Below, in pieces: positions 1-64,000 of a DNA stretch of 64,000 nucleotides (positions are counted from its first letter, which is position 1; every line of letters begins with the position of its first letter). The position numbers and the translations under genes are program-made. The notes under the pieces were generated by a model. That model searched no databases, was not told where the DNA came from, and worked only from the letters and a program-made list of their open reading frames with translations. The stretch lies in the NCBI RefSeq assembly GCF_014656455.1, contig NZ_BNCL01000006.1, positions 128,780 through 192,779 of the forward strand, in the 5' to 3' direction. The stretch comes from Paracoccus aerius. GTDB taxonomy: Bacteria > Pseudomonadota > Alphaproteobacteria > Rhodobacterales > Rhodobacteraceae.

Positions 1-672
1 GTCCTGGCAAAGGCCGGCCTGCTGGAGGGGCGCCGGGCCACGATCCACTGGGAGAACCACGATTCCTTCGCGGAATCCTTTCCCGGCGTCGATCTGCACC
101 GGCAGGTCTTCGTGGACGACGGCACGCGGCTGACGGCGGGCGGCGGCACATCATCGATCGACATGATGCTGCACCTGATCGGACAGGCGCATGGTGCGGA
201 CCTTGCGGCGCAGATCGCGGACCAGATGCTGCACACCGCGATCCGCACCGGGCGCGATCGCCAGCGGCTGTCCATCGCCACCCGCATCGGCATCCGCCAC
301 CCCCGCCTTGCCGCCGTGGTCGAACGGATCGAGGCGAACCTGGAAAACCCCGTCAGTCCCCCGCAACTGGCCGCAGATGCCGGCATGTCCACGCGCCAGC
401 TTGAACGGCTGTTCATGCGATACCTGAACCGCAGCCCCAAGCGGTATTACCTGGAAGCGCGGCTTGCGCGTGCGCGGCAACTGCTGCTGAACACGGACCT
501 GCCCCTGATCGAGATCGCGGTGGCCTGCGGCTTTGCCAGTTCGTCGCATTTCTCGAAATGCTACCGGGAGCGCTACGCCACCTCGCCTTATCGCGAGCGG
601 GGCGTTCAGCGCGCGGCATCCGTTCTGACCATCCCTGAGCGCAAGGATACGGTGCTGGCCCTGGCAAGCTGA
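1..672 (+). CDS. GlxA family transcriptional regulator, C-terminal part (5' end outside window)
   Basis: The frame is open from base 1, so the start lies upstream of the window. The visible 223 residues hold the end of a DJ-1/PfpI-like (class I glutamine amidotransferase-like) domain, seen in the stretch FVDDGTRLTAGGGTSSID, followed by a complete AraC-type double helix-turn-helix ending in the usual SSHFSKCYRERYATSPYRER block. Members of this family (GbdR, CdhR, SouR) often control betaine, carnitine or sarcosine breakdown as activators. The soxBDAG operon lies about 1.1 kb downstream with a second GlxA-type regulator between. The two regulator genes converge, with only 7 bp between their stops. 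Family assignment is firm; the ligand is inference. Confidence 0.88.
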   Translation, partial: VLAKAGLLEGRRATIHWENHDSFAESFPGVDLHRQVFVDDGTRLTAGGGTSSIDMMLHLIGQAHGADLAAQIADQMLHTAIRTGRDRQRLSIATRIGIRHPRLAAVVERIEANLENPVSPPQLAADAGMSTRQLERLFMRYLNRSPKRYYLEARLARARQLLLNTDLPLIEIAVACGFASSSHFSKCYRERYATSPYRERGVQRAASVLTIPERKDTVLALAS

Positions 673-679
673 GGGCGCG

Positions 680-1684
680 TCAGGCGGCCGCATCCTGCCG
701 CGCGGTCTTGCGCCATTGTTCGGGGGTCATGCCGGACGCATCGCGAAACACGCGGATCAGGTGGGATGCGTCGCAAAAGCCCGTCTCGGCCGCAATCTGG
801 CTGATGGTGCGGTCGGGGCGCGCCAGCAGCATCCGGACCTGCGACAGGCGGATCCGCATAAAGGCATCGGCGGGCGACATCGCCAGCGAGGCCGCGAAAT
901 GCCGTTCCAGCTTGCGGCGGCTGACCTGCAGATGGGCCGCGACCTCGGCCACCGCCGGGGGTGTATCCATGTTCTGTTGCAGCATCAGCAGCGCCCGGCG
1001 GACCAGCGGATCGTCGGTCGCCAGATCCAGCGGCAGGCCGGGCTGGGGATCGTCGGGGGCCATCGCCTCGTCGATGATCATGATATGCAGGCTTTTCTGC
1101 GCCGCCGCCCGGCCGATATGCCGGTCGATCAGGAAAGCCGCGAGATGGGCCGAACTTGCCCCGCCCGAACAGGTCAGCCGGTCGCGGTCCACGACGTAGA
1201 TCTGGTCGGACACAGGGCGCAGCCCATCGAACTGTTCCAGGAAATCCTCGTGGTGAAACCAGCTGACGCAGCAGCGGTATCCGTCCATCAGGCCCGCCCG
1301 GTGCAGGATGAAGGCGCCCGTGCAGACCCCCACCAGCGGCACGCCCGCCTGGGCCGCACGGTGCAGGAAGGCGATGTAGTCAGGCTCGAGCCGCTCGATC
1401 TCGTCGATCAAGCCGCCAACGACCACGATATAGTCGAAGCGCGACGGGTCGCCCAGCTTCTCGTCCGGCGTGACGGCGATGCCGCAACTGGACTGCACCG
1501 GCTGGGACGATGGTGCCAGCACCCGCCACTGGCAGCGGATCGGGCGCGAGCGGTCGCCCTCGTCCGCGGCCAGGCGCAGGACATCGACGAAATTGGCAAA
1601 GGCCGACAGCGTGAAGCGCCGGGCGAGGACGAAGCCGACGCGCAGGCGCAGGGAATTGGCAGGGGAAACAGTCATGTCGCGCAT
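680..1684 (-). CDS. GlxA family AraC-type regulator, candidate sarcosine oxidase regulator
   Basis: 334 residues, the usual size for the family. Residues 13-190 form the DJ-1/PfpI-like domain with the elbow cysteine in GVCTGAFILHRAGL. Residues about 225-330 form the AraC helix-turn-helix pair (VAEVAAHLQVSRRKLERHF and ISQIAAETGFCDASHLIRVF). It is transcribed divergently from soxB with about 100 bp between the start codons, the classical position of a local regulator, so control of soxBDAG is likely. Known relatives acting on this pathway are GbdR and SouR in Pseudomonas. Start choice is uncertain: ATG at 1684 or at 1675, neither with a clear ribosome binding site. Confidence 0.88.
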   Translation of the reverse strand: MRDMTVSPANSLRLRVGFVLARRFTLSAFANFVDVLRLAADEGDRSRPIRCQWRVLAPSSQPVQSSCGIAVTPDEKLGDPSRFDYIVVVGGLIDEIERLEPDYIAFLHRAAQAGVPLVGVCTGAFILHRAGLMDGYRCCVSWFHHEDFLEQFDGLRPVSDQIYVVDRDRLTCSGGASSAHLAAFLIDRHIGRAAAQKSLHIMIIDEAMAPDDPQPGLPLDLATDDPLVRRALLMLQQNMDTPPAVAEVAAHLQVSRRKLERHFAASLAMSPADAFMRIRLSQVRMLLARPDRTISQIAAETGFCDASHLIRVFRDASGMTPEQWRKTARQDAAA

Positions 1685-1785
1685 GACGCAAATGTAACAC
1701 GGTGCTGGCGCAGGGATCCAGTCGGTCCGCGTCGCTTTCTGGCACTTTGGTTCGATACCGGAATCGCCAGAAGGTCCGCCCCGCC

Positions 1786-3039
1786 ATGACCCGCTTTTCA
1801 GCCTTTTCGCTTCTCAAGCAGGCACTCAACGGCCACAAGGGCTGGCGCGAGCAATGGCCCGACAGTCAGCCGAAGGCCGAATACGACGTGGTGATCGTCG
1901 GCGCGGGCGGGCATGGCTTGGGCGCGGCATACTACCTGGCCAAGGAACACGGCATCACCAATGTCGCCGTGATCGACAAGGGCTGGCTGGGCGGCGGCAA
2001 CACGGGCCGCAACACCACGATCATCCGCTCGAACTACCTGTATGACGAAAGCGCCAAGCTTTACGACCACGCGCTTGATCTGTGGGACAACCTTTCGCAG
2101 GAACTGAACTACAACGTCATGTATTCCAAGCGCGGCGTGATGATGCTGGCGCACAACACCCATGACGTTCAGTCGTTCCAGCGTCACGTGCATTCCAACC
2201 GTCTGAACGGCGTGGACAACCGCTGGCTGACCAAGGAAGAGGCCAAGGCCTTCTGCCCGCCGCTGAACATCAGCCCCGATGCGCGCTATCCGGTGGTGGG
2301 GGCGGCCTTGCAGATGCGGGCGGGAACCGCGCGCCATGACGCCGTGGCCTGGGGCTATGCCCGCGCGGCGGCGGCGCGGGGGGTGGACATCATCCAGAAC
2401 TGCGCGGTCAACGCGATCCGGCGCGGCCCGGACGGCGCGGTGATCGGCGTCGATACCGCCAAGGGCTTCATCCGCGCGCGTAAGGTCGCGGTGTCGGCCG
2501 CCGGCAACACCAGCGTCGTCATGGACAGCGCCGGGTTGCGGATGCCGCTGGAAAGCTTCCCCCTGCAGGCGCTTGTCAGCGAACCGGTGAAGCCGATCTT
2601 CCCCTGCGTGGTCATGTCGAACACCGTCCACGCCTATATCAGCCAGTCCGACAAGGGCGAACTGGTCATCGGGTCGGGCACCGACCAGTACACCAGCTAT
2701 TCGCAGCGCGGCGGGCTGCCGCTGATCGAACACACCGTGGCCGCGATCTGCGAGGTCTTCCCGATCTTCACCCGGATGCGGATGCTGCGCAAATGGGGCG
2801 GCATCGTGGACGTGACCCCCGACCGATCCGCCATCCTGGGCAAGGCGCCGGTCGAGGGCCTTTATGTCAACTGCGGTTGGGGCACGGGCGGCTTCAAGGC
2901 CACGCCGGGGGCCGCGCATCTGCTGGCATACACCGTCGCGAAGGACGAACCGCACCCGCTGAACGCCCCCTTCACGCTGGAACGATTTTCCACCGGCCGG
3001 CTGATCGACGAAGCCGCCGCCGCCGCCGTCGCGCATTGA
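1786..3039 (+). CDS. soxB: Sarcosine oxidase beta subunit
   Basis: Catalytic flavin subunit of heterotetrameric sarcosine oxidase, which oxidatively demethylates sarcosine to glycine, passing the one-carbon unit to tetrahydrofolate and releasing H2O2. 417 residues, the normal length. A dinucleotide-binding motif VVIVGAGGHGLGAAYYLA lies at residues 36-53. His184 in GTARHDAVAWG matches the histidine that carries covalent FMN in characterised beta subunits. The frame stays open upstream, but ATG at 1786 is preferred because the N-terminus MTRFSAFSLLKQAL is the family form and GAAGG-like purine bases sit about 12 nt upstream. First gene of soxBDAG, 10 bp before soxD. Confidence 0.96.
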   Translation: MTRFSAFSLLKQALNGHKGWREQWPDSQPKAEYDVVIVGAGGHGLGAAYYLAKEHGITNVAVIDKGWLGGGNTGRNTTIIRSNYLYDESAKLYDHALDLWDNLSQELNYNVMYSKRGVMMLAHNTHDVQSFQRHVHSNRLNGVDNRWLTKEEAKAFCPPLNISPDARYPVVGAALQMRAGTARHDAVAWGYARAAAARGVDIIQNCAVNAIRRGPDGAVIGVDTAKGFIRARKVAVSAAGNTSVVMDSAGLRMPLESFPLQALVSEPVKPIFPCVVMSNTVHAYISQSDKGELVIGSGTDQYTSYSQRGGLPLIEHTVAAICEVFPIFTRMRMLRKWGGIVDVTPDRSAILGKAPVEGLYVNCGWGTGGFKATPGAAHLLAYTVAKDEPHPLNAPFTLERFSTGRLIDEAAAAAVAH

Positions 3040-3049
3040 GGAACCCGCC

Positions 3050-3343
3050 ATGCTGCTGATCCACTGCCCTTATTGCGAAGACACCCTGCCCGAACTGGAA
3101 TTCACCTATGCGGGCGAGGCGCATATCGCCCGCCCCGCCGACCCATCTGCCCTGTCGGACGAGGAATGGCGCGACTATCTGTTCATCCGCACCAACGCGC
3201 GCGGCCCGCATTACGAACGCTGGCGGCATGTCGGTTGCGGGCGCTTCTTCAACGCCCTGCGCGACACGGTCAGCGATCGCTTCCTGATGACCTACAAGGC
3301 GGGCCTGCCCCGTCCCCCCCTGCCCCAGGAGACCGTCGAATGA
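3050..3343 (+). CDS. soxD: Sarcosine oxidase delta subunit
   Basis: 97-residue zinc-binding small subunit of heterotetrameric sarcosine oxidase. Cys6 and Cys9 (HCPYCE) with His60 and Cys63 (RHVGCGRFF) correspond to the zinc ligands seen in structures of the enzyme. It lies between soxB and soxA in the canonical order, and its TGA overlaps the ATG of soxA by two bases, as expected for coupled translation. Confidence 0.96.
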   Translation: MLLIHCPYCEDTLPELEFTYAGEAHIARPADPSALSDEEWRDYLFIRTNARGPHYERWRHVGCGRFFNALRDTVSDRFLMTYKAGLPRPPLPQETVE

Positions 3344-6315
3344 GCCGCTATCGCATCATGGGCAAGGGCCGGGTCGATCATTCCGCGCCCGTATCCTTCA
3401 CCTTCGACGGCAAGACCTACAAGGGGTTGCGTGGCGATACGGTTGCCTCGGCCCTGCTGGCCAATGGCGTTCACCTGATGGGCCGGTCCTTCAAGTATCA
3501 CCGCCCGCGCGGCGCCGTCACCGCTGGGTCCGAAGAGCCGAATGCGCTGATCGGCACCTCGCGCGGGGCGGGTCGGTTCGAACCGAACACCCGCGCCACC
3601 GTCCAGGAACTGCGCGCGGGCCTGGTCACGGAAAGCCAGAACAAGTGGCCGAACCTGTCCTTCGACCTGGGCGCGATCAACGACCGGGCCTATATGCTGT
3701 TCTCGGCCGGGTTCTACTACAAGACCTTCATGTGGCCGAAATCCTTCTGGGACAAGGTCTATGAACCCGTGATCCGGGGCGCGGCGGGCCTGGGCAAGTC
3801 GCCCACGGAACCAGATCCGGACCGCTATGCCAGCCGCTATCTGCATACAGACGTGCTGGTCGTCGGCGCAGGTCCGGCGGGCATTGCCGCCGCCCTGGCC
3901 GCCGCGCAGTCGGGCGCGGATGTGACGCTGGTCGATGAGAACCCCGAAATGGGTGGATCGCTGCTGTCCGACCCCGCCGTGCAGATCGACGGCAAGCCCG
4001 CCTGGGACTGGGTGGAGGCGCAGCTTGGCCGCCTGCGGGCGGCAGGGGTGCGGCTGATGACGCGGACGACGGCCATCGGCTATTATCACCAGAACATGGT
4101 GGGTCTGTGCCAGCGGCTGACGGATCACCTGGACAACCCGCCCAAGGGCGCGCCCCGCGAACGCATGTGGCGGGTGCGCGCGGGCCAGGTCGTGCTGGCG
4201 CAGGGCGCGCTCGAAAAGCCGCTGGTCTTCGACGGCAACGACCGTCCCGGCGTGATGCTGGCCGGCGCTGCGCAGACCTATCTGCACAAGTTTGGCGTGC
4301 GCGTGGGCGACAACCCGGCGGTCGTGACCAGCCATGACAGCGCCTGGTATGCCGCCTTTGATCTGGCCGACCACGGTGCCAGGATCGCGGCCATCATCGA
4401 CACGCGGGACGCGGTGCGCCCGGATCTGCTGGAGGCCGCCCGCAAGCGCGGGATCAAGGTGCTTGCCAGCCACACCGTCACAACGACTACCGGCCGCTCG
4501 CGCGTCAAATCCGTCCGTGCCGCCCTTGTTCGGGGCGACACCGTCGGAGCGGGCCATGACATCGCCTGCGATTGCCTGCTGATGTCGGGCGGCTGGACGC
4601 CCTCGCTGCACCTGTTTTCCCATACCAAGGGATCGCTGGCCTGGGACGGTCAGACCTTCCTGCCCGACCGCAAGACCGAGGATTGCGAGATTGCCGGCGC
4701 GGGGCGCGGCCTCTGGGGCTATCAGCCCGTGCTGGCCGACGGCGCGGCGGCGGGGCTGCGCGCGCTTGCAGGGTTGGGCCGCGCGGGGCATGACGCCTGC
4801 TTCACCGTCGGAAACGACCGCCCCGGCACCGGGGTCACCCATACCGAACTGCCGACCGACGGCAATGCGGGCAAGGCGCGCGCCTTCATCGACTTCCAGA
4901 ACGACGTGACCGCCAAGGACATCCGCCTCGCAGTGCGCGAGGGGATGCGGTCCATCGAACACGTCAAGCGCTATACGACGAACGGCATGGCGACCGACCA
5001 GGGCAAGATGTCCAACATCAACGGCTTGATGATCGCCGCCGATGCCCTGGGCAAGGCACCGCCGCAGGTGGGGCTGACGACCTTCCGCCCGCCCTATACG
5101 CCGACCAGCTTCGGGGCCTTCTGCGGATACCTGCGGGGCGAGACCTTCCAGCTGACCCGCAAGACGCCCATCGACCCCTGGGCCGAGGCGAATGGCGCGG
5201 TCTTCGAACCCGTCGCCCAATGGCGCCGCGCCTGGTATTTCCCGAAACCGGGCGAGGATATGCACGCCGCCGTGCTGCGCGAATGCAAGGCCACGCGGGC
5301 ATCCCTGGGGATCTTCGACGCGTCCACCCTTGGCAAGATCGAGGTCGCAGGCCCCGATGCGGTCGAGTTCATGAACCGCATCTACACGAACCCCTGGACC
5401 AAGCTGGCCCCCGGCCGCTGCCGCTATGGCCTGCTGCTGGGCGAGGACGGCTTCATCCGCGACGACGGCGTGATCGGGCGGCTGTCCCCCGACCTGTTCC
5501 ACGTCACCACCACCACCGGCGGCGCGGCCCGCGTGCTGACGATGATGGAGGACTACCTCCAGACCGAATGGCCGGATCTGGATGTCTGGCTGACCTCGAC
5601 CACGGAACAATGGGCGACGGTCGCGCTGAACGGGCCGAATGCGCTGACCATGCTGAAGCCGCTGGTCCAGGGCGTGGACTGGGACGACTTCCCGCACATG
5701 TCCTGCGGGGAATGCACGGTCGCCGGTCTGCCCGCACGCCTGTTCCGCCTGTCCTTCACCGGCGAGATCGGCTTCGAGGTCAATGTCCCCGCCCGCCACG
5801 GGTTGGCCCTGTGGACCGCGCTGATGGAGGCAGGCAAGCCCTATGACATCTGCCCCTACGGCACCGAGACGATGCACGTCCTGCGCGCCGAAAAGGGCTA
5901 TATCATCGTGGGGCAAGACACCGACGGCACGGTGACGCCGGCCGATGCGGGCCTGGACTGGGCGGTCTGCAAGGCCAAGAAGGACTTCGTGGGCAAGCGG
6001 TCCTTGTCGCGTCCCGACATCGTGGCCAAGGGCCGCAAGCAGCTTGTCGGCCTGCTGACCGAGGACGGCAGCCTGCTGCAAGAGGGCGCGCAGATCGTGC
6101 TGGACCCGGACCAGCCCAAGCCCATGCGGATGGTCGGCCACGTGACGTCATCCTATCAGTCCACCATGGGCCACCCCATCGCCATGGCGGTGATCGAGGG
6201 CGGGTTCGACAAGATGGGCGAGACGGTCTTTGTGCCAATGCCGGACGGCGTGCGGAAGGCGCGCATCACCTCGACGGTGTTCTATGATCCCGAAGGCCTG
6301 CGGCTGAAGGCATAA
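3340..6315 (+). CDS. soxA: Sarcosine oxidase alpha subunit
   Basis: 991 residues. The N-terminal 100 residues (FTFDGKTYKGLRGDTVASAL) form the ferredoxin-like segment. Residues about 168-210 carry the Rossmann motif VLVVGAGPAGIAAALAAA for the noncovalent dinucleotide site. From about residue 630 the protein is a GcvT-like aminomethyltransferase domain that binds tetrahydrofolate and takes the methylene group. The frame is open 267 bases further upstream through soxD, but ATG 3340 is the real start: MSRYRIMGKGRVDHS is the family N-terminus, AGGAG precedes it at 3327, and it overlaps the soxD stop. Confidence 0.96.
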   Translation: MSRYRIMGKGRVDHSAPVSFTFDGKTYKGLRGDTVASALLANGVHLMGRSFKYHRPRGAVTAGSEEPNALIGTSRGAGRFEPNTRATVQELRAGLVTESQNKWPNLSFDLGAINDRAYMLFSAGFYYKTFMWPKSFWDKVYEPVIRGAAGLGKSPTEPDPDRYASRYLHTDVLVVGAGPAGIAAALAAAQSGADVTLVDENPEMGGSLLSDPAVQIDGKPAWDWVEAQLGRLRAAGVRLMTRTTAIGYYHQNMVGLCQRLTDHLDNPPKGAPRERMWRVRAGQVVLAQGALEKPLVFDGNDRPGVMLAGAAQTYLHKFGVRVGDNPAVVTSHDSAWYAAFDLADHGARIAAIIDTRDAVRPDLLEAARKRGIKVLASHTVTTTTGRSRVKSVRAALVRGDTVGAGHDIACDCLLMSGGWTPSLHLFSHTKGSLAWDGQTFLPDRKTEDCEIAGAGRGLWGYQPVLADGAAAGLRALAGLGRAGHDACFTVGNDRPGTGVTHTELPTDGNAGKARAFIDFQNDVTAKDIRLAVREGMRSIEHVKRYTTNGMATDQGKMSNINGLMIAADALGKAPPQVGLTTFRPPYTPTSFGAFCGYLRGETFQLTRKTPIDPWAEANGAVFEPVAQWRRAWYFPKPGEDMHAAVLRECKATRASLGIFDASTLGKIEVAGPDAVEFMNRIYTNPWTKLAPGRCRYGLLLGEDGFIRDDGVIGRLSPDLFHVTTTTGGAARVLTMMEDYLQTEWPDLDVWLTSTTEQWATVALNGPNALTMLKPLVQGVDWDDFPHMSCGECTVAGLPARLFRLSFTGEIGFEVNVPARHGLALWTALMEAGKPYDICPYGTETMHVLRAEKGYIIVGQDTDGTVTPADAGLDWAVCKAKKDFVGKRSLSRPDIVAKGRKQLVGLLTEDGSLLQEGAQIVLDPDQPKPMRMVGHVTSSYQSTMGHPIAMAVIEGGFDKMGETVFVPMPDGVRKARITSTVFYDPEGLRLKA

Positions 6316-6324
6316 GGAGAAGCG

Positions 6325-6858
6325 ATGATGACCAGTCAGAAACACGATTTCGCCGCCGCCGCGATCCGTATCGAGGATGTGGCCCCAACCCTGCGCCTGT
6401 CGCTGCGGGTCAAGCCTGCCCATCGCGAAACGCTGGGCCGGGCGCTTGGGCTGGATCTGCCTACCCGCGTGGGCACCCGTGCCGCCGCGAACGGAACCGA
6501 GGCGTTGTGCCTTGGGCCCGACGAATGGCTGATCGTGGCGCCCGAGGGCACGGATCCGGCAGCGCCTGCGCGCGCCGCCTACGCGCAAGCGCCCCACAGC
6601 CTTGTGGACATCAGCGACCGGGAAATCACCCTGCGCCTGTCCGGCCCGGCCGTGCTGGACGTGCTGGCCTCCTGCTGCCCGCGCAACATCGCGGCCATGC
6701 CCGTGGGATCGGCCGTGCGCACGGTCTTCGACAGCGCCACCGTGATCCTGTGGCGCGATGGCCCGACCGATTTCCGCATGGACATCTGGCGCAGCTTTGT
6801 TCCGCATGTCTGCGCCCTGCTGGCCCAGGTGCAGGACGAGGTGATGGCAGACCTGTAG
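6325..6858 (+). CDS. soxG: Sarcosine oxidase gamma subunit
   Basis: 177 residues with the SoxG pattern: GPDEWLIVAPEG, the VDISDREITLRLSGP strand-loop and a C-terminal FRMDIWRSFVPHVCALL segment. It is related to the folate-binding GcvT fold but lacks catalytic residues and serves as a structural subunit. AAGGAG stands a few bases before tandem ATG codons at 6325 and 6328. Last gene of the operon. No serine hydroxymethyltransferase, formyltetrahydrofolate or formaldehyde gene follows, so the one-carbon branch must be encoded elsewhere. Confidence 0.94.
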   Translation: MMTSQKHDFAAAAIRIEDVAPTLRLSLRVKPAHRETLGRALGLDLPTRVGTRAAANGTEALCLGPDEWLIVAPEGTDPAAPARAAYAQAPHSLVDISDREITLRLSGPAVLDVLASCCPRNIAAMPVGSAVRTVFDSATVILWRDGPTDFRMDIWRSFVPHVCALLAQVQDEVMADL

Positions 6859-6870
6859 TCTGCCCCTTCT

Positions 6871-7374
6871 TCACGCCGGCGGGATCTCGATCATCTTGCC
6901 GCTTTGCGTGGGCGTGATCAGCGCGGACAGGTCGAAACCCTCGGCCCGCGCGGTCGCCAGGTAGTCGTCGCGCATTGCTTGCGGCAGGTCGTGGCGGCGG
7001 GCAAGCAGCCACAGGTTCCTGCGGTCGGGGGTGCCGACCAGTGAAACGCCATAGTCCTCGGCCAGGCGGATGATCCAGTAATCGCCCTTGGTGAAGGGGA
7101 TCCACCGCAGGTATTCCGGCAGGAAGCTGACCGTCAGCCGTGCGTTGCTGTCATCCACCGGCTTGGCTTGGCCCAAGGCCTGCGTCGGCTTTCCTTCCTC
7201 GTCGAGGCAGCGGTTGTCCACGCGGATCGTGCCGTCCTCGTTCAGCTTGTAGGTCGCGGTGATGTCGCGCGCGCCCTCGGGTTCCCATTTCAGAGGCAGG
7301 CGGCAGATCTCGTACCAGGTGCCCACATAGCGGTCCAGATCGACACGGGCGACGGTGTGCAGGGTTTCGGACAT
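6871..7374 (-). CDS. Lipocalin family protein (Blc-like), no signal peptide
   Basis: 167 residues. The start at 7374 is chosen because GGAAAGGAA lies just upstream and the protein then begins MSETLHTVARVDLDRYVGTWYEI, with the lipocalin signature GTWYEI near the N-terminus. The strands RVDNRCLDEEG, WIPFTKGDYWIIRLAEDY and GTPDRRNLWLLARR match bacterial lipocalins such as Blc, which bind lipids or other hydrophobic ligands. Blc itself is an outer-membrane lipoprotein; here no lipobox or signal peptide is visible, suggesting a cytoplasmic form. It converges with soxG, leaving 12 bp between the stops. Confidence 0.86.
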   Translation of the reverse strand: MSETLHTVARVDLDRYVGTWYEICRLPLKWEPEGARDITATYKLNEDGTIRVDNRCLDEEGKPTQALGQAKPVDDSNARLTVSFLPEYLRWIPFTKGDYWIIRLAEDYGVSLVGTPDRRNLWLLARRHDLPQAMRDDYLATARAEGFDLSALITPTQSGKMIEIPPA

Positions 7375-7516
7375 CGGATGTTCCTTTCCTTCCGGTGCGA
7401 CCCAACCATGCACGCATCGCCAGGGTTTCCTTCACGACGGTTCGGGGCTGCCCTGCAAAGGCTTGACGGTCGAGGGCCGTTCGGTCCTGATCTGCCTGTG
7501 CCGCAACGGAGAGCCC

Positions 7517-9208
7517 ATGCCGAACCCGCGACCCGCCCTGCCCGCCAGCCTCTTCCGCTTCGTGGTAGAGAATGTCTCGGGCGTCGGGCTGGTGCTGGGG
7601 GCATTGCTGATGGCGGCCTCGCTGACGCCCAGCCTGATCCCGCGCGGCGAAGGGGTGCAAGGCGTGCTGGCCGGCGTCTGCTTCGCCGCAGGATACGGCT
7701 TGGCCGTGCTGCTGCGGTGGATCTGGGTCACGCTGGACCTTCCCCTGCTCCACGGCCGGACGGGGCGGCAGGTGCTGCTGGCCCTGGCGACGCTGGCGAC
7801 GCTGATCGTGGCGTCCTTTCTGGCGCAGGCGACGGATTGGCAGAACGACGTTCGCGCGGCCATGGGGATGGCCCCCGCCCCGCCCGAACTTCCCCTCATG
7901 ATCGGCACGCTGGCGTTTCTGGTGGCGGCGGCGCTGCTGATCCTGGGCAAGCTGGCGGCGCTGTTCGTGCGCCGCCTGATCGCCCGGATCGCACAGGTGA
8001 TGCCGCGCCGCGCCGCGCATCTGCTGGGGCTGATCATCGGCGGCATCCTTCTGTGGTCGCTGGCCAACGGCGTTCTGTTCAGCGGCTTCATCCGCACGGC
8101 CGACAGTTCGGCCCGCGCCCTCGACGCGGTGATCCCGCCCGACATCCAGCCCCCGTCCGACCCGCTGCGCCCGGGCAGCCCCACATCCCTGGTGGCCTGG
8201 CAGGACCTGGGGCGCGAGGGGCGCAACTACGTCCACACCACGCCCACGGCCGCCGACATTGCCGCCGTCACCGGGGGCAGGACCATGCAGCCCCTGCGCG
8301 CCTATGTCGGCCTCAACGCCGCCGAGACTGCCGAGGAGCGGGCCGCCCTGGCGGTGGCTGAACTGGACCGGATCGGCGGCTTCGACCGGTCGATCCTTGT
8401 GGTGGCGATGCCGACCGGCACCGGCTGGCTTGACCCGGCGGCGGTCACGACGCTGGAATACCTGCACCGCGGCGACGTGGCGACGGTCGCCATCCAGTAT
8501 TCCTACCTGCAAAGCTGGATTTCGCTGCTGGTCGAACCTGAATATTCGGCCGAGGCGGGGCGCGAGTTGTTCAGCGCCGTGTATCGCCATTGGCGGACGC
8601 TTCCCGAGGGCGAGCGGCCAGAACTGTATCTCTACGGCCTCAGCCTGGGCGCCTACAGTTCGCAACAGTCGCTGCGGCTCTACGAGATGATCGACCAGCC
8701 TTTCGCGGGCGCATTGTGGGTCGGGCCGCCCTTCGTCAGCCCCCTGTGGCAGACGCTGACGCGGGAACGCGACCCGGCCTCGCCCGAATGGCTGCCGCGC
8801 ATGGACCAGGGCCAGACGGTGCGCTTCACGAACGGCCGGCAGGGCCTGTCGCCCCAGGATGTCTGGGGCGGCATCCGCATCGTCTATCTGCAATATGCCA
8901 GTGACCCGGTCGTCTTCTTCGACCCCGGTTCGGCCTGGCGCCGCCCCGACTGGATGGAGACGCCGCGCGGGCCCGATGTCTCGACCGAGCTTCGCTGGTA
9001 TCCCATCGTCAGCTTCCTGCAACTTGCCTTCGACATGGCGGTGTCCCTGCATGTGCCGATGGGTCACGGGCATCTTTACGCTTATGACGACCACATCGCG
9101 CCATGGATGGCGGTGACCCAGCCTCCTGGCTGGGACGAGGCCGGTCTCGACCGGCTGCGGCGCCATTTCCAGGGCTTGCAGGCCCAACAAGGGGGCAGCG
9201 CCGACTGA
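7517..9208 (+). CDS. Membrane-anchored alpha/beta-hydrolase family protein (Abhydrolase_9 type)
   Basis: 563 residues. The N-terminal third has about five hydrophobic segments (for example SGVGLVLGALLMAASLTPSL and LPLMIGTLAFLVAAALLILG). The remainder is an extracytoplasmic or cytoplasmic hydrolase domain with the nucleophile elbow GLSLGAYSS around residue 376 and a late PMGHGHLYAYDDH segment that may supply the catalytic histidine. The arrangement matches the Abhydrolase_9_N plus Abhydrolase_9 architecture, whose substrate is unknown. ATG 7517 follows GGAGAG; the longer open frame upstream lacks such support. Confidence 0.84.
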   Translation: MPNPRPALPASLFRFVVENVSGVGLVLGALLMAASLTPSLIPRGEGVQGVLAGVCFAAGYGLAVLLRWIWVTLDLPLLHGRTGRQVLLALATLATLIVASFLAQATDWQNDVRAAMGMAPAPPELPLMIGTLAFLVAAALLILGKLAALFVRRLIARIAQVMPRRAAHLLGLIIGGILLWSLANGVLFSGFIRTADSSARALDAVIPPDIQPPSDPLRPGSPTSLVAWQDLGREGRNYVHTTPTAADIAAVTGGRTMQPLRAYVGLNAAETAEERAALAVAELDRIGGFDRSILVVAMPTGTGWLDPAAVTTLEYLHRGDVATVAIQYSYLQSWISLLVEPEYSAEAGRELFSAVYRHWRTLPEGERPELYLYGLSLGAYSSQQSLRLYEMIDQPFAGALWVGPPFVSPLWQTLTRERDPASPEWLPRMDQGQTVRFTNGRQGLSPQDVWGGIRIVYLQYASDPVVFFDPGSAWRRPDWMETPRGPDVSTELRWYPIVSFLQLAFDMAVSLHVPMGHGHLYAYDDHIAPWMAVTQPPGWDEAGLDRLRRHFQGLQAQQGGSAD

Positions 9209-9296
9209 CCGCGGCCATTTCTGCATCATCTGCAAATCCCCTTGCGGCGGGCCGTGTCGCCGCCTAACCATGCCGGGCCAGACGGATGGTCCCAGA

Positions 9297-10229
9297 ATGA
9301 CACCTCAGAACCCGATGCAGGGCATCCTGCTGAAATGCGCCAGCGTGGCGGTGTTCACGGTCATGGCCGCGATGCTGAAGGCCACGGCGGAAACCGCCAG
9401 CGTCCCGCCGGGCCAGCAGGTGTTCTTCCGGTCGCTGTTCGCGATCCCGGTGATCGTGGCCTGGCTGGCCCTGCGCGGCGAACTGGCGGTGGGGTTCCGC
9501 ACGGTGCGCCCCATGGGCCATTTCTATCGCGGCATCGTCGGCACCGTCGCCATGGGGCTGAACTTCTGGGCGCTTGCCCTGCTGCCCTTCCCCGAGGTAA
9601 CGGCGATCGGCTATGCCTCGCCCCTGCTGGTCGTGATCTTCGCGGCGATGTTTCTGGGCGAGGACGTGCGCCTGTTCCGCCTGTCGATGGTGGGGCTGGG
9701 GCTGACCGGCGTCCTGATCGTGCTGTCACCGCAACTGCGGCTGAACGGCCCGGCCGATCCCTATCGGATGCTGGGCGCGGTGGCGGCCTTTGGGGGCGCG
9801 GTCATGGCGGCCCTGGCGCAACTGTTCATCCGCAAGCTGGTTCAGAACGAACGCACCTCGGCCATCGTGTTCTGGTTCTCCTTCACCTCGACCGTGCTGG
9901 GGCTGCTGACGCTGCCCTTTGGCTGGGTGATGCCCGATGCCACCACGGCCGCGCTGCTGGTGGGCAGCGGCATCCTGGGGGGCGTGGCGCAGATCCTGCT
10001 GACCTCGTCCTATCGCTATGCCGACGCGTCGCTGGTGGCGCCTTTCGATTACGTCTCGATGCTGCTTGCCATCGCCATCGGCTGGTATGTCTTCGCCGAG
10101 GCGCCGACGCCCGTCGTCCTGGCCGGGGCGGCCCTTGTGATCGGCGCGGGCATCGCGATCATCTGGCGCGAACGGCAACTGGGGCTGGAACGAAGCCGGC
10201 AGCGCAAGGCAATGACGCCGCAGGGCTGA
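9297..10229 (+). CDS. EamA/DMT family transporter
   Basis: 310 residues with ten hydrophobic segments in two EamA repeats, as in RhaT/YdcZ-type metabolite exporters of the inner membrane. Typical repeat landmarks are seen: VTAIGYASPLLVVIFAAMFL before the fifth helix and ASLVAPFDYVSMLLAIAIG in the second repeat, followed by a basic tail. An earlier in-frame ATG at 9270 is possible, but the family usually begins just before MQGILLKCASVAVF. Substrate unknown. Confidence 0.88.
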   Translation: MTPQNPMQGILLKCASVAVFTVMAAMLKATAETASVPPGQQVFFRSLFAIPVIVAWLALRGELAVGFRTVRPMGHFYRGIVGTVAMGLNFWALALLPFPEVTAIGYASPLLVVIFAAMFLGEDVRLFRLSMVGLGLTGVLIVLSPQLRLNGPADPYRMLGAVAAFGGAVMAALAQLFIRKLVQNERTSAIVFWFSFTSTVLGLLTLPFGWVMPDATTAALLVGSGILGGVAQILLTSSYRYADASLVAPFDYVSMLLAIAIGWYVFAEAPTPVVLAGAALVIGAGIAIIWRERQLGLERSRQRKAMTPQG

Positions 10230-10294
10230 TCTGCGGTTGACGTCGCGGTCCTGCGGTTCTTAATCGGCCGGTAGCGCGAGAAGGAGGGGATCGC

Positions 10295-11821
10295 ATGGAC
10301 AGGCCGCATATCCTGCGACTGAACGAGGCCGACAACATCGTCGTGGCGATCGGCGACCTGCCCTCGGGTTCGGCGGTCGAAGGCAGCATCGCCACGACCC
10401 GCCGCATCCCGCGCGGCCACAAGATTGCCGCCCGCGCGATCCCGGCAGGCCAGCCAATCCGCAAGTTCGGCCAGATCATCGGCTTTGCCAGCACCGACAT
10501 CGCGCCGGGTGACTGGGTCCACGAACAGAACGTCACTATGGGCGGCGACTTCGAACGCGACTATGCCTTCGCCTCTGAAGCCCGCCCCCATGAAAGCCTG
10601 CGCCAAGGCGAGGTTCCGGCCCATTTCCAGGGCTTCCGCCGGGGCGACGGGCGCGTGGGCACGCGCAATTACATCGGCATCCTGTCCAGCGTGAACTGCT
10701 CGGCCACGGTGGTGGATTACATCGCCGACCAGGCGATGCGGTCGGGGATGCTGGACGATTATCCCGACATCGACGGCATCGTGGCGCTGCCGCATGGGCA
10801 GGGCTGCGGCATGGCCAGCAAGGGCGAAAGCTATGACCTGCTGGCGCGCACGCAATGGGGCTATGCCAGCCACCCCAACTTCGCCGCCGTGTTGCTGGTG
10901 GGCCTGGGATGCGAGGTGTTCCAGATCGCCCGGCTGAAGGAAACCTATGGCATCGCCGAAGGGGACCACTTCCAGTCGCTGACCATCCAGGACACGGGCG
11001 GCACCCGGCGCACCATCGACGCGGGTGTGGAACGCCTGCGCGACATGCTGCCCGTGGCGGCGCGGGCGCGGCGCGAAGCGGTTCCGGCGTCCGAGCTGAC
11101 GCTGGCCCTGCAATGCGGCGGTTCGGACGGCTATTCCAGCCTGACGGCCAATCCCGCGCTTGGCGTCGCGGCCGACATGCTGGTGCGCCAGGGCGGCACC
11201 GCGATCCTGTCCGAAACGCCCGAGATCTTCGGCGCCGAGCACCTGCTGACCCGCCGCGCGGAAACGCCCGAGATCGGCCGGAAGATCGTCGATCTGATCG
11301 ACTGGTGGACCGACTATACCACCCGCAACGGGGGCGAGATGAACAACAACCCCTCGCCCGGCAACAAGGCCGGCGGGCTGACCACCATCCTGGAAAAGTC
11401 GCTTGGTGCGGTGGCAAAGGGCGGCACCTCGACCCTGCGCGGCGTTTACCGTTACGCCGAACGGATCGACCGCAAGGGCTTCGTCTACATGGACACGCCG
11501 GGCTATGACCCGGTGGCCGCGACGGGCCAGGTCGCGGGCGGCGCGAACATCCTATGCTTCACCACGGGGCGCGGCTCGGCCTATGGCTGCAAGCCGGTGC
11601 CGTCCATCAAGCTGGCAACGAACACGCCCTTGTTCCAGCGGATGCCGGACGACATGGACATCAACTGCGGCGACATCGTCGAGGGCGTGTCGCTGGAGGA
11701 AAAGGGCGCCGAGATCTTCGAGAACATCTTGGCCGTCGCATCTGGGCAGAAGACCAAGTCCGAGGATCTGGGCTATGGCCGCAACGAATTCGTGCCTTGG
11801 CAGATCGGGGCGGTGATGTAG
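10295..11821 (+). CDS. uxaA: UxaA family hydrolase, altronate dehydratase type
   Basis: 508 residues, the full length of single-chain UxaA: an N-terminal SAF domain (residues about 1-95) and a C-terminal UxaA/GarD catalytic domain. Motifs include RGDGRVGTRNYIGILSSVNC, LPHGQGCG, LQCGGSDGYSS and the C-terminal TGRGSAYGCKPVPSIKLATN. The family dehydrates sugar acids such as D-altronate or D-galactarate to 2-keto-3-deoxy acids using a metal ion. AAGGAGGGG precedes the ATG by 5 nt. No uronate isomerase or tagaturonate reductase gene is adjacent, so the exact substrate is inference. Confidence 0.88.
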   Translation: MDRPHILRLNEADNIVVAIGDLPSGSAVEGSIATTRRIPRGHKIAARAIPAGQPIRKFGQIIGFASTDIAPGDWVHEQNVTMGGDFERDYAFASEARPHESLRQGEVPAHFQGFRRGDGRVGTRNYIGILSSVNCSATVVDYIADQAMRSGMLDDYPDIDGIVALPHGQGCGMASKGESYDLLARTQWGYASHPNFAAVLLVGLGCEVFQIARLKETYGIAEGDHFQSLTIQDTGGTRRTIDAGVERLRDMLPVAARARREAVPASELTLALQCGGSDGYSSLTANPALGVAADMLVRQGGTAILSETPEIFGAEHLLTRRAETPEIGRKIVDLIDWWTDYTTRNGGEMNNNPSPGNKAGGLTTILEKSLGAVAKGGTSTLRGVYRYAERIDRKGFVYMDTPGYDPVAATGQVAGGANILCFTTGRGSAYGCKPVPSIKLATNTPLFQRMPDDMDINCGDIVEGVSLEEKGAEIFENILAVASGQKTKSEDLGYGRNEFVPWQIGAVM

Positions 11822-11883
11822 CCCCGCCCCCGGTTTCGGTGTTATCATCACGGGCAAATATCGCGACAACAGGAGGGTTCGGC

Positions 11884-12960
11884 ATGTCAGGGACGATCAG
11901 GACGACCAGGGGGCGTGGCAGGCTTTACGACAGCATCCTGGACACCGTGGGCGACACGCCGGTGATCCGCATCAACAACCTCGCCCCCGAAGGGGTGACG
12001 ATCTATGTCAAGGCCGAGTTCTTCAACCCCGCCGCATCTGTCAAGGACCGCCTGGCGCTCAACATCATCGAGGCTGCGGAACGGTCCGGCGCCCTGAAGC
12101 CGGGCCAGACCGTGGTCGAGGCGACCAGCGGCAATACCGGCATCGGCCTTGCCATGGTTTGCGCGCAGAAGGGCTATCCCCTGGTGGTGACCATGGCCGA
12201 AAGCTTCTCGGTCGAACGGCGGCGGCTGATGCGGATGCTGGGCGCCAAGGTCGTGCTGACGCCCAAGGCGCAAAAGGGCACGGGCATGTACAACAAGGCG
12301 GTGGAGCTTGCGGAAAAGCACGGCTGGTTCCTGGCCCGCCAGTTCGAGACCGACGCCAATGCCGACATCCACGAGGCCACCACCGCGCAGGAGATCCTGG
12401 GCGATTTCGCGGGGCAGCGGCTGGATTACATCGTCACCGGATACGGCACCGGCGGCACCGTCAGCGGCCTGTCGCGCGTCTTGCGCCGCGAACGCCCCGA
12501 AGTGAAGATCATCCTGACCGAACCCGCCAACGCCGCTTTGGTCAGCAGCGGCACCCCGCAGGACCGCGGCCCCGACCACGCCCCTGCCGCCAGCCACCCC
12601 GCCTTCGAGCCGCATCCGATCCAGGGCTGGACCCCCGACTTCATCCCCTGGGTCCTTCAGGAAGCCCTGGACAAGAACGGCTATGACGATCTGATCCCTA
12701 TTCCGGGGGCGGAAGGGATGGACTGGGCGCGCAAGCTGGCCGCGCGCGAAGGTATCCTGACCGGCGTGTCGGGCGGGTCCACCTTCGCCGTGGCGATGCG
12801 CATCGCCGAAAAGGCCGAGCCCGGCACCGTCATCCTGTCGATGATGCCCGATACCGGCGAACGCTATCTGTCCACGCCCCTGTTCGAGCCCTTCGCCGAG
12901 GACATGGACGACGAGGAACGGGCGCTGTCGGAATCCACTCCCGGATACCGGATGGGCTGA
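11884..12960 (+). CDS. PLP-dependent cysteine synthase family protein
   Basis: 358 residues of fold-type II PLP enzyme. Lys54 in NPAASVKDRLAL is the Schiff-base lysine, TSGNTGIG binds substrate and GYGTGGTVSG holds the cofactor phosphate. Classical CysK is about 310-325 residues; this protein is longer, mainly by an N-terminal addition, an insertion (about residues 215-245, rich in Pro and His) before the HPIQGWTPDFIP loop, and an acidic tail. It forms cysteine from O-acetylserine or acts on a related substrate. CAGGAGGG lies just upstream of the ATG. A specialised paralogue rather than the housekeeping enzyme is possible. Confidence 0.86.
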   Translation: MSGTIRTTRGRGRLYDSILDTVGDTPVIRINNLAPEGVTIYVKAEFFNPAASVKDRLALNIIEAAERSGALKPGQTVVEATSGNTGIGLAMVCAQKGYPLVVTMAESFSVERRRLMRMLGAKVVLTPKAQKGTGMYNKAVELAEKHGWFLARQFETDANADIHEATTAQEILGDFAGQRLDYIVTGYGTGGTVSGLSRVLRRERPEVKIILTEPANAALVSSGTPQDRGPDHAPAASHPAFEPHPIQGWTPDFIPWVLQEALDKNGYDDLIPIPGAEGMDWARKLAAREGILTGVSGGSTFAVAMRIAEKAEPGTVILSMMPDTGERYLSTPLFEPFAEDMDDEERALSESTPGYRMG

Positions 12961-13068
12961 CAGGCCTGCAATTTCTGCATGGCGGCTGTGCACAGATGCC
13001 GCATTGCGGCGGGGCGGTCACGGGCCCATCTTTATCCTGTCAACCAAGGACAGAAAGAGAGTTTGACC

Positions 13069-13242
13069 ATGACCGCCCTCCGCAACGCCATGACCCGCAT
13101 TCGCGCGTTCCTGGATGTGCTGGATGCCGCCGTTTCCGCCTCGGCTGCCGTGCGTTCGCACCACGCCCCTGCCCTGGCCGACCTGCGCCGCCTGGGGATC
13201 AAGCCGACCCCGGCCACCATGGACGCCCTGTCGCGCGCCTGA
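13069..13242 (+). CDS. Small basic alpha-helical protein, 57 residues
   Basis: A purine-rich site (AAAGAGAG) precedes ATG 13069. The peptide is arginine- and alanine-rich, with the pattern RNAMTRIRAFLDVLDAA then LRRLGIKPTPATMDALSRA, which resembles the small DUF1127/YjiS-like proteins of alphaproteobacteria in layout but is not a confident match. A strong intrinsic terminator follows 24 bp after the stop, supporting a real, separately expressed transcript. Confidence 0.55.
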   Translation: MTALRNAMTRIRAFLDVLDAAVSASAAVRSHHAPALADLRRLGIKPTPATMDALSRA

Positions 13243-13265
13243 TCGCTGCGGCTTTCCGATGATCC

Positions 13266-13294
13266 GGCCCGCCATTGGCGGGCCTTTTGTTTTT
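13266..13294 (+). terminator. Intrinsic terminator after the 57-residue gene
   Basis: GGCCCGCC (13266-13273) pairs perfectly with GGCGGGCC (13277-13284) across a 3-nt loop, followed by TTTTGTTTTT. This is the clearest rho-independent terminator in the window. Confidence 0.88.
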
Positions 13295-13358
13295 CTGGTC
13301 TTTCACCCGGCTGGCGATCCGGCCTATGGTCCGGCGGTTTGAAGGCCGGGGGACCAGG

Positions 13359-14261
13359 ATGAACAGCAGCACGACGACCTTGGCAGGACGGTCCGACTTC
13401 GGCCAGGGGCTGATCTGGATGGCGCTGTCCATGACGGCCTTTATCGGCATGTCGGTCGGATCGCGGGAAATGGCCGAAACCCTGTCGATCCGGCAGGTGC
13501 TGTTCTTTCGCGCCCTTGTGGGCCTGTTCGTGATCCTGGCCCTGGGCCGCGCCCTGTTCCCCGAGGTGCGCCGCGCGGCCAAGCTGCGCCTGCATCTGGC
13601 GCGCAACGTGATCCACTTTACCGCGCAGTATTTCTGGACCATCGGCGTGGTGCTGCTGCCGCTGGCCTCGGTCTTCGCGCTGGAATTCACCATGCCGATC
13701 TGGGTGACGCTGTTCGCATGGCTGCTTCTGCGCGAAAAGCTGACCGGCCCGCGCCTGCTGGCGACGGTCGGCGGCTTTGTCGGGGTCATGGTGATCGTGC
13801 GGCCCGGCATCGGCATGGTCGATCCGGCAGCGGTCCTGGTGCTGATCGCGGCGGCGGGTTACGGGCTGTCGCTGATCCTGGTGAAACGCCTGACGCAGCA
13901 CTGCTCGCCCGGCGCCATCGTGGTCTGGATGATCCTGATCCAGTTGCCCCTGGGCCTGATCGCAGCATTGACCGACTGGCGGCCCGTGGCGGTCACGGAT
14001 GTTCCCTGGATGCTGGTCGCGGGCGTTGGCGCGCTTGCGGCGCATTTCTGCCAGGCTCAGGCGCTCAAGCGGCTGGACGCTTCGATCCTGATCCCCATCG
14101 ACTTCCTGCGCGTGCCAATGGCGGCCGTCGTCGGGTATTACTTCTACGGCGAGGCGATCGACCTGTGGGTCTTCCTGGGCGGGGGCATCATCTTGCTGTC
14201 GAACTTCCAGGCTGTGATGGCCGAGCGTCGCAGGGCCGCCGCCGCAGTCGCGGCCCCCTGA
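13359..14261 (+). CDS. EamA/DMT family transporter
   Basis: 300 residues, ten hydrophobic helices in two EamA repeats. The sixth-helix region reads ALEFTMPIWVTLFAWLLLREK and the last repeat DASILIPIDFLRVPMAAVVGYYFYGE, typical of the RhaT/RarD-like drug/metabolite transporter superfamily. ATG 13359 follows GGGGGACCAGG. It ends at a GC-rich hairpin and converges with the ribose-type operon. Only distantly similar to the DMT protein at 9297, so not a recent duplication. Substrate unknown. Confidence 0.87.
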   Translation: MNSSTTTLAGRSDFGQGLIWMALSMTAFIGMSVGSREMAETLSIRQVLFFRALVGLFVILALGRALFPEVRRAAKLRLHLARNVIHFTAQYFWTIGVVLLPLASVFALEFTMPIWVTLFAWLLLREKLTGPRLLATVGGFVGVMVIVRPGIGMVDPAAVLVLIAAAGYGLSLILVKRLTQHCSPGAIVVWMILIQLPLGLIAALTDWRPVAVTDVPWMLVAGVGALAAHFCQAQALKRLDASILIPIDFLRVPMAAVVGYYFYGEAIDLWVFLGGGIILLSNFQAVMAERRRAAAAVAAP

Positions 14262-14268
14262 GGGGCCG
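14251..14268. terminator. Hairpin between convergent genes
   Basis: CGGCCCC (14251-14257) pairs with GGGGCCG (14262-14268) over a CTGA loop that contains the stop codon of the DMT gene. No T-run follows on either strand, so termination function is uncertain. Confidence 0.35.
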
Positions 14269-14281
14269 CAACCTTGTCCGA

Positions 14282-15229
14282 TCAGAACGGGCTGTCAGGA
14301 TAGTAGTAGTTCTCGGCGTTCTCGGGGGTGACCAGCACCGACCCGATGATGAAATCGCCTGAAACCGGGGCCTGCGACACCAGGCCGACGGCCGTGATCT
14401 CGATCGCGGTCGAGATCATCGAGGGCGGATAGGTCACGTTGGCGGGGATCATCGCATCGCCGTCCATGGTGCGCTTGATCATCTCCTTCATGCCCGCGCC
14501 ACCCAGGACAAACTTGATGTCGTCCCGGCCCGCAGCCTCGATGGCGCCCAGGGCACCCACGGCCATGTCATCGTCGGATGCCCAGACCGCATCGATCTGC
14601 GGGTGCTTGGACAGGAAGTCCTGCATCACCGTGAAGGACTTGTCGCGGTTCCAGTCGCCATGCTCCATGCCCAGGACTTCGATGTTCTTGCCCTCGATCG
14701 CGGCCTGGAAACCTTCGACCCGTTCATTGTCGATGGTGGTCGGGATGCCGCGCAGCACGACGATCTTGCCGCCTTCGGGCAGAGCGCTTGCCATGAACTC
14801 GCCCGAGACACGACCGAAGCCGGGGTTGTCGCCCGCGACATACAGATCCTCGATCCCCTCCTGGGACAGGCCGCGGTCCACGACCGTGATCCAGGCGCCG
14901 GATGCCTTGACGTTCTGGACCGGGCCGGTCAGCGGCTCGGATTCGAAGGGCAGGACGACAAGCGCGTCGATGTTGCGGGTGGCAACCATGTCCTCGATGT
15001 CATTGACCTGCTTGGCGGGGTCGGATGCCGTCGCCAGCACGAAGTCGAGCTGCGGATAGGTTTCCTCCAGCCGGTCCACCGTGGCCTGCGCGAAATAGTT
15101 CATGCCGCCCGCCCAGCCATGGGTCGCCGCGGGGATCGACACGCCGATCACCTTGGTTTCCCCGTCCTGCGCCCAGGCCGGCGCGGCCAATGCGGCGGCG
15201 ATGGCCAGTCCCGATACGAAATGCTTCAT
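14282..15229 (-). CDS. Sugar ABC transporter substrate-binding protein (RbsB type)
   Basis: 315 residues. A clear Sec signal peptide (MKHFVSGLAIAAALAAPAWAQ) precedes a type I periplasmic binding fold with ATHGWAGGMNYFAQATV, NIDALVVLPFESEPLTGPV and DAVWASDDDMAVGALGAIEAAG, as in ribose/galactose binding proteins. ATG 15229 is supported by GGAGGAAAGAC. It is the last gene of a seven-gene minus-strand operon with a permease and a double ATPase upstream. The sugar cannot be read from sequence; the xylA neighbour suggests a pentose or pentose-containing compound. Confidence 0.9.
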   Translation of the reverse strand: MKHFVSGLAIAAALAAPAWAQDGETKVIGVSIPAATHGWAGGMNYFAQATVDRLEETYPQLDFVLATASDPAKQVNDIEDMVATRNIDALVVLPFESEPLTGPVQNVKASGAWITVVDRGLSQEGIEDLYVAGDNPGFGRVSGEFMASALPEGGKIVVLRGIPTTIDNERVEGFQAAIEGKNIEVLGMEHGDWNRDKSFTVMQDFLSKHPQIDAVWASDDDMAVGALGAIEAAGRDDIKFVLGGAGMKEMIKRTMDGDAMIPANVTYPPSMISTAIEITAVGLVSQAPVSGDFIIGSVLVTPENAENYYYPDSPF

Positions 15230-15254
15230 GTCTTTCCTCCCATGTGAACCCGGC

Positions 15255-16247
15255 TCAGGTGCGGGCTTTGCCTTCGCGCTGCAAGACAACAGCGAGAACG
15301 ATGATGGCCCCCTGAATGGCACCGTTCAGGTAGGGCGATACGAAATCCGTCAGGTTCAGCAGGTTGCCGATCAGCGTCAGGATCAGCACGCCGATGACCG
15401 TGCCCCAGACGCGCCCGAAGCCGCCCTTGAGCACGGTGCCGCCGATGATCACGGCTGCGATGGCTTCCAGTTCCCACAGCATCCCGGTGGCCGATGATGC
15501 GGAACCAAGGCGCGGCACATACATGATGGTGGCAATGCCCACCAAAAGGCCAAGCGCGGCATATGTCATCAGCCGCACCCGGTCCACGCGAACGGATGAA
15601 TATTTGGCGACCTGCTCGTTCGATCCGATGGCCGCGCAATAGCGGCCAAAGGCGGTCGAGCGCATGACGATCTCTCCGATCACCACAACCACCGCAAAGA
15701 CGATGATCGGCCAGGTGATGCCGAAGATGCCGCCGTAATAGACCGGCTGGTAAAGGCTGCGCAGCCCGAAATCCAGCGACAGGGTGCCGCCGTCGGCCAG
15801 CCAGGTGACAAGGCTGCGATAGATGCCCATGGACCCCAGCGTGACGATGAAGGCCTCGATCCCTAGCCGGGTGATCAGGATGCCGTTCAGCAGCCCCGCC
15901 GCCAAGCCCGCCAGCAGCGCCACGGCCATGCCGACCAGGATCACCGGGATCCCCGCGCCCATCGATGGGATCAGGCTGTTCATCACCAAGATCATCAGCC
16001 CGGCGATGAAGGCTGCCATTGACCCGACCGACAGGTCCAGCCCGCCAGCCGTGATCACGAAGGTCATGCCCACGGCGATGATGCCGATAAAGGCCGAGCG
16101 GGCGAGGACGTTCGTCACGTTGTCCCAGCCCAGGAAGTTGGGGTTCATCAGCGCACCGGCGATGACCAGCAGGACCAGGGCCAGGATCGGCCCGATCACG
16201 GTCATGCGGAGGCGGCGGGGTGAGGCGGCAACGGCTGCGTCGCTCAT
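15255..16247 (-). CDS. Sugar ABC transporter permease (RbsC type)
   Basis: 330 residues, strongly hydrophobic with about ten membrane helices. It contains the BPD_transp_2 motif region TAGGLDLSVGSMAAFIAGLM and AIGSNEQVAKYSSVRVDRV, the EAA-like loop that contacts the ATPase in ribose-type importers. It forms the inner-membrane channel for the binding protein at 14282. Its ATG overlaps the stop of the ATPase gene by 4 bp. Confidence 0.92.
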   Translation of the reverse strand: MSDAAVAASPRRLRMTVIGPILALVLLVIAGALMNPNFLGWDNVTNVLARSAFIGIIAVGMTFVITAGGLDLSVGSMAAFIAGLMILVMNSLIPSMGAGIPVILVGMAVALLAGLAAGLLNGILITRLGIEAFIVTLGSMGIYRSLVTWLADGGTLSLDFGLRSLYQPVYYGGIFGITWPIIVFAVVVVIGEIVMRSTAFGRYCAAIGSNEQVAKYSSVRVDRVRLMTYAALGLLVGIATIMYVPRLGSASSATGMLWELEAIAAVIIGGTVLKGGFGRVWGTVIGVLILTLIGNLLNLTDFVSPYLNGAIQGAIIVLAVVLQREGKART

Positions 16248-17749
16248 GCGGGTTCCTTCAAGGGGGTGGGGGTCACGCCCATGGCAAGGCGGACAATGGC
16301 ATCTTCGGTCGCGTCGCCGTCCAGTTCGCCGGTGATGCGGCCGTGGCGCATGACCAGGATACGGTCGGAAAGCCCGATCACCTCCTGCATTTCCGAGGAT
16401 ATGACGACAATCGCGCGGCCTTCGGCGGCAAGGCGGCGGATCAGGACATACATCTGCTGCTTGGTGCCGATGTCGATGCCGCGCGTCGGTTCGTCGATGA
16501 TGATGATCTGCGGATCGGCCAGCATGGTCTTGGCGAACAGCAGCTTCTGCTGGTTGCCGCCCGACAGGTTGCCGACCATCGCGCCACGATGGCCGCGGAT
16601 GTCGAAATCCGTGATGGCTTGGTCAAGGGCACGTTCCTCGGCCCCCGTGTCCAGCAGGCCCCGGTCGAACTTCGACAGCGCCTGCAGCGTCAGGTTTTCC
16701 CGCAACCCCTTGCCCAGCAGCAGTCCGCGGGTCTTGCGATCCTCGGTCAGGTAGCACAGGCCAAGCGTTTGCGCCTGCCAGGGATGATCGATGCGGGCCG
16801 GTTGGCCAAAGACCCGCACCTCGCCCGTGGCAGGGCGCAGGCCGCACAACCCCTCGAAGGTTTCGGTCCGGCCCGAGCCGATCAGGCCCGCAACGCCCAG
16901 GACTTCGCCGCGCCGCAAGGTGAAGCCGATGTCGCGGGAAAAACCCGGCACCGACAGGCCACGAACCTCCAACGCGACTTCGCCGGGTGTTGCGGCCTTG
17001 ACGGGAAACAGATCCGACATCTCGCGCCCGACCATGGCGTTCGCCATGCTGTGCTGGTCCATCTGCGCGGCCTCGCCGGTCCAGACCACGCGCCCGTCGC
17101 GCATGATGGTCAGGTCGTCGGCGATCTCCTCGACCTCGTCCAGCTTGTGCGAGGTGAACAGCACCGCCGTTCCCGCCTCGCGCAGCGCGCGGACCTGGCG
17201 CAGCAGGATCGCGGTTTCCGCCCGCGTCAGCACGGCGGTCGGTTCGTCCATGACAAGCACGCGGGTCTCGCGCAGCAGGGCCTTGGCGATCTCGACCATC
17301 TGCTTGTCGCTGTTGGACAGCGTGGACACGACCTGGTCGGGCGAGACGCGGCATTCCAGCCGGTCCAGCAGTTCCCGCGTCCGCGCCCGCATCGCGGGCT
17401 TGTCCAGGAAAGGCCCGCGCTTCAACTCGCGGCCCAGGAAGATGTTCTGTTCCACCGTCAACTGTTCGGCCAGATTGAATTCCTGGTGGATCATCGAGAT
17501 CCCCAGGTCCTCGGCCGCGCCCATGTTGGCAAAGGTGACAGGCTGGCCATCCAGCAGCACCTGCCCCGATGACGGCGGCTGATAGCCGGTCATGATCTTC
17601 ATGGTGGTGGACTTGCCCGCGCCGTTTTCGCCGATCAGCGCATGGACCTGGCCGGGGCGCAGGGCGATATCGACGCCGTGCAGCACCTCGATCGGGCCGA
17701 AGCTGCGGGAAACATTGCGCAGGGCAAGAACGGTCACGGCGTCACCCAT
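16244..17749 (-). CDS. Sugar ABC transporter ATP-binding protein with two nucleotide-binding domains (RbsA type)
   Basis: 501 residues, the RbsA/XylG/MglA length. Domain 1 has Walker A GENGAGKST near residue 38, a family-typical degenerate signature LSNSDKQMVEIAKAL and the Walker B segment VLVMDEPTAVLT. Domain 2 has a degenerate Walker A (GLIGSGRTE) with signature LSGGNQQKLLFAK and IIIDEPTRGIDIG. It powers import through the RbsC-type permease. The 5' end overlaps the oxidoreductase gene by 16 bp. Confidence 0.93.
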   Translation of the reverse strand: MGDAVTVLALRNVSRSFGPIEVLHGVDIALRPGQVHALIGENGAGKSTTMKIMTGYQPPSSGQVLLDGQPVTFANMGAAEDLGISMIHQEFNLAEQLTVEQNIFLGRELKRGPFLDKPAMRARTRELLDRLECRVSPDQVVSTLSNSDKQMVEIAKALLRETRVLVMDEPTAVLTRAETAILLRQVRALREAGTAVLFTSHKLDEVEEIADDLTIMRDGRVVWTGEAAQMDQHSMANAMVGREMSDLFPVKAATPGEVALEVRGLSVPGFSRDIGFTLRRGEVLGVAGLIGSGRTETFEGLCGLRPATGEVRVFGQPARIDHPWQAQTLGLCYLTEDRKTRGLLLGKGLRENLTLQALSKFDRGLLDTGAEERALDQAITDFDIRGHRGAMVGNLSGGNQQKLLFAKTMLADPQIIIIDEPTRGIDIGTKQQMYVLIRRLAAEGRAIVVISSEMQEVIGLSDRILVMRHGRITGELDGDATEDAIVRLAMGVTPTPLKEPA

Positions 17750-18876
17750 GCCGCATCCTCGCGGGCGGACCGGACGCAGGCGTCGATGAAGCGCATTCCC
17801 GCCAGCCCCTCCTCCAGCCCAGGCAGGATATCCAGCACCGGGTCGCGTTGCCCGGCTTGCGCCGCCCGGATCGCCTGCGCCGCCCCGGCATAGATGTTGG
17901 CGAAGCCTTCAAGATAGCCCTCGGGGTGGCCGCCCGGCGTGCGGCTGACGGCATTGGCTGCATCCGTCGCCCCTGCCCCGCGCCGCGTCAGCAGGCGCTT
18001 GGGCTCGCCAAAGGGCGTGAACCACAGATAGTTCGGATCCTCCTGCGCCCATTCAAGGCCGCCCTTCTCGCCATAGACGCGCAGGCGCAGGCCGTTTTCA
18101 TTGCCCGGCGCGACCTGCGAACACCACAGCATCCCCCGCGCCCCGCCGCCGAAGCGCAGCATGACATGGGCATTGTCGTCCACCCGCCGCCCAGGCACAA
18201 AGCTTTGCAGATCGGCGGAAAGTTTTTCCACCGTCAGCCCGGTGACGAAGCAGGCCAAGTTATAGGCATGGGTGCCGATATCGCCGATGGATCCCCCTGC
18301 CCCGCTGCGTTCGGGATCAGTGCGCCATTCGGCCTGCTTGTTGGTGCCGGTGGTTTCAGATGCCTCGGTCAGCCAGTCCTGCGCGTATTCGACCTGGACC
18401 ACGCGGACCTGTCCCAGATCGCCCGCCTCGATCATCGCGCGGGCCTGCCGGATCATCGGATAGCCGGTATAGTTGTGGGTCAGGATGAACAGGGCGTCCG
18501 ACTGCCGGATCGCGGCTTCAAGTTCCTGCGCCTGCGCCATCGTGGCGGTCAGGGGCTTGTCACAGATCACATGGATGCCGCGCCTCAGGAAGGCCGCGGC
18601 GGCAGGCCCATGGACATGGTTCGGGGTGACGATGGCTACGGCCTCGATTCCGCCTTCCCGGTTGGCCTCGGCCTCGGCCATCTCCTCGAAGCTGCCATAG
18701 CAGCGGTCGGGGTCCAGCCCCAGGGCCGCGCCGCTGTCGCGCGACTTTTCCGGCGTCGAGGACAGCGCCCCCGCCACAAGGTCGAACTCTCCGTCGATGC
18801 GGGCGGCGATGCGGTGGACCGCGCCGATAAAGGCGTCCTTGCCGCCGCCGACCATGCCAAGCCTGATGCGCGTCAT
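17734..18876 (-). CDS. Gfo/Idh/MocA family sugar oxidoreductase
   Basis: 380 residues. N-terminal Rossmann fold (IRLGMVGGGKDAFIGAVHR), the CDKPLTATM variant of the family EKP motif with the catalytic lysine, and a C-terminal alpha/beta domain with the DIGTHAYNLACF motif holding the conserved Asp and His. These enzymes oxidise or reduce sugars or inositols with NAD(P). It overlaps both neighbours (16 bp and 4 bp), so it is translated with the xylA-type operon and probably modifies the imported sugar before isomerisation. Confidence 0.92.
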   Translation of the reverse strand: MTRIRLGMVGGGKDAFIGAVHRIAARIDGEFDLVAGALSSTPEKSRDSGAALGLDPDRCYGSFEEMAEAEANREGGIEAVAIVTPNHVHGPAAAAFLRRGIHVICDKPLTATMAQAQELEAAIRQSDALFILTHNYTGYPMIRQARAMIEAGDLGQVRVVQVEYAQDWLTEASETTGTNKQAEWRTDPERSGAGGSIGDIGTHAYNLACFVTGLTVEKLSADLQSFVPGRRVDDNAHVMLRFGGGARGMLWCSQVAPGNENGLRLRVYGEKGGLEWAQEDPNYLWFTPFGEPKRLLTRRGAGATDAANAVSRTPGGHPEGYLEGFANIYAGAAQAIRAAQAGQRDPVLDILPGLEEGLAGMRFIDACVRSAREDAAWVTP

Positions 18877-19931
18877 TCCGAAATCCCCAGCATGCGGCGG
18901 TTCGCGGCATCGTCCGTGCCGCCATCCGCGAAATCGTCAAAGGCCTTTTCCGTCACGCGGATGATGTGGCTGCGGACGAACTCGGCCCCTTCCCGCGCCC
19001 CGTCCTCGGGATGCTTGAGGCAGCATTCCCATTCGACCACGGCCCAACCGTCAAAGTCATTGGCCGTCATCTTGGAAAAGACCGCGCCGAAGTCGACCTG
19101 CCCGTCGCCCAGGCTGCGGAAGCGTCCGGCCCGGTTGACCCATGGCTGGAAGCCGCCATAGACGCCCTTGCGCCCTGTCGGGTTGAACTCGGCATCCTTG
19201 ACGTGGAACATCCGGATGCGGTCCTTGTAGATGTCGATATTGTCCAGGTAATCAAGGCATTGCAGGACATAGTGCGACGGGTCGTACAGCATGTTCGCCC
19301 GCGCGTGGCCGTTCACGCGGTCCAGGAACATCTCGAAGCTGTCGCCGTCGTGCAGATCCTCGCCCGGATGGATCTCATAGCAGATGTCCACGCCGCAATC
19401 CTCGGCATGGTCCAAGATCGGGCGCCAGCGGCGGGCCAGTTCGTCGAAGGCCGCTTCCACCAGGCCTGCCGGGCGCTGCGGCCAGGGATAGACGAAGGGC
19501 CAGGCAAGCGCGCCGGAAAAGCTGGCCATTGCGGTCAGGCCCAGGTTGCGGCTGGCGGTCAGGGCCATCCTGACCTGATCGACCGCCCATTCCTGCCGCG
19601 CCTTGGGATTGCCGCGCATGGCGGACACGGTGAAGCCGTCGAAGGCCTCGTCATATGCCGGGTGGACGGCGACGAGCTGGCCCTGCAGGTGGGTCGAAAG
19701 CTCGGTGATCTGGACGCCGTTGGCCTGGGCCACTCCGGCGATATCCTCGCAATAGGACTTGCTGTCCGCGGCCTTTGCCAGATCGAACAGCCGCCCGTCC
19801 CAGCTTGGGACCTGCACGCCTGCATAGCCGCAATCGGCCGCCCATCTGGTGATGCTGTCCCAGGAATCGAAGGGCGCCTGATCGCCCGCGAACTGCGCCA
19901 GGAACAGCGCCGGGCCCTTGATGGTCTTCAT
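18873..19931 (-). CDS. Sugar phosphate isomerase/epimerase family TIM barrel
   Basis: 352 residues of the xylose-isomerase-like AP_endonuc_2 fold. The metal-binding residues fit the expected order: Glu in CYEIHPGEDLHDG, Asp and His in YDPSHYVLQ, His in RMFHVKDAEF and Glu in WAVVEWECCLKHP. Such proteins isomerise, epimerise or cleave keto-sugars, often together with a Gfo/Idh/MocA partner as here. It lies 12 bp after xylA and overlaps the oxidoreductase by 4 bp. The reaction is not predictable from sequence alone. Confidence 0.9.
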   Translation of the reverse strand: MKTIKGPALFLAQFAGDQAPFDSWDSITRWAADCGYAGVQVPSWDGRLFDLAKAADSKSYCEDIAGVAQANGVQITELSTHLQGQLVAVHPAYDEAFDGFTVSAMRGNPKARQEWAVDQVRMALTASRNLGLTAMASFSGALAWPFVYPWPQRPAGLVEAAFDELARRWRPILDHAEDCGVDICYEIHPGEDLHDGDSFEMFLDRVNGHARANMLYDPSHYVLQCLDYLDNIDIYKDRIRMFHVKDAEFNPTGRKGVYGGFQPWVNRAGRFRSLGDGQVDFGAVFSKMTANDFDGWAVVEWECCLKHPEDGAREGAEFVRSHIIRVTEKAFDDFADGGTDDAANRRMLGISE

Positions 19932-19943
19932 GGTCTTTTCCCC

Positions 19944-21248
19944 TCAGACATACCGGTTGACCAGGTTTTCAAGCATCTCTTGCCGCCCAGAAACGGGCTG
20001 CGGATCAAGCCCGGCCGCCACCGCCTTGTCGGCGATCCCCTCCAGCGTCGCGCCGGGTTCCAGCATCGCCTGCGCGTCCGGGCGCTGCCATCCGGCGTAG
20101 CGGTCGCGGCGCGCGGATTCGAGCCGGTCCTCTTGAAGCATCCGGGCCGCCGCCTTCAGGCCCCGCGCGCAGACATCCATCGCGCCGGCATGGGCCATCA
20201 CCAGATCGATGGGGTCCAATGACTGGCGGCGGATCTTGGCGTCGAAATTGGTGCCGCCGGTTGTGAAGCCGCCACCGCGCAGAACCTCGTAATAGGCCAG
20301 GGCCACTTCGGGCACGCTGTTGGGGAACTGGTCGGTGTCCCAGCCAGACTGCTGGTCGTTGCGGTTCATGTCGATCGACCCGAAGATGCCAAGCGCATTG
20401 GCAAGCGCGATCTCGTGTTCGAAGCTGTGGCCCGCCAGGATCGCGTGGCCCTGCTCGATATTGACCTTCACTTCCTTTTCCAGCCCATAGCGCGACAGGA
20501 AGCCGTAAACCGTCGCCACGTCGAAATCATACTGGTGCTTGGTCGGTTCCTGCGGCTTGGGTTCGATCAGGATGGTGCCCTTGAAGCCGATCTTGTGCTT
20601 GTAATCGACCACCATCGACAGGAAGCGGCCCATCTGATCCAGCTCGCGCCCGAGGTCGGTGTTCAGCAGGGTTTCATAGCCCTCGCGCCCGCCCCACAAC
20701 ACGTAGTTTTCGCCGCCAAGCCGGTGCGTCACGTCCAGGCAGTCGCGCACGGTCGCGGCGGCATAGGCGAAGACATCCGGGTCGGGGTTGGTCGCGGCGC
20801 CTGCCATGTAGCGGCGGTTGGTGAACAGGTTCGCGGTGCCCCACAACAGGCGCGGCCCGCCATCCGCCATCTTCGCGGCCATCAGGTCGGCGATGCGGTT
20901 CAGCCGGTCGCGGCTTTCGCCCAGGCTGGCGCCTTCGGGCCGCACGTCGTGATCGTGGAAGCAGAAGAAGGGCGCGCCCAGGATGCGGAAGAAGTCGAAG
21001 GCGGCATCGACGCGCGCCTCGGCCTGTTCCATCGTGTCGGCGGGAAACCAGGGCCGGTCGAAGGTCCGCCCGCCGAAGGGATCGCCGCCTTCCCAGCCGA
21101 AGCTGTGCCAATAGGCCACGGCGAAGCGCAGGTGATCCTCCATCCGCTTGCCCATGACCCTTTCGTCCGGGTCATAGTGGCAGAAGGCGGGGCCTTCGGC
21201 CTCGGCGTCGAAGGCAAGGCGGGGGATGGAATCGAAATAGCCGGTCAT
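19944..21248 (-). CDS. xylA: Xylose isomerase
   Basis: 434 residues, the class II xylose isomerase length. Diagnostic sites are present: catalytic His in [12 protein letters not shown], the first metal glutamate in [37 protein letters not shown] with the second metal site, and [19 protein letters not shown] with the metal-binding Asp residues. It converts D-xylose to D-xylulose in the cytoplasm using Mg2+ or Mn2+. Its ATG overlaps the stop of the LacI gene in an ATGA. No xylulokinase is encoded in the window. Confidence 0.96.
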
Positions 21249-22228
21249 GCGGGATCCTCGGGGAGGTTTTCCTTGAAGAAGATGGCGGGCGTGATCGTCA
21301 CCCCCGCCGGCGTCTCGCCATCGGCAATGGCCTTCATCGCGTCCAGGGCCGAGGCAACCTCCTCGGCCGGCTTCTGGTCGATCACCACGTCGATCAGATC
21401 GTCCTGAAGGGCTGCGCGGGAATGAGGGGTCAGTTCGTGAAGCACGACGAAGGGGCGGCTGCTGCCCAGGCTTCGCATCAGGGGGATCAGCCCGCGATTG
21501 CCTGCGCCGATGGAATAGATGCCGGTGATCCTGGGGTCTTCCCGCAGCGCCCGGCCCAGCAGGTCGCGCATCTGGTCGGCGTTGTCCGCGACTTCGATCG
21601 GGGGCAAAAGGCTTGCCTGTCCCAAGGACTCGGCCACGCCGGCAAGACGGTCGCGGTGATCGCGCAACGAGGCCGATCCCAGCACGGGAAGCACGCGGAC
21701 AGGCCGGCCCCGGTGGGCGATCCGGTGAAGGCGCCCGGCCGTGCGCCCTGCCACGACGTTGTCGATGCCGATATAGGCGCGGCGCGAACCGGGAATGTCG
21801 GACACAAGCGTCACGACCGGCACATTGCCCGCCGCAAGCCCGGCAATCGCCGGGGTCAGCCTGTCCGTTCCCGCGCCCACGATGACGGCGCAGTCGCAAT
21901 CCTGGGGCAGCGGCGCAGCAGAACCGTCGCAGATCTCGATGGTGACGCGCTGTCCTGCCCGCGCCTCGGCCTCGGCCAGGAAAGCGCGGCGGATCGAGGA
22001 AAAGAAGCCGTGATCCCCCTGCGGCACGCAAACCGCAAAGCGATAGCTGCGCCGGCGCGACAGGTTGGCCGCCATCATGTCGCGACGATAACCCAGATCC
22101 TCGATGGCCTGGCGGACCCGCTCGATCGACTTCGACGCCACGCCGCCGCGTCCGTTCAGAACGCGGTCGGCAGTCGAATAGCTGACCCCGGCGACCCGCG
22201 CCACGTCATGCAGCGTCGGATTTCCCAT
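21245..22228 (-). CDS. LacI family transcriptional regulator of the xylA operon
   Basis: 327 residues. An N-terminal LacI helix-turn-helix ([25 protein letters not shown]) with the hinge region is followed by a periplasmic-binding-protein-like effector domain ([19 protein letters not shown]). The variation STADRVLN for the more usual SxATVSRVLN is seen in RbsR-like regulators tied to ribose-type importers. ATG 22228 follows GGGGAGAA. First gene of the operon and translationally coupled to xylA, so it is probably autoregulated through the palindrome at 22264-22289. Confidence 0.92.
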
Positions 22229-22257
22229 AAGACATTGTTCTCCCCCAGGGGAAAGAT

Positions 22258-22289
22258 CGGGCAGAAAATGACAGACGTCAATCATTTTC
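22258..22289 (-). promoter_or_regulatory. Promoter with palindromic operator upstream of the lacI-xylA operon
   Basis: GAAAATGA (22264-22271) and TCATTTTC (22282-22289) form a perfect 8-bp inverted repeat with a 10-bp centre. On the minus strand a -35-like TTGACG (22281-22276) lies inside the centre, followed after 17 bp by GATCTT as a weak -10 (22258-22253). Overlap of an inverted repeat with the -35 is typical for a LacI-family repressor. Function inferred. Confidence 0.5.
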
Positions 22290-22457
22290 TTCGGCGGCTT
22301 ACCTTTTCATCGCCGCAACTTCGGGCGCAGGGGACGCAATTGTTCTGCGCAAGGATCATGAACTTCCCGTGCTCACGTTGCGTTCTATAGGATGACAAAT
22401 GCACCGCTTGCGAATAGCTTACCCCGACGACGAGAACCCGCTTAAATCCAGGGCCGA

Positions 22458-23906
22458 ATGAGCAGACCTTCCGAAGACCGCCGTATCGACAACGAGATCC
22501 ATCGATCCAAGGCGGGCTCCGATCCGTTCGCGGCGGCCATGCGGGCCACACGGATGCCGATGCTCATCACAGACCCCCGCCAGCCGGACAATCCGATCGT
22601 CTTCGTCAACGACGCCTTCGGACGATTGACCGGCTACACGCGCGAGGAAACGCTGGGCCGCAACTGCCGCTTCCTGCAAGGCCCTGGCACCAATGCCGAG
22701 GATATCGACCGGATCCGGCAGGCGATCGCGGATCTTGTGCCGATCGAGGTCGAGTTGCTGAACTACAAGAAGGACGGCAGCATCTTCTGGAACAGGGTGC
22801 TGGTGTCCCCGGTCTTCGACGGCGGCGATGTGACCTATTTCTTCGCCTCGCAACTGGACGTGACCAAGGACAAGCTGGGCGATCCGGCCCGCGACGGAAA
22901 CAGCGACAGCGAGATGAAGCGCCGCATCGCGGATCTTTCCGCGGCCGAGGAGCGCCTGCAGTTCACCCTCAAGGCAGGCGGCCTTGGCACCTGGACGCTG
23001 GACGTTCCTACCCAGCGGCTTGTGGTATCACCCCTGTGCAAGGCCAATTTCGGCCGCGGACCTTCCGACGACTTCAGCTATCGCGACCTGCTGGATGCCA
23101 TCCATCCGGACGATTTCGACCGGTGGCAAAGGACGCTGGCGGCGGCTTACGAGGGGGATGGAGAGTTCAACATCGAATACCGCATCAACCTGCCCGACGG
23201 GTCGATTCGGTGGGTCGAGATCCGTGCGCAGACCCGGTTCGACGAACACCACCGCCCCCTGACGATGAGCGGGATTTCATCGGACGTCACCGACCGCAAA
23301 GAAGCCGAAGCCTACCGGATGCTGGTGACCCAGGAGATGAGCCACCGGATCAAGAACACGCTTGCCACCGTCCAGGCCATCGTCAGCCAGTCGCTGCGCG
23401 CGGACCTGCCCGCCAGCCAGATGCGGCAGGTCGTCGCCAAGCGGATCGAGGCGCTTGGCGGTGCCCACGACATCCTGACCGGCAAGGACTGGGACGTGGC
23501 CGGTCTGCGCCAGACGGTGGACCGTGCGGTCAGGCCCTTCAACGCTGACGGCCGGATCCATCATTTCGGCCCCGATCTCGAGATCAGCCACGGCGTCAGC
23601 AGTGCCCTGACCCTGGCCCTGCACGAGCTTGCCACCAATGCGGTCAAATATGGGGCGCTGTCCGGCGACAGCGGGCGGGTCAGGATCGAATGGAACATCG
23701 AGAAAAGCCAGTTCGTCCTGACTTGGGACGAGATCGGCGGCCCTCCTGTCACCGCTCCAACCCGCACCGGCTTTGGCAGCCGGATGATCGAGAAGGCCCT
23801 GTCCGCCACCGTCAACGGCACTGCCGAGGTCGAGTATCGTCCGGGGGGCATCCATTTCGAGCTGCGGGCAGACTGGGACGACCTGACCGGCTTCGTGGCG
23901 AAGTAA
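22458..23906 (+). CDS. LOV-domain blue-light sensor histidine kinase, HWE family
   Basis: 482 residues. Residues about 24-140 are a LOV (PAS) domain with the flavin-adduct motif GRNCRFLQGP, photoactive cysteine at 70, and the J-alpha-like DVTKDK end. Residues about 158-285 are a second PAS (PAS_3) domain ending SGISSDVTDRKEAE. The kinase part has phospho-acceptor His296 in EMSHRIKNTLATVQAIV, the N-box HELATNAVKYGAL and GFGSRMIEKAL, with the W-x-E block TWDEIGGPPV of the HWE family. It probably autophosphorylates in blue light. No response regulator is adjacent, so its partner is unknown. Divergent from the xylA operon. Confidence 0.93.
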   Translation: MSRPSEDRRIDNEIHRSKAGSDPFAAAMRATRMPMLITDPRQPDNPIVFVNDAFGRLTGYTREETLGRNCRFLQGPGTNAEDIDRIRQAIADLVPIEVELLNYKKDGSIFWNRVLVSPVFDGGDVTYFFASQLDVTKDKLGDPARDGNSDSEMKRRIADLSAAEERLQFTLKAGGLGTWTLDVPTQRLVVSPLCKANFGRGPSDDFSYRDLLDAIHPDDFDRWQRTLAAAYEGDGEFNIEYRINLPDGSIRWVEIRAQTRFDEHHRPLTMSGISSDVTDRKEAEAYRMLVTQEMSHRIKNTLATVQAIVSQSLRADLPASQMRQVVAKRIEALGGAHDILTGKDWDVAGLRQTVDRAVRPFNADGRIHHFGPDLEISHGVSSALTLALHELATNAVKYGALSGDSGRVRIEWNIEKSQFVLTWDEIGGPPVTAPTRTGFGSRMIEKALSATVNGTAEVEYRPGGIHFELRADWDDLTGFVAK

Positions 23907-23908
23907 CC

Positions 23909-23930
23909 CGCCGCGGACAGGCCCGCGGCG
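23909..23930. terminator. Hairpin between convergent genes (LOV kinase and amidohydrolase)
   Basis: CGCCGCGG (23909-23916) pairs perfectly with CCGCGGCG (23923-23930) over a 6-nt loop, in the 30-bp space between two convergent stops. No T-run follows, but position and strength suggest a bidirectional transcription barrier. Confidence 0.5.
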
Positions 23931-23936
23931 CCAAGG

Positions 23937-25193
23937 TCATTCTGCAGCAGGCGGGCGACCCGCCCCTGCAATGTCGCAGGCGGTCAGGAACATCACGTCG
24001 ATGCCACGGCCAAGCTGATCGTAATCCGTCCATTCCTGTGGCGCGTGCGAGATGCCGTCACGGCTGGGCACGAAGACCAGGCCCGTCGGCGCAAAATCGG
24101 CAAAGATCATGGCGTCATGGCCGGCCCCGCTGACCATCGTGCGGCTTTGCAGGCCCAGGCTGTCGGCGTTGCGCGACAGCGCGGCGTGCAGGTCGGCCGA
24201 CAATGGCGTCGGGCTGACCAGCAACTGCTGTTCGACCGTCACCGCCAGACCGTTGCCGCCTGCCTGTTCGATCACCGCGCGGGTCTGGGCGATCAGGTCG
24301 GTGACAACCTGTTCGGCGGGCGCGCGGATGTCCACGGTGAAGGTCACCAGGTCGGGGATCACGTTGGCGCCGCCCGGCAGCACCTCGAGCTTGCCGACGG
24401 TCAGGACGGCGTCGCCCCCGATCCGCCGGGCCAGGTCGGGCAGGTGCGACAGAGCCGTGACCGCACCCACCAGGGCGTCGCGACGGTTTGCCATGGGCGT
24501 TGTCCCGGCATGGCCCGCCTGGCCGCGGAAGGTGGCCTTCAGCTGCGACAGGCCGACGATACGGTCCACGATCGCCACATCCTGCCCGTTCGCCTCCAGC
24601 ACCGGACCCTGTTCGATATGCAGTTCCAAAAACGCGTGGATCGCGCCCGGCGCCAGCCGCGCGCGATGCGCCTGCGCCGGGTCCAAGCCATAGGCGGCCA
24701 AGGCCTCGGCCGCCGTGACCCCTGCGCCATCTGCGATCTCGCGCAGTTGCGCCGTATCCATCTTGCCCGTCAGGATGCGAGAGGCCATCAGCCCGCCGCC
24801 GAAACGCGCGCCTTCCTCCTCGATCATGGCGATGACCTCGACCGGGCGGTCGGGGGTCAGGCCGTGCTGGCGGAACAGGTGTGCCACCTCGATCCCCGCG
24901 ACCACACCCGCCGGGCCGTCGAAGCGCCCGCCGTTCGGGACGGAATCGAAATGCGATCCGATCAGGACCGGGGCCAGCGTCGGGTCGCGGCCTTCCAGCC
25001 GCCCCCACAGGTTGCCCACCGCGTCCTCGCGCACGGTCATGCCCGCATCCTCCATCCGGGCGCGCAGCCAGTCGCTGGCCGCCCGGAACTCGGGGCTGTA
25101 GGTCAGGCGCGTGGTGCCGTTGCCCGGCGTCGCGTTGAAGCGGTCCAGCCCTTCGATTAGCGCCTCGATGCGCTTGGGATCGGCATAGTTCAT
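23937..25193 (-). CDS. M20 family amidohydrolase (allantoate / N-carbamoyl amino acid hydrolase type)
   Basis: 418 residues. Metal-site and dimer motifs of the M20 amidase group are seen: GSHFDSVPNGGRFDG, EEEGARFGGGLMASR, LELHIEQGPVLE, GQAGHAGTTPM and the final SGAGHDAMIFA with RDGISHAPQEW. The group hydrolyses linear amides such as allantoate, N-carbamoyl-L-amino acids or beta-ureidopropionate. Its ATG shares one base with the stop of the upstream transporter (TGATG), so the two are co-translated. The substrate should be the compound imported by that transporter; which one is not determinable here. Confidence 0.9.
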   Translation of the reverse strand: MNYADPKRIEALIEGLDRFNATPGNGTTRLTYSPEFRAASDWLRARMEDAGMTVREDAVGNLWGRLEGRDPTLAPVLIGSHFDSVPNGGRFDGPAGVVAGIEVAHLFRQHGLTPDRPVEVIAMIEEEGARFGGGLMASRILTGKMDTAQLREIADGAGVTAAEALAAYGLDPAQAHRARLAPGAIHAFLELHIEQGPVLEANGQDVAIVDRIVGLSQLKATFRGQAGHAGTTPMANRRDALVGAVTALSHLPDLARRIGGDAVLTVGKLEVLPGGANVIPDLVTFTVDIRAPAEQVVTDLIAQTRAVIEQAGGNGLAVTVEQQLLVSPTPLSADLHAALSRNADSLGLQSRTMVSGAGHDAMIFADFAPTGLVFVPSRDGISHAPQEWTDYDQLGRGIDVMFLTACDIAGAGRPPAAE

Positions 25194-26383
25194 CACAGCA
25201 GCCCCACGAAGATGCCGGCCAGGACGACCGAGACCATGGTCACGGTCACGAAGCCCGCGACCAGCATCGGCGGCAGCATGTGGGCGGTCAGCACCTCGCG
25301 TTCGGCCGGATCGTCGGACAGGCTGTTCACCACCTCGTTCGTGATGATGTAGTCGGCCGGAAAGCCGTAAAGCGCGGTCAGCGCGCAGGCGAATGCCATC
25401 GCGGGGGTGAAGCCAAGCAGCCGCCCGGCGATCCAGGATGCCAGATACATGCCCGCGACGCCGATGCCGATAATGACGACCAGCGGCCAGGCCAGTTCGC
25501 CCAGCATGTCGGGAGTGGCGCGCTTCAGCCCGTCGAAGATGAACACCATCAGGATCAGGATGGTGAAGCCGAAGGCATTGGCCGACCGCAGCGGCTGGCG
25601 TTCCAGGAACCCCGCCGAGGTCGCGATGACGCCGAAGACAAGGCACAGCACGAAGGGGCTGACCTCGAACACCGGCTTCAGCAGTTCCGCAATGCCCCAG
25701 GCCAGAAGGGCGACCAGACCAAGGCGCAGGAACTTGAAGTAGTAGCTGTTATAGGCCGGGGGCATGGCCGCGAACATGCGCGGGGGTGCGGCGTCCTCGG
25801 CATGGCTGCCGGTGTCCATGGGCGCGCGCGACTGCCAATTGCCCGCCCGGTGCAGCGCCAGGACCCTGCGCCCTTCGCGCTTCAGCATCACGGCGGTCAG
25901 CGGATAGCCGACAAAGCCCTGCATCACATAGATCAGGATCGCCAGCACCGACAGGCTGGCCAGCCCCGCATCCGCCGCAGCCTGCGACATGATCAGCGAG
26001 GCGACGACGCCCCCCACCAGCGGCGGGGTCGCCACGATCACGGTCTGGTAGTCTAGAACCAGGACACCCAGCGTCAGCAACGCCGCAATGATGCCGCCGA
26101 TCCCAGCCAGCGATACCACCACCGTGCGCCATTGGCGCGACAGTTCCGCAAAGGACAGCAGCGTGCCCATGTTGGTGATCAGCAGATACATCGCGAGAAA
26201 GACGATTGGCGTCTGGAAGCCCGCAAGGGCCACGATGTCCTGCGGGAAGAAGGTCCAGTAGCCCAGCATGAACAGGATGGCGCAGACGAAGACCGAGGGC
26301 AGCCATGACTTCGTCCGGGTCGAGATCGCGTCGCCGATGAACAGGATCAGGGCGATGATCGAAAAGGCAAGCAGTTGCGGCAT
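25193..26383 (-). CDS. Polytopic inner-membrane transporter, family not recognised
   Basis: 396 residues with about eleven hydrophobic segments in two halves separated by a hydrophilic loop near residues 190-215 (HAEDAAPPRMFAAMPP). Conserved-looking motifs include TPPLVGGVVASLIMSQAAADAG in the first half and ALYGFPADYIITNEVV in the second, an inverted-repeat style reminiscent of ion-coupled carriers such as GltS, though I do not recognise the family. Translational coupling to the M20 amidohydrolase and a divergent MarR gene indicate uptake of the amidohydrolase substrate. ATG 26383 is chosen because the first helix begins there. Confidence 0.75.
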   Translation of the reverse strand: MPQLLAFSIIALILFIGDAISTRTKSWLPSVFVCAILFMLGYWTFFPQDIVALAGFQTPIVFLAMYLLITNMGTLLSFAELSRQWRTVVVSLAGIGGIIAALLTLGVLVLDYQTVIVATPPLVGGVVASLIMSQAAADAGLASLSVLAILIYVMQGFVGYPLTAVMLKREGRRVLALHRAGNWQSRAPMDTGSHAEDAAPPRMFAAMPPAYNSYYFKFLRLGLVALLAWGIAELLKPVFEVSPFVLCLVFGVIATSAGFLERQPLRSANAFGFTILILMVFIFDGLKRATPDMLGELAWPLVVIIGIGVAGMYLASWIAGRLLGFTPAMAFACALTALYGFPADYIITNEVVNSLSDDPAEREVLTAHMLPPMLVAGFVTVTMVSVVLAGIFVGLL

Positions 26384-26437
26384 AGGATGGGTCCTGAATA
26401 TCCGGGCGCCGTGCAGCACGCCCGGAAGGGACAATTG

Positions 26438-26449
26438 ATCCAAATGGAT
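26438..26449. promoter_or_regulatory. Short palindrome in the MarR/transporter divergent promoter
   Basis: ATCCA-AA-TGGAT is a perfect 5-bp inverted repeat with flanking TT and AA, lying midway between the divergent starts at 26383 and 26493. MarR proteins bind palindromes of this kind in such positions. Candidate operator, by inference. Confidence 0.38.
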
Positions 26450-26492
26450 GTAAACTGCAATCGCGGAACCATCCCCGTGCAAGGAGAAGGCG

Positions 26493-26999
26493 ATGAATGA
26501 CGGCGGCGGCGGGCAGGATTGCCCGGACGGGCGGCAGATGCTGGACCGGATCATGGCATCCGACCTGCGCTATCTGATGGCGGTCAGCTATGTCGTGCTG
26601 GCCAACAACCAGATCACCAACCGCTTCATCGAAAGGCGCCACGACATGCCGGTGCAGGCCTGGTCGGCCCTTTACGCGATCGCGCAGTTTCCGGGACTGC
26701 GGGCGCGTGACATCCAGGTGCTGTTCCCCCGCCCCCAGAACACCATCAGCCGCGCGGTCGCGCTGCTGGTCCGGCGGGGCCATGTGCGCGAGGATCCGCT
26801 GCCCGACGACGCTCGGGCGAAGGGGCTTCACCCGACGGCGCAGGGTCTGGCGCTGCTGGACCGGATCCTCGAACCTGTCGCGGCGCGGCAGGCGGAACTG
26901 ATGTCGCCCCTGACCCGTTCCGAACAAGAGGATTTCCTGGCGCTTTGCCGCAAGCTCGCGGCAGGGCCGCTGCTGACGCGGTCACAAGTCATGGGTTGA
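26493..26999 (+). CDS. MarR family transcriptional regulator
   Basis: 168 residues with a winged helix-turn-helix: [30 protein letters not shown] followed by the wing [18 protein letters not shown] and the long C-terminal dimerisation helix. AAGGAG stands 8 nt before the ATG. It is divergent from the transporter-amidohydrolase pair by 109 bp and is the likely regulator of both. Confidence 0.9.
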
Positions 27000-27064
27000 A
27001 TCGAACCGGGTTGCGCCCCCGGTCGTTTCCTCTAGGCTTTCCCTTCGCAGTACGGAGAACCGCT

Positions 27065-28774
27065 ATGGAAGACCAAGCCCCGGACGGCAAAAGGACCCTG
27101 ACGAACCGGCAGGGCCACCAGATCACCAACAACCAGTCGCAGCGCACGATCGGCCCGCGCGGCCCAGCGACGCTGGAAAACTATCACTTCCTGGAAAAGA
27201 TCACCCATTTCGACCGCGAACGGATCCCCGAACGGGTGGTCCATGCGCGCGGCTTCGTCTGCTATGGCGAATTCGAGGCGACCGGCATGATCGGCGACGA
27301 GCCCGCGTCGAAATACACCCGCGCCAAGCTGTTCCAGGACAAGGGCAAGAAGACGCCGCTGGCGATCCGCTTTTCCACCGTGATCGGCGGGCGCGACAGT
27401 TCCGAGGTGGCGCGCGACCCGCGCGGCTTCGCCGTCAAGTTCTATACCGAGGATGGCAACTGGGATCTGGTCGGCAACAACCTGGCGATCTTCTTCATCC
27501 GCGACGCGATCAAGTTTCCCGACGTGATCCATTCGCTGAAGCCCGACCCGGTGACCTTCCGCCAGGAACCCAACCGCATCTTCGACTTCATGAGCCAGAC
27601 GCCCGAAGCGATGCACATGCTGACGCACCTGTTCAGCCCGCGCGGCATCCCGGCCAGTTATCGCCACATGGAAGGCTTCGGCGTGAACACCTACAAGATG
27701 GTGAACGCGGCGGGCGACACGGTGCTGGTGAAATACCACTTCCACCCGCGCCAGGGCATCGCATCGCTGACCGCGGCCGAGGCCGAGAAGGTGCAGGGCA
27801 AGGATTTCGGCTCCGCCTCGAAGGACCTGTTCACCGCGATCGAGCGCGGCGACTATCCGCAATGGGACATGTATGTCCAGATCATGGAGGATCACGACCA
27901 TCCCGAACTGGACTGGGATCCACTGGACGACACCAAGATCTGGCCGGAAAAGGACTTTCCGCTGCGCCATGTCGGCGTGATGACCCTGAATCGCAACGTC
28001 GAGAACTTCTTCGACGAGAACGAGCAGATCGCCATGGGCACGGGCGTGCTGGTGGACGGATTGGACTTTTCCGACGACAAGATGCTGGTCGGGCGGACCT
28101 TTTCCTATTCCGACACGCAGCGGTACCGGGTCGGCACCAACTATCTGCAACTGCCGGTGAACCAGGCAAAGGGCGCGAAGGTCGCCACCAACTATGACGG
28201 CGGGCAGATGTCCTTTGGCCGCGACATCGCGCCGGGGCAGAACCCGCATGTGAACTATGAGCCCTCGATCCACAACGGGCTGCAGGAAGCGCGGCGCGAC
28301 GCGCCCAACAACCCGCCCGAGATCCGGGGCCGCCTGACCCGCAGCGTGCTGGAACGGCGCAACGACTATGTCCAGGCGCGCGGGCGTTACTGCACGATGA
28401 TGGACTGGGAACGCGACGACCTGGTGCTGAACATGGGCACGCTGCTGGGCCAGTGCGAACGCGACGTGCAGGAACGCATGGTCTGGCATTTCCTGATGGT
28501 CCATGACGACTATGGCACCCGCGTGGGCGAGATGCTGGGCATCACCGCCGCCGACCTGAAGCACCTGGCCCCCCTGCCCGGCCAGGTCCTGACCGACGAG
28601 GATCAGCGCCGCCTGGAAAACCTGGGCGCGAATGGCGACAAGATCGACCCGACCGTCTGGGGCCAGTGGACCAGTTCCGTTAAGAACCGCCAGACCACCG
28701 CCGAGGAGGTCCTGGGCGGGCTTCCTGGGGCACCCGAGAAGGCGCCCCACCGCTCGCAGGCGGCCGGTTCCTGA
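27065..28774 (+). CDS. Monofunctional heme catalase
   Basis: 569 residues. Decomposes hydrogen peroxide to water and oxygen. Active-site His60 lies in [18 protein letters not shown], the catalytic asparagine in [16 protein letters not shown], and the proximal heme tyrosine in [19 protein letters not shown]-site residues of small-subunit catalases are plausible ([17 protein letters not shown]). Longer than the 480-residue clade III enzymes, mostly by a C-terminal extension. No oxyR gene is adjacent. The open frame continues upstream but ATG 27065 begins the characteristic [18 protein letters not shown]-terminus. Confidence 0.95.
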
Positions 28775-28796
28775 CCGGGGGCGACAGTCAAAGTAA

Positions 28797-28821
28797 AAGG
28801 GGCCGGACTTCCGGCCCCTTT
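28797..28821. terminator. Bidirectional intrinsic terminator after the catalase gene
   Basis: AAGGGGCCGG (28797-28806) pairs perfectly with CCGGCCCCTT (28811-28820) over an ACTT loop. A-rich and T-rich flanks on the two sides fit termination of both the catalase gene and the convergent symporter gene at 28831. Confidence 0.82.
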
Positions 28822-28830
28822 CCGTTACCA

Positions 28831-30297
28831 TTAGCGGTGGACGGAACGCTCGGACGCCTTCCAGTCCTCCCATCCCGGCTGGCCCCGCATAAAGGCCTCG
28901 ATCTCGGCGCGGGACGCTTCCAGCTTGGGGTCGTGGCGCAGGTAATGGCGCGTCTCGCGCGCGATCAGGCCGGACAGGATCAAAAGCCCGATAAGGTTCG
29001 GGATCGCCATCAACCCGTTCATCACGTCCGAGAAGTTCCACACCACGCCCAGTTGCATCGTGCAGCCGAAGAAGACCACGGCGGAGAACAGCACCCGGAA
29101 GGGCATCACGCCACCGCGCCCGACCAGCCGTTCCACGTTGCGTTCCCCGTAATAGGCCCAGCCCAGGATGGTGGAATAGGCGAACAGCACCAACCCGACC
29201 GTCACGATCCAGTGGCCCCACTGGCCGGGCAAGCCGTGGGTGAAGGCCTCGCCTGTCATGATCGCGGCCGAGATCTGCTGGCCGGTGGCAGGGTCGGTCT
29301 GGTTCCAGACGCCGGTCGTGATGATGACAAGCCCGGTGCAGGACACCACGATGATCGTGTCGATGAAGGTCTGCGTCATCGACACAAGCCCCTGCCGCAC
29401 CGGATGCGTCGTCTGGGCCGAGGCTGCGGCGATAGCCGCCGAACCCATGCCGGATTCGTTGGAAAAGATCCCCCGCGCCACGCCGTATTGCACCGCGATC
29501 ATGATGGTCGAACCCAGGAAGCCGCCCACGGCCGAACTGCCGGTAAAGGCTTCGCTGAAGACGGTGGCAAAGGCTGCCGGAACGTCGCCGATGTTCACGG
29601 CCAGGATATACAGCGCCCCCAGGACATAGAAAAGGATCATCGCCGGCACGAAGCCTGCCGTGACGCGGCCGATCGACTTGATGCCGCCCACCAGCACCAC
29701 CAGCGTCATCGCCGCCAGCACCGCCCCCGTGACCCAGGTCGGCACGGCAAAGCTGCGTTCCAAGTTCGAGGCGATGGAATTGCCCTGCGTCATGTTGCCG
29801 ATACCGAAGGACGCGCAGACGGCGAAGATCGCGAAGGCCAGCGCCAGGAACCGCCCGAAGCCACCCGGAATGCCGCGTTCCAGATAATACTGCGGCCCGC
29901 CGGATTTCTCGCCGGCCGTGTCGGTGGTGCGGAAGCGCACGCCCAGGAAGGCTTCGGAATATTTCGAGGCCATGCCCAGAAGCGCTGTCACCCACATCCA
30001 GAACAGCGCGCCGGGACCCCCAATGCCGATCGCGGTCGCGACGCCCACGATGTTGCCGGTGCCGACCGTGGCCGCCATCGCCGTGGTCAGCGCCTGAAAC
30101 TGCGAGATGTCGCCCTCGGCATCGTCGTCCTTGCGCTTGATCAGGCCCAACCGCAGCGCGGCCCCAAGGCGCAGGAACTGGATCCCGCCCAGCCGGAAGG
30201 TCAGGTAGATGCCCGTTCCCAGCAGCAGCGGGATCAGCATGAACGGCCCCCAGACGATGCCGCCTACCGTCCCCAGAAAGGATTCAAGTTGGTCCAT
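28831..30297 (-). CDS. Alanine/glycine:cation symporter (AGCS family)
   Basis: 488 residues with about ten or eleven membrane helices. AGCS motifs include [20 protein letters not shown], the [20 protein letters not shown] helix and [24 protein letters not shown]. Members (DagA, AlsT, AgcS) import alanine or glycine with sodium. ATG 30297 follows GGGGAGA and gives [17 protein letters not shown]; the frame is open further upstream without support. The glycine released by sarcosine oxidase would be a compatible substrate class, but no genetic link is visible. Confidence 0.92.
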
Positions 30298-30503
30298 ATT
30301 GGTGTATCTCCCCCAATTTGCGCGCAAAACACTGGCGCGGCCGGGCTTTGTCAAGGCAGCATCCTCGCCCGTCGCGCGAAAGGGCGGGAACAGACTTTCG
30401 CTTTTGCCGTTATGGGGTGTTGTCCTGCCGATGTTTCGGGCGGGGCCAAGCGATGCCAGACGCGGCAGGTCATGCACCCGCCGCACCAGCAAGGGGGGAC
30501 ATC

Positions 30504-30959
30504 ATGGATCTGACCGTGAACGGGCAGCCGCGCAGCTTCGAGGGAGAGGCAGAGATGCCGCTTCTGTGGTATCTGCGCGACGAATTGGGACTGACAGGAA
30601 GCAAGTTCGGCTGCGGCGCAGGCTATTGCGGGGCCTGCCTGGTCCATATCGACGGCGTCGCCAGCTTTTCCTGCGTGACCCCCATGTCGGTGGCCGAGGG
30701 CGCCGAGGTCGTCACGATCGAGGGCCTGTCCCCCGACGCCAGCCACCCTGTGCAGGTCGCCTGGCGCGAATTGAACGTGGCCCAGTGCGGCTATTGCCAG
30801 ACAGGCCAGATGATGCAGGCCGCGGCGCTTCTGGCGGAAAACCCCGATCCCACGGACGAGGACATCGAGGCGGTGATGAGCCAGAACATCTGCCGCTGCG
30901 GCACCTATCCCCGCATCCGTGCCGCAATCAAGCGTGCCGCCGGGCAGGAGGCAGGCTGA
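30504..30959 (+). CDS. (2Fe-2S)-binding subunit of a molybdenum hydroxylase (IorA type)
   Basis: 151 residues, the complete small subunit of xanthine-oxidase-family hydroxylases. Plant-type cluster ligands Cys37, Cys42, Cys45 and Cys57 ([10 protein letters not shown]) are followed by the second cluster ligands Cys95, Cys98, Cys130 and Cys132 ([10 protein letters not shown] and [11 protein letters not shown]). It transfers electrons from the molybdenum subunit. AAGGGGGG stands just upstream of ATG 30504. Its stop shares one base with the start of the large subunit. Confidence 0.93.
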
Positions 30960-33244
30960 TGGCTGTTCTTGAAAACCTCAGCCGCCGCGCGGTCCTGCTG
31001 GGCATGGGCGCGGGTGCCCTGGTCCTGGCGGTCAACCTGCCCGCCCGCGCGCAGGACGCGCCGGAAGAGCCCCTGAAGTTCGGCGCCGATGCCATGCCGC
31101 ATGGGTGGAAGGATGACCCGAACATCTTCGTGGCCATCGACCCCGACGGGACGGTGACAGTCACCGTGCATCGGTCCGAGATGGGCCAGGGGGTCCGCAC
31201 CTCGATCGCCATGGCCGTCGCGGACGAGCTTGAGGCAGATTGGGCCCGCGTGAAGGTCGCGCAGGCGCCGGGGGACGAACCCACCTACGGCAACCAGGAC
31301 ACTGACGGATCGCGCAGCCTGCGCCATTTCTTCGACCCGATGCGCCGGGCGGGTGCCGCCGCGCGGCAGATGCTGCGCGAAGCCGCCGCCGCCGAATGGG
31401 GCGTCCCGGTCGAGGAGGTCACGGCCGAAAACCACATCCTGCGCCACGAGGCCTCGGGCCGCGAGGCGGGCTATGGCGACATGGCAACCCGCGCCGCCGA
31501 AGGCCCCGTCCCCGCGCGCGAAGGTCTGGTCCTGAAATCGCCCGACCAGTTCCGCTATATCGGCCGCGACGACATCGGCCTGATCGACAACCCCGACATC
31601 GTCACCGGCGCCACGACCTATGGCATGGACGCCAAGGCCGAGGGGATGCTGTTCGCCGTCATCGCCCGCCCCCCCGTCGTGGGCGGCCGCGTCGCCAGCC
31701 ACGACGACACCGAGGCGCTGAAGGTGCCGGGCGTGCAGCGGGTCGTGGTGATCGACGCCCCGCCCCAGCCGTCCGAGTTCCAGCCCCTGGGCGGCGTCGC
31801 GGTGATCGCCACCAATACCTGGGCCGCCATGCGCGGACGCGAGGCCTTGAGCATCGAATGGGAGGACGGCCCCCACGCCGCCTATGACAGCGAGGCCTTC
31901 CGGGCCGAACTGGAACAGGCCGCGCGCAGCACGGATGGCGTCGCGGTGCGCAACCAGGGCGACGCCCTGGCGGCGCTGCAGGAAGCCCCGCGCACCTTCG
32001 AGGCCGAATACTACATTCCCCACTTGGCACAGGCGCCGATGGAGCCCCCGGCGGCGCTTGCAATGATCCGCGACGGCCGTTGCGAGGTCTGGGCCTGCGT
32101 CCAGGCACCCCAGGTCACGCGCGTGCGGGTGGCCGAGAAGCTGGGTCTTGACCCCCAGAACGTCACGGTCAACGTTACATTGCTGGGCGGCGGCTTCGGG
32201 CGCAAGTCCAAGCCTGATTTCGTGGTCGAGGCCGCAGTTCTCAGCCGCGAGATGGACGGCGCGCCCGTCAAGGTGGTCTGGACGCGCGAGGATGACCTGC
32301 ACCACAGCTATTTCCACACCGTCTCGGTCGAGCATCTGAAGGCGGGCCTGGACGAAAGCGGCCGTCCCACGGCTTGGCTGCACCGCACGGCCGCGCCCAC
32401 GATCGGGTCGATCTTCGCGCCGGACCCGAAGCAAAAGCTGCCCTTCGAGCTGGGCATGGGCCTGACCAACATGCCCTTGGACATCCCCAACGTCCGGGCC
32501 GAGAACCCGCAGGCGCAGGCCCATACCCGGATCGGCTGGTATCGGTCCGTGTCGAACATCCCCCATGCCTTCGCGATCCAGTCCTTTATCGCCGAACTGG
32601 CGCACGAGGCAGGTCGCGACCACCGCGACTATCTGCTGGAGGTGATCGGCCCTGCCCGCAGGATCGATCCGACTGAACAGGGCGACGTCTGGAACTATGG
32701 CGAGGATCCGGCCCGCTATCCCATCGACACGGGGCGGTTGCGCCGGGTGATCGAAACCGCGACGGATGCGGCAGGCTGGGGCCGCGAGATGCCCGAGGGC
32801 AGCGGGCTGGGCCTTGCCGCCCATTACAGCTTCGTCACCTATGTCGCGGTCGTGGCCGAGACCGAGGTCAGCGACGGCAATGTCCTTATCCCCCGCGTCC
32901 ATATCGCGGTCGATTGCGGCCCGCACGTGAACCCGGACCGGATCCGGTCACAGATGGAGGGGGCGGTGATCATGGGCGTGGGCCAGGCCCTGATGTCGCA
33001 GATCACCTTTGCCAACGGGCGTGCGCAGCAGGACAATTTCGACAGCTATCTGGTGCCGCGCATGGACAGTTCCCCGCGCGAAATCCACGTCCACCTGGTA
33101 GGCGGGGGGGACTATGGGCAACCGCTGGGCGGTGTCGGGGAACCCGGCCTGCCACCCGTGACGCCCGCCATCACCAACGCCATCTTCGCCGCCACCGGCA
33201 AGCGCATCCGCGCCCTGCCCGTGGCCGACCAGTTGCGCAGCTAG
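30959..33244 (+). CDS. Molybdopterin-binding subunit of a xanthine-oxidase-family hydroxylase (IorB type)
   Basis: 761 residues. The N-terminus ([18 protein letters not shown], ending PARAQ) is a twin-arginine-type signal, so the holoenzyme is probably exported as a pair and faces the periplasm. Cofactor motifs include [29 protein letters not shown] and the C-terminal [16 protein letters not shown] containing the active-site glutamate. There is no FAD subunit, as in isoquinoline 1-oxidoreductase (IorAB) and related aldehyde or N-heterocycle hydroxylases, which pass electrons to cytochromes. No cytochrome gene is adjacent. Substrate unknown. Confidence 0.92.
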
Positions 33245-33254
33245 GAGCATGACG

Positions 33255-33659
33255 ATGAAATCCTTTTCCCCAGCCCTGGCTGCAGCCTTTCTTGCCCTTG
33301 CCGGTCCGGCGGCCGCAGATTGCGGCCCTCACCTGGACCTGATGGACGAAGTGCTTGACCGGGCCTCGCGCGAATCCATCGCCGCGTCATCGGGCGGCCA
33401 AGGGGTCGCGGGCGCCCGTGAGGCCCGCGCCATGACCGAGACCGAGGCGCCGGGCGAGGACGAGACCGGGATGGAAGCCGCCGAGGATCCCGAACCCCAA
33501 CAAGCCCCCGGCCATGCCGCGCCCGCCGAGGCCGGGGCCCGCGTCCAGCAGCTTCGCGCCTCGGTTGACGAAGCCCGTGCCCAGGACGCCACCGCCTGCC
33601 GCGAAACGCTTGTGACCGCCTTGGCCGACCTGCTGGCCGATCAGGAGGAACAGGAATAG
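33255..33659 (+). CDS. Small exported protein, unknown function
   Basis: 134 residues with a clean Sec signal peptide (MKSFSPALAAAFLALAGPAAA). The mature part is acidic, rich in Ala, Glu and Pro, and has two cysteines, one just after the cleavage site (DCGPHLDL) and one near the end (ATACRETLV), which could form a disulfide. ATG 33255 is preferred over 33249 because AGGAG lies 7 nt before it. It begins 10 bp after the molybdenum subunit and may be co-transcribed. No family recognised. Confidence 0.7.
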   Translation: MKSFSPALAAAFLALAGPAAADCGPHLDLMDEVLDRASRESIAASSGGQGVAGAREARAMTETEAPGEDETGMEAAEDPEPQQAPGHAAPAEAGARVQQLRASVDEARAQDATACRETLVTALADLLADQEEQE

Positions 33660-33863
33660 AAGCTGACCGGCACAGCACCTGCAGCGAACTGCGGGCGCGC
33701 CTTGCACTGCCTCAAAGGCGCACCTGCTGACAACTGAGGGGCGGGGGTAAACCGTTTTCCTGCCGCCTCCGGTCCCGCAAAGTCAGGCAGGGCAGGATCG
33801 GCCCGGCCCTTCGGTTTGGCGTCCTTGTGAAGCGTGCCGCTCCATTGACGCCTCCACCATGCA

Positions 33864-34337
33864 TCATGCATTGGCCGCGGCAGTGTCATGGTGGTGCCGG
33901 ATCTTCAGCATCACGACGGGAAATGCCATCAGCAGCGCGCCTCCGGCCAGGGCCGCCAGGCAAGTTCCCAGCCCGGCGGAACCTGTTGCCGTCGCGTTGC
34001 GGAAAACCTGAACGCCCAGCGGCAGGAACAGCAGCACGGCCGTCGCCGTGCCGGGAGAGTAAACCCGCGTGACGATGGTGGGAAGGACGTGGAAGAAGAC
34101 CGCGTTGATCAGCATCAATGATGCGAAGACCAGCGGAACGGCGGGCAGGGCCAGTGCCACCTGCGCCTGCACGGCTCCAAGCACCAGCACGGCGGCATTG
34201 GTGACATAGAAGTCTGGCCAGCCGACGGGCAGCTTCAGGATGTCCTGCGCCCAATCGCGCCAGTCCATCTGGAACTCCTCGAGAGCGTGGAGCGCATAGG
34301 CGGCCAGGCAAAGCCAGGCAAGGACGGACAGGGACAT
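33864..34337 (-). CDS. HXXEE domain-containing membrane protein
   Basis: 157 residues with about four hydrophobic helices. The family hallmark H-x-x-E-E is seen as YALHALEEFQMDWRDWA at residues 13-29, with a further His in FFHVLPTIV and a C-terminal His run, a set that could bind metal. Function of the family is unknown. The start at 34337 is preferred because GGAG lies 6 nt upstream; in-frame ATGs at 34349 and 34364 have no such site. It follows the DUF992 gene by 72 bp and probably shares the promoter at 34995-35059. Confidence 0.84.
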   Translation of the reverse strand: MSLSVLAWLCLAAYALHALEEFQMDWRDWAQDILKLPVGWPDFYVTNAAVLVLGAVQAQVALALPAVPLVFASLMLINAVFFHVLPTIVTRVYSPGTATAVLLFLPLGVQVFRNATATGSAGLGTCLAALAGGALLMAFPVVMLKIRHHHDTAAANA

Positions 34338-34409
34338 GATCGTCTCCATGAAGGAATGAACCATCGGATGCAGCCCACCGGTCCCGAAGAAGCGGCGGGC
34401 CGGGCGGTG

Positions 34410-34889
34410 CTAGCCTTGATGCACAAGTGTCATCCGGGTCACGCCGCCAGCGATGTTGATGCCGGTCTGGCCCTCGACCGAGATCGGCTGGAGCGAGAAG
34501 GAACGGTGGTTCCCGCCGACCAGAACATTGGCCCCCATGCCCACGCCAAGCGAGGCATCCGCGCTGACGCCCAGGTATTCGCCGGCCAGGGCACCCGACG
34601 GCACGCCCGAAGTGGTCGCCGACACTACGCCCCAGACAAGCTGTCCAGCCTCGGTGGCGCCCAGTTCGATCCCCCATTCCTGCATCGTGCCCTCGTAGAT
34701 GTCGCCGCGGCTGGAGCCATTGGCGCGGTATACGCAGCGCATGCTCTGCTTCTCGCGCAGGATATGGCCGATGCCGGAGGAAACGTCGCAAGACAGGACG
34801 CCCAGATGCGCCGACACGCGGGCATCCGCCACCGCGACCGTGCTGGCCGCGATCACCATTGCTGCAAGGATTGATTTCAGGATCTTCAT
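34410..34889 (-). CDS. DUF992 family exported protein
   Basis: 159 residues. A Sec signal peptide (about residues 1-22, ending AVADA) leads into the DUF992 pattern: LGVLSCDVSSGIGHIL, the second Cys in SMRCVYRANG, then GTMQEWGIELGATEAGQLVWGVVS and a glycine-rich region ending GGNHRSFSLQPISVEGQTG. The two cysteines probably form a disulfide in the periplasm. Function unknown. It is the first gene behind the regulatory site at 34995-35059, with a leader of about 100 nt. Confidence 0.82.
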   Translation of the reverse strand: MKILKSILAAMVIAASTVAVADARVSAHLGVLSCDVSSGIGHILREKQSMRCVYRANGSSRGDIYEGTMQEWGIELGATEAGQLVWGVVSATTSGVPSGALAGEYLGVSADASLGVGMGANVLVGGNHRSFSLQPISVEGQTGINIAGGVTRMTLVHQG

Positions 34890-34994
34890 TTTCGGTCATC
34901 CGTGATGATGTTGAAGGAAAGCCGGTCCAAGTCCGCTGGAGGGGCACCAAGATCGGCAAGGGGATTGTGGTGGCGCCGCTAGGCCACGCCTTGG

Positions 34995-35059
34995 TTCTAG
35001 CAGAGAGCGTGCCTAGAGGCTTTGCCCCGGCGTCTCAAGGTTTTCGCATGACGTTTCAG
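34995..35059 (-). promoter_or_regulatory. AraC-type tandem-box promoter, site A (DUF992-HXXEE unit)
   Basis: Read on the minus strand: degenerate distal box CTGAAACG (35059-35052), proximal box TTGAGACG (35038-35031), -35-like CAAAG (35024-35020) and -10-like GCTAGA around 35001-34996. The spacing from the proximal box to CAAAG and CTAG is identical to sites B, C and D; the two boxes are 21 bp apart instead of 20. It precedes the DUF992 gene by about 108 bp. Probable binding site of the AraC protein encoded at 43837-44865; inference from conservation. Confidence 0.6.
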
Positions 35060-35095
35060 CCGGACGGCGTGCTGGCCCGAGGCAAGGGCCGGGAA

Positions 35096-35119
35096 CCGGC
35101 CCCGCCTCGGCGGGACCGG
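35096..35119 (-). terminator. Hairpin after the autotransporter gene
   Basis: CCGGCCCCGCC (35096-35106) and GGCGGGACCGG (35109-35119) pair with a single mismatch, 16 bp beyond the autotransporter stop and before site A. No clear T-run follows. Likely transcription barrier that separates the autotransporter unit from the DUF992 unit. Confidence 0.45.
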
Positions 35120-35134
35120 CTTGGACGGCGGGCT

Positions 35135-36220
35135 TTAGAACCGGTAATCGACCCGGATCTCGGCTGTGTGGTTGTCATAGCCCGAGCCGAAGTCGCCCCG
35201 ATACGCCGCCGAGAAGCTGGTATTGCCGGTCGTGACAAGTTCAGCTTCCAGACCGACCTTCAACAGCCGGTCGGGCAGCGCCGTGCGGGCCTCGAACGCG
35301 TCGACCCCCGAGGCAAGGGTTGCCGAAGGCGACCAGGCGTCGTCCGACATCAGCGCATATCCCAGGCTGCCCGTCAGCTTCAGGGTCGAGCCGCCGGACA
35401 GGGCCACGTCATGGCCCAATGCAATGCCGGGCGTCACGATCAGGGTGGTGTCGGAGGTCTTGCCGACGGACAGGTTGAAGGGGCTGGCCCCGCTTTCGGA
35501 AAAGCCGTCGGTGCGGACATGCAGCAGGCTTACGTCCAGGCGCGGCTCGACAAAGCCCCAGGAAAAGGCGCGGTGCCAGGCGGCCCGGCCGTGCAGGCCC
35601 GCGTGCCAGCTGTCCGTCGATCCGGTGGCCCGGCCGCCCAGGCCACCCAGGGCGATCTGGCGGTCGGTGTCGAACCAGCCGTGGCCGATCTCGGCCGCGC
35701 CCGACAAGCGCCAGTCGCCCTGGCTCCAGGTCAGGAAGCCGCCCAGCTGGACGCTGTCGCCGTCGACCTTGCCGACGCCCGTGCGATCCTCGGCCGACAG
35801 GTTCTCATAACCGATCGCCCCGCCCACGGTCATGTTGTCCGCGACGGCCTGCGCCCCGCCGATGTGGAAGCCCCACGAGCGGGCCTCATAGCCTCCGGCG
35901 TCGGAATCGTCGTCCATCGTGGCCCGGCTGCCGGTCCATTTGCCCCATCCGCAGCGGCCCTGGGCGCCGACATCGCAGCCCGACCAGATGCCGTCGACGA
36001 ACTGCTGGCTTGCGTGATAGCGGGTCGCCCCGATCAGCCCAAGCGCCTGGCCCGACAGCATGTCCAGCGTCGCCGCCGCATCTGCGGCATCGACCCCCGC
36101 CAGGGCGGCATAGCCATGATCCATCCGCACCCCGGCATCCCAAAGGTCTTCAAGATGGCTGGCGATGGCTTCGCGATTGTCGCCCATCCCTGCAGCCGCA
36201 TCCCGCATGGCCGCCTGCGG
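35135..36220 (-). other. Autotransporter beta-barrel domain region
   Basis: Sub-region coding about the last 360 residues. It contains alternating hydrophobic strands such as SWGFHIGGAQAVADNMTVGG, WRLSGAAEIGHGWFDTDR and AAWHRAFSWGFVEPRLDVS and ends with phenylalanine. The linker MRDAAAGMGDNREAIASHL marks the start of the membrane-inserting unit. The single pair of cysteines (CDVGAQGRC) early in the domain may be disulfide-bonded. Confidence 0.85.
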
Positions 36221-39200
36221 CGTCACCGTCACCGAACCGCCGCCAAGGGCGACGCCATAGGTGAAGAAGGTGCCCTCGACCGTTTGGGCGCTTTCGCCAA
36301 GCTTCAGGTCGCCCCCGACGCGGGCGATCTCGACGCTGCCCTTGCGCAGGGTGGTGGGGCGGATCGTGAACTCGCCGCCAAAGCTTGCATCGCCCGAGAT
36401 GTCCAGCCGGTCGGCAGTGCCCTTGGCGAAGTCGGCCCCATGCACGAGCCGGCTGCCGCCCTTGCCGTCATAATTGCCCTCAAGCGCTGTCACCCGTGCC
36501 TTGTGGGTCAGATCCAGGGTGCCCCGGTTGGTCAGCGTGCCGCCGCCCAGCCTGATGGATTGGTAGGGCGTGATGGTGCCCGAGCCGTTGTTGGTGATGT
36601 TGCCGTTCCGCAGGTTGATGTTGCCGGCGATCTGGCCAAAGTTCTGGCCATTGAAGGTCGCGCCGCTGGAATAGACGGCGGTGCCCTGGTTCGTGTCATG
36701 GCTCAGGATATAGCCATAGTTCGTCAGGGTGTCCGGGCTGGCTGCGTTCTGGCTGCCGTCGACGATGTAGATGGCTGCCGCGTCGTCCTGGAACCCGTTG
36801 CCGCCTTTCACCGCGCCGCAGTTGTTGCCGTTGGAAAAGTCGCATCCGTCGCCGGCGCTGCCGACATTGATCTGGACCTGGTTGCCCGTGCCCGAGCCGC
36901 CGTTGTCCGCGCCGCCGGTCGACTGGGCCAGCACGCCGACCGAAGCCGCGCCCTGCGCATCGACGACACCCGCGACATTGACCGTCACAAGTCCTCCCGA
37001 ACCGGACCCGCCGCCCGAGCCGATATAGGCCGCGGCGTTGTTGGTGAACCAGCCGCCACCGCCTCCGACGGTCTGGGCCACGATGGCTGGGGCGTTGGGG
37101 CCGGTGGTCGTCACCCAGGCCCCGCGCGACACATCCACCGCGACGTCGCCGCCGTTGCCGGTCTGCTTGCTGCCGCTGCGGTTGATGCGAACCTTTTGCA
37201 TGGTATGCCCCAGGTCGCCGGCGATCCCTCCGCCGCCGCCAACGGACTGGGCAAAGACGCCGAAGCTGCCCGCCCCGTCCGTCGTGATGTTGGCGCCCAC
37301 GGTCACCCTTGTGGCATTAGACGGATCGCCCGCCTGAACGCTGCCGGTCCGGCTTCCCGTGCCCATGAAATCGGCCGCGGTCGAGCCGTTGGGCTTGCCG
37401 CCCTGCACCAGGCCGCCGCCTGCGGAAACGCTTTGCGCAAGAATGCCGACCGAGTTGTCCCCGCTGGTCGTGATCGTCCCCCCGGCCGAGGTGATGACAA
37501 TGGCCGGACCCGAGGGCCGGGACATGTTCGTCGAAGTGCCGCCCAGCTTGATGTTCGCTGCGAAATCCTTGGATGACTTGGTCGAGGCGGACCCGCCCGC
37601 GTTGTCCAGATCCGTGGCCAGCGCCTTGACCATGCCGCCACCGCCTGCGACCGATTGTGCGATGATGCCATAGCTGTCATGGCCGCGCGTCTCGATTGCG
37701 CCGGAACTTGTCACCTGCGCCGATTCCGACACGCCGTAATAGCCTTGGGCATTGCCGCCAAGCGCGATGTTGAGGGCGTAGGACTTCTTGCCGTCGCTGC
37801 CGGTCGAAGTCGCGGTGGACGCCCCGCCGATGCCGCCGCCGCCGCCGATGGACTGGGCGATGATGCCGTTCGCCAGGGCGCCGATGGTCACGACCTGGCC
37901 CGAATTGGTCACGAAGACCTGGCCGCCGTTGTCGCTGTTCACCCCCTTCTTCTTCCCATCGCCGCTGTTCGTGCTGCCGCCCACCGAGATCTGGCCGGAA
38001 TAGTCGCCGCTGCTTGCCGTCGAGGCCGCGCCGCCCTTGCCGCCGCCGCCGCCGATGGACTGGACGACGATGGCATCCGAATGCTTGCCAAGGGTGGCGA
38101 CATCCCCCTGGTTGTTCACCGTCATGACGCCACCCGCGCCGCCAAGGCCGCCGCTGCCGCCGACCCCCACGTTCACGGCAATCGACTTCGCATCGTTGTC
38201 GTCATCCGTCTTGCCGCCGCTTTCGGCGGTCTCGTCGGCCGCATCGGCCAAGCCGTCGTCACCGACGCCGGTATCGGCATTGCCCAAGCCCTGGTTCACG
38301 GTGCCCAGAAGCTTCGTGATGTTGTCGTAACCATCCATGGCCTTGTCGGCACCGTTGATGAAATCCTGAACAATGGTGCCGAACAGGTTGTCCAGTTGGG
38401 GGGCCTGGCCATTAGACCCGTCATTGTTGGACTTGGCATCGGCCGAGGATGTTCCTGCCTTGCCGCCGGCCCCGCCGCCGCCGCCGATCGATTGCGCGAA
38501 GATCGCATGGGCATCCGCGCCAAAGGTCACGATCGAACCCTGGTTGGTCACCGTGGAATCCGACCCGCGGTAGAAGGTGTCGCCACCGTTTCCGCCCTTG
38601 CCGCCCACCATCACCGAGGCCTGGACGGTGCCCGAGTTCGAGGCGGCAGCGCCGCCGCCCTTGCCGCCGCCGCCGCCTATGGTCTGCGCGGCGATCCCGT
38701 GCGACCCGTCGCCAAGCGTCGCGATGGCGCCGGTGTTGGTTGCAAAGACATTGCCGCCTTGACCGCCCGAACCGCCCGAGCCGCCAAGGGCGATGCTTGT
38801 CGATGCACTTTTGTCCGCGCCGGTGCTCGACTTGGAATCGCCCGCGCCGCCGCTGCCCCCGCCGCCGCCGATGGACTGCACGAGGATGCCGTCGGCCGCT
38901 TCGCCCGCCGTGAAGACGAGGCCGTCGTTCCGGGCCGTGACATCACCCCCCGTTCCGCCGCCGCCACCCGTCCCGCCATGCGTAATGCTGGCCGAAAAGT
39001 TGAAGCCGCCGCCCGACACGGTCGAGGCCCCTGCCGCGTCCCCGCCCGTGCCGCCGCCGCCGCCGATCGACTGGCCCAAGATCCCGATGCCGCCGCCGCC
39101 CCGCGTCGCGACCAGGCCCTGGCTGGAAAGCTTGACCGTCGAGCCGTTCCCGGCGTTCTGCCCCTTTCCGCCTGTCGACAGGGCCAGCGAGAAGCCCGGA

Positions 39201-41122
39201 TATTCCCCGCCGGCCTTGGCTACGCTCTTGGCGCTCGACGCGCCTCCGGTTCCGCCGCCGCCGCCGATCGACTGGCCGAGGATCCCGAAGCTTTCCGAGC
39301 CCGAGGTGACGACGGCGCCACCGTTTACCAGGCCGCCGGCCGTGTTGACGGTGCCCGCGCTTCCCCCGTTGCCGCCGTCCCCGCCGACCGAGATCGACGC
39401 GCCATAGAAGCCGGAATAGGAACTGCCATAGCCTGCGCCGCCCGCGCCGCCGCCGCCGCCGATGGACTGCATCACGATGCCCGCCGCATGATCGCCCCGG
39501 GTGGTGACCGAGCCGCCGCTGCCCATTCCGGCAGATGCATCGCCGGCGCCGCCGCCATTTCCGCCGGTTCCGCCGATCACCATGTTGACGATCACGCCCG
39601 ATGATTTGGTGGCATCGCCGCCTTTCCCGCCGCCGCCGCCGATGGATTGCGCCAGAAGCCCGGTCGATCCGAAGCCGTAGGTGTCGATCTTGGCCTGCTG
39701 CAAGGCAATACTGGCGGTGCCGCCGTTCGACCCGTCGCCGCCATTGCCCCCGATCGCGAACCAGCCGTCCTTGGAATCCGGGCCGACGCCGCCGCCGCCG
39801 CCGATGGACTGGGCCACGACGGCTGCGTTGTTGTCGCCGGCCGCGCCGCTCTGCCCGGTCTGGACCACGGCGCCCGTGCCGTCGATCGCGGCATTGCCGG
39901 CCGCGCCGCCGGTGTTCCCGTCGCCGCTGATGGGGTTGAACCAGCTGCCGGAATGACCGCCCAGACCGCCCGCGCCGCCCAGCGACTGGACCAGCACGCC
40001 ATAGCTTTGTGCCAGCCCCGACGTATAGGCGGTCCCGTCCAGATGGGCGGTGGCGTTTCCTGCCGCGCCCCCGGCGCCGGCCTTGCCCGCGGCCGATCCG
40101 CCGCCGCCGGTGCCGCCGGTCCCGCCGATCGACACGACGCCAAGCGCCGCGCCCCCCGGCCCGGTTGCAAGAACCTCGGCCCCCGATGCCAAGGTGGCCG
40201 TGGCATTCGACGCGTGCCCGGCATCGCCGCCATCGCCCCCCTGCCCGCCGACCGTGGTGTATCCCTTGCCGCCACTGCCGCCATTGCCGCCCTGGCTGAC
40301 GACATAGGCGCCATAGTCATTCCCCGTGAAGGTGCCCCTCAGCGTGACGTCGATATCGCCACCGTTGCCGCCTTGCCCCCCCGGGGTGCCATCCGGCTGC
40401 AGGCCGATGCCCGTGTCCTTCCCAAGGCCGCCGGTTCCGCCCACATTGGTGGCGTAAAGCGCAGCGGCCGAAGTGCTTGTCCAGGTTCCGCCGATGTCCA
40501 GCGTGACGGTGCCGCCATTGCCGCCACCGGCCGAGAACCCGTCGCTCGACCCGTCCGAGGCATAGGTCGCGATCCCGCCGCCGCCGCCATTGCCCCCCAC
40601 CGACCAGATCGAGATGGCGTTCATCGGCGTGGTGCTGCCCAAGGACTTGCCCGAGGTATTCGGACCTACCGTCAGGCCGATCGACCCGCCGTTCTGGCCG
40701 GGCTTGCCGTTGCCGCCACGGTTGCGCCAGGAATCCACCGGGCCGGGATTGCCGTTGCCGCCATGCCCGCCGCTGCCGCCGGCCGAGGTGACCTGCAGCG
40801 GCGCCGTGACCCCGTCGGTGGCAAGGTCCATGATGTTGTCCAGCTGCAGCCCGAGGATGTCCCCGCCAGGTGTGCCATCGGTCCCGTCGTTGCCGGGATT
40901 GTCGCCGCTGCCGTCGGTTCCGTCCTTCCCGCTGGTCCCGCTTTCGTCGTAAAGGCAGGTGTTGCCCGGATCGCAGTTCTGGGCGCGGGCCGGGGCCAAT
41001 CCGCCCGCCGCAATCAATGCGGTCGTGGCCAGAAGGATCGCCAGCAGGCTTTGCCGATGGCGCCGAAGCGCGGGCATGTCTGGATCGGCGGGGCGTTTGG
41101 TTGCGGTGTGATGCTTGGACAT
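35135..41122 (-). CDS. Giant glycine-rich autotransporter with C-terminal beta-barrel
   Basis: 1995 residues, type V secretion. Residues 1-48 form a long signal peptide (RRHRQSLLAILLATTALIAA, cleavage near PARAQ). Residues about 49-1630 are the passenger: a glycine- and serine-rich array in which a core like GIIAQSIGGGGG recurs about 16 times, roughly every 60 residues, each followed by a short variable patch and a beta-strand region (a beta-solenoid is likely). Residues about 1640-1995 are the autotransporter beta-domain, ending in the required aromatic residue (EIRVDYRF). Likely a surface adhesin or matrix protein. It starts 54 bp after the DUF6622-like gene and probably shares promoter B. 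Long open frames on the opposite strand are artefacts of its composition. Confidence 0.94.
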   Translation of the reverse strand: MSKHHTATKRPADPDMPALRRHRQSLLAILLATTALIAAGGLAPARAQNCDPGNTCLYDESGTSGKDGTDGSGDNPGNDGTDGTPGGDILGLQLDNIMDLATDGVTAPLQVTSAGGSGGHGGNGNPGPVDSWRNRGGNGKPGQNGGSIGLTVGPNTSGKSLGSTTPMNAISIWSVGGNGGGGGIATYASDGSSDGFSAGGGNGGTVTLDIGGTWTSTSAAALYATNVGGTGGLGKDTGIGLQPDGTPGGQGGNGGDIDVTLRGTFTGNDYGAYVVSQGGNGGSGGKGYTTVGGQGGDGGDAGHASNATATLASGAEVLATGPGGAALGVVSIGGTGGTGGGGSAAGKAGAGGAAGNATAHLDGTAYTSGLAQSYGVLVQSLGGAGGLGGHSGSWFNPISGDGNTGGAAGNAAIDGTGAVVQTGQSGAAGDNNAAVVAQSIGGGGGVGPDSKDGWFAIGGNGGDGSNGGTASIALQQAKIDTYGFGSTGLLAQSIGGGGGKGGDATKSSGVIVNMVIGGTGGNGGGAGDASAGMGSGGSVTTRGDHAAGIVMQSIGGGGGAGGAGYGSSYSGFYGASISVGGDGGNGGSAGTVNTAGGLVNGGAVVTSGSESFGILGQSIGGGGGTGGASSAKSVAKAGGEYPGFSLALSTGGKGQNAGNGSTVKLSSQGLVATRGGGGIGILGQSIGGGGGTGGDAAGASTVSGGGFNFSASITHGGTGGGGGTGGDVTARNDGLVFTAGEAADGILVQSIGGGGGSGGAGDSKSSTGADKSASTSIALGGSGGSGGQGGNVFATNTGAIATLGDGSHGIAAQTIGGGGGKGGGAAASNSGTVQASVMVGGKGGNGGDTFYRGSDSTVTNQGSIVTFGADAHAIFAQSIGGGGGAGGKAGTSSADAKSNNDGSNGQAPQLDNLFGTIVQDFINGADKAMDGYDNITKLLGTVNQGLGNADTGVGDDGLADAADETAESGGKTDDDNDAKSIAVNVGVGGSGGLGGAGGVMTVNNQGDVATLGKHSDAIVVQSIGGGGGKGGAASTASSGDYSGQISVGGSTNSGDGKKKGVNSDNGGQVFVTNSGQVVTIGALANGIIAQSIGGGGGIGGASTATSTGSDGKKSYALNIALGGNAQGYYGVSESAQVTSSGAIETRGHDSYGIIAQSVAGGGGMVKALATDLDNAGGSASTKSSKDFAANIKLGGTSTNMSRPSGPAIVITSAGGTITTSGDNSVGILAQSVSAGGGLVQGGKPNGSTAADFMGTGSRTGSVQAGDPSNATRVTVGANITTDGAGSFGVFAQSVGGGGGIAGDLGHTMQKVRINRSGSKQTGNGGDVAVDVSRGAWVTTTGPNAPAIVAQTVGGGGGWFTNNAAAYIGSGGGSGSGGLVTVNVAGVVDAQGAASVGVLAQSTGGADNGGSGTGNQVQINVGSAGDGCDFSNGNNCGAVKGGNGFQDDAAAIYIVDGSQNAASPDTLTNYGYILSHDTNQGTAVYSSGATFNGQNFGQIAGNINLRNGNITNNGSGTITPYQSIRLGGGTLTNRGTLDLTHKARVTALEGNYDGKGGSRLVHGADFAKGTADRLDISGDASFGGEFTIRPTTLRKGSVEIARVGGDLKLGESAQTVEGTFFTYGVALGGGSVTVTPQAAMRDAAAGMGDNREAIASHLEDLWDAGVRMDHGYAALAGVDAADAAATLDMLSGQALGLIGATRYHASQQFVDGIWSGCDVGAQGRCGWGKWTGSRATMDDDSDAGGYEARSWGFHIGGAQAVADNMTVGGAIGYENLSAEDRTGVGKVDGDSVQLGGFLTWSQGDWRLSGAAEIGHGWFDTDRQIALGGLGGRATGSTDSWHAGLHGRAAWHRAFSWGFVEPRLDVSLLHVRTDGFSESGASPFNLSVGKTSDTTLIVTPGIALGHDVALSGGSTLKLTGSLGYALMSDDAWSPSATLASGVDAFEARTALPDRLLKVGLEAELVTTGNTSFSAAYRGDFGSGYDNHTAEIRVDYRF
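36900..40300 (-). repeat. Coding repeats of the QSIGGGGG module
   Basis: Degenerate in-frame repeats within the passenger. About 16 copies of a core of the form [GA]-I-[LIVF]-x-Q-[ST]-[IV]-G-G-G-G-G, plus about four weaker copies nearer the N-terminus (for example YVVSQGGNGGSGG and LGVVSIGGTGGTGG). Periodicity is about 60 residues (180 bp). The DNA appears on the plus strand as recurring CCGCCGCCGCCGCCGAT-type tracts. Confidence 0.85.
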
Positions 41123-41176
41123 GATGTCTCCGTTCCCCCAGGGGGGTTGATGAAGGAATGATGGACTGTCGGTTCG

Positions 41177-41695
41177 TCAGGCGCCGAAGGCGCTGCGTGT
41201 TGTTCGATGGGCCAGGGCGTAGCGGGCGAACTTGCCGATGAAGATGCCGGTAAAGGCACCGCACAACAGCAGATCGGCAGCGCGGAAGCCCGCTTGGTGC
41301 AGAAGTTGGGGCGAGGTCGCTGCGATGACGCCAAAGCTGTACTTGACCCCGAAGGCCACCAGCAGAAGCGGCAGCAAGGTCATGTCGGCAGGCCGGCTGA
41401 TCATGCCGCTGGATGCGTCCGCCCGGATGTCGGCACGGGCCAGAAGCCGCCAGCCGATGACGCTTCCCAAGGCGATGCCTGCCAGCCACAAGGCGGCGGT
41501 GCCGGCTTCAAGGCCGTAAAGCCTTGCAAGATCCGCAAGGCCCCAGGCCGTGAAGATCGCCGGGACCACGGCGAGCTTTGGCAGGCTGGTCCTGGCAGGC
41601 CGGCGGGCCTTGATCCCGCGATGGATCAGATAGGCCAGCAGCACCCATACCCAAAGGGGCGTCTGAACCATGAACTGTCGGAATATCTCGGACAT
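41177..41695 (-). CDS. Small integral membrane protein, DUF6622-like
   Basis: 172 residues with five hydrophobic segments, starting with FRQFMVQTPLWVWVLLAYLIHRGIKARRP, which fits the pattern of DUF6622 (tentative). A later GMISRPADMTLLPLLLVAFGVKY and FRAADLLLCGAFTGIFIGKFARYAL are typical of inner-membrane helices. GGAGATC precedes ATG 41695. It lies directly behind promoter B (CTAG 29 bp upstream of the start) and 54 bp before the giant autotransporter, so the two are probably one transcript. Function unknown. Confidence 0.75.
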   Translation of the reverse strand: MSEIFRQFMVQTPLWVWVLLAYLIHRGIKARRPARTSLPKLAVVPAIFTAWGLADLARLYGLEAGTAALWLAGIALGSVIGWRLLARADIRADASSGMISRPADMTLLPLLLVAFGVKYSFGVIAATSPQLLHQAGFRAADLLLCGAFTGIFIGKFARYALAHRTTRSAFGA

Positions 41696-41721
41696 GATGA
41701 TCTCCAGGAAGGTCTTCCATG

Positions 41722-41785
41722 TTCTAGCCGATTGCCGGCTTTCCGGCTTTGGCAGGACGTCTCAAGTTTTTGCGCTGCGTCTCAA
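41722..41785 (-). promoter_or_regulatory. AraC-type tandem-box promoter, site B (DUF6622-autotransporter unit)
   Basis: Minus-strand order: TTGAGACG (41785-41778), 12-bp spacer ending in AAAAAC, TTGAGACG (41765-41758), CCAAAG (41752-41747) as -35 and GCTAGA (41728-41723) as -10. Box period 20 bp. The distal box overlaps the stop codon of the upstream 170-residue gene (41782-41784). The start codon of the DUF6622-like gene is 29 bp from CTAG, so the leader is only about 20 nt. Confidence 0.68.
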
Positions 41786-42294
41786 TCTCGCGGAACTGGC
41801 CCCGGCGGCGGGATCGGCGCGCGTCCCGCCGCCACGGCGTCGGGGATCACCATCTCACCATGCATCACCATCGTCGCGTGAAACCGGCCAGGGGTCCCGG
41901 CAATCGGCCCCGCCTTCCATGTTCCGTGCCACCAGGCATCTTCGGGCGGCAGGAAGACCTGGATCGCGGGATCCGCAAGATCGCGGCCCAGCATCCTGCC
42001 AAGGCCCGGCGCCAGGCCGTAAAGCCGGGCGGCAATGGCGGCGGCCACCCCTGCCTGAAGGCCGGATACCGGCTGCACAAGCTGGTCGGCCCCAAGACTG
42101 GCCCAGCAGAAATCCACCTGTTCCCCGCCCGGCATGACCGAAACCACCAAGGCGCCGTCCAGGGGCGAGCCTGACAGGTCATGACAGCCAAAGGGCGCTT
42201 CCACCGCCGCCAGATCCTGACCGCGCAGCAGGCACAGGAAGGACATCCCGTCCACCTGGACTACTGCGCAACTGCATTCGGCCATGATTCCCAC
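41782..42294 (-). CDS. Uncharacterised 170-residue protein behind promoter C
   Basis: GTG 42294 is preferred because AAGGAG lies 6 nt upstream; ATG 42285 is the alternative. No signal peptide or membrane helix is obvious. Two N-terminal cysteines (ECSCAVV) and a third in RGQDLAAVEAPFGCHD, a glycine-rich middle (AARLYGLAPGLGRMLGRD) and FHATMVMHGEMVIP near the end are the main features. It is organised as a soluble, beta-rich protein, but no family is recognised. It lies behind site C, and its 3' end carries the distal box of site B. Confidence 0.72.
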   Translation of the reverse strand: MGIMAECSCAVVQVDGMSFLCLLRGQDLAAVEAPFGCHDLSGSPLDGALVVSVMPGGEQVDFCWASLGADQLVQPVSGLQAGVAAAIAARLYGLAPGLGRMLGRDLADPAIQVFLPPEDAWWHGTWKAGPIAGTPGRFHATMVMHGEMVIPDAVAAGRAPIPPPGPVPRD

Positions 42295-42325
42295 GGGTGG
42301 CTCCTTCTCCAAGCCTGTCCTTCGA

Positions 42326-42389
42326 CATTAGCGTGAAGGCCTGCCCATGGCTTTGGCAGGGCGTCTCAACATTTTGCGCTGCGTCTCAA
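42326..42389 (-). promoter_or_regulatory. AraC-type tandem-box promoter, site C (170-residue gene; possibly also MFS)
   Basis: Minus-strand order: TTGAGACG (42389-42382), 12-bp spacer, TTGAGACG (42369-42362), CCAAAG (42356-42351) and GCTAAT (42332-42327) as -10. Geometry is identical to site B. It sits between the divergent 170-residue gene and the MFS gene at 42480, so bound protein could act on both, although the core promoter points to the minus strand. Confidence 0.66.
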
Positions 42390-42479
42390 TCTGGCGGCCC
42401 CTCGGGGCAGGCCGTCGTTGACAGGTGACGGCCGAGACCCTTCAACTGCTTGGGGTGTATTCGGTCCAAAGGTGCCGCC

Positions 42480-43835
42480 GTGGCAGAGGACAAGACCTTG
42501 TCGGAAGGGGTGGCAGATCCGGTCCGCAATCCAGCGTCGCGGGTCTTCGTCGCCTCGATGGTGGGAACGACGATCGAATACTACGACTTCTATATCTATG
42601 CGACTGCCGCGGTTCTGGTCTTTCCGCACCTGTTCTTTCCCGCGGGGGACGAGACCGCCTCGCTTCTGGCGTCGCTGGCGGTCTTCGGCGCCGGCATGGT
42701 CGCCCGCCCCGCCGGCGCGATCTGGTTCGGCCACCTAGGGGACCGCAAGGGCCGCAGGCTTGCGCTGACGGGATCACTGGTGCTGATGGGCGCGGCCACC
42801 TGCCTGATCGGGCTGCTGCCGGTCCACGATGTGATGGGTTGGTGGGCACCGTTGCTGCTGGTGATCCTGCGCATGGCGCAGGGCTTCGCGATCGGCGGTG
42901 AGTGGAGCGGCGCGGTCGTCGTTGCCACCGAAAACGCCCCGGCTGGTCAAAGGGGGACCTTCGGCACCTTCCCGCAACTGGGCGCCCCCTTCGGCTTCAT
43001 CCTGGCCAACGGCGTTTTCCTTGCCCTGGGGACATGGCTTCCATCCGACGATCCAAGCCGGCCCTCGGATGCGTTCCTGCAATGGGGCTGGCGCCTGCCC
43101 TTCCTGCTGGCTGGGCTGTTGGCGATGATCGGGATCTGGGTGCGTTTGACCCTGGTCGAAAGCGAAGCCTTTCGCCGCAGCGAGGCAAGCGGCCGGATCC
43201 GCCCCCTGCCCCTGGGCAGCCTGTTCCGCGAATGCGGACCTGCGGTTGTCCTGGGAACCCTTTATACCCTGGCGACGACCGTCCTGTTCTTTTCCATGAG
43301 CACCTTTTCCCTGTCCTATGGCCGCGCCGCGCCCGATGCGCCGCTTCCCGGCCTGGGCTATGACTATACCAGCTTCCTGGCCCTTCTGATCCTTGGCGTC
43401 ATGTTCTTTGCGGCGACAACGGCGGTTTCGGGTCCGCTCAGCGACCGTTTCGGCCGCCGGCCGCTGATGCTGTGCGTGACAATCGCGATTGCGGTCTTTG
43501 GCCTGATCTGGGTGCCGCTGCTGTCGTCGGGCTTCTGGGGGCTGCTGATCTGGCTGATCACGGGCTTTGTGCTGATGGGCCTGACCTTCGGCCCGATCGG
43601 CGTCCTGTTGTCCGAACTGTTCCCCAGCCACCTGCGCTATACCGGGACCGGCATGGCCTATAACCTGGCCTCGATGCTGGGCGCTTCCACGGCGCCCTTT
43701 GTCATGATCGCGCTGTGGCGTGCCGGGGCCGGAAGCCCGGTCTGGGCAGGGCTTTACCTGTCGGGGGTGGCCCTGGTGACCCTTGCCGCCCTGCTTGTCG
43801 GGCAGGAAACCCGGCATGTCGACATCTTGGGCTAG
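42480..43835 (+). CDS. MFS transporter, metabolite:H+ symporter (MHS) family
   Basis: 451 residues, twelve membrane helices. The MHS N-terminus SMVGTTIEYYDFYIYATAAV, the loop GHLGDRKGRRLALTGS, and GGEWSGAVVVATENAPAGQRG are diagnostic of the ProP/ShiA/KgtP group, and LLSELFPSHLRYTGTGMAYN fits the C-terminal half. Import of an organic acid, betaine or similar compound by proton symport is expected. GTG 42480 is chosen over an upstream TTG because the protein then begins MAEDKTLSEG and AAAGG precedes it. The only plus-strand gene in the AraC cluster; convergent with the AraC gene. Confidence 0.9.
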   Translation: MAEDKTLSEGVADPVRNPASRVFVASMVGTTIEYYDFYIYATAAVLVFPHLFFPAGDETASLLASLAVFGAGMVARPAGAIWFGHLGDRKGRRLALTGSLVLMGAATCLIGLLPVHDVMGWWAPLLLVILRMAQGFAIGGEWSGAVVVATENAPAGQRGTFGTFPQLGAPFGFILANGVFLALGTWLPSDDPSRPSDAFLQWGWRLPFLLAGLLAMIGIWVRLTLVESEAFRRSEASGRIRPLPLGSLFRECGPAVVLGTLYTLATTVLFFSMSTFSLSYGRAAPDAPLPGLGYDYTSFLALLILGVMFFAATTAVSGPLSDRFGRRPLMLCVTIAIAVFGLIWVPLLSSGFWGLLIWLITGFVLMGLTFGPIGVLLSELFPSHLRYTGTGMAYNLASMLGASTAPFVMIALWRAGAGSPVWAGLYLSGVALVTLAALLVGQETRHVDILG

Positions 43836-43836
43836 G

Positions 43837-44865
43837 TCACTGAAGCTGGCGCAGGATCTCGGAAAAGGACAAGTCGTCGGTGCCGGCCCTGCCCCAGGCC
43901 GGGGCTGGTTCTCCGGGCTGGGTGTCGCGCGGTGCGTGGCCGAACAGGGCGCGAAAGGCGCGGCTCATCTGGCCCTGGCTTGAGAAGCCGTATTTCCAGG
44001 TCAACTGGCCAAGGTGATGGGGACCGGGCCCGGTCAGTTCGGCCCGAAGACGGTGCAGCTTGCGTTCCTGGATATAGGCCGCAACGCCGCCAAGGGGCTG
44101 GAACAGCCGGTAAAGCGACGCCCGCGACATGGCAAATGTCGCCAGAAGCGTCTCCTGCCCAAGATCGGGGTCCAGAAGGTGCTTGTGGATATGGCGCAGG
44201 ATCCGTTGCCTTTTGGCCATGTCCAGAACAGGACGACCCGTTTCCGCTGTCAGCTGCGCCGGGGCGGCCGTCGCGGCGATCAGTTGAAGGGTCGCCCGGG
44301 TCACCGGCTCGGCATCGCGGGCCGGCAGGGACGGCAGTTTCCGGACCAGGGCCGCCAAGTGGTCCGCCACGAGTCCCCCCACCGGTCCTTCCGGCACAAA
44401 GCCATGAAGGTCGCGCGGCCCCGGCAGAAGGGCATCAAGCGTGTCCCGGGTCACGATGAACTGCATCAGGCGTCCGGTCCCGCAATCCGCCTCTTCCGCG
44501 CGGGCCAGGTCCGAAAAGATCATCTGCCCCTGCCGCACCAGCTTGCGCTGATCACGGGCCTGGTGCCGGATGATCGTGCCCTCCAAGGGCAGGAGGATGC
44601 GGTATTGGTCGATCTGCAGGCGCCGTGTGATCTTCTCGGTCCGCACCATCCTTCGTTCGGTGAAGAACCCGCCCGCGACCGCCAGATGCCCCAGCGACCA
44701 GGCCGAGACATCCGCCTCGAACCTTTCGGGAAGGGCGCCGTCGGGCAATTGCAGGTCATGGATCTGCTGCACGGTTTCGCGCCACATGTCGAACTTCTCG
44801 CCTTCGGCGACACCCTGCGTCGAGAAGCGCTTCACGGGAAGGGGCAAGGCTTGGTCACTCGTCAT
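43837..44865 (-). CDS. AraC family transcriptional regulator of the tandem-box regulon
   Basis: 342 residues. The N-terminal part (RFSTQGVAEGEKFDMWRETV) resembles the AraC_binding_2 domain of NphR/FeaR-type activators. Residues about 225-320 form the two helix-turn-helix units (LGQETLLATFAMSRASLYRLF and LGQLTWKYGFSSQGQMSRAF). A good GGGAG site precedes ATG 44865. AraC proteins with two such units bind direct repeats about 21 bp apart, which fits the TTGAGACG pairs nearby. It lies 104 bp behind the DUF6790-like gene, so it may be transcribed from promoter D, giving autoactivation. Inducer unknown. Confidence 0.9.
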   Translation of the reverse strand: MTSDQALPLPVKRFSTQGVAEGEKFDMWRETVQQIHDLQLPDGALPERFEADVSAWSLGHLAVAGGFFTERRMVRTEKITRRLQIDQYRILLPLEGTIIRHQARDQRKLVRQGQMIFSDLARAEEADCGTGRLMQFIVTRDTLDALLPGPRDLHGFVPEGPVGGLVADHLAALVRKLPSLPARDAEPVTRATLQLIAATAAPAQLTAETGRPVLDMAKRQRILRHIHKHLLDPDLGQETLLATFAMSRASLYRLFQPLGGVAAYIQERKLHRLRAELTGPGPHHLGQLTWKYGFSSQGQMSRAFRALFGHAPRDTQPGEPAPAWGRAGTDDLSFSEILRQLQ

Positions 44866-44969
44866 AAGAGCTCCCGCACAACCGCAGGCCGGCGGTGGCC
44901 GACCGGATGGTCTTGTGTTGTCGCAATTGCCTGCCTTCTGTCAATCCGCCACAGCATCCGGCTTGCGGA

Positions 44970-45464
44970 TCATCGCGAAGCCAGAAGCAGATAGCCCAAT
45001 GCCACCGCCGCCACGAGAAGGTCGGTGACCATCGCCAGGTTCTGCGGGCGGGTTCGCGACCTCTCCGATCCGTGCCGCAGGCCGGCGAGGCCCAGGAACA
45101 CAGCGCCCAGGAAGGCCGCCGGGGCTGTCCATGCCGGAACCACCAGGCTCGCGGTCGCAAGCAAGCCCATGGCGATGTTGGCGATCCCCAATTCACGGAC
45201 CAGTTTTTCGGCAGCGGGATCCGCGATGCCAAGAATGCCGGCCGCCGTCAGCGACGGACGCACAACCTGCAAGATCCCGGCCACCAGCAGACGGATGCCG
45301 ATCCCCCAGAACACGAACCATGTCCCGGCAAGCGCGACGACATGGTCCCCGCTTCCTGCCGCCCGGAAGAACAGGACGAAGGCCACCGGAAGAACGACGG
45401 TCGTCGACAGAACGACAATGTCATGCCCATGCCCCGTCAGGGCGTTGCTTTGTCCGATGCTCAT
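44970..45464 (-). CDS. Small integral membrane protein, DUF6790-like
   Basis: 164 residues with four or five hydrophobic segments. The central block WGIGIRLLVAGILQVVRPSL, IADPAAEKLVRELGIANIAM and AAFLGAVFLGLAGLRHGSE matches what I recall of DUF6790 proteins; the name is tentative. GTGGAG precedes ATG 45464. CTAG of promoter D lies 29 bp upstream of the start, exactly as at promoter B. It is followed by the AraC gene on the same strand. Function unknown. Confidence 0.76.
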   Translation of the reverse strand: MSIGQSNALTGHGHDIVVLSTTVVLPVAFVLFFRAAGSGDHVVALAGTWFVFWGIGIRLLVAGILQVVRPSLTAAGILGIADPAAEKLVRELGIANIAMGLLATASLVVPAWTAPAAFLGAVFLGLAGLRHGSERSRTRPQNLAMVTDLLVAAVALGYLLLASR

Positions 45465-45490
45465 TTGCAGCTCCACGGTTGCTGCCACTG

Positions 45491-45554
45491 TCCTAGCACG
45501 CCCGGCCACGCCGGTCTTTGGCCGGGCGTCTCAAGTTTTGTGCTGCCGTCTCAA
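45491..45554 (-). promoter_or_regulatory. AraC-type tandem-box promoter, site D (DUF6790-araC unit)
   Basis: Minus-strand order: TTGAGACG (45554-45547), 12-bp spacer, TTGAGACG (45534-45527), CCAAAG (45521-45516) and GCTAGG (45497-45492). Box period 20 bp and all downstream spacings equal sites B and C. It controls the DUF6790-like gene and possibly the AraC gene itself. Confidence 0.68.
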
Positions 45555-45594
45555 GCTGCGGCACGGACAACGCGCCCTTAAGGCAAACGATCAT

Positions 45595-45625
45595 GGCCCC
45601 GCGCCACCGGAAGGGGCGCGGGGCC
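45595..45625 (-). terminator. Hairpin after the Amadori-compound operon
   Basis: GGCCCCGCGCC (45595-45605) pairs perfectly over 11 bp with GGCGCGGGGCC (45615-45625), loop of 9 nt, 25 bp beyond the stop of the last operon gene. No T-run, but it is the strongest stem in this gap and separates the operon from site D. Confidence 0.55.
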
Positions 45626-45649
45626 GCGTGCTGACCTATGACCGCGGGA

Positions 45650-46663
45650 TCAATAGGCGACGCGCTTGTAATACCTGCGCGTCACCAGCGGGTGGTCGCG
45701 CATCACCTCGAGATGGGCGCTCAGCCGCTCCATCAGGGTGGCCATGAAGGCGGGCGACAGAAGCGCGCGCAGTTCGGGCGACAGGTCGCGGGGGCAATAG
45801 TCGGCGGTGTTGATGACCGTCAGCTTGTCGGTATAGCGCTTGGCGAATTCCTCGACCCGGACAGCCAGGGGATCATAGGCATCCTCGCCGCGGAACAGGA
45901 CCAGGCTCACGCCCGTGTCGATCAGTTCCAGCGGGCCATGGAAGAAGTCCGAGGCATGGACCGGCCGGGTGCGGATCCACTGCATCTCCTCGAGGATGCA
46001 GGTGGCATAGTACAGCGCCTCGGGCCACATGTTCCCTGCGCCGGTGAACATGTGATAGTCCGATCCGGCGATGATCTGGGCAAACTCCTCGGCGCGGGGC
46101 TCGAAAGCGGCCTTTGCCTGGACAAGCGCGGCGGGCACGGTTGCCAGTTCGGCCACCAGGGCGTCGTAGTGGGGCAATTCGCCCTTGGCCTTCATCACGG
46201 ACAAGGCCACCAGAAGCGACTGGAGGTAGAAGGATTCGGACGAGGTGTCGTCTTCGGCGAAATTGACCAATGCCGGATTGCCGCCAAGCCCCAGCGGCGT
46301 GTCGGCATGGCCGATCAGGGTGATGATCTTCGCGCCTACTTCCTTGACCTTGTTCAGCATCGCGACGCTTTCGCGGGTCGTTCCCGACAGCGAGGGCATG
46401 ACCACGATGGACTTGTCCGTCAGGTTCGCGGACCCGGTCAACACCAGTTCGGCCGGGAAGTCCTTGAACACCGGAAAGCTGCTTTTGCGCTGCAGAAGCT
46501 GGACCGCCGGCTCCATCAGATAGGCGACGCCGCCTGTTCCCAGGAAGTAAAGGTTGCGGGCGCCGTCCGCGATGGCGGCGCCGATTTCGTGGTCGATGCG
46601 GGGCGCCAGATCGACGGCCCCCTTCTGGATGCGGAGAAAGCGGGCTTCGTCAAAGTTGAACAT
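45650..46663 (-). CDS. SIS domain protein, FrlB-like fructosamine-6-phosphate deglycase
   Basis: 337 residues with two SIS domains: residues about 30-160 (NLYFLGTGGVAYLMEP, VVMPSLSGTTRESV) and about 200-320 (MFTGAGNMWPEALYYATCILEEMQWI, ASDFFHGPLELID). The E-E-M-x-W pattern and length of about 340 residues match FrlB, which splits fructoselysine-6-phosphate into glucose-6-phosphate and lysine. The context, FrlD-like kinase and FrlC-like epimerase in the same operon, supports this more than agglutinate-type glucosamine synthesis. Last gene of the operon. Confidence 0.84.
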   Translation of the reverse strand: MFNFDEARFLRIQKGAVDLAPRIDHEIGAAIADGARNLYFLGTGGVAYLMEPAVQLLQRKSSFPVFKDFPAELVLTGSANLTDKSIVVMPSLSGTTRESVAMLNKVKEVGAKIITLIGHADTPLGLGGNPALVNFAEDDTSSESFYLQSLLVALSVMKAKGELPHYDALVAELATVPAALVQAKAAFEPRAEEFAQIIAGSDYHMFTGAGNMWPEALYYATCILEEMQWIRTRPVHASDFFHGPLELIDTGVSLVLFRGEDAYDPLAVRVEEFAKRYTDKLTVINTADYCPRDLSPELRALLSPAFMATLMERLSAHLEVMRDHPLVTRRYYKRVAY

Positions 46664-46719
46664 GTCGGTTCCTTCAGTTCAGATTGGGAAAGGTGGAAAG
46701 GGATGGCGGGACAGCCCGG

Positions 46720-47841
46720 TCATTCCGCGGGCACTGCGACCTTGTGCCCGGCTTCCGCTGGGCGGATCGCGTTTTCGTGCCGGTCGAAAAGATGAAGATT
46801 CGCGGCCTCGGCAGTCAGGCCGATGTCGCGGCCCGGGTGCAGGTCCAGGTGGCCCGGCAGCTTGGCGATCAGGGGCGCGGCAAGGCCGGGCAGGTCCAGA
46901 TAGGTCAACTGAACCTCGCCCAGTTGCTCGACCAGGGAGATCGTCGCGCGGAACAGCGGGTCCGTGGAGCATGGCCGCAGATCCTCGGGGCGGATGCCCA
47001 GATGCACGCGCTGTCCCTGCATGGCCGCCTCGGTGGGAATGGGAACAGCGACCGTGAAGCCCGCGTCCAGTTCGACGCGGGTGTCAGGCCCCGTCCGGGC
47101 AAGCGTGCCCCCCAGGACGTTCATCGAGGGCGAGCCGATGAACTGGCCGACGAACAGGTTCGCGGGCCGACGGTACAACTCGACAGGCGATCCGACCTGC
47201 TCGATCCGGCCGTCCCGCAGGACCACGATCCGGTCGGCCAGGGTCATGGCTTCGACCTGGTCGTGCGTGACGTAGATCATCGTGGCGCCGGGCATCGCCT
47301 GCTTCAGCTTCGCGATCTCGATCCGGGTGGCCACGCGCAGGGCCGCGTCCAGGTTCGACAGCGGCTCGTCGAAGAGAAACACCTTGGGGTCGCGCACGAT
47401 GGCCCGCCCAATCGCCACACGCTGGCGCTGCCCCCCTGACAGCGCGCGGGGATAGCGGTCAAGATAGGGGGTCAACTGCAGGATCTCGGCGGCCTGCCGG
47501 ATGCGGGCGGCGATCTGGTCCTTCCGGAAGCCTGCGATCTTCAGACCGAAGGCCATGTTGTCGAACACGGTCATGTGCGGGTAAAGCGCATAGGACTGGA
47601 ACACCATCGCGATGCCGCGCTGCGACGGGGCCACGTCGTTCATGAGCGCGCCGTCGATGCGGAACTCGCCCGAGCTGATATCCTCGAGCCCGGCGATGGC
47701 CCGCAGCAGCGTGGACTTGCCGCAGCCCGAGGGGCCTACGAAGACCACGAATTCGCCCGACCGGATGTCGAGATCTATGCCATGCAGCACCTCCACGGTG
47801 CCGTAGTTCTTGCGAATGTCTCTCAGCCTCAGTTCGGCCAT
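46720..47841 (-). CDS. Sugar ABC transporter ATP-binding protein (MalK/UgpC type)
   Basis: 373 residues. Walker A GPSGCGKST near residue 38, signature LSGGQRQRVAIGRA, Walker B FLFDEPLSNLDA and the switch histidine in YVTHDQVEA, followed from about residue 240 by an OB-fold TOBE regulatory domain, as in MalK. It energises the two permeases at 51010 and 51846. It lies between the FAD oxidoreductase and the SIS gene, with gaps of 48 and 56 bp. Confidence 0.94.
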   Translation of the reverse strand: MAELRLRDIRKNYGTVEVLHGIDLDIRSGEFVVFVGPSGCGKSTLLRAIAGLEDISSGEFRIDGALMNDVAPSQRGIAMVFQSYALYPHMTVFDNMAFGLKIAGFRKDQIAARIRQAAEILQLTPYLDRYPRALSGGQRQRVAIGRAIVRDPKVFLFDEPLSNLDAALRVATRIEIAKLKQAMPGATMIYVTHDQVEAMTLADRIVVLRDGRIEQVGSPVELYRRPANLFVGQFIGSPSMNVLGGTLARTGPDTRVELDAGFTVAVPIPTEAAMQGQRVHLGIRPEDLRPCSTDPLFRATISLVEQLGEVQLTYLDLPGLAAPLIAKLPGHLDLHPGRDIGLTAEAANLHLFDRHENAIRPAEAGHKVAVPAE

Positions 47842-47889
47842 CCCATTATCCTTCCTGTGGTGCCGGTTGCGCCTGTTGCCCCCGTGGGT

Positions 47890-49299
47890 TCAGCGGCCCG
47901 GCGTCATTTCCGACAGCCAGCGGACCAGCGGCCCGGCCCTGCGGTTCTGGATTTCAAGGTCGTTGCGGATGCGGATCGCGTGGCGCACCGCGCGCGCGCC
48001 CAGATAGCGGATCGGCTCGGGCGGAAGGGCGGTCCGGCGGGTCAGGCCGACAAGGCCGCTGCGGCTCCAGCGGTCGTCCTTGCCCAGGACCAGGCTGGCC
48101 AGGATCCGGCCGCCGACGGGGGTCTGCGCGATCCCGGTTCCGTTGTAGCCCACGCCGAAGAAGATGTTCGGGCAGCCGGAAAGCGTGCCGAAGACCGGCA
48201 GATGTTCGGCCATGCAGTCGATCGGCCCTGTCCAGTCATGGTCGATGCGCGCGTTCGCCAGTTCGGGATAAACGCGACCCAGTTCGCGGATGTTGTCGGC
48301 TGCGCCTTCGGGGCGGCGGTTGAAGGGGGCGCCGATCCTGCCGCCATAGGCGATCAGCCCGCTGCCCCGGCCGAAGATGACCCGCCCGCCCGGCGTGCGA
48401 TGGTAATAAAGGACATGGGACTGGGCGTCGCAGATGGATTCGCCGCCGGTCCAGCCGATCCGGTCCAGCGTGGCGCCCACCGGCTCGGTCGCGACGATCT
48501 GGCTTTCGACGACATACATGTAGCGCCGCAGTTCCGGGATCGCGGATGCCCAGGCATTGGTGGCCAGGACCACCTTGGCCGCCCGCACCCGACCCCCGGG
48601 GCAGCGCAGGGTGCAGGGTTGGCCGGATTCGACCGCCAGCACGGGCGTCCCCTCGTGGACAGTCACGCCACGGGACAGGGCCAGCGTCCTGAGGCCCGTC
48701 GCCAGCTTGGCCGGATGCACGGTCCCGGCACGCGGTTCCACGATGCCTGTATAGGATGCGTCCGATCCCGTCCGCCTGCGGATCTCGGCCGCTGCCAAGG
48801 GCAGGAACGGGTTTGTCCCCGTCTTGTCGCACAAGGCCAGTGCCGCGCCCCAGGCCCCTTCCTGCGCGGTCGAGCTGGCGGTCCACATCCAGCCGTCCAG
48901 CCGCAGGTCCATGTCGATGGTGCCCGAGGCCTGCAGGGCCGCCAGCTCCTCGACCGCATCGGCTGTGGCGCGGCACAGTGCCAGGGCTTCGCCTTCGCCG
49001 ACCAGACGGGTCAGCAGGTCAAGTTCGGCGTACCAGGTATGGACCTGACCGCCGTTGCGCCCCGAGGCACCCGCGCCGCACTGGTCGGCCTCGAGGATCG
49101 TGACCTTCAGGCCGGGGCTTTGCTCTTTCAGGCGCAGCGCGGTCCACAGGCCGGTGAAGCCCCCGCCGACAATGGCCACGTCGCAGTCGTGATCGCCCGC
49201 CAGGGGCTGTGTCGCCGGCTTTGCCCCGATGTCCTGAAGCCAGAACGATCGATCCGCATCGGCGGCTATTGTCGGTTTCCAAAGACTGAAGACAGTCAT
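47890..49299 (-). CDS. FAD-dependent oxidoreductase (DAO family) in the fructosamine operon
   Basis: 469 residues. N-terminal FAD motif DVAIVGGGFTGLWTALRL at residues about 40-57, ASGRNGGQVHTWYAELD after it, and the C-terminal IFFGVGYNGTGIAQTPVGGR that closes the flavin site. The layout resembles gamma-glutamylputrescine oxidase (PuuB) and other amine oxidases that act on secondary amines. In this operon it could oxidise the imported N-substituted amino compound or its product. It overlaps the kinase gene by 4 bp. Confidence 0.88.
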   Translation of the reverse strand: MTVFSLWKPTIAADADRSFWLQDIGAKPATQPLAGDHDCDVAIVGGGFTGLWTALRLKEQSPGLKVTILEADQCGAGASGRNGGQVHTWYAELDLLTRLVGEGEALALCRATADAVEELAALQASGTIDMDLRLDGWMWTASSTAQEGAWGAALALCDKTGTNPFLPLAAAEIRRRTGSDASYTGIVEPRAGTVHPAKLATGLRTLALSRGVTVHEGTPVLAVESGQPCTLRCPGGRVRAAKVVLATNAWASAIPELRRYMYVVESQIVATEPVGATLDRIGWTGGESICDAQSHVLYYHRTPGGRVIFGRGSGLIAYGGRIGAPFNRRPEGAADNIRELGRVYPELANARIDHDWTGPIDCMAEHLPVFGTLSGCPNIFFGVGYNGTGIAQTPVGGRILASLVLGKDDRWSRSGLVGLTRRTALPPEPIRYLGARAVRHAIRIRNDLEIQNRRAGPLVRWLSEMTPGR

Positions 49300-50150
49300 T
49301 CCTGCACCTCTACGGACGCGATGACATCGGCATATTTTTCAAGAAGCCAGGACGGGATGCGGCCCAGCGTCTGGGGATAGCCCGCCTCGTGGAGGCAGGT
49401 CGCGGCGGCGGCGGCGGTGGCTTCCAGAAGCGCATCGTCGTCCGGCCGGCCCTTCAGCCATGCCGCCAGGAACGAGGCTATGAAGCTGTCGCCCGCCCCG
49501 CAGGTGTCGACCGGATCGACGACCCGGGCCGCGACATGGCGGACGCCGACACCGTCGTCCAGATAGGCGCCCCTGCTGCCGCAGGTCATGATCGTGCGCC
49601 GCGCGCCGCGCCTGCGGAAGGCGGCCAGGATCGGCTCGACCGGGATGTCGGCCCGTTCCGGACCCGAGGCGAAGGCCAGAGGAACCCCGTCCAGGGGCAG
49701 CGCGTCATGCCGGGTGGAAAGGTCGACGCTGAAGGGCCGGCCGGACCGCACCAGATCCTGGACCAGGGAAACCGGGGTGTTGGTGCCCAGATGCACCCAG
49801 TCCGCCGCCATCATCAGGGACTTGCGCCCGGGTTCCGGGACATAGCCCAGGCCGACGCCCAGATCCTCGAGCAGGAAGCGCCGGTCGCCCCCCTGCTCTT
49901 GCAGCAGGGTCACGGCGGTGCTGCCGTCGCGCCGTTCCACATCTGCGGGATCAAGCCCCGCCTGCCCAAGAGCGGCCAGGATGATGTCGCCTTCGGCATC
50001 CTTTCCGACGACTCCGAGATAGCGGGCCGCCAGACCCAGCCGGCGCCACTGGACCGCGACGTTCAGCGCGTTGCCGCCCACTGCCATGTGGCCCTTGGAC
50101 AGATACACGTCCAGGCAGTTGTCGCCCACGGCGATCAGGTCAAGCGTCAC
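49296..50150 (-). CDS. PfkB family sugar kinase, FrlD-like
   Basis: 284 residues. The N-terminus IAVGDNCLDVYLSKG and GGNALNVAVQWRRLGL follow the FrlD pattern, and the PfkB signature 2 VDPVDTCGAGDSFIASFLAA holds the catalytic Asp. FrlD phosphorylates fructoselysine at O6. The gene overlaps the FAD oxidoreductase and the epimerase by 4 bp each. FrlD similarity, the neighbouring FrlB-like deglycase and an epimerase together make the Amadori-compound pathway the best reading. Confidence 0.86.
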   Translation of the reverse strand: MTLDLIAVGDNCLDVYLSKGHMAVGGNALNVAVQWRRLGLAARYLGVVGKDAEGDIILAALGQAGLDPADVERRDGSTAVTLLQEQGGDRRFLLEDLGVGLGYVPEPGRKSLMMAADWVHLGTNTPVSLVQDLVRSGRPFSVDLSTRHDALPLDGVPLAFASGPERADIPVEPILAAFRRRGARRTIMTCGSRGAYLDDGVGVRHVAARVVDPVDTCGAGDSFIASFLAAWLKGRPDDDALLEATAAAAATCLHEAGYPQTLGRIPSWLLEKYADVIASVEVQE

Positions 50151-51013
50151 GTCAACGCCTCCACGGGTTCAAGATGGGGCGCGATGGCCAGCATGTTCCT
50201 TGTCCAGGCGGCGACCGGATCGAGGGCATAGCTGCCGTCGCCGAAGGGTTCGAAGGTCAGCGTGCCGCGATAACCGGCCTGCGCCAGGTCGTCCAACCAG
50301 GACAGGACCGGCAGGCGGCCGTCGCCCAGGACCAGGTGACCCGCCGGCGTGCCGTCCACCACATGGACATGGGCCAGCCTGTCGCCGAACAGCGAAAGGT
50401 AATCTGCCACCGTATCCCCCGCGCAGGCCATGGCCACGGTATCCAGCACCACGTCCACCTTGTCCGACCCGACCATCTCCAGCAGGCGGCGCAGATCCTG
50501 CGCGCTGTGGGCGATGTTGCTTTCGCGGCGCTGCAACGGCTCCAGCAGGCAGCGCAGGCCTTGGTCGGCGGCATGGTCGGCGATCATCCGCAGGGCTTGG
50601 ACCGACCGGTCCCACGCCCGCTGGGGCGGCTCGTTCTCGAAGCCGCGGCCGGGGGTCAGGAACAGGTACTGCCCGCCAAGCCGCGCGCAGATGTCGGCTG
50701 CCCGGCGGAACAGGTCGATGCTGGCCTGCCGGTAGGCGTCGTCGCCCGAGGCGATGTTGACGGGATAGACCACCTGTTCCGGCGTCAGGCAGTGCAGGCG
50801 CAGGCCGCTGTCGTCGAGGATCCGGACGATTCCGTCGATGCGGGCATCGTCGGCCCGGAACAGGTCCAGATGCGGCGCGATGCCCCACAGCTCGATCCGG
50901 GTCATCCCGAAGCCGCGCATGGCCTCGGCCGCCTCGGACAGGGGAAGGTGCTGGAAGCCGAAGTTGGCGCCGATCAGCTGATCGGCCGAAAGGCGACGAG
51001 AAGGCGGGTTCAT
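50147..51013 (-). CDS. Sugar phosphate isomerase/epimerase TIM barrel, FrlC-like
   Basis: 288 residues of the AP_endonuc_2/xylose-isomerase-like fold. Start of the barrel GANFGFQHLPLSEAAEAM, IELWGIAPHLDLF, the metal glutamate in CLLEPLQRRESN, Asp in VDVVLDTVAM, His in LAHVHVVDG and the final LTFEPFGDG. The size and motifs match FrlC, the fructoselysine 3-epimerase that feeds psicoselysine into the same pathway. ATG 51013 overlaps the permease stop by 4 bp. Confidence 0.86.
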   Translation of the reverse strand: MNPPSRRLSADQLIGANFGFQHLPLSEAAEAMRGFGMTRIELWGIAPHLDLFRADDARIDGIVRILDDSGLRLHCLTPEQVVYPVNIASGDDAYRQASIDLFRRAADICARLGGQYLFLTPGRGFENEPPQRAWDRSVQALRMIADHAADQGLRCLLEPLQRRESNIAHSAQDLRRLLEMVGSDKVDVVLDTVAMACAGDTVADYLSLFGDRLAHVHVVDGTPAGHLVLGDGRLPVLSWLDDLAQAGYRGTLTFEPFGDGSYALDPVAAWTRNMLAIAPHLEPVEALT

Positions 51014-51849
51014 TTGCCGATCCCTTCGGTCAGGCCGCGGATGAAATACCGCTGCGTCAGGAAGAAGATGATGACGATGGGCAGGGCCGAGATCGTCATG
51101 GCTGCGAAGACCTGTGCGAAGTCCGTGCCCTGCTTGGACATCATCGAGGTGAGGCCGACCGGCAGCGTCTGCACCGACGGGTTGTTGGTGAAGATCATCG
51201 CGAAAAGATATTCGTTCCAGGCGAACAGGATGTGCAGGACGATGCAGGACATGATGATCGGGCGGCACAGCGGCAGGATGATCCGGCGGAAGATCTGCCC
51301 CGGATTCGCGCCGTCCATCATCGCCGCCTCGTCCAGGTCGCGCGGCAGATCCAGCATGTAGGCGCGGATCAGGAAGGTGGTAAAGGGCACCCTGAACGCC
51401 GTGTAGAGGATGATCAGCGCCCAGTGGGTGTCATAGAGGCCAAGCGATTGCAGCATCCGCACCAAGGGCACAAGGGCGACGGTCGGGCTCAGCATCATGC
51501 CGCCCAGGACGATGGCGGTGACCAGCGGCTTGGCGGGCATCGGCGTGCGGGTCAGGCCGAAGGCGGCCCAAGCGCTGATGAAGACGGTCGTGACGGTCGA
51601 GACCACCGTGATCAGCAGGCTGGAGACCATGTAGCCCTGGACGCCCTGCCATGCGGACAGGTAGTTCGCGAAGGACCACTGCAACGGCAGGGCGAAGGGT
51701 TGTTCGAAGATCTGGCTGTTCGACTTGAAGCCGCCAAGGGCCATCCACAGCAGCGGATAGACGACGACCACGCCGACCGACAGCAGAAGCGCCCAAAGGA
51801 AAGCCTGGCTCATGCCGGCCCAGAAACTGCGCGAGGACGCCGCCGTCAT
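51010..51849 (-). CDS. Sugar ABC transporter permease (MalG type)
   Basis: 279 residues, six membrane helices. The EAA loop DLPRDLDEAAMMDGANPGQIFRRIILPL contacts the ATPase, and LFAWNEYLFAMIFT is typical of MalG/LacG-type carbohydrate permeases. It overlaps the MalF-type permease and the FrlC-like gene by 4 bp each. Confidence 0.94.
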   Translation of the reverse strand: MTAASSRSFWAGMSQAFLWALLLSVGVVVVYPLLWMALGGFKSNSQIFEQPFALPLQWSFANYLSAWQGVQGYMVSSLLITVVSTVTTVFISAWAAFGLTRTPMPAKPLVTAIVLGGMMLSPTVALVPLVRMLQSLGLYDTHWALIILYTAFRVPFTTFLIRAYMLDLPRDLDEAAMMDGANPGQIFRRIILPLCRPIIMSCIVLHILFAWNEYLFAMIFTNNPSVQTLPVGLTSMMSKQGTDFAQVFAAMTISALPIVIIFFLTQRYFIRGLTEGIGK

Positions 51850-52823
51850 GCCTGAACCCTCTGCCGCTGGGTCAGCCAGAGCTGCGCCGAGGCTGCCAGC
51901 ATCGTGACCGCGAACACGACCGAGGCGATGGCCGCCGCATAGCCCATGTCGTTCTGGATGAAGCCCTGCTGGTAAAGCCATGTGCCAAGCACCTGGCTTG
52001 AGTTGTTCGGGCCGCCGCCGGTCATCACCATCACCTCGTTGAAGACCTGGAAGGCGCCGGTGATGGTCACGATGATCATCATGCCCGTCATCTCGCGCGT
52101 CAGGGGAAAGGTGATGTTCCAAAGCTGCCGCAGCGGACCTGCGCCATCCATGCGCGCGGCGTCATAAAGCTCGCGCGGGATTTTCTGGATGGCGATGGTG
52201 AACAGCAGCGTCGAATAGCCGAAGCCTTGCCACTGGCTCATCGCGATGATGGCATAGATCGCAGTGCCTTCGTCGCCCAGCCAGACCCGCGACAGATGCT
52301 CGAACCCGAGGCCAGTCAGAAGTCCGTCGAGGATGCCGATGTTCGGCTGGTAGATGAAATAGAACAACAGGCCCGTGACCGTCGTCGAGATGGCCGAGGG
52401 CACGAAATAGACCGCGCGCCAGAAATTGCGCCAGCGGGTGGACCGCAGCCCTTCGACGATCGAGGCCAGGCAGAAGGCTCCGAAGACCTGGAACAGGATC
52501 GACAGCAGGGCATAGGCCGTGTTGTTCCACAGCGCCGTCAGCACGACCGGATCGTCGGCCAGCCTGCGATAGTTGTCCAGCCCGACATGCGTCACCTCGC
52601 CGGTGAAGATGTCCTGGTTGGTGGTGCTGACCAGGAAGTTGTCGACGATCGGATAATAGACGAACCAGCCGACGATGATCAGCGCCAGGGCGATCCAGCG
52701 AAGCGCAAGCAGCCTGCCTGCCAGCTTTCGCGGTTCAAGCCGCCTTCTCTGCGGGATCGCGAGGCGGGGGGCGGCAGCGCCCGCGACGCTGCCGTTCCGA
52801 ATGATCTGAGAGGTGGCGGCCAT
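51846..52823 (-). CDS. Sugar ABC transporter permease (MalF type)
   Basis: 325 residues. A long cytoplasmic N-terminus rich in Arg and Pro precedes six helices; the EAA loop IPRELYDAARMDGAGPLRQLWNITFPL and the last segment TGGGPNNSSQVLGTWLYQQGF are family typical. It pairs with the MalG-type permease and lies 6 bp after the binding protein gene. Confidence 0.94.
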   Translation of the reverse strand: MAATSQIIRNGSVAGAAAPRLAIPQRRRLEPRKLAGRLLALRWIALALIIVGWFVYYPIVDNFLVSTTNQDIFTGEVTHVGLDNYRRLADDPVVLTALWNNTAYALLSILFQVFGAFCLASIVEGLRSTRWRNFWRAVYFVPSAISTTVTGLLFYFIYQPNIGILDGLLTGLGFEHLSRVWLGDEGTAIYAIIAMSQWQGFGYSTLLFTIAIQKIPRELYDAARMDGAGPLRQLWNITFPLTREMTGMMIIVTITGAFQVFNEVMVMTGGGPNNSSQVLGTWLYQQGFIQNDMGYAAAIASVVFAVTMLAASAQLWLTQRQRVQA

Positions 52824-52829
52824 GATTCT

Positions 52830-54140
52830 TCAGCCCGCCGCAGCCGCGGCGTCCCGGACCTGGGTCACGACGTCCTCGGCCGACATGGTGCCGCCGATGA
52901 AGGCCTGCAGGCCGGACAGCCATGCAGCCGCGACGCGCGGATGGTTCACGGTGTCGAGCCATTGCATGAGGTACGAGGCCTCGGCGATGCTCTGCAGCCC
53001 CTCCACCACGGCGGGGCTCATCTGCGCAGGGTCGCTGCCGCCGACCACCGCGCTTGGCTGACCGAAGGGCGGCGCCGAAAGCAGCTTGGCATTGTCCACG
53101 GTCGTCACGAACTTCATGAAGTCCAGGGCCAGCGGCACATTGGCCGAGGCGGTGCTGATCATGTATCCCTCGGGCGCGCCTTCCAGGGCCTTAGGATCGC
53201 CCGCCGCATCCTTCGGGGCGGGCAAGGGGAAGAACCCGAAATCCTGGGGCTGCAGCTTGGTCTTGGCCGAGGCGGCGTTGTCGAACTCGATGATCTCCTG
53301 GTAGTACATGGCCGAGCGGCCGTCGCTGAGATCCTGGATGGCGTTCTGATAGGACACTCCGTTCACGCCCGCGCCAATGGTGCAGCGTTCCAGGATCTGG
53401 CCGAACTGGTCCAATGCCGCGACATAGCCCGGATGGTCGTATCGGGCCGTTGCGGGATCGAAGTCGCGTTCAAGCACGTCGCGCGGGACGTTGTAGGCCA
53501 GAAGCTGGCCCAGATAGTGGATCCCCGGCCATGCTTCCTTGTTGCCGAACGAGATGGGGGTGATGCCCGCGTCCCTGATCGTGTCGCAGGCAGCCAGCAT
53601 CGCTTCGAGATCCTGGGGTTCGGCGATTCCAAGATCGGCGAAGATCGTCTTGTTATAGCCCATGAACTTGGCGTCGAGATAAAGCGGGATGCCATAGTTC
53701 TTGCCGTCATAGACAAAGGCATCCACGGCGGCGGGCGCGAAGGTCTTTCCCCAGTCGCTATCGGCGCCGACGACCGGCGTCAGATCCACGGCCCGCTTGC
53801 CGCGGATGAAGTTTCCGCCCCAGGTGCCGGTCCAGGAAAAGAAGATGTCCGGGACCGAATTCGAGGCAACGAGGGTCTTGGTCTTGCCCTTGATGCTGTC
53901 GTCGTCTTCCTGGATCAGCTCGATGGTGACGCCGGGGTTCTTTTCTTCATATTGCCGGGCCAGCGTTTCGAAATAGGGCGCCAGGCGCTGCATCCCGAAC
54001 TTGGTCAGGACAGTGAGATGCCCCTCGTGCTGGACCGGGGCCGAGGGATCGGCAATCTCGGTCTGGGCCGCCGCCATTCCACATCCCAGGGCCGAGGTAG
54101 CGGCGAAGATTGCCGTCATGGACCGTAATGACCGTTGCAT
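52830..54140 (-). CDS. Extracellular solute-binding protein for a sugar-type ABC transporter
   Basis: 436 residues, family 1 solute-binding protein. Signal peptide at residues 1-26 (ending GMAAAQ), then LTVLTKFGMQRLAPYFETLA, VASNSVPDIFFSWTGTWGG and GIPLYLDAKFMGYNKTIFADLG. It is the first transport gene of the operon. Because the catabolic enzymes are Frl-like, the ligand is probably a fructosyl- or glucosyl-amino acid rather than a plain sugar. A 201-bp regulatory gap separates it from the LacI gene. Confidence 0.92.
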   Translation of the reverse strand: MQRSLRSMTAIFAATSALGCGMAAAQTEIADPSAPVQHEGHLTVLTKFGMQRLAPYFETLARQYEEKNPGVTIELIQEDDDSIKGKTKTLVASNSVPDIFFSWTGTWGGNFIRGKRAVDLTPVVGADSDWGKTFAPAAVDAFVYDGKNYGIPLYLDAKFMGYNKTIFADLGIAEPQDLEAMLAACDTIRDAGITPISFGNKEAWPGIHYLGQLLAYNVPRDVLERDFDPATARYDHPGYVAALDQFGQILERCTIGAGVNGVSYQNAIQDLSDGRSAMYYQEIIEFDNAASAKTKLQPQDFGFFPLPAPKDAAGDPKALEGAPEGYMISTASANVPLALDFMKFVTTVDNAKLLSAPPFGQPSAVVGGSDPAQMSPAVVEGLQSIAEASYLMQWLDTVNHPRVAAAWLSGLQAFIGGTMSAEDVVTQVRDAAAAAG

Positions 54141-54214
54141 CCTGATTCTCCACTGTTGCGTTGTTGCCCGGTTTTCCCGGTGTTCTATCGTCTTGAGCCG
54201 TCCGAAACGGGCGC

Positions 54215-54320
54215 TCCGGAAAAACCTTCCGGAACCTGTTTATCCTGATTCTGATACCGATCTCACAGATCCACGGAAGGCGTTGAGAGAACGGTCTCAC
54301 AATGAGTAGAGCAAGCGCTT
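54215..54320 (-). promoter_or_regulatory. Palindromes and direct repeats upstream of the fructosamine operon
   Basis: The gap holds several symmetric elements: TCCGGAA/TTCCGGA (54215-54221 and 54227-54233, 5-bp centre), TGAGA/TCTCA (54284-54288 and 54295-54299, within a 16-bp palindrome) and AAGCGCTT (54313-54320), a core frequent in LacI operators. CGATCTCACA (54258-54267) and CGGTCTCACA (54292-54301) are direct repeats 34 bp apart. One or more probably bind the adjacent LacI regulator. Promoter elements are not clear. Confidence 0.45.
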
Positions 54321-54341
54321 CGAAGCTGGCAAGAGGAAATT

Positions 54342-55370
54342 TCAGGCTGGGCGGAAAATCCGCGACACGGAACCGCGGCAGATCAGCCGGGTCTGGAACC
54401 GGACGTGGCGGGGCGGCTCGGACAGGCCCCGGATGCGTTCCAGAAGCATCTTGACCGCCACCGGCCCGATCTTGCCCACGGGTTGTGCGACCACCGTGAT
54501 CTGCGGATCGGTGAAGGTGGCAAGGTCGAAGTCGTCGAAGCCGATCAGCGACACGTCCCGGGGGATCGTCAGGCCGATCGACCGCAGCGCCAGCAATGCG
54601 CCGGTGGTCATCACGCTGTCCACCGTGAACAGCGCGGTGGGCCGTTCGGGCTGGCTGAACAGGCGGATGGTGGCGTCGATGGCATGCTGGACCGTCGAAC
54701 TCGACACGGCGATCAGCCGCTGGTCCACCGGCAGCCCGTGGGCCTGCAGCGCCTTGACATAGCCCGCCTGCCGGTCGCGCGCCGTGACGATGCGCGCGTC
54801 GTCGTGGATCAGGGCGATCCGGCGATGGCCGTTGGCGATCAGATGTTCGACCGCCTCGCGCGCTCCGCCCTCGTTGTCGACCGCGACGCTGTCGCAGGGC
54901 AGGTCGTCCAGCACCCGGTCGATCAGGACAATGGGCGTGCCCTCGCGCACCAGGCGCGCCAGGTGGAGGTTGTCGTTGGCCGAGGCGGGCGCCACGATCA
55001 TCCCGCGGACGTTCAGCGCGCGCAGGTTGTCCAGAAGCGCGCGTTCCTGCTCCAGATCCTCTTCGCTGCTGGCGATCAGCAGGTTGTGCTTGCTGCCCCG
55101 CGCGGCGACGTCGATGTCATGGGCCACGCGTGCGAAGAACGGGTTCTGGATGTCGCCCGGCACGAAGCCGATGATCGGCAGGCCCCCCTGCCGCAGCGCC
55201 TGCGCCACCCGGTTGCCCCGATAGCCAAGCCGTGCCGCGGCTTCCAGCACGCGTTCGGCCGCCTCGCTGCCCACATAGCCATAGCCGTTCAATGCCCGTG
55301 CCGCCGTGGCCCGGGAAACATTTGCGGCGGCAGCGACATCCTTGACCGTGGTGGACTTCGTTCGGGCCAA
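54342..55370 (-). CDS. LacI family regulator of the fructosamine operon
   Basis: 342 residues. LacI DNA-binding head TVKDVAAAANVSRATAARALNGYGYV with hinge LGYRGNRVAQALR, then a PBP1-like effector domain (GMIVAPASANDNL, FDDFDLATFTDPQITVVAQP). The SRATAARALN recognition helix deviates from the usual SxATVSRVLN. It lies upstream of the operon on the same strand and probably controls it. Effector likely the imported compound or its phosphate. Confidence 0.92.
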   Translation of the reverse strand: MARTKSTTVKDVAAAANVSRATAARALNGYGYVGSEAAERVLEAAARLGYRGNRVAQALRQGGLPIIGFVPGDIQNPFFARVAHDIDVAARGSKHNLLIASSEEDLEQERALLDNLRALNVRGMIVAPASANDNLHLARLVREGTPIVLIDRVLDDLPCDSVAVDNEGGAREAVEHLIANGHRRIALIHDDARIVTARDRQAGYVKALQAHGLPVDQRLIAVSSSTVQHAIDATIRLFSQPERPTALFTVDSVMTTGALLALRSIGLTIPRDVSLIGFDDFDLATFTDPQITVVAQPVGKIGPVAVKMLLERIRGLSEPPRHVRFQTRLICRGSVSRIFRPA

Positions 55371-55505
55371 GACTGCCTCTTTGAAAATGCGACAGCTGCC
55401 CGGCAGCCCTGTCCTGCGAGTATCAGACCCTGCCGAGATGTTTCAAGCACTTCGCGGCGGACCGTGCGGCCAGGGCCGTGGATGGCGGCAGGATTGCGGA
55501 AACCC

Positions 55506-56270
55506 TCAGGTCGCGGTGAAGCGGATGTGGGGCTGTCCCGGCCGGCCCGACGGCGTCACCTCGGTCTCGACCCGGAAGACCGCGCGCAGAAGCGCCGGGG
55601 TCAGCACCTCCTCGGGCGTGCCGCAGGCAACGACGGCGCCTGCTTGCAGGACCACGATCCGGTCGCAGAACATCGCGGCCAGGTTCAGGTCGTGCAGCGC
55701 CACGATGCTGGTCAGGTCCAGGTCGCGCATCAGGCGCAGGATCTCGATCTGGTGGTGGATGTCCAGGTGGTTGGTCGGCTCGTCCAGAAACAGGACGCGA
55801 GGCGTCTGCGCCAGGGCGCGGGCAATATGGACCCGTTGGCGTTCGCCCCCCGACAGGGTTTGCCAGGGCTGTGCCTGATGGCCTGACATGTCCACCCGCG
55901 CAAGCGCAGCCGAGACCGCCGCCTCGTCCGCAGCCGACCATCCTGACAGGGCGGACCGATGCGGCGTCCGTCCCAATCGCACCACATCGCGGACGCAGAC
56001 ATTGGTGTCAGTTGCCGCGTTCTGCTGCACAAAGGCCACCTGTTGCGCCAGCATCCGGCGCGGCACGCGGGCGATGTCGCGGCCGCCGATCTCGACCCGG
56101 CCCAAGGCCGGACGCCGCAGCCCGGCCAGCAGCCGCAGAAGCGAGGACTTGCCCGACCCGTTGGGGCCGATCAGGCCCAGCACCTCGCCCTCGGCCACCG
56201 ACAGCGACACGTCCTGCACGATGGTCCGGCGGCGCACGCCCCAGACCAGGTTCCGGGCCACCACGCTCAT
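55506..56270 (-). CDS. Metal-chelate ABC transporter ATP-binding protein (FecE/BtuD type)
   Basis: 254 residues. Walker A GPNGSGKSS near residue 36, signature LSGGERQRVHIARAL, Walker B VLFLDEPTNHLDI and switch ALHDLNLAAMFCDRI are exactly the FepC/FecE/BtuD pattern. It energises uptake of iron siderophores, heme or cobalamin through the permease at 56267, whose stop overlaps its start by 4 bp. Confidence 0.94.
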   Translation of the reverse strand: MSVVARNLVWGVRRRTIVQDVSLSVAEGEVLGLIGPNGSGKSSLLRLLAGLRRPALGRVEIGGRDIARVPRRMLAQQVAFVQQNAATDTNVCVRDVVRLGRTPHRSALSGWSAADEAAVSAALARVDMSGHQAQPWQTLSGGERQRVHIARALAQTPRVLFLDEPTNHLDIHHQIEILRLMRDLDLTSIVALHDLNLAAMFCDRIVVLQAGAVVACGTPEEVLTPALLRAVFRVETEVTPSGRPGQPHIRFTAT

Positions 56271-57307
56271 CCCTTGGGCCGCGAGCGGTAAAGGATCAAC
56301 GTGAAGAAGGGCACGCCCACAAGGGCCGTGACCACGCCGATGGGCACCGTCTGCTGCGCCGCCACCGTGCGCGACGCAATGTCTGCCAGGACCAGGAAAA
56401 CCGCGCCCACCGCCGCGCAGGCGGGCAGCAGCCGCATGTGCATGGGGCCCACGACATAGCGCGCGGCATGGGGCACGACCAGACCCACGAAGCCGATCGC
56501 GCCCACCATGCTGACGATGGTGGCCGTCATCATCGCGGTCACGGCGAACAGGATCAGGCGGATCCGCCCGACTGGCACGCCAAGCGCCGCCGCGTCCTCG
56601 TCGCCGAAGGTGAAGGCGTCCAGCGACCGCGCCATCAGCAGGCAAATTGCCAGCCCAAGCGCCACCACGACCAGCAGAAGCTGGAAATCCGGCCAGCGGA
56701 CCCCGCCGAAGCTGCCCAGAAGCCAGAACATCACGTCCCGCGCCTGCTGCGCGTTCCCCGAGGTCGTGACGATATACGAGGTCAACGCGTTGAACAGCTG
56801 CGAGGCCGCGACACCGGCCAGGATGGTGTGGTTCGGCCCGCTGGTCGCCCCGTTCGAGAGCAGCGCAACAAGCGCAAAGGCCGCAAAGGCCCCGGCAAAG
56901 GCGCCCATCGACAGCGACAGCCCGCCCGCCCCAATGCCCAGCACGATCACCGCCACCGCCCCGGTCGAGGCACCGGCCGAGACGCCCAGCACGAAGGGTT
57001 CCGCCAGGGCGTTGCGCAGCAGCGCCTGCAGGATCGCGCCGCAGATGGCCAGGCCAGCCCCGGCAAGCGCCGCCACAAGGGCGCGGCTAAGGCGCAGGTC
57101 CCAGACCACGCTCTGCTCGATGGGCGGGATATCGACATGGGTCAGGCCCAGCCCGTTGGTGACCGCCGCGAAGACGGTGCCCAAGCCGATGCCGTAATCC
57201 CCGATCGCCGCCGCCAGGGCAACGGCAAGGACCAGCACGCCCAGCACGAGCGCCAGGAACAGCGCAAGCCAGCCGGACCCGCCCCGCATTTGGCCGATAT
57301 CGGTCAC
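56267..57307 (-). CDS. FecCD family ABC transporter permease
   Basis: 346 residues with about ten helices. Motifs LRLSRALVAALAGAGLAICGAILQALLRN, PFVLGVSAGASTGAV and IGFVGLVVPHAARYVVGP are the FecCD/BtuC landmarks. A single permease gene suggests a homodimeric channel as in BtuC. It overlaps the binding protein gene by 4 bp. Confidence 0.95.
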   Translation of the reverse strand: MTDIGQMRGGSGWLALFLALVLGVLVLAVALAAAIGDYGIGLGTVFAAVTNGLGLTHVDIPPIEQSVVWDLRLSRALVAALAGAGLAICGAILQALLRNALAEPFVLGVSAGASTGAVAVIVLGIGAGGLSLSMGAFAGAFAAFALVALLSNGATSGPNHTILAGVAASQLFNALTSYIVTTSGNAQQARDVMFWLLGSFGGVRWPDFQLLLVVVALGLAICLLMARSLDAFTFGDEDAAALGVPVGRIRLILFAVTAMMTATIVSMVGAIGFVGLVVPHAARYVVGPMHMRLLPACAAVGAVFLVLADIASRTVAAQQTVPIGVVTALVGVPFFTLILYRSRPKG

Positions 57308-58314
57308 GGCAGGTCAAGCGCCTTCAACTGGCGGGCAATTTCCTCGGCGCCGTAAAGGGTGCGGATGCTGGGGTTCATCGCCGCCCCGCTCATCACCACG
57401 ATGCGTCCGGCCGTCACGGCCTCCATCTGGCTGACGGTGGGGTCCGAGGTCAGGTAGGCGATCTTGGCCTCGGCATTGTCCAGGTCCCAGCGGTTGCGGT
57501 CCACCTGCGACGCGACAAGCACCGTCGGGTTGGCGGCCATGATGCCTTCCCAGCCCAGAGTCGGCCATTCCGCCTCGGTCTTGACCGCGTTCGAGCCGCC
57601 AAGGATGTCCGCGATATAGCCCGAAGGGCCGTTCCCGCCGCCCAGATAGGCGTCATCGGCGGGCGAGGGGCTGGAGAACCAGAACAGGAAGGTCAGATCC
57701 TCGCGGTCCTTGAACTCGGCCCGCAGGGCGGCCTCGCGCGCCTTGAAGTCGGCGATCACCGCCTGTCCACGGTCGGCCACATCAAAGATCCGCGCCATGT
57801 CGTCGATCTCGCGGTAAAGCTGGTCCATGGTCCAAAGGGCGTCCCGGCTGCCATAGGCGTCGTTCGCATCCATTGCGGTCGAGCAGGCACTGGGGGACAG
57901 ATAGGTCGGAATGCCCAGGGCCTCGAAATCCTCGCGCTTGGCGACCTTGCTGTCTGGACCCATCAGCGTCAACAGCATGGCCGGCACAAAGTCGGGCTGC
58001 TTGGACAGCACCGCCTCCAGCGTGGGAAACTCGACAGTCAGGACTTCGACCTGGCTGTTGGCTTTTTCCAGGTCGGGCAGCACCTTGTTCGGCCAGAAGG
58101 CAGTGGCGGCCATGCGGTCCTGGAGACCGAGAAGCAAAAGGATCTCGGCGCTATTCTGGCCCAGGGCCACCGCGCGCTCGGGCGCCTTTGTAAACGTCAC
58201 CTGCTGCCCGCAATTCTCGATCACCAGCGGATAGCTGGTCGGCTGGGCCACGGCCGGGGCCGCAAGGACCGCAAGGGCGATGCCGGCCAGATGCCGGGGG
58301 CGCATGTTCCGCAT
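57304..58314 (-). CDS. Periplasmic binding protein for a metal-chelate ABC transporter
   Basis: 336 residues, FhuD/BtuF-like fold. Signal peptide MRNMRPRHLAGIALAVLAAP, ending near VAQ; then YPLVIENCGQQVTFTKAPERAVALG and ILLLLGLQDRMAATAF, which are family typical, and TLGWEGIMAANPTVLVAS in the second lobe. Cysteines in IENCGQ and PSACSTAMD may form a disulfide. Ligand (siderophore, heme or corrinoid) cannot be told. No TonB-dependent receptor is adjacent. ATG 58314 is chosen over 58305; an inverted repeat lies just upstream. Confidence 0.9.
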   Translation of the reverse strand: MRNMRPRHLAGIALAVLAAPAVAQPTSYPLVIENCGQQVTFTKAPERAVALGQNSAEILLLLGLQDRMAATAFWPNKVLPDLEKANSQVEVLTVEFPTLEAVLSKQPDFVPAMLLTLMGPDSKVAKREDFEALGIPTYLSPSACSTAMDANDAYGSRDALWTMDQLYREIDDMARIFDVADRGQAVIADFKAREAALRAEFKDREDLTFLFWFSSPSPADDAYLGGGNGPSGYIADILGGSNAVKTEAEWPTLGWEGIMAANPTVLVASQVDRNRWDLDNAEAKIAYLTSDPTVSQMEAVTAGRIVVMSGAAMNPSIRTLYGAEEIARQLKALDLP

Positions 58315-58328
58315 GATCGTCGTCCAAT

Positions 58329-58360
58329 CCCGATAAAAATTGTCTGGCTGCATTATCGGG
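58329..58360 (-). promoter_or_regulatory. Inverted repeat just upstream of the metal-chelate importer
   Basis: CCCGATAA (58329-58336) and TTATCGGG (58353-58360) form a perfect 8-bp inverted repeat with a 16-bp AT-richer centre, only 15 bp before the start of the binding protein gene. It could be an operator or a 5' untranslated hairpin that covers the ribosome binding site. It does not match the cobalamin riboswitch core. Confidence 0.45.
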
Positions 58361-58503
58361 GCTGCGGCGGGCACTCAACCCTTATTTCAGGGTGGCTGCG
58401 GCGCCCTGGGGCAGGCACGGCCGGCTGCGGCGAAGGATCCATCCGCCGGGACAGGAGTTGCGATAGGCGCGCCGGTGGCGCATGCGCAAGCAGGGGATGA
58501 GAC

Positions 58504-59361
58504 ATGGCGAAGATGGCCGGAAACGACATGGGATGGGCGATCCCGCTGATGCGGCTTGGCTATGGCGGGCGGGGGCTGGTCTATCTGGCGGTGGCGGGGA
58601 TTTCGCTTTGGTCGCTTTATCGCGGTGGACAGGCGCAGGACACGTCCTCGGCCCTTGGCTGGCTTGAGAACAGCTGGGGCGGCGGAGCGGCGCTGTTCCT
58701 GATCCTTCTGGGGATGCTGGCCTATGCTGTCTGGCGCGTGGTCGACGCCGTCTGGGACCTTGAGGATTACGGCAGCGAGGCAAAGGGCATCGTTGCCCGG
58801 TTGGGCATGGTGGTGACGGGCATCATCCACCTGGGGATCGGGGTGCTGGCCTTCTCGCTGCTGTTCGGTTCGGGGTCCGAAGGCGAAGGCTCAAGCATCC
58901 CGCGCTATGTCGGTGCGGTCATGGCCTGGCCGGGGGGCCGCTGGCTGATCGGCCTTGTCGCGTTGCTGATCCTGGGTGCCGGCGCCTATTACCTGCGGCA
59001 AGGCTGGCGCAACGACTATCGCAAGCACCTGCGCGCCAACCACTTCACCGCCCGGTGGAACAGCGTGCTGAAGGCAGGCGTGATGGCGCAGGGCGTCGTC
59101 ATTGGGGTGATCGGGCTTTTGTTCCTGTTCGCCGCCTGGCGGGCCAATCCCCAAGAGGCCGGCGGCGTCGGAGAGGCGTTTTCTTGGCTGTCGGAACAGG
59201 CGTATGGGCGGCTTCTGGTGATCGGGGTCTGCCTGGGCCTGGTCGGATTCGCGATCTTCTGCTTCGTCAATGCGGCCTACCGGATCGTCCCGAAAGCCTC
59301 GGATCCGAACATCCGCAGCCTGGCGGACAAGCTGATCGGCGGGGCGACCGGGGGCCGCTGA
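58504..59361 (+). CDS. DUF1206 integral membrane protein
   Basis: 285 residues with six hydrophobic helices in three pairs, the repeat layout of DUF1206. Each repeat has the pattern seen in RLGYGGRGLVYLAVAGISLWSL, ARLGMVVTGIIHLGIGVLAFSL and LKAGVMAQGVVIGVIGLLFLF. Function unknown. Divergent from the metal-chelate importer. Confidence 0.88.
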   Translation: MAKMAGNDMGWAIPLMRLGYGGRGLVYLAVAGISLWSLYRGGQAQDTSSALGWLENSWGGGAALFLILLGMLAYAVWRVVDAVWDLEDYGSEAKGIVARLGMVVTGIIHLGIGVLAFSLLFGSGSEGEGSSIPRYVGAVMAWPGGRWLIGLVALLILGAGAYYLRQGWRNDYRKHLRANHFTARWNSVLKAGVMAQGVVIGVIGLLFLFAAWRANPQEAGGVGEAFSWLSEQAYGRLLVIGVCLGLVGFAIFCFVNAAYRIVPKASDPNIRSLADKLIGGATGGR

Positions 59362-59423
59362 CCCGCAGCCCCGGCGCAATCGCCTCTTGCATGGCGACCC
59401 GGTGACCGGGTATACGGATTGTT

Positions 59424-59438
59424 ACGTTATTACGTTTC
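59424..59438 (+). promoter_or_regulatory. ACGT-N4-ACGT element upstream of the GTPase gene
   Basis: In ATTGTTACGTTATTACGTTTC an ACGT-TATT-ACGT palindrome-like element (about 59424-59435) lies some 15-26 bp before ATG 59450 in the only AT-rich stretch nearby. COG0523 genes are often Zur-controlled, and Zur sites are AT-rich palindromes. Match to the Zur consensus is weak, so this is only a candidate. Confidence 0.28.
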
Positions 59439-59449
59439 AGGACACGCCG

Positions 59450-60670
59450 ATGCCCCCTTCATCCCTGGACGATCCCCGTCTGCCCGTCACCGTCCTGTCG
59501 GGCTTCCTGGGTGCCGGAAAAACCACGCTTCTGAACCATGTGCTGAACAACCGCGACGGCCGCCGCGTCGCGGTGATTGTCAACGACATGTCCGAGGTCA
59601 ATATCGACGCCGACCTGGTTCGCGCGGGAACCGAACTGTCGCGGTCGCAGGAAACCCTGGTCGAGATGACCAACGGCTGCATCTGCTGCACGCTGCGCGA
59701 CGACCTGCTGGCCGAGGTGGGTCGTCTGGCGCGCGAAGCCCGGTTCGACTATCTGCTGATCGAGTCGACCGGCATCTCCGAACCCCTTCCCGTTGCCGCG
59801 ACTTTCGATTTCCGTGACGATGCGGGCCACAGCCTGTCGGACGTAGCGCGGCTGGACACGATGGTCACCGTGGTCGATGCCGCGAACCTGACGCGCGATT
59901 TCTCCAGCCACGACGTCCTGTCCGACCTGGGCGAAAGCCTGGGCGGTGGCGACGACCGGACGCTGGCCAACCTGCTGACCGACCAGATCGAGTTTGCAGA
60001 CGTGATCGTGCTGAACAAGATCACGGCCGCGGGCCGCGACAGGCTGCCCCAGGCACGCAGCATCGTTCGCGCGCTGAACCCAGATGCCCGGCTGATCGAG
60101 ACCGACTTCGCCCGCGTCGATGCGGCGCTGATCCTCGATACCGGGCTGTTCGACTTTGACCGGGCGCATCAGCATCCGCTTTGGGCGAAAGAGCTTTACG
60201 GCTTCGACCACCACATCCCCGAGACCGAGGAATACGGTATTTCCTCATTCGTCTATCGCGCGCGGCGGCCTTTTGATCCCGCTAGGATCCATGCGGTTCT
60301 GAACGGCGACCTGGCCGGCGTGATCCGGGCCAAGGGCCATTTCTGGATCGCCTCGCGCCCGGATTGGGTGGCCGAGTTCAGCCTGGCCGGGGCGATCTCC
60401 TCGGTCAGTCCCTTGGGGCGGTGGTGGGCGGGCGTGCCGCGCAAGCACTGGCCCACGGTGACCGAAGGCCTGGATGCCGTTGCCCGCCTTTGGCAAGATC
60501 CCTGGGGCGACCGGCGGCAGGAGATCGTCTTCATCGGCGCAGGCATGGACCCTGCCGCAATCACCGGTGCCCTTGACGCCGCCCTTGTCGCCGGTGACGA
60601 TTTCGCCCCCGAAAGCTGGGCCAAGCTGCCCGATCCCTTCCCCGCCTGGGGCGCTCGCGGGGCGGCCTGA
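59450..60670 (+). CDS. CobW/COG0523 family GTPase, zinc-chaperone (ZigA/YeiR) type
   Basis: 406 residues. G1 motif GFLGAGKTT at residues 18-26, the metal-binding CxCC motif with Cys77, Cys79 and Cys80 in NGCICCTLRDDL, G3-like IESTGIS and the NKIT motif for guanine. The C-terminal CobW_C domain contains QEIVFIGAGMD, common in ZigA. Such proteins deliver zinc to client enzymes under zinc starvation. The frame starts earlier, but ATG 59450 is the better start. A DUF6525 gene follows after 5 bp. Confidence 0.92.
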   Translation: MPPSSLDDPRLPVTVLSGFLGAGKTTLLNHVLNNRDGRRVAVIVNDMSEVNIDADLVRAGTELSRSQETLVEMTNGCICCTLRDDLLAEVGRLAREARFDYLLIESTGISEPLPVAATFDFRDDAGHSLSDVARLDTMVTVVDAANLTRDFSSHDVLSDLGESLGGGDDRTLANLLTDQIEFADVIVLNKITAAGRDRLPQARSIVRALNPDARLIETDFARVDAALILDTGLFDFDRAHQHPLWAKELYGFDHHIPETEEYGISSFVYRARRPFDPARIHAVLNGDLAGVIRAKGHFWIASRPDWVAEFSLAGAISSVSPLGRWWAGVPRKHWPTVTEGLDAVARLWQDPWGDRRQEIVFIGAGMDPAAITGALDAALVAGDDFAPESWAKLPDPFPAWGARGAA

Positions 60671-60675
60671 CGACC

Positions 60676-60936
60676 ATGGGCGGGAACCTTGCGACTTCGC
60701 TCCGGAAACGGTTGCGCGCCCGGCCGATGGAGGAGTTCGACCATCTGCCGCCAGAGCTTCGCGGCTGGCTGGCCCGGGCCGCCCTGCCCTGGAGCGCGCG
60801 TTCAGCCGCGCGCATCTGGCGGAAGGCCGGCCGGGACGGCAATGCGGAAGACCGCTGCAACCGGCTTGACGCCATTGAACGCGCGATGCTGCGCCGGGAC
60901 GCGATCAGGACGTGGGGGCCGGATTATCCGGTCTGA
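60676..60936 (+). CDS. DUF6525 family small basic protein
   Basis: 86 residues. The sequence MEEFDHLPPELRGWLARAALPWS followed by RSAARIWRKA is the pattern of DUF6525, a small protein family of Rhodobacteraceae with unknown function; Arg-rich and predicted helical. It starts 5 bp after the GTPase stop and is probably co-transcribed, so a role near metal delivery is possible but unproven. Confidence 0.75.
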   Translation: MGGNLATSLRKRLRARPMEEFDHLPPELRGWLARAALPWSARSAARIWRKAGRDGNAEDRCNRLDAIERAMLRRDAIRTWGPDYPV

Positions 60937-61066
60937 GACAGGGCAAGTCGACGTCCGACCGGTGCAGGCATCCACTTGATCGTCGTCATCCCCCGGCCGT
61001 TCCGCAGCAGGCTTGACAGCCCGCCCCGCCCCTGGCGCATAACGCAAGGCCACGGGGGGACGGCGA

Positions 61067-62074
61067 ATGCGGCAGAAACGGGTGACGCTGGAGGAAATCG
61101 CGCAGGCCGCGGGGGTGTCGCGGGCAACGGTATCGCTGGTGGTGCGGAAATCCCCCCTGGTTGCCGACCACACCCGCGAGCGGGTCGAGCGGATCATGGC
61201 CGAGATGGACTATGTCCGCGACATCGGCGCTGCGCGGCTGCGCAACAATTCCAGCCGGACGGTGGGCGTGATCGTGCCCAACCTCGTCAACTCGTTCTTC
61301 ACCGAGTTCCTGTCGGGGGTCGAGGATGTGATGGCGCAGGACGACCGTGTGGTGCTGCTTGCCAACAGCCGGGATGATCCATGGCGCCAGGACGCGATCC
61401 TTCAGCGGTTTCGCGGGCATGGGGTGGACGGGGTCATCCTCTGCCCCGCCGTTGGCACGGAACCCCAGCTTCCGGCCCGCATCGCGGGATGGGGAATGCC
61501 GCTGGTCCAGGCCCTTCGCGAAGTGGGGCCGCCGCTGGATTTCGCAGGCGCGGACTATGTCGCGGCCGTCGGGCTTGCCGTACGCCATCTGGTCGCACAA
61601 GGCTGCAGCCGCCTTGCCTTCCTGTCCGTCACCGCCCGCACCTCGGCCCGAGAGGAACGGCTGTCGGGCTTTGCCCGCGCCCTGGCCGAAACCGGGATCA
61701 CCAATGCGGGCGTCGTCGAGGCAGACCTGACCTGGGAAGGCGCGGCGCAATCGGCGGCGCAGGTCCTCGCGCTTGGAACACGGCCCGATGCGGTCCTGTG
61801 CTTCAATGACGTGCTTGCGGCCGGCCTGATGGCGGGCCTGCGCCGCGCGGGATGCGAACCGGGCCGCGACATCGCGGTGGTGGGCCTGGATGACCTGCCC
61901 CTGGCCGAACTGACCCATCCCGCCTTGACCAGCGTCGCCATGGACGCGCCACGCATCGGGCGGAACGCGGCAGGGCTTCTGGCGCGCCGGCTGGCCGATC
62001 CGGCCGCGGTGCCGCAACGCGACATCGTGGCCCCCCGGCTGGTCGTCAGGGACAGCAGCTTCCAAAAGGTTTGA
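61067..62074 (+). CDS. LacI family transcriptional regulator
   Basis: 335 residues. Head RVTLEEIAQAAGVSRATVSLVVRKSP, hinge YVRDIGAARLRNNSS, and a PBP1-like effector domain (TVGVIVPNLVNSFFTEFLSGVE, VVGLDDLPLAELTHPALTSV). It lies 66 bp before an amino-acid-type ABC transporter on the same strand. The palindrome at 62092-62107 over the transporter promoter is its likely operator. Confidence 0.92.
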   Translation: MRQKRVTLEEIAQAAGVSRATVSLVVRKSPLVADHTRERVERIMAEMDYVRDIGAARLRNNSSRTVGVIVPNLVNSFFTEFLSGVEDVMAQDDRVVLLANSRDDPWRQDAILQRFRGHGVDGVILCPAVGTEPQLPARIAGWGMPLVQALREVGPPLDFAGADYVAAVGLAVRHLVAQGCSRLAFLSVTARTSAREERLSGFARALAETGITNAGVVEADLTWEGAAQSAAQVLALGTRPDAVLCFNDVLAAGLMAGLRRAGCEPGRDIAVVGLDDLPLAELTHPALTSVAMDAPRIGRNAAGLLARRLADPAAVPQRDIVAPRLVVRDSSFQKV

Positions 62075-62107
62075 CTTCCGGTCGATTCTGTTTTAGATCG
62101 TTCTAAA
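62071..62107 (+). promoter_or_regulatory. Promoter with LacI-type operator before the amino-acid-type ABC genes
   Basis: TTGACT (62071-62076) as -35 is followed after 16-17 bp by TTAGAT/TAGATC as -10 (62093-62099). TTTAGATCGTTCTAAA (62092-62107) overlays the -10: its 6-bp arms TTTAGA and TCTAAA are perfect and the centre is CG, as in LacI-family operators. The transporter gene starts 34 bp downstream. Binding is inferred. Confidence 0.65.
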
Positions 62108-62140
62108 TACGGGAAGCGACACATCCGCAGGGGAGGGCAG

Positions 62141-62809
62141 ATGTATCAGTTCAACTTCCAGCCGGTTTTCGATAACCTCGACCTGCTCCTTTACGGGGCA
62201 TGGCTGACAGTGCGGCTGTCGTTCCTGGCGATGATCCTTGGCCTTATCGTCTCGCTGCTGGGCGCGGTCGCGAAGACCTCGGGCATCCGCCCGCTGCGGT
62301 GGCTGGTCGATGTCTATGTCGAGGTGATCCGGAACACGCCCTTCCTGATCCAGATCTTCTTCATCTTCTTCGGGCTGCCCGCCGTAGGCATCTCGATGTC
62401 GCCCAACACGGCGGCGCTTGTGGCCCTTGTCATCAACGTCGGCGCCTACGGGACCGAGATCATCCGCGCGGGCATCGAATCTATCCCCAAGGGCCAGATC
62501 GAGGCCGGGCGGGCGCTTGGCCTCAGCCCGATCCATATCTTCCGCTATGTCGTCGTGGTGCCCGCGCTGCGCAACATCTATCCGGCGCTGACCAGCCAGT
62601 TCATCTACCTGATGCTGACCTCCAGCGTGGTTTCGGTCATCTCGGCCAACGACCTGGCCTCGGCGGGGGCGGACCTCAACGCCCGCACCTTCGCCAGCTT
62701 CGAGATCTACCTGGTCCTGACGGTGATGTATTTCCTGCTGGCGCTCGGCTTTTCCACGCTGTTCGGCGTCGTCCGCCGCGCCTTCTTCACCTATCCCGCG
62801 AGCCGCTGA
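62141..62809 (+). CDS. Amino acid ABC transporter permease (HisM/GlnP type)
   Basis: 222 residues with five helices. The polar amino acid signature DVYVEVIRNTPFLIQIFFI and the EAA loop IESIPKGQIEAGRALGLSPIHIF are those of the PAAT family. GGGAGGGCAG precedes the ATG. First structural gene after the LacI-type regulator, which is unusual for amino acid transport. Confidence 0.94.
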   Translation: MYQFNFQPVFDNLDLLLYGAWLTVRLSFLAMILGLIVSLLGAVAKTSGIRPLRWLVDVYVEVIRNTPFLIQIFFIFFGLPAVGISMSPNTAALVALVINVGAYGTEIIRAGIESIPKGQIEAGRALGLSPIHIFRYVVVVPALRNIYPALTSQFIYLMLTSSVVSVISANDLASAGADLNARTFASFEIYLVLTVMYFLLALGFSTLFGVVRRAFFTYPASR

Positions 62810-62810
62810 C

Positions 62811-63467
62811 ATGATCCGCGAGTTTTCATCCGCCGACGTGATGTTCATCGTCATGGCCGTCCGCTGGACGCTGGTCCTGTCGGCCGTGGCCTTCCTTGGC
62901 GGCGCGGTGGGCGGCCTGCTGATCGCCCTGGCGCGCACCTCGGGCAGCAAGGCACTGCGCCGGATTTCGGCGGGCTTCATCCAGGTGTTCCAGGGCACGC
63001 CGCTGCTGATGCAGCTGTTCCTGGTCTATTTCGGGCTGGCCGTGGTGGGCCTGCCGATCGACCCCCTGCTGGCCGCCGCCGTCGCCCTTACGCTGCACGC
63101 AAGCGCCTATCTGGGCGAAATCTGGCGCGGCAGCATCGAGGCCGTCCCCTCGGGCCAGACCGAGGCCGCGACGGCCCTTGCGCTGTCATATCCCCACAGG
63201 ATGCGCCATGTGGTGCTGCCTCAGGCCATGCGCATCGCCACCGCGCCGACGGTGGGCTTCCTGGTGCAGCTGATCAAGGGCACCTCGCTTGCATCCATCA
63301 TCGGCTTCACCGAACTGACCCGCGCAGGCCAGATCGTCAACAACGCCACCTTCAAGCCGTTCCTGGTCTTTGGCACCGTGGCCATCCTGTATTTCATCCT
63401 GTGCTGGCCCTTGTCGCTGATGGCCCGCAGGCTCGAGGCGCGGATGCGCCTTGCCGTCACCCGCTGA
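62811..63467 (+). CDS. Amino acid ABC transporter permease (HisQ type)
   Basis: 218 residues, partner of the preceding permease. Motifs FIQVFQGTPLLMQLFLVYFGL and the EAA loop IEAVPSGQTEAATALALSYPHRM are typical of the PAAT permeases. It starts 1 bp after the upstream stop, so the two are translationally coupled. Confidence 0.94.
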   Translation: MIREFSSADVMFIVMAVRWTLVLSAVAFLGGAVGGLLIALARTSGSKALRRISAGFIQVFQGTPLLMQLFLVYFGLAVVGLPIDPLLAAAVALTLHASAYLGEIWRGSIEAVPSGQTEAATALALSYPHRMRHVVLPQAMRIATAPTVGFLVQLIKGTSLASIIGFTELTRAGQIVNNATFKPFLVFGTVAILYFILCWPLSLMARRLEARMRLAVTR

Positions 63468-63486
63468 ATCTCGAGGAGGAGAAACC

Positions 63487-64000
63487 ATGAAGCTCAACCG
63501 TCGCCTGTTCACCGCCCTGGCCGCGTCCTCGCTGGCCCTGGGCCTTGCCATGCCCGCATCCGCCGCAGACCTGGCCGCCATCGAAAGCGCCGGCACGATC
63601 AAGGTCGGGATGCTGGTCGATTTCCCGCCCTTCGGCATCCAGGACGCCTCGGGCACGCCCGACGGCTATGACGCCGACGTGGCCAAGGCCCTGGCGGAAT
63701 CGCTGGGGGTGCAGGCGCAGATCGTGCCGGTGACGGGGCCGAACCGCATCCCCTACCTGCTGTCGGGGCAGGTGGACGTGCTGGTGGCTTCGTTGGGCAT
63801 CACCGAGGAGCGGGCCCAACGGGTCGATTTCTCGGCCCCCTATGCGGGCATCAGCATCGCCGTCTATGGCGCAACGGGAACCGAGGTGGCGGGACCCGCC
63901 GATCTGGCCGGACAGACCATCGCCGTGGCCCGCGCCTCGACGCAGGACACCGGCGTGACCGAGGTCGCCCCCGAGGGCACGGAAATCCGCCGCTTCGACG
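63487..64000 (+). CDS. Amino acid ABC transporter substrate-binding protein (3' end outside window)
   Basis: 171 residues visible before the window ends. A signal peptide (RRLFTALAASSLALGLAMP, ending SAA) precedes an SBP_bac_3 domain: GTIKVGMLVDFPPFGIQDASG, GYDADVAKALAESLGV, PYLLSGQVDVLVASLGIT and QRVDFSAPYAGISIAVYG. GAGGAGGAG stands upstream of ATG 63487. No ATPase gene of this transporter is in view; it should lie beyond the right edge. Confidence 0.92.
   Translation, partial: MKLNRRLFTALAASSLALGLAMPASAADLAAIESAGTIKVGMLVDFPPFGIQDASGTPDGYDADVAKALAESLGVQAQIVPVTGPNRIPYLLSGQVDVLVASLGITEERAQRVDFSAPYAGISIAVYGATGTEVAGPADLAGQTIAVARASTQDTGVTEVAPEGTEIRRFD

Follow-up and report, generated by a model that had tools for sequence, protein, structure and literature searches.

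Four pairs of bipartite direct repeats, confined at up to three mismatches to one gene cluster, precede minus-strand genes in the window (the whole stretch of Paracoccus aerius DNA analysed, 64,000 nt), and one of these pairs lies upstream of the probable operon of an AraC/XylS-family gene. We interpret this arrangement as a local, autoregulated AraC regulon, in which four tandem-repeat promoters are predicted to be activated by the AraC protein encoded at 43837..44865 (minus strand), and we put the probability of this reading at roughly 0.77. A closed local regulon is favored because the sites occur only here, one of them stands before the araC operon, the repeats have the AraC-type form, and the domains needed for such a role are present in the protein.

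Structure of the tandem sites

The geometry claimed in the original prediction for four minus-strand sites was confirmed. On the plus strand, YTAG and CTTTG are 23 bp apart, and YTAG and the proximal CGTCTC are 34 bp apart, with the starts of CTAG/TTAG, CTTTG, and CGTCTC at 34997/35020/35031 (site A), 41724/41747/41758 (site B), 42328/42351/42362 (site C), and 45493/45516/45527 (site D). The repeat period also agrees: it is 21 bp in site A and 20 bp in the other three. Read along the minus strand, each site consists of a distal 20-bp repeat, a proximal 20-bp repeat, 17 bp, and the octamer GCTA(G/A)NNN, a putative -10 region whose promoter role is predicted.

The repeats were defined by the sequence, the repeat alignment, and the log-odds scan. 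At site D, the distal repeat TTGAGACGGCAGCACAAAAC (45535..45554) is followed by the proximal repeat TTGAGACGCCCGGCCAAAGA (45515..45534) and the putative -10 region GCTAGGAC (45490..45497). The respective elements are TTGAGACGCAGCGCAAAATG (42370..42389), TTGAGACGCCCTGCCAAAGC (42350..42369), and GCTAATGT (42325..42332) at site C, and TTGAGACGCAGCGCAAAAAC (41766..41785), TTGAGACGTCCTGCCAAAGC (41746..41765), and GCTAGAAC (41721..41728) at site B. Site A comprises the degenerate distal repeat CTGAAACGTCATGCGAAAAC (35040..35059), 21 bp from the proximal repeat TTGAGACGCCGGGGCAAAGC (35019..35038), and the putative -10 region GCTAGAAC (34994..35001). All these elements are on the minus strand.

Aligned in register, the repeats are bipartite, with TGARACG at positions 2–8 and AAA at positions 16–18 invariant in eight out of eight: T2, G3, A4, A6, C7, G8, A16, A17, and A18 are present in every repeat, and T1 and G5 in seven out of eight. 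The operator consensus is TTGAGACG-N7-AAA, twice, 20 or 21 bp apart. Since the alignment of the eight repeats shows AAA at positions 16–18, the CAAAG that had been described as a separate element belongs to the proximal repeat, of which it forms the second half; the distal repeat has an AAA half at the same place, absent from that earlier description. Contrary to the earlier description, the sites are not identical: site A has a degenerate distal box, CTGAAACG, at 21 bp, and site C has TTAG. Their description as intergenic needs correction for site B, which is not wholly intergenic because its distal repeat overlaps the 3' end of the upstream gene (gene C) by four bases.

AraC proteins bind direct repeats about two helical turns apart that adjoin the -35 element. 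The eight repeats, spaced at 20 or 21 bp, fit the direct-repeat, bipartite form of the AraC family, with the placement at -35 and the binding itself being predicted. In the XylS/Pm system, the activator site, which adjoins that of RNA polymerase, has two direct repeats; box A and box B of each repeat are recognized by the two HTHs of one monomer (PMC5481539). The sites considered here resemble it in having two direct repeats, each two-part and suited to double-HTH reading. However, the XylS repeats are TGCA-N6-GGTA in 15-bp units, whereas here TGARACG-N7-AAA is found in 20-bp units and, unlike at Pm, four sites within one cluster share the layout; with the consensus TTGAGACG-N7-AAA, a XylS-type operator was rejected. 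The MarA/SoxS/Rob boxes are also asymmetric, bipartite, and about 20 bp long, and their consensus, AYnGCACnnWnnRYYAAAY (PMC3709825), matches the repeat most closely in the register that places AAA at positions 16–18; they differ by having GCAC in place of GAGACG, and here the boxes form a tandem pair. Mar/sox identity of the repeat was rejected as well: the register fit is not significant, and the likeness is not relied upon because 10.75% of 2000 permuted consensuses do equally well.

Promoter context

The four repeat-bearing regions are likely promoters. The -10 reads TAGAAC (TAATGT at site C and TAGGAC at site D), and the distance from the -10 octamer to the start codon is 105 nt at site A, 26 nt at B, 40 nt at C, and 26 nt at D, with GGAG-like motifs discernible by eye ahead of the start codons at B, C, and D. 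A simple scan found no sigma-70 consensus promoter at any of the four sites. By simple arithmetic, given the 17-bp spacer to the -10 region, the proximal repeat covers approximately 4 bp of the -35 position.

Between sites, 16 to 19 out of 20 positions are identical in the proximal repeats, 11 to 18 out of 20 in the distal repeats, and 3 to 9 out of 18 in the bases behind the proximal repeat. These figures bear on an explanation that we regard as extremely improbable, namely, that the repeats are left over from a recent duplication of promoters that share no regulator. Identity of sites B and C at 37 out of 40 positions across the two repeats would agree with a duplication, but the same two sites have diverged both behind (4/18) and before (11/25) the repeats, and sites A and D differ more at the variable repeat positions while keeping TGARACG, AAA, and the distance to the -10 region.

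Distribution of the motif

A genome-wide search, proposed together with the original prediction as a check, covered the whole assembly (4,222,010 bases, 107 contigs) and found tandem sites with up to three mismatches only in the cluster. The full motif CTAG-N19-CTTTG-N6-CGTCTCAA occurs three times in the genome at zero mismatches, and the looser YTAG…CGTCTC form four times, all inside the cluster. With up to two mismatches allowed, the looser form has seven further places, each with exactly two mismatches, which we attribute to noise because the reversed-pattern control yields six. For the bipartite repeat pair with up to three mismatches, sites B, C, and D are the only ones in the genome at 20 bp (zero in the control) and site A is the only one at 21 bp (two in the control), the latter form having been searched in this genome and the AK26 stretch (see below) only. 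In a log-odds scan of the window for pairs 19–22 bp apart, the four sites score 51.5–59.0 bits, values inflated by their own contribution to the matrix, which was built from these sites; other pairs score at most 6 bits, and the maxima of four Markov shuffles are 2.8–11.0 bits.

Across the family, sampled at nearly one genome per genus (394 genomes), the pattern of CTTTG plus two boxes with up to two mismatches occurs in one genome, P. aerius itself. Allowing three mismatches, it is found in four out of 125 genomes of the genus: three times at zero mismatches in P. aerius, and once, with three mismatches, in each of three others, with two hits in the control.

Gene composition of the cluster

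The sites likely define four units, and the paired genes, judging by their spacing and common strand, are probably operons. The site D unit starts with a gene for a DUF6790 small membrane protein (44970..45464, ATG at 45464), with the AraC/XylS-family gene (43837..44865) as its probable second gene. Site C precedes gene C (41782..42285), encoding a hypothetical protein with no Pfam or NCBIfam match. Site B is followed by a gene for a DUF6622 small membrane protein (41177..41695) and, probably as the second gene, that of a 1995-aa glycine-rich autotransporter (35135..41122); the full-length autotransporter has no Pfam match, and its C-terminal 371 residues searched alone match the PF03797 beta-domain at 5.3e-42. 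The site A unit comprises the genes of a DUF992 protein (34410..34889), whose N terminus looks signal-peptide-like by eye, and, probably second, an HXXEE-domain protein (33864..34364). All these genes are on the minus strand, and one ORF within the cluster, similar to MFS metabolite/H+ symporters, is on the opposite strand (42450..43835, plus strand).

The claim that the AraC protein activates all minus-strand units of the cluster is retained insofar as a closed local regulon is the best reading. It does not extend to every minus-strand ORF: ORF 42774–43817, with no Pfam match, is taken to be a shadow ORF opposite the plus-strand MFS gene and to form no unit.

The MFS gene also enters a different explanation, in which the AraC protein does bind the sites, either mainly as a repressor or as an activator of only some of the units, the MFS gene via site C included; we consider it very unlikely. 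Site C indeed lies between divergent genes, with the plus-strand MFS start (AK26 annotation) about 95 bp away, but the repeats are constantly placed upstream of and over the -35 position, and a consensus -35 is lacking there, as is typical of activator sites. Repression by AraC-family proteins does occur, as exemplified by WhpR (PMC12538310).

The regulator

The AraC protein matches PF12833 with 48.4 bits (cut-off 33.6), and the helices at residues 207–308 of its structural model match the double HTH of MarA, SoxS, and other AraC-type DNA-binding domains. The N-terminal part of the model is cupin-like, matches the N domains of the CuxR, BgaR, AraC, and ToxT entries, and is predicted to serve as a sensor and dimerisation domain. 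The best structural match of the protein is CuxR from Sinorhizobium meliloti (PDB 5NLA), with a sequence relationship found as well. FeaR identity was rejected: its model (NF007243) is the best in NCBIfam, yet the score, 69.2 bits, falls short of the cut-off, which is 199 bits.

According to secondary sources, CuxR controls exopolysaccharide genes through c-di-GMP (PMC9045272, PMC10519070, PMC12538310, PMC7499043), binding it, per the VfmE paper, through RxxxR. The likely targets here, in contrast to the exopolysaccharide genes, are the autotransporter and small envelope proteins. RFSTR of the CuxR N domain, the sole RxxxR seen by eye in the printed part, is replaced by RFSTQ here and varies in the clade; another RxxxR of the AraC protein, RRMxR (residues 71–75), is kept in 13 out of 13 clade members. 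It is possible, if quite unlikely, that a CuxR-like activator responding to c-di-GMP or another nucleotide via RRMxR switches on a plasmid-borne autotransporter adhesin module together with the DUF6790, DUF6622, DUF992, and HXXEE proteins; this would place an autotransporter of Paracoccus under transcriptional control by c-di-GMP.

Relatives and conservation

Over 20 kb (positions 30001–50000 of the window), the sequence is colinear with, and 98.8% identical to, plasmid pAK1 of Paracoccus sp. AK26, and the contig therefore probably represents a plasmid or chromid. All four sites are kept in pAK1, where the same gene order is annotated; the check on conservation of the sites alongside the regulator covers this one near-identical plasmid. 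The distal box of site A in AK26 is a perfect TTGAGACG, the strains differing at box positions 1 and 5, and the degenerate box is therefore a strain difference. The sequences differ at four out of 261 core bases (three of the four inside repeats) vs. 11 out of 453 other intergenic bases, with no significant depletion (Fisher p = 0.59), and this count was never a main support for the regulon reading.

More distant relatives are few. None of the 124 other genomes of the genus has a close relative of the AraC protein: at 1e-25, four out of 125 genomes yielded hits, the three besides P. aerius being partial, distant matches. In the family, six out of 295 genomes had hits at 1e-20, the five others at 26–32% identity, and in the order, two out of 390 at 1e-40, the other one at 3.2e-42. 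No divergent orthologous loci were found in genome contigs with protein and alignment queries, or in viral contigs, and among 388 plasmid records searched with tblastn, AK26 alone matched at 60% or above. AraC relatives with 30–34% identity on four of these records have unlike gene content and no tandem site nearby in the log-odds scan; for DUF6622, the relatives detected on 25 other plasmid records all fall below 60%.

Orthologues of the AraC protein were found among metagenomic proteins, at least five with 72–78% identity (P0011–P0015) in the best 120 out of 178 matches, 7999 best candidates having been scored. Gene C is present in one out of 125 genomes of the genus (P. aerius itself). A search of 5.8 billion proteins yielded eight homologues of it, including one with 98% identity. 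The longest contigs of two others, 3823 and 8547 nt, equal in length those of two AraC orthologues, and these gene C homologues and AraC orthologues are apparently on the same contigs. For DUF6790 homologues, no longest contig matched in length those of the AraC orthologues P0011–P0023.

The genome also encodes a 50% identical paralogue of the AraC protein (contig C20, 50239–51240; L014, 11930–12979) with similar HTH segments. Its gene lies near genes for a mandelate racemase-like protein, a DctM transporter, and glycosyltransferases, and a remnant of gene C beside it is suspected by eye.

The paralogue could bind the sites instead, and direct repeats in tandem occur outside the AraC family too; hence one may suppose that another regulator, such as this paralogue or a response regulator, binds the repeats and that the AraC protein controls something else. 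We find this unlikely: the sites occur in the cluster only, with one of them preceding the araC operon, whereas the 20-kb surroundings of the paralogue contain no exact CGTCTCAA box and no pair above 2.2 bits.

Proposed mechanism and implications

In the regulon reading that we prefer, the AraC protein would bind each repeat pair as a dimer, with each double-HTH domain reading one repeat, the first HTH on GAGACG and the second on the AAA half. As the proximal repeat would lie over the -35 position, at the 17-bp distance from a GCTAGAAC-like -10 region, a contact between the protein and RNA polymerase at this position would make up for the missing -35. The cupin-like N domain would gate activation through a ligand. 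Predicted targets of activation by the AraC protein are its own operon and the three neighbouring units; as the output, the autotransporter and small envelope proteins would be induced together.

In the open-licence literature, we found no description of an AraC protein with TTGAGACG or with DUF992. The regulatory principle itself is ordinary, and the local regulon probably adds a new, self-contained case to a familiar class of gene switches. Its operator, TTGAGACG-N7-AAA twice at a distance of 20–21 bp, is sharp and testable, and the regulator is a member of a thinly populated CuxR-like clade. Four uncharacterised families and a giant autotransporter fall under one predicted switch, and therefore the function of these families may be approached as that of one surface module.
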